A stretch of DNA of 32,092 nucleotides. It comes from Oscillospiraceae bacterium (GTDB taxonomy: Bacteria > Bacillota > Clostridia > Oscillospirales > Ruminococcaceae). A program made the position numbers and the translations under genes. Each line of letters starts with the position of its first letter. The stretch's first letter is position 1. The stretch covers positions 1 to 32,092 of the forward strand of contig JAFLUH010000019.1 in assembly GCA_022508895.1 (NCBI GenBank), in the 5' to 3' direction. Under the pieces are notes generated by a model that made no database searches, was not told the origin of the DNA, and was given only the letters and a program-made list of their open reading frames with translations. This document shows positions 1 through 32,092 of this stretch, in pieces.

Positions 1-1
1 C

Positions 2-43
2 TATGCCGTAATGAAGGACGCCGATAATGCTGCCGTAAGCTGA
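2..43 (+). CDS. C-terminal end of a fourth condensation-like acyltransferase (5' truncated by window edge)
   Basis: The frame starting at base 2 reads YAVMKDADNAAVS and then stops with TGA at 41-43. This tail matches the ends of the three complete proteins that follow, which finish RVAKDSDEQIL, YLAQDSKTQVL and VVKDSQTAVL. All share a hydrophobic residue, then K/Q-D-S/A, and then six to eight residues to the stop. I infer that this is the end of another paralog of the same family, so the tandem array probably holds at least four genes. The next gene's ribosome binding site starts only a few bases after the stop. Only 13 residues are visible, so the family assignment rests on this short match and on position. 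Confidence 0.6.
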   Translation, partial: YAVMKDADNAAVS

Positions 44-60
44 CGAAAGGAGAACGTAAA

Positions 61-1278
61 TTGAGCGGCAATAAGGAACTGTATTTGAAATATGGTCCAC
101 GCAACCTGCTTTGGCTTATGGATCATTACAACGATATCCACATACGCTTTTCAGCGGAGCTTGACCGTGAGATCGACGGTGAGCTTATGGAAAAAGCATG
201 GGAGAAAACCGTAAGGGTTTACCCTGCCATCGGCTGTGTCATCGAAATGGAAGGCAAGGAGCTGTTTTTTTACAAGGCAGACGGAGAAAACAAAGCGATA
301 AAAAGCAAGGCAGTGATAAATCCAGGAAGCAGGCTTGTATCGGGCTGTGTTGTCACTGCGACCTATTACGGAAACAGGGTGTCGGTAAGTGCCTATCATA
401 CGATGGTGGACGGCGGAGGCTTGAATGAGATATTCAAGACGCTTCTTTATTTTTATATTTCCTCCTATACGGGTACATACGACGAACCTGTCACCGTCCA
501 GACGGCAGAGGGCAGAGCGCCGGAGGAATACTACAGACCGGTTTCTCCCGACGAGCTTGGCGACTTTACTCCCGTACCTCTGCATACCGTGCCTTATCTG
601 AGGGAATTTGCGGAAGACGCCGATATGGAAGCCGACGAAGACGGAAATAAATTGTTTGCGTCCGTAAGGTTTTCCGCCGACGCCTTTATCGGCAAATGCA
701 AAGAGATCGGAGCAAATCCCACCGCTATGCTTGCTCTGCTGACGTCGAAGGCATTCTATGCGCTTAATCCCGGTGAGCAAAAGGATATTTTCTTTGAGAT
801 AACCACAAGCGTAAGGAAGATATTCGGAGCAGAGGGCTGCATCTCAAACTGCACCTCCGACGTTATCGCAGATGTGTGCTATGATGATGTAAACGGTGAT
901 GTGAAGGATTTTGTGAAAAAATTCCGTGCCGAAATGGACAGCCAGCGCTCAGCGGATTATGTAAAGACTAAAAGACAGCTTACGAGCACCTATGAGCTGA
1001 ATCCCGTAAACAAGAAAATAACTCTCACATATATCGGGAGCTTGGACATTGGCGAGAATACAAAGAATATCACGGATTTTGAGATGGTCACAAATGCTGC
1101 GCAGCTTCTGATGCTGATGCAGCTTGGCGATGAATTCCGCCTGATGCTGGAATTCGGGAAGGCAACGCAGAAATATATCGACAAGATAAGCGAGCTGCTT
1201 CGGGATATGGGTATCGAAGTAAAACCCGCCTCTGAGCTGCACAGGGTAGCTAAGGATTCCGATGAGCAGATATTGTGA
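61..1278 (+). CDS. Condensation/acyltransferase-like protein, paralog 1
   Basis: This 405-residue soluble protein has no signal peptide. Residues H113-TMV-D117-G118 form the HxxxDG motif of the CoA-dependent acyltransferase fold, which includes NRPS condensation domains, alcohol acetyltransferases and BAHD enzymes. In this superfamily the histidine acts as the general base for transfer of an acyl or peptidyl group to an amine or alcohol. A second conserved block, TYIGSLDIGENTKNITDF, sits near residue 322 and recurs in both following proteins. The start is TTG at 61, chosen because AAAGGAG lies 8 nt upstream and no better ATG is available. It is the most divergent of the three complete paralogs and lacks the roughly 18-residue insert before H113 found in the other two. 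Superfamily membership is well supported; the substrate is unknown. Confidence 0.75.
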   Translation: MSGNKELYLKYGPRNLLWLMDHYNDIHIRFSAELDREIDGELMEKAWEKTVRVYPAIGCVIEMEGKELFFYKADGENKAIKSKAVINPGSRLVSGCVVTATYYGNRVSVSAYHTMVDGGGLNEIFKTLLYFYISSYTGTYDEPVTVQTAEGRAPEEYYRPVSPDELGDFTPVPLHTVPYLREFAEDADMEADEDGNKLFASVRFSADAFIGKCKEIGANPTAMLALLTSKAFYALNPGEQKDIFFEITTSVRKIFGAEGCISNCTSDVIADVCYDDVNGDVKDFVKKFRAEMDSQRSADYVKTKRQLTSTYELNPVNKKITLTYIGSLDIGENTKNITDFEMVTNAAQLLMLMQLGDEFRLMLEFGKATQKYIDKISELLRDMGIEVKPASELHRVAKDSDEQIL

Positions 1279-1296
1279 TAAAAGGAGAAATACAGT

Positions 1297-2577
1297 ATGG
1301 CGGATAAAAATAAAGTGATCGCCGATCTGGGGCTTATCACCGAAACCACATTGGGACAGGATCTTTTCAATCCCATACACATAAGATACAAGGCCGTTCT
1401 GGATCACGATATAGATGAAGAGCTTTTTAAAAAAGCATGGGAAAAAATCAAGAGAGTATATCCCATCGTTGACGCAGTTCTTGGGCTTGAAAGCGGCGAC
1501 GTGGGATTTTACATGGATCCTGCCGTAAGAGAAAAGCACAGTAAGGATCATGCATATCTGGTTCAGCCGGAAAGCGGCAGAAACGACCCTGTCAAAAGCA
1601 GGGTGCCTATTGAGCCGGGCTGCGAGCTGGTGGGCGGACGCCTGATATGCGTCAGCTTCTACGAAAGAACGGTGACAATAAGCACATATCACGCACTGGT
1701 GGACGGCGGCGGATTGAATACGATCTTTACTGCGTTTCTGTATGAATATCTTGTTCTGTATACGGGTCATGAAGATGAAGCTCCCGTTGTTGACCTTACG
1801 GAGGGCAGGGATATCGGCGATTACTATCAGGGCGCCACATTGGACTATGTTTTTTCTCAGGAGTATACGCCGGTGCCGTTATATACGCTGCCTCTCGGAT
1901 GTACCGGCTTTCGTGACGACGACATGGTAAAGGATAGTGACGGCGTTGTTTCAGGTACTCTTAATGTACCCGTCAAGGAATTTATAAAGTTCTGCAAGGA
2001 AAACGGTGCAAACCCGTCGTCAATGATGTGTACGCTTTTGGCCAAGGCGGCGTATGCACTCAATCCCGAAGTTCAGGACGATATCGTTTTCGACCTTACC
2101 GTATCGGTGAGAAATATACTCGGCATCGAGAGAACCGTGGCAAATTCCGTGGGTCTTGCCGTAGCTTATACTACCCGTGACGATATAACGAACAGGACGG
2201 TTGCCGAGATCTCGCAGAAAATACGCAGGGACGTGGATATACAGCGTACCAAGGATCACTATATATCCTTCCGCAGGCTGTTTTATACCTACAAGCACGC
2301 ACCCTCGTATAAGGCGAGAACAGTAACATATATAGGGGCCCTGAATGTAGGCGACAATAACCGCCATATAGTGGATCTCGATTTAGGGACGAACAGCCTT
2401 TACAATCTTTATATGATGCAGCTGAACGATAAGTTTATCATTACGCTTCAGCACGGAAAGGCTACCGAAAAGTACATGAACGAATTGGTAAAGCTCTTTT
2501 CCGAGCATGGCATAAAGGCTGAGGTAAAGCATTCTGCACATTATCTTGCACAGGATTCAAAGACTCAGGTCCTGTGA
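1297..2577 (+). CDS. Condensation/acyltransferase-like protein, paralog 2
   Basis: This 426-residue cytosolic protein is a paralog of its neighbours. The acyltransferase motif is H132-ALV-D136-G137 (YHALVDGGG). The later conserved block TYIGALNVGDNNRHIVDL and the segment IRRDVDIQRTKDH also align with the next gene. It is clearly closer to paralog 3 than to paralog 1: both have DPV-K/R-S before the motif, FYMDP near residue 70 and LYTGxEDE after it. AAAGGAG precedes the ATG, and the gap to the upstream stop is 18 nt, so the genes are co-transcribed. No carrier-protein, adenylation or thioesterase domain is fused. The role is inferred as acyl or peptidyl transfer in an unknown pathway. Confidence 0.75.
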   Translation: MADKNKVIADLGLITETTLGQDLFNPIHIRYKAVLDHDIDEELFKKAWEKIKRVYPIVDAVLGLESGDVGFYMDPAVREKHSKDHAYLVQPESGRNDPVKSRVPIEPGCELVGGRLICVSFYERTVTISTYHALVDGGGLNTIFTAFLYEYLVLYTGHEDEAPVVDLTEGRDIGDYYQGATLDYVFSQEYTPVPLYTLPLGCTGFRDDDMVKDSDGVVSGTLNVPVKEFIKFCKENGANPSSMMCTLLAKAAYALNPEVQDDIVFDLTVSVRNILGIERTVANSVGLAVAYTTRDDITNRTVAEISQKIRRDVDIQRTKDHYISFRRLFYTYKHAPSYKARTVTYIGALNVGDNNRHIVDLDLGTNSLYNLYMMQLNDKFIITLQHGKATEKYMNELVKLFSEHGIKAEVKHSAHYLAQDSKTQVL

Positions 2578-2601
2578 TAATAAATCAAGGAGGAATATAT
2601 C

Positions 2602-3876
2602 ATGGATAAAAGTAAAATACTTGTTGATCTTGGCACTGTAGGTGAGGTCAAACTGAGCCATGATCTGGAAAATCCGGTCCATATAAGGCTCACTGCCACA
2701 CTTGACCATGAGCTCAGCGACGAGCTTATAGTCAAAGCATGGGACAGGACAAAAAGGGTCTATCCGGTTATTGACGCGGTTTTGGGCTTTGAACACGGCG
2801 ATTTGTCCTTTTATATGGATCCAAAGGCGAAGGCTCAATACAGTGAGAAGCATATTTATCTTGTGCAGGCGGAGGAAGGGAAAAACGATCCCGTGAGATC
2901 CAAAGCTCCGATCGTACCGGGAACCGAAACGGTGGGCAAACGCCTTATCTGTATCAGCTACTTCGGAAGCAGGGTTTCCATCGGTGCGTATCACATACTG
3001 GTGGACGGCACGGGACTCAGCAAGATATTCAATACATTCCTTTATTCGTATCTTGCGCTGTATACGGGGCAGGAAGACGAAAAGCCCGTTGTCGAGCTGA
3101 CAGAGGGAAGAAAGCCGGAGGAATACTATATATCTCCTTTGAACAGGTTTATCTATCAGCAGGAATACACGCCTGTTCCGCTGTATCTGCTCCCCCCCGG
3201 CTGCCGCGGATTTATGGATCAGGGATTTCAGGTGGACGGAAATTGTTATACCGGCAGTCTGAGTGTTCCGGCGGCGGATTTTATGAAGCTCTGCAAGGAA
3301 ATCGGAGCCAATCCCTCGGCTATGCTCTGTATACTTACGGCAAAGGCAGCTTATGCACTCAATCCCGAAGAAACGAACGATATTTTATTCGGCATGACAT
3401 TAGCGCTGAAGAGTGCGCTGGGAATTGACGATGCGATTTCAAATGCTTCCAGCTTTGCATTATCATACGCTTCCAGAGATGAGATCTTGAATAAACCGCT
3501 TTCAGGGGTCTCACAGAGAATACGCAGGGATGTGGATATGCAGCGTACCAGAGATTACATTATCACCTCCCAGAGGTCTGCGTCTACCTTTATATACTCT
3601 CCGCAGCTGCGCCCAAGAATGGTAACATATCTCGGCGCCGTAAATATAGGAGACAATACCGGTCACATCGTGGATTTCTCCTTGGAAACGGACGCACATC
3701 TCGTTGTTTATATGATACAGCTGAAGGACAGATTTATAATCCCCCTTCAGTATGACAACCTGACGGAAAAGTACCTTAATGAATTTAAAAAGGCACTGGG
3801 CGAGCTGGGTGTAGCGGCGGAAATATCTCAGCCTGCGTCTCTTGTTGTTAAGGACTCACAGACCGCAGTGCTGTAG
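2602..3876 (+). CDS. Condensation/acyltransferase-like protein, paralog 3
   Basis: This 424-residue protein has the motif H131-ILV-D135-G136 (YHILVDGTG), followed by the conserved block TYLGAVNIGDNTGHIVDF and the segment IRRDVDMQRTRDY. AAGGAGG lies upstream of the ATG, 24 nt after the previous stop. It keeps every motif of paralog 2, so neither copy looks degenerate at the presumed active site. Retention of several intact active sites suggests that the paralogs act on different acyl donors or acceptors rather than being redundant. There is no signal peptide or membrane segment. The downstream neighbour is only a fragment of an ABC exporter ATPase, which may once have exported the product; that link is inference. 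Confidence 0.75.
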   Translation: MDKSKILVDLGTVGEVKLSHDLENPVHIRLTATLDHELSDELIVKAWDRTKRVYPVIDAVLGFEHGDLSFYMDPKAKAQYSEKHIYLVQAEEGKNDPVRSKAPIVPGTETVGKRLICISYFGSRVSIGAYHILVDGTGLSKIFNTFLYSYLALYTGQEDEKPVVELTEGRKPEEYYISPLNRFIYQQEYTPVPLYLLPPGCRGFMDQGFQVDGNCYTGSLSVPAADFMKLCKEIGANPSAMLCILTAKAAYALNPEETNDILFGMTLALKSALGIDDAISNASSFALSYASRDEILNKPLSGVSQRIRRDVDMQRTRDYIITSQRSASTFIYSPQLRPRMVTYLGAVNIGDNTGHIVDFSLETDAHLVVYMIQLKDRFIIPLQYDNLTEKYLNEFKKALGELGVAAEISQPASLVVKDSQTAVL

Positions 3877-3902
3877 GGGGACGCAAAGCCGTATAAAAAT
3901 CA

Positions 3903-3916
3903 TTTCATATATGAAA
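3903..3916. repeat. 14-bp perfect palindrome
   Basis: TTTCATATATGAAA is its own reverse complement. It lies in the short gap between acyltransferase paralog 3 and the ABC ATPase remnant. It could be an operator half-site pair or simply a by-product of the AT-rich junction left by a deletion. No -35/-10 pair is obvious beside it. Confidence 0.4.
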
Positions 3917-3927
3917 GGCCTTGAATC

Positions 3928-4206
3928 GTGTATTCAAAGGAGGGGGTTACCGATGAAGTCCTGAGCAAAGTTATCATAGACTGCGGTCTGGACGACTTTA
4001 TAAGCAAGAGTACGGACGGTGTTGAAACGGTGCTTGCAGAGGAAGCGGACATATCTGCCGGACAAAAACAGCTCATCACTATCGCAAGAGCAATGATAGA
4101 CGATGCACCTGTCCTCATTCTTGACGAAGCTGCATCATCGGTGGATACAAGAACGGAAAAGATCATTTCTGCGGCTATTGACAAGCTTAAAGGAGTAATT
4201 TTATGA
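3928..4206 (+). pseudogene. Remnant of an ABC-transporter ATPase (signature and Walker B only)
   Basis: The 92-residue reading frame matches the middle of an exporter-type ABC nucleotide-binding domain. It starts at the YxKEGVTDEVL helix, continues through the signature region SAGQKQLITIARAM (residues 44-57) and ends just after Walker B and the D-loop, VLILDEAASSVDT. Walker A, the Q-loop and the transmembrane domain are missing upstream, where an in-frame TGA lies at 3922. The H-loop histidine and everything beyond it are missing downstream. It cannot bind and hydrolyse ATP alone, so I call it a pseudogene. The stop overlaps the start of the next gene (ATGA at 4203-4206), and AAAGGAG inside its end serves that gene. 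Translation of the fragment may therefore persist only because it feeds the debranching enzyme. Confidence 0.8.
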
Positions 4207-6299
4207 AACGAATAGATGAATTCCCCAGCCATGAGCTGAACGGCGTAAAATACAAAGCGGGAAAGGCAATGCCATTCGGCGCAAATGTACTGGATCACAG
4301 CACGGTCAATTTTTCGGTATATTCAAATGACGCTACCGCCTGTTCGCTGGTATTGTATCATTTGGGCGACGCCGAGCCGTACATAGAGATACCCATACCC
4401 GAGGAATTTCACATCGGAAGCGTTTACTCGATAATGGTATTTGACCTTGACTGGGAAAACACCGAGTACGGCTACCGTTTTGACGGACCCTATGACCTGA
4501 AAAACGGCTACTGCTTCGATAAGACCAAAATAGTTCTCGACCCGTATGCCAAGCTGGTGTCAGGACGTGAGCAGTGGCACACAAGGCAGTACCCGAAGGA
4601 CGGATTTCAGTTCAGGGGACGCATAATCCGTGAGGATTATGACTGGGAAGGGGATCTGCCGCTGGGTACGCCGATGAAGGACCTTGTCATTTATGAGATG
4701 CACATAAGAGGCTTTACAAACGACAGCTCCAGCGGCGTCAAAAACAGGGGCACCTTCGCCGGCGTTATCGAAAAGATACCTTATCTCAAGGAGCTGGGGA
4801 TAAACTGTGTCGAGATAATGCCGATGTTTGAATTCGAGGAATTTTTCCCTGCTCTTACCGATGAATACTGCAACTACTGGGGCTACTGCACCTGCAACTA
4901 TTTTTCCCCGAAGGCGGGCTATGCGGCACTTGGAAAAATGGGACTTGCGGCCGACGAGATGAAGAACATGGTCAAAAAGCTGCATAAAAACGGCATCGAG
5001 GTAATTCTTGACATAGTTTTCAATCACACTGCGGAATACGGCGACGGCGGCGAATATATCTCATTCAGAGGTGTGGACAACAAAACATATTACCTTATGA
5101 ACGACGACGGTACATATTCAAATCTGTCAGCCTGCGGCAACACAATGAACTGCAATAACCCCATAGTGCGTAATTTTATTATCGATTCCCTCAGATACTG
5201 GGTCTCCGATTACCATATCGACGGCTTCAGGATAGACGAAGCGCCGATATTCGCAAGAGGACAGGACGGCAAGCCGATGGTAAGTCCTCCCCTTGTCGAT
5301 TCGCTGAAAAACGACCCTGTTTTAAGCCGTACAAAGCTTATTTCCGAGGGCTGGGACCCTGCAGGACTGTTTACGATAGGAAAATTTCCGAAGGGCTGGG
5401 CTGACTGGAATCCCCGCATGAGAGATACCGTCAAGAGATTTGCAAAGGGTGTTGCGGAAGCGGGTCCCGAGCTTATCGCATCTATCGAAGGCTCGCCCGA
5501 TATGTTCCCTGACGGGACTCCCGATTCCTCCGTAAATTACGTTACCTCTCACGACGGATTCACTTTATACGATACCACGGCCTACAACAACGCACACAAC
5601 GAGTCCAACGCCTATACGTCTCCGATGGACTCGGAGTTTGACAACTGTTCATGGAACTGCGGCGTCGAGGGCGAAACGGACGACCCGGAGGTCAACTCCC
5701 TCAGAAAAAGGCAGATAAAGAATATAATGACCGTCCTTATGCTGTCAAGAGGCGTTCCTATGTTCTGGGCAGGGGACGAATTTGCCAATACTCAATACGG
5801 GAACAACAATGCCTTTTCACAGGATACCGAGGTATCATGGCTGGACTGGAACAGATTACAAAAGTACAATGATGTATTTGAGTATGTTAAAGGATTGATA
5901 GCATTCCGCAAGGAGCATCCCGTTATAAGGAAGGCAGATTACTTTACGGGACATAATTCATCGGATTATCCCGAGCTTTCATGGCACGGGGAACAGGCAT
6001 GGAGCTTTGACAGAAATTCACCCTTCCTTACCTTTGGATTTATGTACAGCGAGCCTGCAAAGGATTTCGGCACAGACGAGGACTGCTTTATTTACTGTGC
6101 ATATAATTCCCATTGGGAGGAGCACGGCTTTGAGCTTCCCGTTATCCCGGAGGGAATGGAATGGAGCATCGTGCTTTACTCGGCAGATGAAAAAGGCGAA
6201 TGCACGGGAAAAAAAGTACAGGATAGGGTCAACCTGTGTCCAAGAAGCAGTATGATCCTCATCGGCAAAAAGATGAGCGGTCGCAGGAGGAAAAAATGA
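4203..6299 (+). CDS. glgX: Glycogen debranching enzyme / isoamylase-type GH13
   Basis: This 698-residue protein has the length and layout of GlgX and isoamylases. An N-terminal CBM48-like beta-sandwich covers about residues 20-115, followed by the GH13 barrel and a C-terminal beta domain. The family motifs are present: DIVFNHT near residue 275, GFRIDEA with nucleophile D345, SEGWDP with acid/base E382, and TSHDGF with D451. It is expected to cleave alpha-1,6 branches of cytosolic glycogen; there is no signal peptide. ATG at 4203 has AAAGGAG seven bases upstream and overlaps the preceding stop, and its own stop overlaps the next start (ATGA). No glgA, glgB, glgC or glgP gene is beside it. A type I pullulanase is the alternative reading. 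Confidence 0.9.
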   Translation: MKRIDEFPSHELNGVKYKAGKAMPFGANVLDHSTVNFSVYSNDATACSLVLYHLGDAEPYIEIPIPEEFHIGSVYSIMVFDLDWENTEYGYRFDGPYDLKNGYCFDKTKIVLDPYAKLVSGREQWHTRQYPKDGFQFRGRIIREDYDWEGDLPLGTPMKDLVIYEMHIRGFTNDSSSGVKNRGTFAGVIEKIPYLKELGINCVEIMPMFEFEEFFPALTDEYCNYWGYCTCNYFSPKAGYAALGKMGLAADEMKNMVKKLHKNGIEVILDIVFNHTAEYGDGGEYISFRGVDNKTYYLMNDDGTYSNLSACGNTMNCNNPIVRNFIIDSLRYWVSDYHIDGFRIDEAPIFARGQDGKPMVSPPLVDSLKNDPVLSRTKLISEGWDPAGLFTIGKFPKGWADWNPRMRDTVKRFAKGVAEAGPELIASIEGSPDMFPDGTPDSSVNYVTSHDGFTLYDTTAYNNAHNESNAYTSPMDSEFDNCSWNCGVEGETDDPEVNSLRKRQIKNIMTVLMLSRGVPMFWAGDEFANTQYGNNNAFSQDTEVSWLDWNRLQKYNDVFEYVKGLIAFRKEHPVIRKADYFTGHNSSDYPELSWHGEQAWSFDRNSPFLTFGFMYSEPAKDFGTDEDCFIYCAYNSHWEEHGFELPVIPEGMEWSIVLYSADEKGECTGKKVQDRVNLCPRSSMILIGKKMSGRRRKK

Positions 6300-7525
6300 C
6301 GCTTTTAACTACCGAGTTTGAAAATGGCGCTCTGACCGTATATATGTGCAGCCGGATAGACACAAATAACGTAACCGACATACACAATGAAATAGAGGAA
6401 GCGCTCAGGACAAACGATGTGTCTGCCGTTACTGTCGACGCCGCTAAGCTTGAATATATTTCAAGCGTTGGGCTGAGAGAAATGCTGAGTCTCAGGAAAA
6501 AATATGACGATTTTAAGATCATCAATGTTTACGACAAGGTGTACGAAATTTTTAACACCACAAATTTTACGGAGATAATGACTGTCAAAAGGGCATACAG
6601 AAGCGTTTCCGCTGACGGCTGTGTAATGCTTGGAAAAGGCGCCTGCGGTACGGTGTATAAGCTTGACGATGAGACGATAGTCAAGGTATTCGTCGACGGC
6701 TATGAGCTTGAAAAGATCGAAAAGGAAAGAGACAATTCACGCAATGCTTTCACTCACGGAGTTGACACTGCGATCCCCTTTGACATCGTAAAGGTCGGCG
6801 ATAACTACGGACTTATCTATGAGATAATAAATGCCGATACGCTTAAAAACATTATGCTAAAAGAGCGTGACAAATTGGAATACTACATCGGTATTTACGC
6901 AGATTATGTCAGGAATATGCACGGCGTCAGCTTTGACAGGGATTGCTATCCGGACATGAAGAAGGTCTGGGCAGAAAAGATAGCCGCACCGGAAGGCGTT
7001 TTAACGGAGGAAGAAAAAACGGCCGCCCAAAAGCTCATTGAAATGATACCTGACAGAAAGAATTTCAATCACGGCGATATGAATCTCGGCAACCTTATGG
7101 CAGAAAACGGCAAAGCTGTCCTGATAGATCTGGAAGATGCGGTACTGGGACACCCCATATTTGACGTATCCTTCATATACTATCTGTTAAAGCTGATGCC
7201 GGACTTTTTGCCGGCGGAGGTGTGTGAGATCGTTACGTCGTTTACAAAGGACGAAAATGAGCTTATGTGGAGCAAATTCTGTGAGGTTTATTTCGGAAGC
7301 AGGACTGCGGAGGAACGTGCCGTATATGAAAACCAAATACACCCATACGGCATAATAAAGCTGATGGAAGTGATACCGTTCTACTATGCGGTATTTGATT
7401 CCGCCGAGGACGAAAACAAGAAATATGTTCCCATATTGTATGCCGCATTCAGACCGGCAGTTGAAAAATTTAAAAAAGAGCTTTTGGAAGCGGCTGAAAA
7501 CGGTAAAGCTATTTTGGCTTTTTAA
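6296..7525 (+). CDS. STAS domain fused to an aminoglycoside-phosphotransferase-like kinase
   Basis: I start this 409-residue protein at ATG 6296, because AGGAGG lies at 6285-6290 and the ATG overlaps the stop of glgX; an upstream in-frame GTG at 6236 has no such site. Residues 1-95 form a STAS domain like anti-sigma-factor antagonists. It contains LEYISSVGLR, where S57 aligns with the serine phosphorylated in SpoIIAA. From about residue 105 a kinase-like fold follows: a glycine-rich LGKGACGTVYKL, the catalytic HGDMNLGNL with D261, and IDLED with D278. The kinase half resembles the phosphotransferase family TIGR02172 (named from memory). The fusion suggests a regulatory switch whose STAS half may be phosphorylated by an RsbW-type kinase. 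The kinase substrate is unknown; glgX is the obvious functional neighbour. Confidence 0.8.
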   Translation: MTLLTTEFENGALTVYMCSRIDTNNVTDIHNEIEEALRTNDVSAVTVDAAKLEYISSVGLREMLSLRKKYDDFKIINVYDKVYEIFNTTNFTEIMTVKRAYRSVSADGCVMLGKGACGTVYKLDDETIVKVFVDGYELEKIEKERDNSRNAFTHGVDTAIPFDIVKVGDNYGLIYEIINADTLKNIMLKERDKLEYYIGIYADYVRNMHGVSFDRDCYPDMKKVWAEKIAAPEGVLTEEEKTAAQKLIEMIPDRKNFNHGDMNLGNLMAENGKAVLIDLEDAVLGHPIFDVSFIYYLLKLMPDFLPAEVCEIVTSFTKDENELMWSKFCEVYFGSRTAEERAVYENQIHPYGIIKLMEVIPFYYAVFDSAEDENKKYVPILYAAFRPAVEKFKKELLEAAENGKAILAF

Positions 7526-7532
7526 TTTTAAA

Positions 7533-7700
7533 ATGAATATTACAAAAATTTCCGAGGAAGATAAGCTTATAATAAATATTGAGGGCAGACCTGATACTGC
7601 TGCAGCACCTCAGCCGGAGAATAAGCTCAGCAGTTCAATTGAAGATGGGATTTACATATTACGGAAAAGGGGAGCGATAAAATGCCGGAGCTTAAATTAA
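7533..7700 (+). pseudogene. Truncated STAS anti-sigma-factor antagonist
   Basis: The reading frame starts MNITKISEEDKLIINIEGRP and continues DTAAAPQPENKLSSSIEDG, the typical first 40 residues of clostridial stand-alone STAS antagonists. The middle part, with the phospho-serine motif (LEYISSAGLR in relatives), is absent. After residue 41 the frame turns into unrelated IYILRKRGAIKCRSLN and stops. In another frame the same bases end GFTYYGKGER and stop at 7678-7680, which could be the old C-terminus. This would fit an internal deletion of roughly 50 codons. The gene follows the STAS-kinase by 7 nt, so it once belonged to the same operon. The N-terminal match is visible in the sequence; the deletion is inferred. 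Confidence 0.65.
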
Positions 7701-7866
7701 AGGCGGTTAACGATAATCTGAGCAAAGCCACCGACTTTATAAATGAGATACTGGAGGAAAACGGCTGCTCCATGAACGCACAGATGCAGATAGATATTGC
7801 GCTAATGTGATTTATGAGTATTCGGAAAATAAAAATAAGCTTGTTGTTACCAAGAAATTGAGTTGA
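7682..7866 (+). pseudogene. Internally deleted RsbW-like anti-sigma kinase (HATPase)
   Basis: ATG 7682, preceded by an AGGGGAG site, begins MPELKLKAVNDNLSKATDF and reaches AQMQIDIA, the standard first 40 residues of clostridial RsbW/SpoIIAB-like ATP-binding proteins. Instead of the N-box (EIFVNI type), the frame hits TGA at 7808. From 7801 in another frame, the bases read ANVIYEYSENKNKLVVTKK and stop at 7864-7866. That resembles the family's C-terminal strand pair, typically V-x-Y-E-Y-x-x-x-K-N-x-L-x-x-x-K-K. Thus both ends survive while the whole ATP-binding core is gone. Together with the preceding STAS remnant this was a partner-switching pair next to the STAS-kinase fusion. The protein cannot be functional as it stands. 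Confidence 0.7.
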
Positions 7867-7891
7867 TATACGGTAATATTCAAAATTTTAA

Positions 7892-8040
7892 ACCGCAGAA
7901 AAGCCGGTGGAGACGCTGTCAAATACCGTTTGCGCTATGAGTGACAAGGCGACCGTTACCGCGGCGGCGGTGAATGTGGGAGCGGGGAGGATAGACTTTA
8001 CGTTGGATAAGCATGAGGCGATAAAGTGGATATTGCAGAG
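7892..8040 (+). pseudogene. Unidentified coding remnant before a terminator
   Basis: Following a stop at 7889, this frame stays open with protein-like content: AEKPVETLSNTVCAMSDKA, then a stretch containing VNVGAGRIDFTLDKHEAI and KWILQRKSR. It then runs straight into the terminator stem at 8041 without its own stop; the first in-frame stop is inside the opposite-strand gene. There is no ribosome binding site in front. It looks like the 3' part of a lost gene, possibly from the same decayed operon. I do not recognise the family. With 7526-8040 containing only remnants, this is the one gene-poor stretch longer than 300 bases in the window. Confidence 0.35.
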
Positions 8041-8069
8041 AAAAAGCCGAGAGGGTATCTCGGCTTTTT
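8041..8069. terminator. Bidirectional intrinsic terminator
   Basis: AAAAAGCCGAGA (8041-8052) pairs perfectly with TCTCGGCTTTTT (8058-8069) around the loop GGGTA. The A-run and T-run on the two sides make it work on both strands. It ends the decayed plus-strand operon and, on the minus strand, lies immediately after the stop of the HTH-VOC gene at 8071. Confidence 0.9.
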
Positions 8070-8070
8070 G

Positions 8071-8922
8071 TTATTTTCTCCACCTGTTCAGCTTCGGCAG
8101 CTCTTTCATGAGTATCTCTCTCGCTTCTTCCTCAGTCCTGCACTCCTCGCCCTCTAACATAAACGGAATACAGCTTTCCACCATCTCCTCCAGCGTCTCG
8201 TCCCTGCTGAATTTTCCGTCGGGGAAGCAGTATCTGCAATACTCACGGCTTGCAGTTCCGTCGGCGTTCCTGCCGTAGTCCTCCTCCTTTGTCATTCTCA
8301 TGCCGCAGCTCTGGCAAATGCTTTCTTTCATGTCGTAGCCTCCTGTTATTTCGATAACGTTGTTGTCGGGGTCGAAAAGATGAAAGTAGCGGTAGCCTGG
8401 GTATGCCTCTCTTATCTCGGTCACAGTGCCGATTTGCAGGTCTGTCACTCTGCGGTATTCCGTCATTAAGTCCTCCACCCAGTAATTCTGCACGAATTTG
8501 TAGGGACTGTTCCGCTCCGTGGCGTGCCCTATGATATTGTCCTCGTTCATCAGCGCAAGGCACTTGTTGTCAAAGAAAAATTCCACGAATTTGTTGCCGC
8601 TGCGGCAGCGGTCGGAAACGCTCATGCCGAGGAATTTCTCGTAAAAAGCCACAGAGCGCTCAAAGTCCTTCACCACTAAATAAATACAGCCCAAATGGAG
8701 GGGATTTTCCTTGGTCGGCTCCTGCGGCTCTCTTAGCAGCAGCTTGTCGGTGGTAACGCCGAACAGCTCGCTCATGCGGATTATCTTGTCCACGTCGGGG
8801 ACAGCCTGACCAAGCTCCCATTTTGAAACCGACTGCCTTGAAACCTCCAACAGCTCCGCAAACTGCTCCTGCGTGAGATTTTTTGCAATGCGGAGATTTT
8901 GTATCTGCTCGCCTATCGTCAT
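8071..8922 (-). CDS. HTH (XRE) - VOC/glyoxalase - zinc-ribbon fusion protein
   Basis: This 283-residue protein has three domains. Residues 1-60 are an XRE/Cro-type helix-turn-helix (IGEQIQNLRIAKNLTQEQFA, then VSRQSVSKWELG). Residues about 75-195 form a VOC/glyoxalase-like domain (LGCIYLVVKDFERSVAFYEKFLG to FDPDNNVIEITGGYD). Residues about 200-283 form a putative zinc ribbon, with CQSCGM and CRYC supplying four cysteines, plus a helical tail that resembles Zn_ribbon_2-type domains. It is likely a cytosolic regulator that senses a small molecule or metal through the VOC domain. A palindrome just upstream (8945-8956) suggests autoregulation. XRE plus VOC and VOC plus zinc ribbon each occur separately; all three in one chain is unusual. 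The ligand is unknown. Confidence 0.85.
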   Translation of the reverse strand: MTIGEQIQNLRIAKNLTQEQFAELLEVSRQSVSKWELGQAVPDVDKIIRMSELFGVTTDKLLLREPQEPTKENPLHLGCIYLVVKDFERSVAFYEKFLGMSVSDRCRSGNKFVEFFFDNKCLALMNEDNIIGHATERNSPYKFVQNYWVEDLMTEYRRVTDLQIGTVTEIREAYPGYRYFHLFDPDNNVIEITGGYDMKESICQSCGMRMTKEEDYGRNADGTASREYCRYCFPDGKFSRDETLEEMVESCIPFMLEGEECRTEEEAREILMKELPKLNRWRK

Positions 8923-8944
8923 CTTTTTGCCCGTCCTTTCCTGG

Positions 8945-8956
8945 TGAGGTACCTCA
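8945..8956. promoter_or_regulatory. Candidate operator palindrome for the HTH-VOC gene
   Basis: TGAGGTACCTCA is a perfect 12-bp palindrome 22 bp upstream of the HTH-VOC start codon. It lies between that start and a minus-strand TATACT (-10-like, 8964-8969). This is where a repressor would block transcription from that promoter. No good -35 box is present at 17 bp spacing. Binding by the adjacent XRE protein is inference. Confidence 0.5.
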
Positions 8957-9012
8957 TGGGTTTAGTATAGCAGAGCGGACGGGTCAAATCCACCAATCTG
9001 GCGTGGAACTTT

Positions 9013-9088
9013 CGCAACTGACAGTTGCGCTCAATCAACTGTGTACTGCGTACTGTGCGCTGTGCACTGTACACTGTACACTGTCAAC
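9013..9088. repeat. Composite repeat: inverted repeat plus seven 7-bp tandem units
   Basis: CGCAACTG-A-CAGTTGCG (9013-9029) is a perfect inverted repeat. From 9040 to 9088 follow seven consecutive heptamers: TGTGTAC, TGCGTAC, TGTGCGC, TGTGCAC, TGTACAC, TGTACAC and TGTCAAC. The last heptamer contains the stop codon of the minus-strand NfeD-like gene. A similar arrangement, four heptamers next to an inverted repeat, occurs at 26545-26620 at another gene's 3' end. There is no T-run, so it is not a classic terminator. Confidence 0.8.
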
Positions 9089-9656
9089 CCTCCTCCACTT
9101 CCTCCAGCTCTTCCTCGACCTTTTCCACCCAGCACATTCCCTCCTCCTTATGCACCACCGTCACCTTTTCGCCTTCCTCGATATCCGTCTCATTGGCGGA
9201 CATTGCGGGAAACCTGTACCCCTTGCCCTTGTAGACAAACTCTATCTCTCCGTAGTCGTCTCCGACGATTTTTTGGGTGCAAAGGGCTGCGTCGTCAACG
9301 TCTGGCTTATCCTTGGGCAAAGCGCTGCCCTTTATTTTCTCCGCCGTGGGAACAGCGAGGTGCTTTATCCCGAAATTCACCAGCAGCGCAAACATAACGC
9401 CGCAGAAAGCCGACGCTATTCCGGGCATTCCCATTGCTATCTGTATAAGCCCGAAAACCGACAGGGACAGCAGCGTTATAAGCGTCTCGGTGACGTCGTG
9501 GGGGAAGAAGTCCTCTATCGGTATGGTGGAGCCGTGGAAATCCAGCCAGCGCCTGTCCAGACCGAAGTTCTTCACCCCATGAGCAGAGCGGGTTATCAGC
9601 TCCGCAGTAAGCGCCGTAAAGGACAGCACCAGCAGTATGATATAAAAAACCGTCAT
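9084..9656 (-). CDS. NfeD-like membrane protein
   Basis: This 190-residue protein has an N-terminal membrane helix (FYIILLVLSFTALTAEL) and two further hydrophobic segments around residues 58-97. A soluble C-terminal domain of about 60 residues then reads from IVGDDYGEIEFVYKGKGYRF to VTVVHKEEGMCWVEKV, which resembles the OB-fold of NfeD/YqiJ proteins. A very acidic tail (VEEELEEVEEG) closes the protein. Its start overlaps the stop of the upstream CNNM-type gene by 4 nt (9653-9656), so the two form one transcript. NfeD relatives work with membrane proteins such as flotillin or stomatin; neither is present here. The annotation is by fold resemblance, and the exact function is unknown. Confidence 0.55.
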   Translation of the reverse strand: MTVFYIILLVLSFTALTAELITRSAHGVKNFGLDRRWLDFHGSTIPIEDFFPHDVTETLITLLSLSVFGLIQIAMGMPGIASAFCGVMFALLVNFGIKHLAVPTAEKIKGSALPKDKPDVDDAALCTQKIVGDDYGEIEFVYKGKGYRFPAMSANETDIEEGEKVTVVHKEEGMCWVEKVEEELEEVEEG

Positions 9657-10912
9657 TCCTCATCTTCCTTTGCAGGGGGCTTTATCAGGAATTTCAGAGT
9701 GCCTATCCTGCGCTCCTCCACCGTTTCCACCGTTATCACAAAGTCCTCGGTCTCGATAACGTCGCCCTCGGCGGGTATCCTTCCGAACAGCTCCAGTACC
9801 CAGCCGCCCACCGTGTTGAAGTCGCCGTCTATCTCGTAGTCCATTCCCTGACTTTCAAAATAGCGGTTGAAGTCCACCTTGGACACCTCGCCGCTGACGT
9901 TGAAGGTCACCTCGTCAAGGAAACGGACGGGAGTGCTTATCTCGTCGTTCTCGTCCCATATCTCGCCTACCAGTTCTTCCAGAACGTCCTCCAGCGTCAC
10001 GATGCCCGCAGTGCCGCCGTACTGGTCTACTACAACGGCGATATGCTCCTTCTCCTTCTGCATCTTTTTCAGCAGCTCGGAAATGTGCATAAGGCTGGGG
10101 ATATACATTATATCGGACACTAAGTCCTGCAATGCGAAGTCCTCCCCCTCAAGCACCTTCTGGGTGAAATCACGGTAGCTTATCACGCCGATTATGTGGT
10201 CAAGGGATTTTTCGTAAACGGGCAGCCTTGTGTAGGCTTCCGATTTGAACAGCTCGGACACCGTCTCTATGCTGTCGTAAATGTCTATTGCGACTACGTT
10301 CACTCTGGGCTGCATTATCTGCTCGGCGGTGGTCTCGTCAAATTCCAGAGCGTTGCGGACTAAGGTGCTTTCCTGCTTTTCCAGCACGCCCTCGCCCTCT
10401 ATCTCGTCGATGATGTGCATAAGCTCCTGCTCGGTCACGGTAACCTCGGTCTTGCGTATAAACAGCTTGTTTACGCCCTTTTGCAGCAGCAGGAATATTG
10501 CGGATATGGGCGTAAAAATTATCATCAGCGCCCATATTATGCGGCAGAAGATAAGGCACATTTTTTCTGCGTTGCCCTTTGCGATGGTCTTGGGGATTAT
10601 CTCGCCGAAGATAAGGACGATGACCGTGGTGGCGGCGGTGGCGATGACGGGACCGTGGTCTGCGAAAAGGTTCACGCAGAGTATGGTGGCGATGGAGGAG
10701 GTGGCAATGTTGACGATGTTGTTGCCGATAAGTATGGTGGTGAGGAATTTGTCGTAGCGCTCTATAACCTTCAGCGCAATTGCGGCGCTTTTGGAGCCTT
10801 CCTCCATCATATTTTTCAGCCGTACAAGCTTTGCACCTGTGAAAGCGGTTTCGGAGGCTGAACAGAATGCGGAGAGAAGCACTAAAACTGCGATTATTAT
10901 GCCTGTTTCCAT
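9653..10912 (-). CDS. CNNM/CorC (HlyC) family membrane protein with CBS pair
   Basis: This 419-residue protein has the full family order. A DUF21/CNNM transmembrane domain (about residues 1-190) carries the SAxETAF motif (CSASETAFTGAKL) and IIFGEIIPKTIAKGNA. A CBS-domain pair follows at about 195-325 (VVAIDIYDSIETV, then YGGTAGIVTLEDVLEELVG), and then a C-terminal CorC_HlyC domain at about 335-410 (YEIDGDFNTVGGWVLELFGRIP). Family members are linked to magnesium or cobalt efflux and homeostasis; the older name hemolysin is misleading. It is the first gene of a two-gene transcript with the NfeD-like protein. The start has a spaced AAAGGA upstream. The divergent gene is gtrA-like. Confidence 0.92.
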   Translation of the reverse strand: METGIIIAVLVLLSAFCSASETAFTGAKLVRLKNMMEEGSKSAAIALKVIERYDKFLTTILIGNNIVNIATSSIATILCVNLFADHGPVIATAATTVIVLIFGEIIPKTIAKGNAEKMCLIFCRIIWALMIIFTPISAIFLLLQKGVNKLFIRKTEVTVTEQELMHIIDEIEGEGVLEKQESTLVRNALEFDETTAEQIMQPRVNVVAIDIYDSIETVSELFKSEAYTRLPVYEKSLDHIIGVISYRDFTQKVLEGEDFALQDLVSDIMYIPSLMHISELLKKMQKEKEHIAVVVDQYGGTAGIVTLEDVLEELVGEIWDENDEISTPVRFLDEVTFNVSGEVSKVDFNRYFESQGMDYEIDGDFNTVGGWVLELFGRIPAEGDVIETEDFVITVETVEERRIGTLKFLIKPPAKEDEE

Positions 10913-10941
10913 GGCTGTTGAAACGGTCCTTTCTGTGGCGG

Positions 10942-10970
10942 TTGAAATAATTCGCTTAATATAGTATAAT
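10942..10970 (+). promoter_or_regulatory. Sigma-A promoter of the gtrA-like gene
   Basis: TTGAAA (10942-10947) and TATAAT (10965-10970) are 17 bp apart. They lie 30 bp before the gtrA-like ATG and are followed by an AT-rich leader with GAGG as the ribosome binding site. Confidence 0.85.
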
Positions 10971-11000
10971 ATAAAGTATCAATTATAAACCGAGGAAAAA

Positions 11001-11534
11001 ATGAAAGCTGATATAAAAGATTTATGCAGAAGGGCATTGCACCCAAGTGAGTGGAAGCCGCTGTACAAGGAGCACAAGGAGCTTTGCAACTACATTATTT
11101 TCGGCGTGCTGACCACCGTGGTGTCCTTTGCCACATACTACCTTTTCCGCTGGATATTCCCGAACGAGAACAGCGTTCCCGATTTCCTGCGCTGGGTGTT
11201 CAACCTGACGGCAGTTTTCGGCACCGAGAGCAGCACCGTGCTGCCCGTGTTCCTGTCGTGGGTCTGCTCGGTGACCTTCGCATACGTTACAAATCGGATA
11301 TGGGTGTTCGAGAGCAAGGCAAAGGGCGCAAAGGTAATTGCCGAGTGTGCGGGATTTTTCGGTGCAAGGGCGCTTACACTGTTTGTGGACATTCTGATAA
11401 TGTTCCTGATGGTGGACCTGACGGGGATAAGCGGGGCGCTTTGGGAGTTTTTTGCCAAAGCAGTGAGCAGTGTGTTTGTGCTTGTCCTTAACTATATTCT
11501 CAGCAAGCTGCTGATATTCAGAAAGAAAGCTTAA
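11001..11534 (+). CDS. GtrA-like membrane protein
   Basis: This 177-residue integral membrane protein has the GtrA signature region LCNYIIFGVLTTVVSFATYY at residues 28-47. Three further hydrophobic helices follow: around 68-100 (including FLSWVCSVTFAYVTNRIWVF), 110-135 and 145-170. The WVF and KLLIF ends are typical of the family. GtrA proteins are thought to flip or help export undecaprenyl-linked sugars for decoration of surface polysaccharides. No glycosyltransferase gene (GtrB type) is adjacent, so the sugar cannot be deduced. The N-terminal 25 residues are soluble and basic. It has its own strong promoter, and the HD-domain gene follows after 51 nt. Confidence 0.88.
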   Translation: MKADIKDLCRRALHPSEWKPLYKEHKELCNYIIFGVLTTVVSFATYYLFRWIFPNENSVPDFLRWVFNLTAVFGTESSTVLPVFLSWVCSVTFAYVTNRIWVFESKAKGAKVIAECAGFFGARALTLFVDILIMFLMVDLTGISGALWEFFAKAVSSVFVLVLNYILSKLLIFRKKA

Positions 11535-11585
11535 TTTATTGTATCATAAACATTTTATTTTTGCAACTGTGAGAGGTAAATAACA

Positions 11586-12257
11586 ATGAGCAACGTGACC
11601 TACAAGTACATCAAGCAGAACCCCCAGATACAGACCTACATCAACAACGCCGACGCCGCCCTCAGCTCCATCGGCTACACCGAGCACTCCAACGCCCATG
11701 TTGAGCGTGCCGCCCACACCGCCCACTTTATCCTGTCGGAGCTGAACTTCCCCGAAAGGGACTGCGAGCTGGCGCAGATAGCGGCGTATATGCACGACAT
11801 AGGCAACGTGGTGAACCGTGTCGACCATGCGCAGAGCGGCGCTATCATGGCGTTTCAGCTGCTCCATGAAATGGGTATGCCCGCCGACGAGATATGCACC
11901 ATAATCTCCGCCATCGGCAACCACGACGAGCACACCGCCTCCCCCGTGAACCACATAGCCGCCGCCGTCATAATCGGCGACAAGACCGACGTGCGCCGCT
12001 CACGGGTACGCAACCCCGACGCCAGCGGCTTGGCGCAGGACGTCCACGACAGAGTGAACTACGCCTGCCAGCAGTCAAAGGTGTACTTCTCCGACGACAA
12101 GAGCCTGCTGATACTGGACCTTACCATCGACCAGAGGATAAGCTCGGTGATGGAGTATTTCGAGATATTCATGGACAGAATGTCACTTTGCAGGCAGGCG
12201 GCGAGGACGCTTGGGGTGGAGTTTGGGCTGGTGATAAACAATCAGAAAGTCTTATAA
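11586..12257 (+). CDS. HD-domain phosphohydrolase
   Basis: This 223-residue soluble protein has the HD superfamily metal ligands: H38 (HVERAAHTAHFIL), then H70-D71 (AAYMHDIGN) and a later NHDEH (residues about 115-119). An acidic-rich C-terminal part follows, containing DKTDVRRSRVR and SDDKSLLILDLTIDQRISSVMEYF. The family hydrolyses phosphate esters of nucleotides or cyclic nucleotides. Conserved residues support activity, but the substrate cannot be read from the sequence. GAGAGG precedes the ATG by about ten bases. No clear promoter lies in the 51-nt gap, so it may be read from the gtrA promoter. Confidence 0.85.
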   Translation: MSNVTYKYIKQNPQIQTYINNADAALSSIGYTEHSNAHVERAAHTAHFILSELNFPERDCELAQIAAYMHDIGNVVNRVDHAQSGAIMAFQLLHEMGMPADEICTIISAIGNHDEHTASPVNHIAAAVIIGDKTDVRRSRVRNPDASGLAQDVHDRVNYACQQSKVYFSDDKSLLILDLTIDQRISSVMEYFEIFMDRMSLCRQAARTLGVEFGLVINNQKVL

Positions 12258-12291
12258 CGGCAAAAAGTGGGATTTTTTTGCTGCAAACCTC

Positions 12292-12320
12292 TTGACATTT
12301 GCACACGTTATTGTTATAAT
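12292..12320 (+). promoter_or_regulatory. Consensus sigma-A promoter of ylxM-ffh
   Basis: TTGACA (12292-12297) and TATAAT (12315-12320) are separated by 17 bp, a perfect consensus. This fits high expression of the essential signal-recognition-particle gene. The leader to the ylxM ATG is about 54 nt and carries GGGAAGAGGA before the start. Confidence 0.93.
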
Positions 12321-12380
12321 AAACCGTAGGCATTCGCCTGCCAACCAAAATAAGTTTATATAATAGGGAAGAGGAACACT

Positions 12381-12704
12381 ATGGCAAAGGATATAAGAAG
12401 AGCCGAATATTTTATCACCTACAAATCACTGCTGACCGAAAAGCAGCAGGAGACGATGGAAATGTACTACATCTCCGACCTGTCTCTCAGCGAGATAGCA
12501 AGAGAGCTGAAGATAACAAGACAGGGCGTTTTCAACTGCATAACCAACAGCGAGGAAAAGCTGGACGAGATGGAGAACGCCATCGGTCTGATGAAAAAGC
12601 GTGAGCGTATGGAGGAAGTCCTGATGGAGCTGGAGGGCTATATCCGTGACGGGAATAAGCAGAAGGCGCTGGACGCTCTGGAAACGCTGCGCACTGTTTA
12701 CTAA
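12381..12704 (+). CDS. ylxM: YlxM-like helix-turn-helix protein (UPF0122)
   Basis: This 107-residue protein has a sigma-70 region-4-like helix-turn-helix: LTEKQQETMEMYYISDLSLS, then EIARELKITRQGVFNCI (residues about 15-55), followed by a coiled-coil-like helical tail. This is the YlxM/UPF0122 family, which in Firmicutes sits directly upstream of ffh, as here, with a 9-nt gap. In streptococci YlxM has been reported to interact with the signal recognition particle. The usual upstream partner ftsY is not present; an HD-domain gene takes its place. It is expressed from its own consensus promoter. Confidence 0.92.
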   Translation: MAKDIRRAEYFITYKSLLTEKQQETMEMYYISDLSLSEIARELKITRQGVFNCITNSEEKLDEMENAIGLMKKRERMEEVLMELEGYIRDGNKQKALDALETLRTVY

Positions 12705-12713
12705 GGAGAATTT

Positions 12714-14054
12714 ATGGCGTTTGAAGGACTGTCCGAGAAGCTGTCCCGTGTTTTCAGGAACCTGAAGAACCACGGCAAGCTCAGCGAGAAGGACGTTAAG
12801 GAGGCTATGCGCGAGGTGCGCATGGCATTGCTGGAGGCGGACGTGAGCTACAAGGTGGTAAAGGACTTTGTGGCTGCGGTAAGCGAAAGGGCGGTAGGCT
12901 CGGAGGTAATGAACAGCCTTACCCCCGCTCAGCAGGTAATAGACATAGTACACGACGAGCTGAAAAAGCTGATGGGCAACACCACTCAGCGGCTGAGCTT
13001 TCCCTCGAAGCCTCCCTGCGTAATGATGATGTGCGGCCTGCAGGGCGCAGGTAAGACCACTCATGCGGCGAAGCTGGCGAAGTACCTGAAAGGGCAGAAC
13101 CGCAGACCCTTGCTGGCAGCCTGCGACATTTACCGTCCCGCCGCTATCGACCAGCTGAAGATAGTGGGCGAAAAGGCGGGGGCTAAAGTCTTTGAGATGG
13201 GGCAGACCAACCCCGTCACTATCGCAAAAGAGAGCGTCAAATATGCCAAAGATAACGGCTACGACGTTGTCATACTGGATACCGCAGGACGTCTGCATAT
13301 AGACGAGCAGCTGATGGACGAGCTGAAAAACATCGTGGCTGCAACGGAACCCAACGAGATACTGCTGACGGTGGACTCCATGACGGGTCAGGACGCAGTG
13401 AACGTTGCGCAGGCGTTCAACGAGGCTTTGGAGATAACCGGCGTGGTGCTGACCAAGCTGGACGGCGACACCAGAGGCGGTGCGGCACTGTCGGTGCTTG
13501 CCGTAACGGGAAAGCCGGTAAAGTTTGCAGGCGTAGGCGAGAAGATAGACGACCTTGAGCCCTTCCACCCCGACCGCATGGCGGACAGGATACTGGGAAT
13601 GGGCGACGTGCTTTCGCTGATAGAGAAGGCGAAGGCGACCGTTGACGAGCAGGAGCAGCTTCGTCTTGCAAAGAAAATGCAGGAGAACAGGTTCGACATG
13701 AACGACCTGCTGGCGCAGCTTCAGCAGATAGAGAAGATGGGCAGCATAAGCTCGATAGTCAAAATGCTCCCCGGCGTTTCGGGCAAGATAAAGGACGAGG
13801 ACATCGACGAGAAGCGAATGCCCCGCACCAAGGCCATCATCTGCTCCATGACCAAAAAGGAGCGTGAGAAGCCCTCCATAATCGACGCCAAGCGCAAGCG
13901 CAGGATAGCCGCCGGCAGCGGCACCAAGGTGGAGGACGTGAACGCACTGCTGAAGCAGTTCGACATGATGCAGAAGATGATGAAGCAGACGACGAAGCTG
14001 GGGAAGAAGGGCAGACTGCCCAGATTCCCGATGGCGGGTATGCCGCCGATGTAA
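12714..14054 (+). CDS. ffh: Signal recognition particle protein Ffh (SRP54)
   Basis: This 446-residue protein has the NG GTPase domain followed by the M domain. G1 is GLQGAGKTTHAAKLAKYL (about residues 108-125). The DTAGRLHIDEQLMDEL segment, TKLDGDTRGGAALSV and FAGVGEKIDDLEPFHPDRMA follow in family order. The M domain (from about residue 325) contains the RNA-binding stretch RRIAAGSGTKVEDVN and a methionine-rich groove with DMMQKMMKQ, ending AGMPPM. It binds the 4.5S RNA and signal sequences at the ribosome and delivers nascent chains to FtsY. AAGGAG precedes the ATG. The length is normal for Firmicutes and there is no sign of damage. Confidence 0.98.
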   Translation: MAFEGLSEKLSRVFRNLKNHGKLSEKDVKEAMREVRMALLEADVSYKVVKDFVAAVSERAVGSEVMNSLTPAQQVIDIVHDELKKLMGNTTQRLSFPSKPPCVMMMCGLQGAGKTTHAAKLAKYLKGQNRRPLLAACDIYRPAAIDQLKIVGEKAGAKVFEMGQTNPVTIAKESVKYAKDNGYDVVILDTAGRLHIDEQLMDELKNIVAATEPNEILLTVDSMTGQDAVNVAQAFNEALEITGVVLTKLDGDTRGGAALSVLAVTGKPVKFAGVGEKIDDLEPFHPDRMADRILGMGDVLSLIEKAKATVDEQEQLRLAKKMQENRFDMNDLLAQLQQIEKMGSISSIVKMLPGVSGKIKDEDIDEKRMPRTKAIICSMTKKEREKPSIIDAKRKRRIAAGSGTKVEDVNALLKQFDMMQKMMKQTTKLGKKGRLPRFPMAGMPPM

Positions 14055-14079
14055 GGATATTGACACAACTATGGGAAAA

Positions 14080-14108
14080 CTGACACCCGTAATGTGTAAA
14101 TATATAAC
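14080..14108 (+). promoter_or_regulatory. Probable promoter of rpsP
   Basis: CTGACA (14080-14085) and TATAAC (14103-14108) are 17 bp apart, in the 80-nt gap between ffh and rpsP. This would give rpsP-khpA independent transcription as well as read-through from ffh. Confidence 0.55.
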
Positions 14109-14134
14109 AAAATTTTTTAGAAGGAGAAATCAAA

Positions 14135-14371
14135 ATGGCAGTAAAAATCAGGCTCAGAAGAATGGGCGCAAGAAACAATCCCTTTTACCGTGTAGTGGTA
14201 GCCGACAGCCGTTCTCCCAGAGACGGCCGCTTCATCGAGGAGATAGGCTACTACGATCCCAAGTCCGATCCCGCAGTTATCAAGATCGACGAAGAGAAGG
14301 CAAAGGACTGGATCGCCAAGGGCGCACAGCCTACCGATACCGTCAAGAGACTGCTGAAGAATAACGGCTGA
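14135..14371 (+). CDS. rpsP: 30S ribosomal protein S16
   Basis: This 78-residue protein begins with the S16 pattern [20 protein letters not shown]. It continues [20 protein letters not shown] and ends in [13 protein letters not shown], the usual full length for Firmicutes S16. It is a component of the small ribosomal subunit needed for assembly. AGAAGGAG lies eight bases upstream of the ATG. It is followed directly by khpA, as in most Firmicutes. Confidence 0.98.
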
Positions 14372-14385
14372 TGGAGGGACAGGAC

Positions 14386-14619
14386 ATGAAGGAATTGCTT
14401 ATCGCTATGGTTGAGGAGCTTGTAAACGACAAGTCCGCCATCGAAGTCACCGTTGACGAGCCCGACGCAGAGGGCGTTACCGTTTATCATCTTCACGTTG
14501 CTCCCGATGACATGGGACGTGTTATCGGCAAGCAGGGCAGGATCGCCCGTGCTATCCGCACCATCATGCGTGCAGGCGCCGTAAGGCACAACTGCAAGGT
14601 CGCAGTGGAGATAGATTGA
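14386..14619 (+). CDS. khpA: KH-domain RNA-binding protein KhpA
   Basis: This 77-residue KH protein starts MKELLIAMVEELVNDKSAIE. I chose ATG 14386 over ATG 14371 because GGAGGG (14373-14378) is correctly spaced for it and the resulting N-terminus matches relatives. The KH GxxG loop is GKQG at 48-51 (GRVIGKQGRIARAIRTI). KhpA with KhpB binds RNA and influences cell-wall synthesis and elongation in streptococci. The gene normally leads into rimM, trmD and rplS, but here a terminator comes 15 nt later and those genes are absent from the window. Confidence 0.95.
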   Translation: MKELLIAMVEELVNDKSAIEVTVDEPDAEGVTVYHLHVAPDDMGRVIGKQGRIARAIRTIMRAGAVRHNCKVAVEID

Positions 14620-14634
14620 GGAAATACCCAACAT

Positions 14635-14666
14635 AAAAAGAGGAACGCCGATACGTTCCTCTTTTT
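14635..14666. terminator. Bidirectional terminator after khpA
   Basis: AAAAAGAGGAACG (14635-14647) pairs perfectly with CGTTCCTCTTTTT (14654-14666) around the loop CCGATA, followed by a further T-rich stretch. It ends rpsP-khpA on the plus strand and the galM transcript on the minus strand. Confidence 0.93.
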
Positions 14667-14673
14667 GTTTTAT

Positions 14674-15708
14674 TTATTCGTCGTCGGTTCCGAACCGATA
14701 AACGGTAACGTGGTGGTACTCCTCGCCCTTTTTCAGCACGCAGGAGGGGAACTGGGGCTTGTTGGGGCTGTCGGGGCAGAACTGCGTCTCAAGGCAGAAG
14801 CCCATGTACTTTGTCATGGAAACGCCGCCCTTGCCTGTTTCGCCCATTAAGGCGCCGCCGGTGTAGAGCTGCATTGCGGGCATATCGGTAAGGCAGGTGA
14901 GCGTTCTTCCGCTTTTTGCGTCCTTTGCAAAGGCAGCCTTTGCTATCTCGCCCTTTGCCTTGTCACGGAGCACAAAGTTGTGGTCGTAACCCTCGGGGCT
15001 TAATTCCTTTATGGGTCTCAGATAGGTGAAATCGTACTTGGTGCCCTTTACGTCCGCTATCTCGCCGGTAGGTATAAGCCCGTCGTCAACGGGGGTGTAC
15101 TTGTCGGCGTATATCTCCATCTCGGTACCCAGTATATCGTCGCTGCCCGAGAGGTTGAAGTAAACGTGGTTTGTGAGGTTCAGCACCGTGTCTGCGTCAG
15201 TGACTGCGTCGTAGGTAAGGGTGAGCTGGTTTTTCTCGTCAAGGCAGTAGTCCACGGTTATCGCCACGGTACCGGGGTAATTCTCCTCACCGTCGGGGCT
15301 GGTGTAGCCGAATACTGCGTGAGCTTCGCCGCCCGTCTCGTCGTGTTCAACGGCAAGCAGCTCCCACATACGCTTGTGGTAGCCTACCGAGCCGCCGTGA
15401 AGCGTGTTTTTGCCGTCGTTTTTGTACAGGGGGTACTCGACGCCGTTCAGCGTGAATTTTGCGTCGCCTATGCGGTTGGCGAAGCGTCCGCATACGGCGC
15501 CCTGACAGGTCGTACCTGCGATAAAGCCCTCCGCATCGTCATAGCCCAGCACCACGTCGGCAAAATTGCCGTCCCTGTCGGGGGCTTTCACGCTCATTAT
15601 TGCGGCGCTGTAATTGGTGAGCTTTACCTCCATGCCCTTGCTGTTTTTCAGGGTGACCACCCACAGCTTGTACCCGTTGTGAAATCCCACTGCTTCTTTT
15701 TTGACCAT
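14674..15708 (-). CDS. galM: Aldose 1-epimerase (mutarotase)
   Basis: This 344-residue protein contains the GalM landmarks: GRFANRIGDAKFTLNG near residue 75, HGGSVGYHKRMWEL near 103, and the catalytic-histidine region NLTNHVYFNLSG near 178. The catalytic glutamate lies in GFCLETQFCPDSPNKPQFPS near 310. It interconverts the alpha and beta anomers of aldoses such as galactose and glucose in the cytosol, and no signal peptide is present. TAGGAGG precedes the start and overlaps the stop of the upstream MBOAT gene, so the two are co-transcribed. No galK or galT lies nearby. In a xyloglucan or galactan degrader it would help process released sugars; that link is inference. Confidence 0.95.
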   Translation of the reverse strand: MVKKEAVGFHNGYKLWVVTLKNSKGMEVKLTNYSAAIMSVKAPDRDGNFADVVLGYDDAEGFIAGTTCQGAVCGRFANRIGDAKFTLNGVEYPLYKNDGKNTLHGGSVGYHKRMWELLAVEHDETGGEAHAVFGYTSPDGEENYPGTVAITVDYCLDEKNQLTLTYDAVTDADTVLNLTNHVYFNLSGSDDILGTEMEIYADKYTPVDDGLIPTGEIADVKGTKYDFTYLRPIKELSPEGYDHNFVLRDKAKGEIAKAAFAKDAKSGRTLTCLTDMPAMQLYTGGALMGETGKGGVSMTKYMGFCLETQFCPDSPNKPQFPSCVLKKGEEYHHVTVYRFGTDDE

Positions 15709-15721
15709 TGTTTACGTCCTC

Positions 15722-17125
15722 CTAAAAAATAAAATACAAAAACGGATTATTGGTATTATTCACCAGCATGATACTGCAAACCGCCAGCAGCACCACATTG
15801 CACACTATCTGCGCAGTGCCTGTCACCGCCGCTCCCGCCGCCTTGCTCATCACCCACTTCCTGACGGTGGGGATAAGCGGCATACTCAGTATCACCGCTG
15901 CACCGAACAGGAACACATAGTTCATAAAGGTAGTCTGCAGGGATATGTCATAGAGTGCGTTGCCGTTTGCTCCCACAAGCCCTGCGAAAAACTGTCCCAA
16001 TCTGCCTAAATCCTCGAAATAGAATATCCCGAAGCCTAAGACTATCACTATTTTGCTGTATATATGGGTTATCACAAGAGGTATTTTCCTCAGCCGCTTG
16101 TTGCCTATCTTCCGCTCGATAAAGATGAACACGCCGAAGTACAGACCCCAAATGATGTAATTCCAGCTTGCGCCGTGCCACAGACCCGTGCAGAACCAGA
16201 CTAAGAATAAGCTCAGATACTGTCTGCGCTTGCCGAAGATGGGGACGTACAGCAGGTAGTCACGGAAAAAGGAGCCCAGTGAAATGTGCCATCTCTGCCA
16301 GAACTCGGTGATATTTTTGCATATAAAGGGGTAGTTGAAGTTTTCGTTGAAGTGGAAGCCGAATATCCGCCCCAGTCCTATCGCCATGTCCGAATAGCCC
16401 GAGAAGTCGAAGTACACCTGCATTGCATAGCATATAACTCCGTACCAGCAGCCGAAAACGCTCAGCGTCTCCATGTTGCCGCCCAGCGTCGCCTCCACCA
16501 CGGTGAACAGGTTGTTTGCGATTATGACCTTTTTGCCCAGACCGATTATAAAGCGGGTAATTCCCTCGCTTATATCTGCGGCGGAGGAATGACGGTCGTC
16601 TATCTCCTTTTCGATAACGCCGTAACGCACGATAGGTCCCGCCACAAGCTGCGGGAACAGGGAGACGAACATAAGAAACTTCATGGGGTCATGCTGGACC
16701 TTTACCTTGCCCCAATAGGCGTCCAGAATGTAGGAGAGTATCTGGAAGGTGTAGAAGCTGATACCGATAGGCAGTGTGATATTCGGCGCAGGAATGTCGA
16801 TGGGGAGTATCGCATTGAGATTTTCCACCACGAAGTCGCTGTACTTGAACACCGCCAGCAGCCCGAGGCTCACCAGCAGCGATACCGCCACACCCGCCTT
16901 TGCCAGCTTGGTACCTCGGTAATTCTCTATCACCAGACCGCAGCAGTAGTTGATGACAGTGCTGTCTATCAGCAGAATGATCCACAGCGGCTCTCCCCAT
17001 GCGTAAAACAGCAGCGAAAAAACAATAAGTATCGCATTTTTCCACTTGATATTTTTGCTGATGAAATAAAGCAGCATACACAGCGGGAGGAATGCGTAGA
17101 GAAAGAATAAGTCGGAAAATACCAT
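15722..17125 (-). CDS. MBOAT-family membrane O-acyltransferase (AlgI-like)
   Basis: This 467-residue multi-pass membrane protein has about ten hydrophobic segments. It carries the MBOAT features NITEFWQRWHISLGSFFRDY (first conserved His region) and GLWHGASWNYIIWGLYFG, whose histidine is the catalytic one in AlgI and DltB. It also has LPIGISFYTFQILSYILDAY, typical of the AlgI branch. Such enzymes move acyl groups across the membrane to decorate extracytoplasmic polysaccharides. The usual partner (an AlgJ/AlgX, PatB or DHHW-type SGNH protein) is not next to it, and the following gene is galM. The acceptor is unknown; cell-wall or capsular glycan is likely. It is transcribed divergently from nadA. 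Confidence 0.92.
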   Translation of the reverse strand: MVFSDLFFLYAFLPLCMLLYFISKNIKWKNAILIVFSLLFYAWGEPLWIILLIDSTVINYCCGLVIENYRGTKLAKAGVAVSLLVSLGLLAVFKYSDFVVENLNAILPIDIPAPNITLPIGISFYTFQILSYILDAYWGKVKVQHDPMKFLMFVSLFPQLVAGPIVRYGVIEKEIDDRHSSAADISEGITRFIIGLGKKVIIANNLFTVVEATLGGNMETLSVFGCWYGVICYAMQVYFDFSGYSDMAIGLGRIFGFHFNENFNYPFICKNITEFWQRWHISLGSFFRDYLLYVPIFGKRRQYLSLFLVWFCTGLWHGASWNYIIWGLYFGVFIFIERKIGNKRLRKIPLVITHIYSKIVIVLGFGIFYFEDLGRLGQFFAGLVGANGNALYDISLQTTFMNYVFLFGAAVILSMPLIPTVRKWVMSKAAGAAVTGTAQIVCNVVLLAVCSIMLVNNTNNPFLYFIF

Positions 17126-17189
17126 TTTTGGCTCCTAAAATGTTGATATATGTAAACACCGAACAGGTCGGGTGAAAGTTACCAAGATT

Positions 17190-17218
17190 ATTATAGTATA
17201 GTTTGTCAAAAATTGCAA
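17190..17218 (-). promoter_or_regulatory. Promoter of the MBOAT-galM transcript
   Basis: Read on the minus strand, TTGCAA (17213-17218) and TATAAT (17190-17195) are 17 bp apart and point toward the MBOAT gene 65 bp away. The nadA promoter starts 10 bp further on, so two divergent promoters lie nearly back to back. Confidence 0.75.
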
Positions 17219-17227
17219 TAGCGAACA

Positions 17228-17256
17228 TTGACAAGCGGTGAAAAATAGTCTATAAT
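17228..17256 (+). promoter_or_regulatory. Consensus sigma-A promoter of nadA
   Basis: TTGACA (17228-17233) and TATAAT (17251-17256) are separated by exactly 17 bp. The leader is only about 22 nt and carries AAAGGGAA before the ATG. I see no NrtR or NiaR operator palindrome. Confidence 0.93.
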
Positions 17257-17285
17257 TGTTTCATCAAATCCGAAAGGGAAAAGCC

Positions 17286-18203
17286 ATGACAATACGCGAA
17301 ATGCAGGACAGGATACTGCAATTAAAAAAGGAAAAGGACTTTTGCATATTGGCTCACAGCTATATCAAAAGGGAGATAATAGAGACAGCCGACATAGTAG
17401 GCGACAGCTTCAAGCTCAGTCAGGACGTGTGCAGCGCCAAGCAGAAAAACATACTTTTCTGCGGCGTTCACTTTATGGCGGAGACCGCAAAAATGCTGAA
17501 CATGGACAAGCACGTTTATTTAGCGAACGGCCTGGCGGGCTGTCCCATGGCGGAGCAGATGGAGCCCGAAATGCTGCTGTACATGAAAAAGCAGGAGCCT
17601 GACCGCAAGGTGGTGGCGTATATCAACACCACGGCGGCATTGAAGCGGCACTGCGACGTGTGCGTCACCAGCTCCTCCGCAGTGGAGATAGTGCGGAAGA
17701 TGGAGGCGGATAAGATACTGTTCATACCCGACTGCAACTTAGGAAATTACGTCAGGGAAAGCGTTCCCGAAAAGGACATAAAGTTAGTGCAGGGCGGCTG
17801 CCCCATTCACGCCTCCGTCACCGTCGAAGAAGCTGAAGCGGCAAAATCGGCTCACCCCGAAGCTTTGCTTTTAGTGCACCCCGAATGTGTTCCCAAGGTG
17901 GTTGAGAAGGCGGATTACGTCGGCTCCACCTCGGGCATTATCTCCTACGCCAAGAAGTCGAATGCAAAGCAGTTCATTATCGGCACCGAATATGAAATTG
18001 CGGAGACCCTGCAGTATGAGTGCCCCGACAAGGAGTTCTTTATCCTGTCCAAAAAGCTGCTCTGCCCCAACATGAAGCTGACCACTCTCGTGGACGTGCT
18101 GAACACCCTCGAACACCCCGAAAACGGCTTTGAGATAACCATGACCGAGGAGGAAGCGGCTGAAGCCCGCTTTTGCATAGATGAAATGCTTCGTCTGGGC
18201 TAA
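17286..18203 (+). CDS. nadA: Quinolinate synthase A
   Basis: This 305-residue protein starts at ATG 17286; an upstream in-frame TTG lies inside the -10 box and cannot be the start. NadA condenses iminoaspartate with dihydroxyacetone phosphate to quinolinate for NAD synthesis, using a 4Fe-4S cluster. The three cluster cysteines fit C86 (LAGCPMAE), C171 (QGGCPIH) and C260 (LLCPNMK), at spacings like those of structurally known NadA. ILAHSYIKREI at residues 21-31 and CVTSSSAVEIVRKM are also typical. It stands alone: nadB and nadC, which usually follow, are not in the window, and the opposite-strand gene overlaps its last 4 bases. Confidence 0.96.
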   Translation: MTIREMQDRILQLKKEKDFCILAHSYIKREIIETADIVGDSFKLSQDVCSAKQKNILFCGVHFMAETAKMLNMDKHVYLANGLAGCPMAEQMEPEMLLYMKKQEPDRKVVAYINTTAALKRHCDVCVTSSSAVEIVRKMEADKILFIPDCNLGNYVRESVPEKDIKLVQGGCPIHASVTVEEAEAAKSAHPEALLLVHPECVPKVVEKADYVGSTSGIISYAKKSNAKQFIIGTEYEIAETLQYECPDKEFFILSKKLLCPNMKLTTLVDVLNTLEHPENGFEITMTEEEAAEARFCIDEMLRLG

Positions 18204-19456
18204 CGCCCCCTGACTGCCTTCAGCAGTCTGTTCAGCTCCTCGCAGTCCTCCCTTGTGGGACTGTAATCGTGATACCGCAGCCGCTCATACTTCTCAACGA
18301 CATTTTCGGCAAGAACACCGTCATATATACGCCCTCTCGCCAGATGCACCCCCGTGGTGTCGGAGGGCGTATTTTCATTTTTTCTGCCCAGCAGCAGCAT
18401 GAACGCCTTGTAGCCGAGGCGGTATTTTTTTGTAAGGTCCTTTTCTCTTGCAAAGGCTCTGTACGCCTTGCCGTAGGTGCTCGTTTTCCGCTGGCGTTCG
18501 CTTTCCTCGTAAATGTCCGTGTAGGAGGCGTCAGCGTTCTTGCTTGCGGGTCTTATCTTCAGGTATTTGCGAAGGGAGACTATCAGCTTTTTTATATATT
18601 TTATCAGCAGGAATACGCCCACCGCCACCAATGCCGCCGCTATCAGGTAAAAGACTGCCCGCACAAAGGGGTTTTCATTGTTCGGTATCTCTATGTCGGG
18701 AGCCCCCATGTCCATCTGCTCCAGATCCACCAAGCTGCCAAGATTCTGCAGTATGTTCAGCAGCCACAGTATAAACGCCTTTACCGCTTCCCACAGCCAC
18801 TTAGCCCCAAAGCCTGCAAACAAAAACAGAAACAGCAGTATCCCCGAAAAAGTCAAGGTTTTCTTCAGGTTGAAGCTTACCGTGGCTTTTGACATGGCAA
18901 GCTCTTTCCCGCCGCCCTGATATGAGAGCTGTTCAAGGTGCCGTATATTCAGTATGATCGCTCCTATCACTGTCAGAACGGCGGTCGTTATCAAAATCGG
19001 CGTGGAGCCGATACTGTTGTTTTCCTCAAAGGCTTTGCACATAGGGTAGGCAAAGACAGCCTCCACGCAGTAAGCTCCCATTGCGCCCGCAGGCAGCACC
19101 TCTCTGCCGCCTCCCAGCCTGTACCCGAACCAGTAGCAGAAAGCCATTGCAATAGGCACAAACAGCATGGAAACGCTGTTGTCTCCCACTGCCGCCATCA
19201 GCCACAGGCAAAGTGCGACCACCACTGCGCCTGCGAAGACGGACGCTATTTTTATGAGCGCATATATCCTTTCGGGAGCCTTTTTCAGCAGCAGCCCCAG
19301 CCCCCCGCTCAGCAGCCACGCAGCCAGTCCCATTCCCGCATAAAACGCAAGCCGTGCAATATCCATGCTGCCGTTATCACCTGTGGCTGCGGTTATCATA
19401 AGGGGCAGAGGAGCCAGCAAAGCAAAAACAACCGACAGTATCCTTTCAGCTTTCAT
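18200..19456 (-). CDS. DUF4129-containing membrane protein, last gene of the MoxR operon
   Basis: This 418-residue protein has roughly six hydrophobic segments in its first 210 residues (for example FALLAPLPLMITAATG and VVVALCLWLMAAVG). A further membrane anchor lies near residue 265 (AVFYLIAAALVAVGVFLLI). A soluble C-terminal region (about 330-418) is arginine- and leucine-rich and contains YGKAYRAFAREKDLTKKYRL and YSPTREDCEELNRLLKAVR, resembling DUF4129. It sits where a TgpA-like protein sits in the first half of the operon but lacks a transglutaminase domain. Its start overlaps the DUF58 stop (19453-19456). Its end overlaps nadA convergently. The function is unknown, but it is probably a membrane partner of the MoxR/DUF58 pair. 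Confidence 0.7.
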   Translation of the reverse strand: MKAERILSVVFALLAPLPLMITAATGDNGSMDIARLAFYAGMGLAAWLLSGGLGLLLKKAPERIYALIKIASVFAGAVVVALCLWLMAAVGDNSVSMLFVPIAMAFCYWFGYRLGGGREVLPAGAMGAYCVEAVFAYPMCKAFEENNSIGSTPILITTAVLTVIGAIILNIRHLEQLSYQGGGKELAMSKATVSFNLKKTLTFSGILLFLFLFAGFGAKWLWEAVKAFILWLLNILQNLGSLVDLEQMDMGAPDIEIPNNENPFVRAVFYLIAAALVAVGVFLLIKYIKKLIVSLRKYLKIRPASKNADASYTDIYEESERQRKTSTYGKAYRAFAREKDLTKKYRLGYKAFMLLLGRKNENTPSDTTGVHLARGRIYDGVLAENVVEKYERLRYHDYSPTREDCEELNRLLKAVRGR

Positions 19457-20550
19457 ACGCCCTCCCTTGCCTCCGCTCGGGTGATCTGCGTGCAGAACTC
19501 CGCCTCCGCTTCGTTTTTCGGCGAGTAGACGAACACGCCCAGCCCCTTGCTTTGCAGCCCTTTCAGCTTGTTTGCGGTATCCTGCGACAGTGTAGGCGTT
19601 ATCAGCACTATATCGGTATATCCACCGAGGGAAATGCCATCGATAAACTCCGCCGCGCCCCTGTCGCAGTCGGGCTTCACCGCCGCAAGCCGTCTCAGCT
19701 GCTTCAGGCGGAAGCCCTCGCCGCTGTTCACCACGGGAGCCTCCTCCTCGGGCATATTCATCACCAGCGCAAATTCCGCCCCTATCCTGACAGCCTCGTC
19801 AAGCGCCAGCGCCGCCGCCTTTATCAGCACCTCGCACACCGTATCGGGAGCGGCGGCTATAATGTCGTCACGGCGCTGGAAATTCAGCAGTATCAGCACT
19901 CTTGCGCTTGTGGTGAAATCCCTGTTCAGCGCCATCAGCCTGCCCGCTCTTGCGGTGCCGTTCCAGAATATCGAGTTCATCGGCTCCCTGCCCGTGTATT
20001 CGTGGGAGCCGCTGATAAAAAACGGGTCCTCGCAGATAAAGCGGCGGACTATAATATCCCCGAAAAACAGCCTGCTGCCGGGCTCGAAATCCCTTGCATT
20101 CAGCGGCGTTGGCAAAACCGTAAGCTGCTCACTGACGCCCGTCAGCATCGTAAAGCCGCTGAAGCCGAACAGGTCGCCGCCGTACAGCGAGGTAGCCCCT
20201 AACTCGAACACCCCTCTGCCCATACATTTTATGTTCCGCACACGGGTGCATTTTTCCCTGCCTTTCAGGGAAAACACGCTCGGTATATAGCAAAGCTGCT
20301 CCTTACTGGTCTTTGCCTGCGTGTTGAAGTCAAGGAGCGCGGGAGCTATTATCTCGGTCTTTACAAAGGGGAGCGGCAGAGGCTTACGGTTGGACAGCTC
20401 CTCGGTAAGCACCACCGTGTCCCCCTCCATGACCTCGCTTTTGTTCAGCGCCGCAGTGTAGGACAGCCCTTTCAGACCGAAAAAGCGGTAGACAAGGGAT
20501 TCCGCTATCGCCGCCGCTGCGATTATCAGCAGAATAACGATCACTTCCAT
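19453..20550 (-). CDS. DUF58 protein, second copy
   Basis: This 365-residue protein has an N-terminal membrane helix (IVILLIIAAAAIAESLVYRF) and then a beta-rich segment. The DUF58 core follows around residues 185-215, reading SHEYTGREPMNSIFWNGTAR, then AGRLMALNRDF. The following region has a von-Willebrand-factor-A-like layout but lacks an obvious MIDAS DxSxS motif, having VLILLNFQRRDDI in that place. DUF58 proteins are partners of MoxR ATPases. The canonical Y-x-x-G-D-D-x-R-x-I-x-W stretch is altered here to YTGREPMNSIFW, unlike the first copy, so the two copies have diverged. MoxR2 ends 3 nt upstream. Confidence 0.85.
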   Translation of the reverse strand: MEVIVILLIIAAAAIAESLVYRFFGLKGLSYTAALNKSEVMEGDTVVLTEELSNRKPLPLPFVKTEIIAPALLDFNTQAKTSKEQLCYIPSVFSLKGREKCTRVRNIKCMGRGVFELGATSLYGGDLFGFSGFTMLTGVSEQLTVLPTPLNARDFEPGSRLFFGDIIVRRFICEDPFFISGSHEYTGREPMNSIFWNGTARAGRLMALNRDFTTSARVLILLNFQRRDDIIAAAPDTVCEVLIKAAALALDEAVRIGAEFALVMNMPEEEAPVVNSGEGFRLKQLRRLAAVKPDCDRGAAEFIDGISLGGYTDIVLITPTLSQDTANKLKGLQSKGLGVFVYSPKNEAEAEFCTQITRAEAREGV

Positions 20551-20553
20551 CTG

Positions 20554-21483
20554 CTATCCCATTAGCTCCTCGGTAGGCACCTGTATCTCTGCGATGATAT
20601 CCTGCAAAAGCTTTTCCGCCGCTGCTCCGCGGCAGATAAGGCGGTGCGGTATCACATATTTCGCCGCCTTCTGTACGTCGTCGGGTGTGACGAACTCAGC
20701 GCCCCTCACCGCCGCCAATGCCTGTGACATTCGTTTCAGCGCAAGCACGCCTCTGGTGCTCAGCCCCAGTGATATCGCAGAGTGTCTGCGGGTAGCTTCT
20801 GCGATGTCGAGCATATAGTCCCGCACCGCCTCTTTCACCGGTACAGCCGCCGCCTGCTCCTGCATATTCGGCAGCAAGTCGCCCTCTGCAGCCGCTTCAA
20901 GGCTGTCTATCGGGTGAGCGTAGCCTATGCCCTCCAGTATCTCCGCCTCCTGCTCCCTCGGTGCGTAGCCAAGGGACAGCCTTACAAGAAAGCGGTCAAG
21001 CTGTGCTTCGGGCAGAGGAAATGTGCCTGTTGTTTCCACGGGATTTTGCGTGGCGATAACCGCAAAGGGCTTTGCCATAAGCAGCTCCTCTCCGTCTATC
21101 GTGACCTGCTTCTCCTCCATGCACTCCAGCAGCGCAGACTGGGTCCTTGGCGTTGCACGGTTTATCTCGTCCGCAAGGAGTATGTTGGTGAACACGGGAC
21201 CCTTTCTCAGCTCGAAAACCTGCTCCTTCATGTTGAAGAAGTGTATGCCCGTAATGTCCGAGGGCAGCAGGTCGGGAGTGAACTGTATGCGCTTGAAGCC
21301 GCAGCCCAAGGTTTTGGCAAGGGCTTTTGCAAGCACCGTCTTTCCCGTCCCCGGCACGTCCTCCAGCAGTATGTTCCCTCCTGCCAGCAGCGCCGCAGTG
21401 ATGACCGTTATTTCCTCGCTTTTTCCCTTTATCACCTTTTCCACGTTGGTGGTTATCCTGCCTGCGTATTCCCGTACTGTCAT
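20554..21483 (-). CDS. MoxR-family AAA+ ATPase, second copy
   Basis: This 309-residue cytosolic AAA+ protein has Walker A EDVPGTGKTVLAKAL (K48), Walker B ILLADEINRATPRTQSAL, and the MoxR sequences ATQNPVETTGTFPLPEAQLD and RFLVRLSLGY. A C-terminal lid domain contains STRGVLALKRMSQALAAVRG and FVTPDDVQKAAKYVIPHRL. MoxR ATPases act as chaperones for VWA-domain or membrane complexes. The gene abuts the stop of the transglutaminase gene and is followed by DUF58. All ATPase motifs are intact, so this copy should be active. It is the start of the second MoxR module inside the operon. Confidence 0.95.
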   Translation of the reverse strand: MTVREYAGRITTNVEKVIKGKSEEITVITAALLAGGNILLEDVPGTGKTVLAKALAKTLGCGFKRIQFTPDLLPSDITGIHFFNMKEQVFELRKGPVFTNILLADEINRATPRTQSALLECMEEKQVTIDGEELLMAKPFAVIATQNPVETTGTFPLPEAQLDRFLVRLSLGYAPREQEAEILEGIGYAHPIDSLEAAAEGDLLPNMQEQAAAVPVKEAVRDYMLDIAEATRRHSAISLGLSTRGVLALKRMSQALAAVRGAEFVTPDDVQKAAKYVIPHRLICRGAAAEKLLQDIIAEIQVPTEELMG

Positions 21484-24234
21484 TTATTTTTCCTTTCCCC
21501 TCAGCTTTACCCTGCCGAACAGCCTTATCCTTGTGAACAGGCCGCTCAGCCATTTTTTGTTCAGCATCAGCTCTGCGTACAGCTCGCTGACGGCGCCGTA
21601 TACAGCCTGCCGCTCTTCCTCTCCGAATACGGGCTCATTGTCAAATTCCGCCCGCTCGAACAGCGGCATAGCCTGCTCCAGACCCACGCCAAGTCCTGTA
21701 TTGAGGGAGTGATCCGCGCGCTTTGCAAACTCGGTGGGAGTTTCTCCGCTTCGGCGGCGCACTCCCTTCATCTCCAGTATTTTCAGCGTGAAGGTGAACA
21801 TGGAGCTTACCGCCTCAGCCGCTTCTCCCGTGCGGAAGAAGCGTATGAGCGTCCGTTCCTTGCGCCGCAGTGTTTTCAGGGCTCCCGCAATGGACATTGC
21901 GACTGCCAGTACCGCTATGATAACGCCCGCAGCGATAAGTATCACCTTTACTGTTTCGGGGTCTATGCCCTTATCGGTATCAGCGCCGCCGTCCGACAAG
22001 CTGCCCGACGGCTCGGCGGGTCTGGTCGTGGTAGTTGTTGAGGGGGTGGTGGTAGTTTCGGTGGGACGGGTGAAGGAGGAGGTCTCGGAGGGCGTCGTCG
22101 CAGGCGGCGTGGTGCTTGTGGTGGTGGTCACGGCGGGAGAGGGGCCTGCGCCGCCTCTGCCCGGCGTGGGGTCGTAGGGCACCCAGCCCACATCGTCGTA
22201 GTACACCTCCACCCATGCGTGAAGATCCTTTTCGAGGAGGGTGTAGCTGTACCCTTTCTCGTCTTTATTGTAGTCGTCTGCGTCGGCTACCGTAAAGCCG
22301 GTGACGTAGCGCGCAGGCACGCCGATATACCGCAGCGCAAGGCACATTGTGGTGGCGTAGAGTGCGCAGTGACCCGCTTTTGTCGTGTTCAGGAAGTTGC
22401 CCAAAAACGTATTGTTCCCTGCGGAATTGTCGGTGTCAAGGGAGTATTTGTATTTGCCGGAGGAGGAGAGGTAGTTTCTGATATAAAAGGAGAAATAGCT
22501 GCGTCCGTACATTTCGTCGCTGGAAAAATGACCGAGGGAGGAGGAAAGGACGAATCTGTCTTCCGCGTGTCCCGGCTCTATCAGAAAATTATCGTCATCG
22601 AAAACCTCATGGAGAAAGCCCTCTATATTTCCGATCTCCGCTTCGGGTATCTCGGTGTAGTAATCGTACACGAATTCACGGTAGGAGTCTATGTACTCGG
22701 AGTAACGGTCATAGCTAACAGGCATGGAAAGGGTATCCCACTCATACCGTATGTCCGCCATATCGTTGTAATCCCTGTACGCCATCATCGAGACGACGGT
22801 TTCGTCGTCGTCCGGACAGTACATGACAGCGGAGCGCATGGAGTTCACCCTGCCCCTGTCTGCAACTGCGACAAAGTCGCCGTAAATGCTGAAATTATTG
22901 TTTTCCCTGAAATTATTGAAAACGTAGGGCGGACCCGCTATCAGCAGCGTGTTGATATCCTGCAGATAGTTCACCTTTACCGTCTGCATCTTTATGTAAT
23001 CGGTGCCGTTGTATAAGTCACGGGTCAGGCGGCATCTCATCAGATAATACTGCATCTCGGGAGCATAGCTGTTCAGCACCTGCTCCATGGTGAAGCCGTT
23101 ATAGCTTATCCCGCCGTAATCCAGTCCGGCGATGGACTTCCACTGATCCTCTTCAAAGCGGTAGCCTATATCTCCCCTTAAATAGAGCTTGTCCTTGTTT
23201 TCGGTGATTATTTCCGCAACGGCACGGTTGCCCGTAGGCAGGCTTGAGGGGTCTATGTTGCCGGAAATGCTTATATTGCCGCCGTCGGCGGAGAAAAAGC
23301 CTCTCAGCCCCGAGCCGCCGAAAACGCCATAGAGCCAGTAGCCGATGTCCTGTGTAATGCTCATTGCGCTGTCCGTTATCTCGTCCAGCCTCAGCGAGCC
23401 GTTTTCGGGGAACGTGGAGGCGGTTATGCCCAGCGTCAGCAGGGCGACGATAAACATGGTGAAGCAGTGGGAAAGGTGCTTTCCGAAGTGCAGCGAGTCG
23501 CTGCGCAGTCTGTCCTTGGGGGACAGCTTTTTGTTTGCCTTGAGGTAAACGTAGTCCGTCATGTGCAGGTTTGAGGAATAGCCCGAGGAAAGGACTGCGT
23601 CTCCTGCGGCAGCCACCGTCACCGTCCACATACCGAACACGTCGGCGATAAGCACCGCCATCCACCATGAAAAGTGCAGGCTTTGCCCCAAAAATGCGGG
23701 TATCATCATTATCTCCGCAAAGGTCAGCACTGCCAGCGGTCTGAACCTCTGGCAGGAGGAAAAGGCGCAAAGCATACCGTAGACGAAGACCAGCGCCATG
23801 AAGAAGGGTATCGGGTCCCTCAGCTCGCTCTGGGAGAGGATACCCGCCGTTTTTATAAAGCTGCCGTCCGCCACCCTGAATATCTGATACAGCAGGTCCT
23901 GACCCGACTGCGGAAGCTGCAGCTTGAAAAAGATAAGGATAAACACCGCTATATCGAATATCAGAACATAAAGCCTTGGGAAAAAGCCAAGCAGCAGGAT
24001 AGTGACCAGACAGACCGCCGTGGCAAGCAGAGCGGGGAGAAGCGGGTCGAGCCAGTCATAGCTGCCGTAGGTGCGCACCTCCACGTCCAGCTCCAGCAAA
24101 ACGGTAAAAAGCCCTGCGCCTGAAAAGGCGAGGGCACAGGCAAAGAGGGCCTTTGTCAGCAATATCCTGATAAAGCCCTTTTCGGTTTTATAGTAAGGGA
24201 ACTGGTAGACCGCTATGCTTTTCTTCTGCTTCAT
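21484..24234 (-). CDS. TgpA-like transglutaminase-domain membrane protein with DUF4129
   Basis: This 916-residue protein starts with about six membrane helices (residues 30-290, e.g. ALLATAVCLVTILLLGFF). A large extracytoplasmic part follows. Its papain-like transglutaminase core has Cys623 (AGHCALYATTMCLAL), His672 (LHAWVEVYYDD) and Asp688 (WVPYDPTPG). A Thr/Pro-rich linker (PAVTTTTSTTPPATTPSETS and onward, about 696-740), another membrane helix (VKVILIAAGVIIAVLAVAM) and a cytosolic DUF4129-like tail (about 800-900) complete it. The family is found with MoxR and DUF58 in many bacteria; TgpA of Pseudomonas aeruginosa is essential. The catalytic triad is intact, so it likely processes or crosslinks an extracytoplasmic protein. 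The target is unknown. Confidence 0.92.
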   Translation of the reverse strand: MKQKKSIAVYQFPYYKTEKGFIRILLTKALFACALAFSGAGLFTVLLELDVEVRTYGSYDWLDPLLPALLATAVCLVTILLLGFFPRLYVLIFDIAVFILIFFKLQLPQSGQDLLYQIFRVADGSFIKTAGILSQSELRDPIPFFMALVFVYGMLCAFSSCQRFRPLAVLTFAEIMMIPAFLGQSLHFSWWMAVLIADVFGMWTVTVAAAGDAVLSSGYSSNLHMTDYVYLKANKKLSPKDRLRSDSLHFGKHLSHCFTMFIVALLTLGITASTFPENGSLRLDEITDSAMSITQDIGYWLYGVFGGSGLRGFFSADGGNISISGNIDPSSLPTGNRAVAEIITENKDKLYLRGDIGYRFEEDQWKSIAGLDYGGISYNGFTMEQVLNSYAPEMQYYLMRCRLTRDLYNGTDYIKMQTVKVNYLQDINTLLIAGPPYVFNNFRENNNFSIYGDFVAVADRGRVNSMRSAVMYCPDDDETVVSMMAYRDYNDMADIRYEWDTLSMPVSYDRYSEYIDSYREFVYDYYTEIPEAEIGNIEGFLHEVFDDDNFLIEPGHAEDRFVLSSSLGHFSSDEMYGRSYFSFYIRNYLSSSGKYKYSLDTDNSAGNNTFLGNFLNTTKAGHCALYATTMCLALRYIGVPARYVTGFTVADADDYNKDEKGYSYTLLEKDLHAWVEVYYDDVGWVPYDPTPGRGGAGPSPAVTTTTSTTPPATTPSETSSFTRPTETTTTPSTTTTTRPAEPSGSLSDGGADTDKGIDPETVKVILIAAGVIIAVLAVAMSIAGALKTLRRKERTLIRFFRTGEAAEAVSSMFTFTLKILEMKGVRRRSGETPTEFAKRADHSLNTGLGVGLEQAMPLFERAEFDNEPVFGEEERQAVYGAVSELYAELMLNKKWLSGLFTRIRLFGRVKLRGKEK

Positions 24235-24235
24235 T

Positions 24236-25420
24236 TCAAATACCGTTTATGGTAAGTATTGCCTTTGATATCTCGTTTTGTATATTTTCGGGATTCATTA
24301 CGGCGTGCCGCACGTTTTTCAGCCGAGACAGCCGATGCTCGCCCTCGCTGCCGCCCGTCAGCAGCACAGCCACAGGCGATTCTGCGGACAGCTCCTCCAC
24401 CAGCTTTGCCAGATCGGGAGTTACGGTGCAGGTGATAAGCACTACCGCCGCCGAGCTGTCCTCGCCGCCCTTTTCGCTGAACACCGACCTTGCCCATGCG
24501 GGAAAGTAAGGCTCAGGCTCGTAGGTGCAGAGGGTCGCCGTTTCCTCCTGAGCGGCGTACAGCGCCTCGGGAATGTGAATGGGCATCGCCCGTGTACCGC
24601 TGAGCTTTCTGTCATAGCAGTACAGCGCCGACACCTTGCCGCTTTTCAGATTGTACAGGCAGACTGCAAGCCCCGCCTCGATAATGGCGTCCGCCCTGTC
24701 TGCGCCGAAATTTGTCATATCGCAGAGCACCGATATTTCGGACGCCTGACCCTTGGTGTTCTGCCACACCATGTAGTCCTCCTGCTTGGAGGAGAGCTTC
24801 CAGTGTATGCGCCGAACGTCGTCGCCGTCGGTGTATTTCCGCACAAAGCTGCGCTCGCCCGCCTCGGAATTTACCGAGACGAAGCGGGTGTCGTCCTCGG
24901 CGGAGGTGAAGTCGGTCTGCCCTCCCTGCACCTCGAACAGCCTCGGCACCACCAGCACCTTTTTGCTCAGCTTCAGCTTTTTGGCTATTTTGAATATCCT
25001 GAACATATCCCAGAAAACCACCCGTTCAAGGGTAAAGTCATACTCTCCCCGATATGTCAGGGGAACGGTTATCTTCAGCAGCCTGCTTTGCAGCGGGGCA
25101 AGGGAAAACACCATGACCGCCCTTTTATTGTCCTGGTTGGTGGGCATGGACGCCTCTATAACGGCGGAGGAAAAGGGGAAGATAAAGCGGTTGGAAACGG
25201 GTATGCGTATGTAAAGCTCGCTGCCCTTGCACAGCACCTCACGCTTGCCGTCGAAGCGCAGCTTAAAGGCAAATCTGCTTATCACCGTCATTATCAGCGA
25301 AATACAGGGCAGCACCAGCACCGTTATGAGTATCACTGAGGACAGATGCCCTGCATACATCTGAGAGAAAGCCAGCGCCGCCGCCAGCACTATCCCGTAG
25401 ATGATACGGTAGGTCGCCAT
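24236..25420 (-). CDS. DUF58 protein, first copy
   Basis: This 394-residue protein opens with two membrane helices (residues about 4-45: IIYGIVLAAALAFSQMYAGH, then VILITVLVLPCISLIMTVIS). The DUF58 core is canonical: SFVRKYTDGDDVRRIHWKLS, then SKQEDYMVWQ (residues about 190-220), followed by ISVLCDMTNFGADRADAIIE, where a VWA domain would have its metal site. It is placed between MoxR1 and the transglutaminase, with a 1-nt gap on each side, so translation is coupled. The motif is closer to the family consensus than that of the second copy. It presumably forms the membrane-anchored partner of MoxR1. Confidence 0.9.
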   Translation of the reverse strand: MATYRIIYGIVLAAALAFSQMYAGHLSSVILITVLVLPCISLIMTVISRFAFKLRFDGKREVLCKGSELYIRIPVSNRFIFPFSSAVIEASMPTNQDNKRAVMVFSLAPLQSRLLKITVPLTYRGEYDFTLERVVFWDMFRIFKIAKKLKLSKKVLVVPRLFEVQGGQTDFTSAEDDTRFVSVNSEAGERSFVRKYTDGDDVRRIHWKLSSKQEDYMVWQNTKGQASEISVLCDMTNFGADRADAIIEAGLAVCLYNLKSGKVSALYCYDRKLSGTRAMPIHIPEALYAAQEETATLCTYEPEPYFPAWARSVFSEKGGEDSSAAVVLITCTVTPDLAKLVEELSAESPVAVLLTGGSEGEHRLSRLKNVRHAVMNPENIQNEISKAILTINGI

Positions 25421-25421
25421 A

Positions 25422-26384
25422 TCAGCCCTGCGCCTTTCTCATGGGGAGCATGATGGAGCGCTTCACCTCGTCGATGACCCTTGCGGGGGTCATGCCCTTC
25501 ATCTTTGCCTCCTGCTTTATATGTATCCTGTGGGTGAGTACATAGGGTATCATTGCAAAAACGTCCTCGGGGGTGACATACGTTCTCCCCGACACCAGCG
25601 CCAGCGCCTGTGAGCAGCGCATAAGCGCCAGCGACGCTCTTGTGCTTGCCCCCATCAGAACTGCGGGGTGAAATCTGGTGGCAGCCGTAAAGCTCACTAT
25701 ATACTGATTTATCGCCCTGTCGGTGTTCACCTGCCCCGTAAGCTTGGAGAACAGCTCCAGCTCCTCGGCGCCGCAGACGTTCTGCACCTTGGAAATGGGG
25801 TCGGAGGAGGCTCGGTCGGTGAGTATCGCCAGCTCCTCCTCGGGGGTGGGGTAGCCCATGCTCAGCTTCACCATAAAGCGGTCAAGCTGCGCCTCGGGCA
25901 GGGGGAACGTCCCCACGAAGCCCAGCTCGTTCTGGGTGGCTATTACCATGAAGGGGCTGGGAAGGTGGTAGGTGTGACCGTCCACGGTGACGTTGTGCTC
26001 CTCCATCGCCTCCAGCAGAGCGGATTGGGTCTTGGGGGAGGTACGGTTTATCTCGTCCGCCAGCAGTATGTTGGTCATAGCCATTCCCGGGCGGAACTCG
26101 AATTTGTTGCTTTCCTTGTTGAACAGGTTGAAGCCGGTGATATCCGAGGCGGTGACGTCGGGTGTGAACTGCGCGCGCTTGAACTGCAGTCCCGTCGCCT
26201 TGCCCAGCGCCGTTGCAAGGGTGGTCTTTCCCGTACCGGGAACGTCCTCGATAAGAACGTGTCCTCCTGCCAGCAGCACCACCACCAGCATGGTGATAAC
26301 GTCCCGCTTGCCCACTATCACTTTTTCTATCTCATCAATGGTAGCATTGAGCTTTCTGTATACCTGTCCGCTGGTTATTTCCAT
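25422..26384 (-). CDS. MoxR-family AAA+ ATPase, first copy
   Basis: This 320-residue cytosolic protein has Walker A EDVPGTGKTTLATAL (K53) and Walker B ILLADEINRTSPKTQSALLE. It also has the sensor region ATQNELGFVGTFPLPEAQLD followed by RFMVKLSMGYPTPEEELAIL. The lid domain includes STRASLALMRCSQALALVSG and YVTPEDVFAMIPYVLTHR. It is the first gene of a six-gene, roughly 8.2-kb operon driven by the promoter at 26455-26483. AAAGGAG lies 12 nt before the ATG. It is homologous to the second MoxR in the same operon, which points to module duplication. Confidence 0.95.
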   Translation of the reverse strand: MEITSGQVYRKLNATIDEIEKVIVGKRDVITMLVVVLLAGGHVLIEDVPGTGKTTLATALGKATGLQFKRAQFTPDVTASDITGFNLFNKESNKFEFRPGMAMTNILLADEINRTSPKTQSALLEAMEEHNVTVDGHTYHLPSPFMVIATQNELGFVGTFPLPEAQLDRFMVKLSMGYPTPEEELAILTDRASSDPISKVQNVCGAEELELFSKLTGQVNTDRAINQYIVSFTAATRFHPAVLMGASTRASLALMRCSQALALVSGRTYVTPEDVFAMIPYVLTHRIHIKQEAKMKGMTPARVIDEVKRSIMLPMRKAQG

Positions 26385-26454
26385 TTCGGTGTCTCTCTCC
26401 TTTGACGGATTTCCTTTATTTTACTGAATATTATCAGAAATTTGTCCAAGGGAT

Positions 26455-26483
26455 ATTATAGCATACTTTCTTTTTAAAATCAA
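26455..26483 (-). promoter_or_regulatory. Sigma-A promoter of the MoxR/DUF58/transglutaminase operon
   Basis: Read on the minus strand, TTGATT (26478-26483) and TATAAT (26455-26460) are 17 bp apart, about 70 bp before the MoxR1 start. One base upstream of the -35 box begins a 46-nt hairpin (26485-26530), an arrangement that could couple termination of the upstream gene to initiation here. Confidence 0.82.
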
Positions 26484-26484
26484 C

Positions 26485-26530
26485 AATGGCAGGCAAATTG
26501 TTACCATATTGTAACATTTTGCCTGCCATT
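26485..26530 (-). terminator. Long hairpin, probable terminator of the GH74 transcript
   Basis: AATGGCAGGCAAATTGTTAC (26485-26504) pairs with 26511-26530 over 20 bp with a single mismatch, around the loop CATATT. On the minus strand it is followed by GTTGATTTT, a modest U-tract that also contains the -35 box of the MoxR operon. It lies about 80 nt beyond the GH74 stop. No T-run follows on the plus strand. Confidence 0.6.
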
Positions 26531-26544
26531 CAAAATCCGTGCTC

Positions 26545-26620
26545 ATGTGACTTTGCAGGCAAAGTCACATAGGCACAACCTCTACCGGTTACTGTGTACT
26601 TTTTACTGTCAACTGTCAAG
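26545..26620. repeat. Composite repeat: inverted repeat plus four 7-bp tandem units
   Basis: ATGTGACTTTGC (26545-26556) and GCAAAGTCACAT (26559-26570) form a perfect 12-bp inverted repeat split by AG. At 26593-26620 there are four heptamers: TGTGTAC, TTTTTAC, TGTCAAC and TGTCAAG. The GH74 stop codon is inside this array, and its last residues L-D-S are encoded by it. The layout mirrors 9013-9088. Confidence 0.78.
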
Positions 26621-28774
26621 GCTGCAAACCACAACGCCCAGCCCAACGGTACTTATATAGCACCGTCCGCACACATTTGCATCTCCCTTGATAAAGTACC
26701 CGTTGCCCATGCCGCCGAACTGATAATCGCCGTTGACCTGCCGCCAGCTTTTTCCGTCGTCGGTGGACCAGTAGATGCCCATGGGGTCGTCGGAGGTGGG
26801 TCTGCCCCAGATATATACTGCCTCCTGACCGTCGCTCATGCCCTTGCCCACGCCTACGCCGAGACAGCCTGCCGCACTGTCTATCCTTGTGAAGCTCTGA
26901 CCGTGGTCGGTGGACTTCTGCAATCCCATTGCAGGAAGATACAGCACGCCCTCTTTGCCGGGGACCACTGCTATCTTCATGGAGGAGGACATGGCGGTGA
27001 AGGTCTCGGTGAAGGTGGCGCCCTTATCGCTGCTGACGTAGAAGGAGCCGCTGCTTGAAGCGTAGATGTAATCGCTGTTCACGGGGTCGCCCGCTATGCT
27101 GGCTGTGACGTATATTCCCGAGGACTGAGCCCAGCTTCCGCCGTTATCGTCGGTGTAGTAAAGGGAAAATGAACCGTCGGGAGCCCAGAAGAAGCGGGAG
27201 CCGTCGGCGGAGACACCCACAACGCCTCCGCCTGCGCCGCTTACAGGGTCTGATTTTGCCTTCTGCCATGTGGCGCCTGCGTCGAGGGTGTACCAGAACC
27301 CGCCGTCCTTGCCGCACTTCACCCAGACGTCTGCATTTCCGTAAGCCACTGCTATATCGGTCATCGACCCAGCCTGACTGTTGTGCACGTCGCCGTAGGT
27401 GAAGGGGTCGTCGTTGACGAAGCCGTCGTAGTCCAGCACTGCGGTCACGATAGGACCGCCCGGGATAGTTGCCAGACCCATGGGCACCGTTTCCTCGATG
27501 CCCTTGGAATCGAAGTAAAACTCGGGGGCGGACGCCCAGATATTGTCGCAGGCAAAAATTCCGTTGCCTGACGTCACCTTTATCTGACTGTCGAAGAAGG
27601 GGCTTATTGCAAGACAGCCGCACCAATGTATGGCGGCGTTGGCTATCCAGTCTATCTCCCCTGTCGTGAAGGTCATGCTTTCGTTTATGCAGTGCCAGGC
27701 TGCGCCGCCGTCGGAGGTAACGTAAAATTCGTCGCCGTAAGCTCCGTTAGGCTGCTCCGTCCAAACGTTTTCGGTGACTGCGACCATCTTGTCGGGGTCG
27801 TCGGGGGAGATAGCAACGTCGCCGAAGCTGCGGTTTGCGGGGCTGATGTCCTCCACCTCGCCGCTTCCGATATTCAGCCGCATAATGCCGCCCGTGCCGC
27901 TGCCGCCCCAAGGGCCCTCCGAATCGGCGTAAACGATTATCAGACCGCCCCGTCCGTCCAGCCTCATGCGCTGGGGAACAAGGTTTGTGGGCAGACCGCT
28001 TACCGCCGTCCAGCTCTCGCCGCCGTCCTCGCTGACGAAAACGTTGTTCTCGCCGCCCTTGGAGATACCCGCAAAAATACGCAGGCAGGCGGAGCCGTCG
28101 GAGGAATCCGTATCCACCGCAACGGTGCACACGCCGCTGCCTGAATTGACTGCTGCGGCGTCGGACAGCGACTGTACGGCCGTCCATGTCCTGCCGCCGT
28201 CGGTACTCTTTATAAGACCGCCCGTTCTGCCGCCCAGATAAAGAATGTCGTTGTTTACGGGGTCGATGGCTATGCGTTCGCCGTTTTGCCTGCCCATGCC
28301 GTTGCCGCTGGCGGAGATAAGGTCCGTGACCTCCACCTCCTCGAAGCTGTCGCCGTAGTCGTCGGATATAAGCACCCACGTCCTGCCGTTGCTGAAATAG
28401 GAGGTGCCCGCCACCAGATAGAGCTTGTTCGGCTCGTCAGGGTCAACTGCCAGACCGTCAATGCCCATCATGCCTACATTCTCCTCGGTAACGCCGTAGG
28501 AGAGGGAAATCCATTTTCCCTGTCCCTCGTCCCAGCGGTAAGCTCCGCCTACGTCGGTCCTTGCGTAGTACAGGTCCTCCTGCGAGGTGGAGAAAACGCC
28601 TGTCACATATCCGCCGCCGCCCATCGCAAGCTGACTGTAGCTCCAGTCGCCCTCCGGAGTGGCAGCGCCGCCGTCATTGCCGTTATTGCCGTCATTGCCG
28701 CCCGTGCAGGCAGCCAGCATTGCCGCCGCCGTCAGCAAAGCCGACAGCTTCAGCAGGTTTTTTCTTATAAACAT
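26609..28774 (-). CDS. GH74 xyloglucanase-like lipoprotein
   Basis: I start this 721-residue protein at the ATG ending at 28774, because AAAGG lies eight bases before it and it gives a clean signal peptide (MFIRKNLLKLSALLTAAAML) with lipobox L-A-A-C23. A Gly/Asn-rich linker follows. The rest forms the two seven-bladed propellers of GH74, with BNR-like SxDGGxxW repeats (DDYGDSF, STDGGRTW, SEDGGESW, TLDAGATW, SDKGATF). The family signature YARTDVGGAYRW supplies Asp74, and VLDYDGF supplies Asp448 as likely second catalytic residue. GH74 enzymes cut the beta-1,4-glucan backbone of xyloglucan. There is no dockerin or CBM; membrane anchoring through lipid is the apparent solution. It is divergent from a beta-helix carbohydrate-binding lipoprotein. 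Confidence 0.92.
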   Translation of the reverse strand: MFIRKNLLKLSALLTAAAMLAACTGGNDGNNGNDGGAATPEGDWSYSQLAMGGGGYVTGVFSTSQEDLYYARTDVGGAYRWDEGQGKWISLSYGVTEENVGMMGIDGLAVDPDEPNKLYLVAGTSYFSNGRTWVLISDDYGDSFEEVEVTDLISASGNGMGRQNGERIAIDPVNNDILYLGGRTGGLIKSTDGGRTWTAVQSLSDAAAVNSGSGVCTVAVDTDSSDGSACLRIFAGISKGGENNVFVSEDGGESWTAVSGLPTNLVPQRMRLDGRGGLIIVYADSEGPWGGSGTGGIMRLNIGSGEVEDISPANRSFGDVAISPDDPDKMVAVTENVWTEQPNGAYGDEFYVTSDGGAAWHCINESMTFTTGEIDWIANAAIHWCGCLAISPFFDSQIKVTSGNGIFACDNIWASAPEFYFDSKGIEETVPMGLATIPGGPIVTAVLDYDGFVNDDPFTYGDVHNSQAGSMTDIAVAYGNADVWVKCGKDGGFWYTLDAGATWQKAKSDPVSGAGGGVVGVSADGSRFFWAPDGSFSLYYTDDNGGSWAQSSGIYVTASIAGDPVNSDYIYASSSGSFYVSSDKGATFTETFTAMSSSMKIAVVPGKEGVLYLPAMGLQKSTDHGQSFTRIDSAAGCLGVGVGKGMSDGQEAVYIWGRPTSDDPMGIYWSTDDGKSWRQVNGDYQFGGMGNGYFIKGDANVCGRCYISTVGLGVVVCSLDS

Positions 28775-28807
28775 AGCATTCGCCTTTCCTGTCAAGTTGA
28801 TAATGTT

Positions 28808-28836
28808 ATTCTATCATATTTTTGACGATAAAACAA
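28808..28836 (-). promoter_or_regulatory. Probable promoter of the GH74 gene
   Basis: On the minus strand, TTGTTT (28831-28836) and TAGAAT (28808-28813) are 17 bp apart. The -10 box is 33 bp before the GH74 start codon. The match is weaker than for housekeeping promoters in this window, which would suit a regulated gene. Confidence 0.6.
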
Positions 28837-28867
28837 CCCCAACTTTTCCCCGAAACATTTATTTTTC

Positions 28868-28896
28868 TTCACAGCAATATCACATTCGGGTAATAC
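28868..28896 (+). promoter_or_regulatory. Possible promoter of the carbohydrate-binding lipoprotein gene
   Basis: TTCACA (28868-28873) and TAATAC (28891-28896) are 17 bp apart and lie 31 bp before the ATG at 28928. The match to consensus is imperfect. Together with 28808-28836 it makes a compact divergent control region of about 150 bp. Confidence 0.45.
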
Positions 28897-28927
28897 ACTT
28901 GTATTCAGTGAAAGGCAGGTAGTTATC

Positions 28928-30868
28928 ATGAAAAAAACCACATTACTTATTTTATCTGCGGCAATTGCCATGACTTATTCGTTGTCAGGCTGCACATCGA
29001 ACGACCCGTCGGAGGAACCCGCCGCAAACATCGCCACACAGCCGTCTGAGTCTGCTTCGGGCGCTGCCGAGACGCTGACCAACGGAAACGCCTCCTCCGA
29101 AGAGATGAAGTTTGAGGGAGCCTGCACGGTAACGTTGGGCGAGGAGATAAGCGTCAGCGGCGACGGCGCTTGGTACGAGGACGGAGTACTTTCCCTTACC
29201 GAGGGAGGGGTGTACAATATCAGCGGCGTAATTGACGACGGCTGCATTTATATAGACACCGAGGAGAACGTGAAGCTGCTGCTGAACGGCGTTTCCGTAA
29301 CCAACGGCAGCGGCGCTGCAATATACTGCCGCAATGCAAAAAATCTCTGCATAGAGCTGGCGGATGGCAGCGAGAACTTCCTTGCCGACGGCAGCAGCTA
29401 CAGCTTTAAGGGCGACGGTGAATCCTCCGACGAGGACGAACCCAACGCCGCCATTTACTGCAAAAGCGACCTGATAATCTGCGGCAGCGGAAGCCTTACC
29501 GTAAACGGCAATTACAAGGGCGGCATCAGGTGCAGCGACGACCTGACCATCGAAAGCGGCAATGTCACCGTTACCGCAGTGAATAACGGTATCAGGGGCA
29601 AAGACAGCGTGGTGATAGAGGGCGGCAATGTCACCGTTTCCGCAGGAAAGGACGGTATAAAGTCCACCAACGACGCCGACGAGGACAGAGGCTATGTGCT
29701 TATCAGCGGCGGCATTGTCACCGTCAGCGCAGGTGAGGACGGCATACAGGCGGAGCAGGATATGTCCGTTACGGGCGGTACAGTTAAAATAACAACAACA
29801 GGCGAGGTAGCGACCGGCGGCAACGACTGGGGCTTCGGCGGCTGGGGCAATCCATGGGGCGGAGGCGGCAGCACTTCCTCCGACGACGACGCCACCTCCA
29901 AGGGCATAAAGAGCGGCGGCGCAATGCTTATCAGCGGCGGCGAGATAACGATAAGCTCCACCGACCACTGCATACACTCCGCAGGAACGCTGAACATAGC
30001 CGACGGCGTTATCACTCTCACCTCAACGTCGGGAAAGGGCATTTCCTCCCACGGCGATCTGCAGATAGACGGCGGCACCATCGACGTGCTGAAATCCACC
30101 GAGGGCATAGAGAGCAAGGCACTGTTTACCATAAACGGCGGCAATATAAGCATTGTGTCAAGCGACGACGGCATGAACAGCGGCGGCGGAAGCGACTACT
30201 TCGGCTTCAGCACCTCCGCCGATGACAGCGGTACTCACGATATGTACATCAACGGCGGCTTCATCTGTATCAACGCCGCAGGCGACGGCATAGATTCCAA
30301 CGGCAATATCACGATAAACGGCGGGACCGTTCTTGTAAACGGGCCTACCAGCGGCGGCGACGGTGCGCTTGACTGCGGCGACAGAAACAACGCCATCACC
30401 GTGAACGGCGGCACGCTGATAGCGGTGGGCAGCCGTCAGATGGCGGAAAGTCCCTCCGCCTCCTCCTCACAGAGCAGTATAAGCACACAGGTATCCATGA
30501 ACGCAGGAAGCACTCTTGCACTGCAGGACGAAAGCGGCAACAACATCGTTGTATTCACCGTGGCAAAGCAGGTGCAGCATGTTGTCATCTCCTCACCTGA
30601 TATCAAAACAGGCGAGACCTACACCCTTTACACCGACGTTTCCGTCAGCGGTGAAAGCAACGGCGGACTGTACGGCAGCGGCGCCGCCGTAACAACAAGC
30701 GGCAGCACAGGATATACCGTTACCGCAGGCTCCGGCGAAACGGGCTTCGGCGGCGGCATGGGCGGCAATCCCGGCGGCTTCGGCGGCGGCATGGGCGGAA
30801 ATCCCGGCGGCGGCTTCGGCGGCGGAATGGGAGGCAGCCCCGGCGGAGGTCCGGGCGGCAGACCGTGA
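28928..30868 (+). CDS. Cthe_2159-like (DUF4353) carbohydrate-binding lipoprotein with Gly-rich tail
   Basis: This 646-residue protein has a signal peptide and lipobox L-S-G-C22 (MTYSLSGC). Residues about 65-560 form a repetitive beta-helix in which turns such as SVVIEGGNVTVSAGKDGIKS, MLISGGEITISSTDHCIHS and NITINGGTVLVNGPTSGGDG recur every 20-40 residues. This is the pattern of the DUF4353 / Cthe_2159 family, which has a pectate-lyase-like fold and was reported to bind cellulose or acidic polysaccharide. A Gly/Trp insert (WGFGGWGNPWGGGGS) interrupts the helix near residue 300. The C-terminus is three copies of a GFGGGMGGNPG repeat. It is divergent from the GH74 gene; the two may serve the same substrate. 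Enzymatic activity is not shown by the sequence. Confidence 0.85.
   Translation: MKKTTLLILSAAIAMTYSLSGCTSNDPSEEPAANIATQPSESASGAAETLTNGNASSEEMKFEGACTVTLGEEISVSGDGAWYEDGVLSLTEGGVYNISGVIDDGCIYIDTEENVKLLLNGVSVTNGSGAAIYCRNAKNLCIELADGSENFLADGSSYSFKGDGESSDEDEPNAAIYCKSDLIICGSGSLTVNGNYKGGIRCSDDLTIESGNVTVTAVNNGIRGKDSVVIEGGNVTVSAGKDGIKSTNDADEDRGYVLISGGIVTVSAGEDGIQAEQDMSVTGGTVKITTTGEVATGGNDWGFGGWGNPWGGGGSTSSDDDATSKGIKSGGAMLISGGEITISSTDHCIHSAGTLNIADGVITLTSTSGKGISSHGDLQIDGGTIDVLKSTEGIESKALFTINGGNISIVSSDDGMNSGGGSDYFGFSTSADDSGTHDMYINGGFICINAAGDGIDSNGNITINGGTVLVNGPTSGGDGALDCGDRNNAITVNGGTLIAVGSRQMAESPSASSSQSSISTQVSMNAGSTLALQDESGNNIVVFTVAKQVQHVVISSPDIKTGETYTLYTDVSVSGESNGGLYGSGAAVTTSGSTGYTVTAGSGETGFGGGMGGNPGGFGGGMGGNPGGGFGGGMGGSPGGGPGGRP
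30743..30844 (+). repeat. 33-bp coding tandem repeat (GFGGGMGGxPG)
   Basis: Three 33-bp units (30743-30775, 30776-30808 and, after one extra GGC codon, 30812-30844) encode G-F-G-G-G-M-G-G-N/S-P-G. The near-identical DNA suggests slippage or recombination expansion. The tail is low in complexity and probably extended and flexible. Confidence 0.85.
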
Positions 30869-30882
30869 CCGCAAAAAACAAT

Positions 30883-30912
30883 AGCGAAGGGCAAGCGACC
30901 CTTCGCTTTTTT
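30883..30912 (+). terminator. Intrinsic terminator of the beta-helix lipoprotein gene
   Basis: AGCGAAGGG (30883-30891) pairs with CCCTTCGCT (30899-30907) around a 7-nt loop and is followed by T5. It begins 14 nt after the stop codon and insulates the cotJ operon. Confidence 0.9.
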
Positions 30913-30933
30913 GTACCCATTTTCCGGCGTGTG

Positions 30934-30941
30934 CATACAAT
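30934..30941 (+). promoter_or_regulatory. Sigma-E-like -10 element before cotJA
   Basis: CATACAAT matches the mother-cell sigma-E -10 consensus (CATACA-T). It lies 32 bp before the cotJA start and just after the preceding terminator. The -35 region (around 30913-30920, TACCCATT) is only a partial match. In Bacillus subtilis cotJABC is under sigma-E control, which supports the reading. Confidence 0.6.
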
Positions 30942-30973
30942 GTATTGAAGCTCAATGCTTTAGAAAGGAGAAG

Positions 30974-31174
30974 ATGTCACAAATGCAAAACGAGTATTAC
31001 CGCCACTGCTGTGACTCTGACAGCATGATGAGAAGAGTCGGCTACGCCTATGTGCCTGTTCAGCGCATGGGCAAGGTGTATACGCCGCAGAAGGCGATGT
31101 GTGAGGGGACGATATTCCCCGAGCTGAATATTCCCATAGGTGTGTATGAAAGGGGACTGTTTGATGGAAAATAA
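30974..31174 (+). CDS. cotJA: Spore coat associated protein CotJA
   Basis: This 67-residue protein has the CotJA core YAYVPVQRMGKVYTPQKAM followed by CEGTIFPELNIPIGVYERG. The start is uncertain: AAAGGAG (30964-30970) is 3 nt from ATG 30974 and 12 nt from ATG 30983, and neither spacing is ideal. CotJA is needed for assembly of CotJC into the inner spore coat in Bacillus. Its last codons overlap cotJB. The N-terminus has CC and several polar residues absent from the short Bacillus form. Its presence implies that the organism, or a recent ancestor, forms spores. Confidence 0.9.
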   Translation: MSQMQNEYYRHCCDSDSMMRRVGYAYVPVQRMGKVYTPQKAMCEGTIFPELNIPIGVYERGLFDGK

Positions 31175-31421
31175 TGCGAATTGCCGCCGTTTGATGCAGT
31201 CGGTGAGCGAGGCGAGCTTTTATATGCAGGACCTGAAGCTCTACCTTGACACTCACCCCGACGACGGCACGGCGATAGAGATGTTCAGAGAGGCTTGCAG
31301 GCAGTACAAGGCCTGCAAGGAAGCCTTTGAGGAGAACTGCTACCCGCTGACCCCCTGCGGCAGCAGGGACGACAACAACTGGGATTGGCTGTGCGGGGCA
31401 TGGCCTCCGGAAAGGGTGTAG
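31164..31421 (+). CDS. cotJB: Spore coat protein CotJB
   Basis: This 85-residue protein starts at ATG 31164, chosen because AAAGGGG lies about nine bases upstream; in-frame starts further up have no ribosome binding site. It contains the CotJB features SEASFYMQDLKLYLDTHPDD, then YPLTPCG, and a C-terminal tryptophan cluster (WDWLCGAWPPE) that in relatives reads WxWxxxPWPWE. It overlaps cotJA by 11 nt and precedes cotJC by 7 nt, so the three genes are translationally linked. It is a small coat component of unknown biochemical role. Confidence 0.93.
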   Translation: MENNANCRRLMQSVSEASFYMQDLKLYLDTHPDDGTAIEMFREACRQYKACKEAFEENCYPLTPCGSRDDNNWDWLCGAWPPERV

Positions 31422-31428
31422 GTGAAGT

Positions 31429-31992
31429 ATGTTTGTATTTGAAAAGCGGACGCAGATACCTGTAAGGATAACCAACAGGAACCCCAAGCTGGCGGGGATA
31501 ATCCTCAGCCAGTACGGCGGACCTGACGGCGAGATGGCGGCTTCATTGAGGTATTTGTCCCAGAGGTTTTCCATGCCGGATAATATGGGCATAGGACTGC
31601 TGACGGACATAGGCACCGAGGAGCTTTCCCACCTTGAAATAGTAGGCTCCATCGTCTCCCAGCTCACCTCAGGCGAGGGCGCAAAGTCCTTTGACCGCTA
31701 CGGCGTGGGGGATTACTATGTAGACCATTCCAATGCGGTCTATCCGGTGAATGCGTCGGGTGCGCCTTTTACGGCGGCTTACTTCCAGAGCAAGGGCGAC
31801 CCCATCGCCGACCTTGTGGAGGATCTGGCGGCAGAGCAGAAAGCCCGCGCCACCTACGACAATATCCTCCGCCTCTCCGACGATCCGGACGTGAACAACG
31901 TTATCCGCTTCCTGCGGGCAAGGGAGATAGTTCACTTCCAGAGGTTCGGCGAGCTGCTGAACATTTACCAGAGCAAAATAAAGAATTGCTGA
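31429..31992 (+). CDS. cotJC: CotJC, manganese-catalase-like spore coat protein
   Basis: This 187-residue protein belongs to the ferritin-like manganese catalase family. Metal-ligand glutamates appear in the helices QYGGPDGEMAASLRYLSQRF, IGTEELSHLEIVGSIVSQL (E-x-x-H), LAAEQKARATYDNIL and ARE-I-VHFQRFGELL (E-x-x-H), the classic four-helix di-manganese pattern. In Bacillus and Clostridioides, CotJC homologs are spore-coat catalases that may protect against peroxide. The length is normal. AGGTGA precedes the ATG. A strong terminator follows 6 nt after the stop. Confidence 0.96.
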   Translation: MFVFEKRTQIPVRITNRNPKLAGIILSQYGGPDGEMAASLRYLSQRFSMPDNMGIGLLTDIGTEELSHLEIVGSIVSQLTSGEGAKSFDRYGVGDYYVDHSNAVYPVNASGAPFTAAYFQSKGDPIADLVEDLAAEQKARATYDNILRLSDDPDVNNVIRFLRAREIVHFQRFGELLNIYQSKIKNC

Positions 31993-31998
31993 AAAAAG

Positions 31999-32028
31999 GA
32001 GCAGCGGGGACAACGCTGCTCTTTTTTT
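31999..32028 (+). terminator. Intrinsic terminator of cotJABC
   Basis: GAGCAGCG (31999-32006) pairs with CGCTGCTC (32014-32021) around a 7-nt loop, followed by T7. The stem can extend through the flanking A and T runs. Bases 32029-32092 beyond it are AT-rich and show no gene. Confidence 0.92.
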
Positions 32029-32092
32029 GTGAAAATTTCCGCTTCCGTAAATCTATTTTCATTCCCCTTTACAAACTAAAATTTGTATGATA

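Follow-up and report, generated by a model that had tools for sequence, protein, structure and literature searches.

What a series of condensation-like acyltransferases might do beside a glycogen debranching enzyme and a STAS-domain kinase is the question raised by the first bases of a 32,092-nucleotide contig of an Oscillospiraceae bacterium (GCA_022508895.1, JAFLUH010000019.1; the window). A sequence-only reading had described three complete HxxxDG paralogs at 61–3876 and the tail of a fourth at 2–43, and the open reading frames of the forward strand bear this out. AT3 (61–1278, 405 aa, TTG start, motif YHTMVDGG), AT4 (1297–2577, 426 aa, YHALVDGG) and AT5 (2602–3876, 424 aa, YHILVDGT) are intact on the plus strand; His-113, His-132 and His-131 are each followed by an Asp four residues on, as that reading stated, and a second conserved block is found in all three. 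Extending the search upstream of base 1, as had been proposed, raised the count. Bases 1–99 of the window match the end of contig C10 (bases 1–96, reverse strand) at 94%, and the relative L013 carries AT1, AT2 and AT3 without interruption, followed by the beginning of AT4; bases 2–43 (plus strand) are therefore the C-terminal tail of AT2, whose complete gene lies on C10 (L005:57-1271:-). C10 contributes two complete paralogs, AT2 among them, so that the window's genome contains five acyltransferases in all, separated by four gaps of 12–24 bp.

Family membership was assessed by Pfam models and by profile comparison. The family aligned with condensation domains at 94.1% (E 1.3e-7) along some 250 columns that take in the HxxxDG region, and the two controls, GlgX and the STAS-APH kinase, both gave 0.3%. 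A bridging family, A4, was matched to A2 at 100% and to condensation domains at 97.3%, and 4 of its 21 members match PF00668 at E 0.1 or better (best 1.3e-4). In the Pfam check suggested by the sequence-only reading (PF00668, PF07247, PF02458), by contrast, no curated cut-off of these models or of PF16911 was reached by any family member scanned, the five of the window's genome falling below the bit-score thresholds throughout. Up to E 0.1, the 23 members yielded one match to PF00668 (0.015), one to PF16911 (0.087) and none to PF07247 or PF02458; PF00668 had no match in the window's genome up to E 1. Chance-like matches to DUF761 were seen in 4 of the 23 (best E 0.0011) and rank above the lone Condensation match. 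Against the PDB, AT4 alone found nothing up to E 10 and A4 nothing up to E 1. The active-site His is kept in 22 of 23 members (it is lost in AT1 of RUI459), the Asp in all 23 and the DG in 17, and AT1 reads HxxxDE. The profile evidence supports placing the array proteins with condensation-type acyltransferases, and the sequences may hint, weakly, at a condensation fold.

The copies are distinct. AT1, AT2 and AT3 form clades with 99–100% bootstrap, and AT1–AT4 are each orthologous between species. dN/dS was 0.05–0.12 in the 8 of 12 comparisons with unsaturated dS, indicating strong purifying selection in the pairs compared. Orthology and selection together suggest that the copies are specialised steps; the distinctness of the copies, earlier argued for their substrates from intact motifs, is supported in that they form separate conserved subfamilies. 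The tree and pN/pS rule out a recent duplication or a decayed array.

The surroundings of the array differ in part from the first description. No adenylation gene had been recognised, yet a 626-aa fusion of STAS and AMP-binding acyl-CoA-ligase domains, an adenylate-forming enzyme nearest to fatty-acid CoA ligases, heads the array on C10; as first described, no carrier gene is present in the part of the cluster whose proteins were scanned. The next intact genes after AT5 are indeed GlgX and the STAS kinase, but the remnant of an ABC exporter gene, ABC2, intervenes (3925–4206, plus strand; 88 residues, 76% identical to residues 437–524 of the 581-aa protein of L012). The GlgX/isoamylase-type GH13 enzyme (4203–6299, plus strand) has its catalytic motifs, which are intact in all six cases checked; the split GlgX of RGIG4981 is broken by an in-frame stop codon. 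The STAS-APH kinase-like protein (6296–7525, plus strand; the ORF finder placed its start at a GTG at 6236) has the HGDxxxxN...D signature. Downstream on the same strand lie remnants of a solo STAS gene (7533–7646; 38–40 N-terminal residues, about 42% identity) and of an RsbW-like HATPase gene (7682–7860), the latter with 39 N-terminal residues at 46% (7688–7804) and a weak C-terminal piece (7813–7860, E 0.08). Acyltransferases, ligase, GlgX and kinase are therefore intact in this genome, and exporter, solo STAS and HATPase are remnants, as a second GlgX probably is.

These neighbours are not odd companions, as had been thought, because both GlgX and the kinase are conserved members of a cluster found in seven genomes, Eubacterium cellulosolvens included (G011 and G716 are nearly identical). 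Across the seven, the cluster comprises the ligase, two to six acyltransferases, two ABC half-exporters, one or two GlgX (a second in three genomes), the STAS-APH kinase, and genes for STAS, HATPase and SpoIIE-type phosphatase proteins; no STAS-APH gene was seen in the stretches of G686 that were read. The ligase adjoins the acyltransferases in all seven genomes, and GlgX adjoins ABC2 or its remnant in each of the six in which that stretch is covered. Gene order is conserved in L011, L012, L013, L014/G686, G011 and G716, which makes a pathway shared with the neighbours likely, as first proposed. Close homologs are thus clustered in the seven genomes where they were found, whereas most remote homologs, at about 20–26% identity, occur singly in unrelated contexts. 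A search of open-licence papers found no description of the cluster, which is apparently undescribed in rumen bacteria.

The spread of the cluster may partly reflect transfer between lineages. The cluster GlgX is 80–84% identical to those of L011, L012 and L014 and 71–72% to that of the same-genus genome G011; for Ffh, the sole housekeeping gene compared, the values are 55–57% and 81%. The STAS-ligase is 83% identical to that of L014 and 56% to that of L013, and AT2 and AT3 are 83% and 80% identical to their L013 counterparts, with an Ffh identity of 67%. However, AT1, AT4, AT5 and STAS-APH are 44–55% identical to their counterparts in L011, L012 and L014, at or below Ffh, so that transfer is partly supported by these comparisons. 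A mobile plasmid or phage origin was ruled out by tblastn searches, in which AT4 had no match in 72,556 plasmid records and AT2 none in 50,697 phage records.

Partner-switching phosphorylation normally serves sporulation and stress responses, through modules such as SpoIIA and Rsb. The present cluster resembles these modules in that all three component types, STAS, HATPase_c_2 and PP2C (SpoIIE), are present and linked. In G011 and G716, SpoIIE and HATPase exceed the Pfam cut-off and lie beside the STAS-ligase; in L011 and L012, SpoIIE and solo STAS exceed it and the HATPase-like tail of the ligase lies below, this tail of a second ligase type being under the cut-off in all three cases. All 13 STAS domains checked carry the [ST]SxGL motif, the Ser of which we take to be the phosphorylatable residue. 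Unlike in SpoIIA and Rsb, an acyl-CoA ligase and an APH-type kinase each carry a fused STAS domain here, and no sigma factor is among the annotated cluster genes (part of the flanking ORFs were scanned).

We propose, with a probability of about 0.45, that the array forms the heart of a gene cluster dedicated to acylation in several steps, in which an acceptor derived from alpha-glucan is acylated stepwise and exported, under gating by STAS phosphorylation; its product and gating are what we infer. The ligase would activate a carboxylic acid by forming its CoA thioester, and AT2–AT5, differing from one another in preferred position or donor, would acylate hydroxyls of the acceptor one after another, AT1 with its HxxxDE being a divergent or accessory member. 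The acceptor would most simply be an oligosaccharide released or trimmed from alpha-glucan by GlgX; no glycosyltransferase was identified among the annotated genes, so GlgX is the one gene that points to a sugar. The ABC pair would export the product. The HATPase would phosphorylate the STAS domains of ligase and kinase and the SpoIIE-type phosphatase would remove the phosphate again, so that the pathway could be switched directly, without a sigma factor. Given the remnants of exporter, solo STAS, HATPase and second GlgX, the pathway of the window's genome may be decaying or use other exporters and regulators.

Other products can be imagined for the same genes. Condensation-type enzymes accept many acceptors, and a carrier-free cluster could instead esterify or amidate a non-sugar small molecule such as a polyol, polyamine or peptide, with GlgX supplying carbon or being co-regulated. 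In the same-genus genome L048, a remote relative has Nif11-type leader peptides and an NHLM peptide exporter close by, which points to peptides as acceptors in its branch. We consider a non-sugar product somewhat unlikely in view of the constant position of GlgX beside ABC2 and the second GlgX described above. The exporter halves, a heterodimeric MsbA-like pair, score best with MsbA (lipid A) models and next with models that include glucan exporters, none above its cut-off. Together with a membrane Acyl_transf_3 protein and the acyltransferases, they could instead belong to a system that decorates a surface polysaccharide or cell-envelope lipid without any soluble product. An Acyl_transf_3 gene in the L012 cluster, with a homolog in L014 (59% identity) and a protein of near-identical N-terminus in L011, would fit such a role. 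However, those parts of the G011, G716 and window clusters that were read showed no Acyl_transf_3 homolog, and none of the five array proteins of the window's genome has a hydrophobic segment (highest 19-residue mean 0.84–1.35), which makes envelope decoration quite improbable. That these are unrelated neighbours, the tandem copies reflecting recent duplication with no common function, is very improbable: the several gene remnants mark the locus as a region of turnover, but positional orthology between genera, the ligase beside the acyltransferases in every genome and the purifying selection refute it as far as sequence allows.

The proposed acylation pathway has counterparts among known systems. 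NRPS condensation domains share the remote homology described above, but the array proteins are free-standing copies in series and lack the first His of HHxxxDG in all 23 members; an NRPS was ruled out, neither a carrier nor an NRPS adenylation domain being found among the cluster proteins scanned. PapA of the mycobacterial acyltrehalose loci is an HxxxDG acyltransferase that acts on a sugar. The array shares this motif, with no Pfam PapA match above cut-off. The combination of acid-CoA/AMP ligase, HxxxDG acyltransferase and transporter is present, the transporter of the window's genome being a remnant. The di- and poly-acyltrehalose loci couple synthesis to export, with FadD-type acid activation and a dedicated transporter (PMC4183827); here no polyketide synthase was seen, an ABC pair takes the place of MmpL, the acyltransferase paralogs number up to six, and GlgX, STAS-APH and partner-switching genes accompany them. 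In the plant acylsugar pathway, a series of HxxxD acyltransferases (the BAHD enzymes ASAT1–4) fed by an acyl-CoA synthetase acts consecutively on one sugar (PMC7386920); the present enzymes differ in being non-BAHD by Pfam and in sharing a bacterial operon with exporter, GlgX and signalling genes.

In its boldest form, which we regard as doubtful, the proposal is of partner switching with a metabolic instead of a transcriptional output, in which toggling of STAS on the ligase and kinase by the linked HATPase and SpoIIE phosphatase would gate the chain of specialised acyltransferases and yield a new class of exported acylated alpha-glucans in rumen bacteria. The E. cellulosolvens cluster, where acyltransferase, exporter, GlgX and phosphatase genes are intact, makes the proposal testable. 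If true, the acyl-sugar pathways of mycobacteria and plants would have a counterpart in rumen bacteria, built on up to six specialised acyltransferases of a family below every Pfam cut-off, with partner switching wired straight into a metabolic ligase.

The three ORFs that the sequence-only reading described at window 61–3876 (the condensation-like acyltransferases AT3, AT4 and AT5), their motifs and the tail of a preceding copy (AT2) at 2–43 were all borne out on re-examination. The window is the entire contig C87 of a genome in 175 contigs. A second contig of this genome, C10, has a length of 5,275 bp, and the last 96 bases of its reverse strand match window 1–99 at 94%, an overlap that covers the stop of AT2 and the start of AT3. 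Ruminococcus sp. RUG14211 has AT1, AT2 and AT3 followed without a break by the beginning of AT4. From this unbroken order and the end match, rather than from the assembly, we strongly infer that C10 adjoins the window. C10 encodes AT2 (404 aa), AT1 (408 aa), a STAS+AMP-binding ligase (626 aa) and a fragment of another GlgX. A genome search gave five paralogs in total, and AT4 is 25–51% identical to the other four.

The acyltransferases belong to a cluster found in seven genomes, namely the window's, two of its genus (G011 and G716), Eubacterium cellulosolvens, Eubacterium sp. RUI459, RUG14211 and Lachnospiraceae RGIG4981. G011 and G716 are in effect one lineage, since their two acyltransferases are 98.7–99.5% identical. 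The cluster is cut by a contig end in RUG14211 and spread over three contigs in RGIG4981. The ligase is present in all seven genomes, and GlgX lies directly 3′ of the half-exporter gene ABC2 or its remnant in all six in which that stretch is covered. ABC1 and ABC2 are both complete in four genomes; in RGIG4981 ABC1 is complete and ABC2 is divided between contigs, and in RUG14211 the stretch falls outside coverage. STAS-APH, a kinase-like protein, occurs in five (the G716 copy is cut). An Acyl_transf_3 gene was detected by Pfam in RUI459, with a homolog in RGIG4981 (59% to the RUI459 protein), and was recognised by its N-terminus in E. cellulosolvens. The number of acyltransferases is six in each Eubacterium cluster and two in G011 and G716. 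After GlgX, both Eubacterium clusters carry a SpoIIE-type phosphatase gene and a second GlgX. RGIG4981 has two GlgX genes, then a solo STAS and a HATPase homolog (59% to that of G011); its first GlgX (L118:3397-5481, minus strand) contains an in-frame stop giving pieces of 620 and 67 aa, either a gene break or a sequencing error. In each of G011 and G716 the STAS-ligase has two SpoIIE-type phosphatase genes and a HATPase gene on its 5′ side.

In the window's copy, the intact core genes are flanked by four remnants: ABC2 (window 3925–4206), solo STAS (7533–7646), HATPase (7682–7860) and the GlgX fragment on C10, which is slightly nearer the second GlgX type (58% versus 53% over 66–70 residues). 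ABC1 was not found on C10 or in window 1–9000, and the best other ABC2-like protein in the genome is 44% identical and belongs to a pair beside a pullulanase-like gene. The genome is a draft, so misassembly is possible, but it is unlikely because the remnants are four and separate. Export and switching are either lost in this genome or carried out elsewhere. At L120:6515-14225 (contig C88 of the same genome), an ABC pair 40–44% identical to the cluster exporter precedes a gene for a pullulanase-type protein whose N-terminus is hydrophobic, a further tie of this exporter type to GH13 enzymes. The window also encodes a lipoprotein-like protein with BNR/Sortilin repeats (26609–28795, minus strand) and a Cthe_2159 carbohydrate-binding protein with a long Gly-rich tail (28928–30868, E 6e-92).

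Phylogenetic analysis placed the copies in groups: AT1 (five rows, 100/100), AT2 (five rows, 99/98) and AT3 (four rows, 100/100), each with one member per cluster for which a complete copy was entered, except G011, and likewise AT4 (five rows, one partial, 91/94). The tree did not resolve the placement of the window's AT5 within the AT4–AT6 group, and the two G011 copies lie outside, on long branches. pN/pS was below 0.31 in 12 of 12 comparisons, and omega was 0.05–0.12 in the eight with unsaturated dS, AT1 being highest. These groups and ratios indicate that the copies predate the lineage split or were exchanged as a set, and that each copy is maintained.

For family assignment, 23 members from six genomes were aligned; G011 copy a, both G716 copies, both L117 copies and copies cut at contig ends were left out. 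In a Pfam scan up to E 0.1, the relevant matches were by one member each to Condensation (E 0.015) and PapA_C (E 0.087); the Condensation match is outranked by a chance-like DUF761 match in four members (best E 0.0011; 18.9 bits, below the cut-off of 22). AT4 alone matched nothing in the PDB up to E 10. The 23-member profile matched a single chain, tyrocidine synthase 2 (E 0.029), at profile positions 98–147, which should span the HxxxDG motif. Profile comparison with 15 condensation domains (17 of 30 fetched loci had the motif in a clean central frame, and two near-duplicates were dropped) gave 94.1% (E 1.3e-7), versus 0.3% for each of two unrelated control alignments. A broader bridging family of 21 proteins matched the acyltransferases at 100%, in an alignment spanning nearly the full length, and the condensation domains at 97.3%; four of its members matched PF00668 (best 1.3e-4), and its profile had no PDB match up to E 1. 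The active-site His is kept in 22 of the 23 members, Asp in all and DG in 17. DG is replaced by DE in the five AT1 proteins and by DA in RUI459 copy 5, and AT1 of RUI459 has Arg in place of the His.

All distribution counts include the window's own genome. Among 60 relatives, 22 had a match at E 1e-3, strong and full-length only in the window's genome and G011. Matches were found in 6 of 71 genomes of the genus at 1e-25 (three with the cluster), 7 of 394 in the order and 12 of 297 in the family at 1e-20, and 1 of 398 in the phylum at 1e-30, the window's own. A single peptide pattern, which matched 39 stretches of which four were confirmed, led to the four named genomes, so further cluster genomes may exist. 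Remote relatives (about 20–26% identity) were sampled in 17 regions from the order and family searches and seven from the 60-relative search. No region had ligase and GlgX beside the acyltransferase among its script-picked ORFs, which came from flanks no longer than about 10 kb, some cut short by contig ends; picking the longest of overlapping frames masked the acyltransferase itself in L086. STAS-APH lies near a remote relative in L049 and L085. In L049, from a same-genus genome, repeated STAS-APH or APH genes (2604–7332 and 17300–18484) surround the relative and ABC genes. Large ABC pairs lie near remote relatives in L048 (1991–14996), L050, L075 and L076. The first large ABC of L048 is an NHLM peptide exporter (TIGR03796, above cut-off), and a sigma factor of the ECF class, a SpoIIE phosphatase and a HATPase are also encoded there. 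Arrays of Nif11-like leader peptides occur in both L048 and L050; in L048, two were tested and one scored above cut-off. These features may mark an acylated RiPP system.

The ligase retains AMP-ligase motifs and is closest to fatty-acid CoA ligases; its sole PDB match at E 1e-60 is oxalyl-CoA synthetase. GlgX retains the GH13 catalytic residues, and its closest structures are isoamylase 1 and GlgX. STAS-APH retains HGDxxxxN, with weak matches to aminoglycoside-type kinases and anti-sigma antagonists, and the closest models for ABC1 and ABC2 are MsbA, under cut-off. These motifs and nearest relatives suggest that the ligase would activate an acid, that acyl groups would be transferred serially to a putative alpha-glucan-derived acceptor and that the product would be exported. 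On this reading the cluster would function in the manner of FadD-PapA-transporter loci (PMC4183827) and of the plant ASAT and acyl-CoA synthetase pathway (PMC7386920), although by Pfam it is a member of neither. A literature search of open-licence papers found no description of the cluster.

One cluster type carries STAS on the ligase with a separate HATPase; the other has a separate STAS and a HATPase-like tail on the ligase (E 5e-4, 6e-4 and 5e-5, under the Pfam cut-off). G011 has both arrangements, its second, HATPase-tailed ligase following STAS-APH and a solo STAS. The linkage of these parts points to partner switching.
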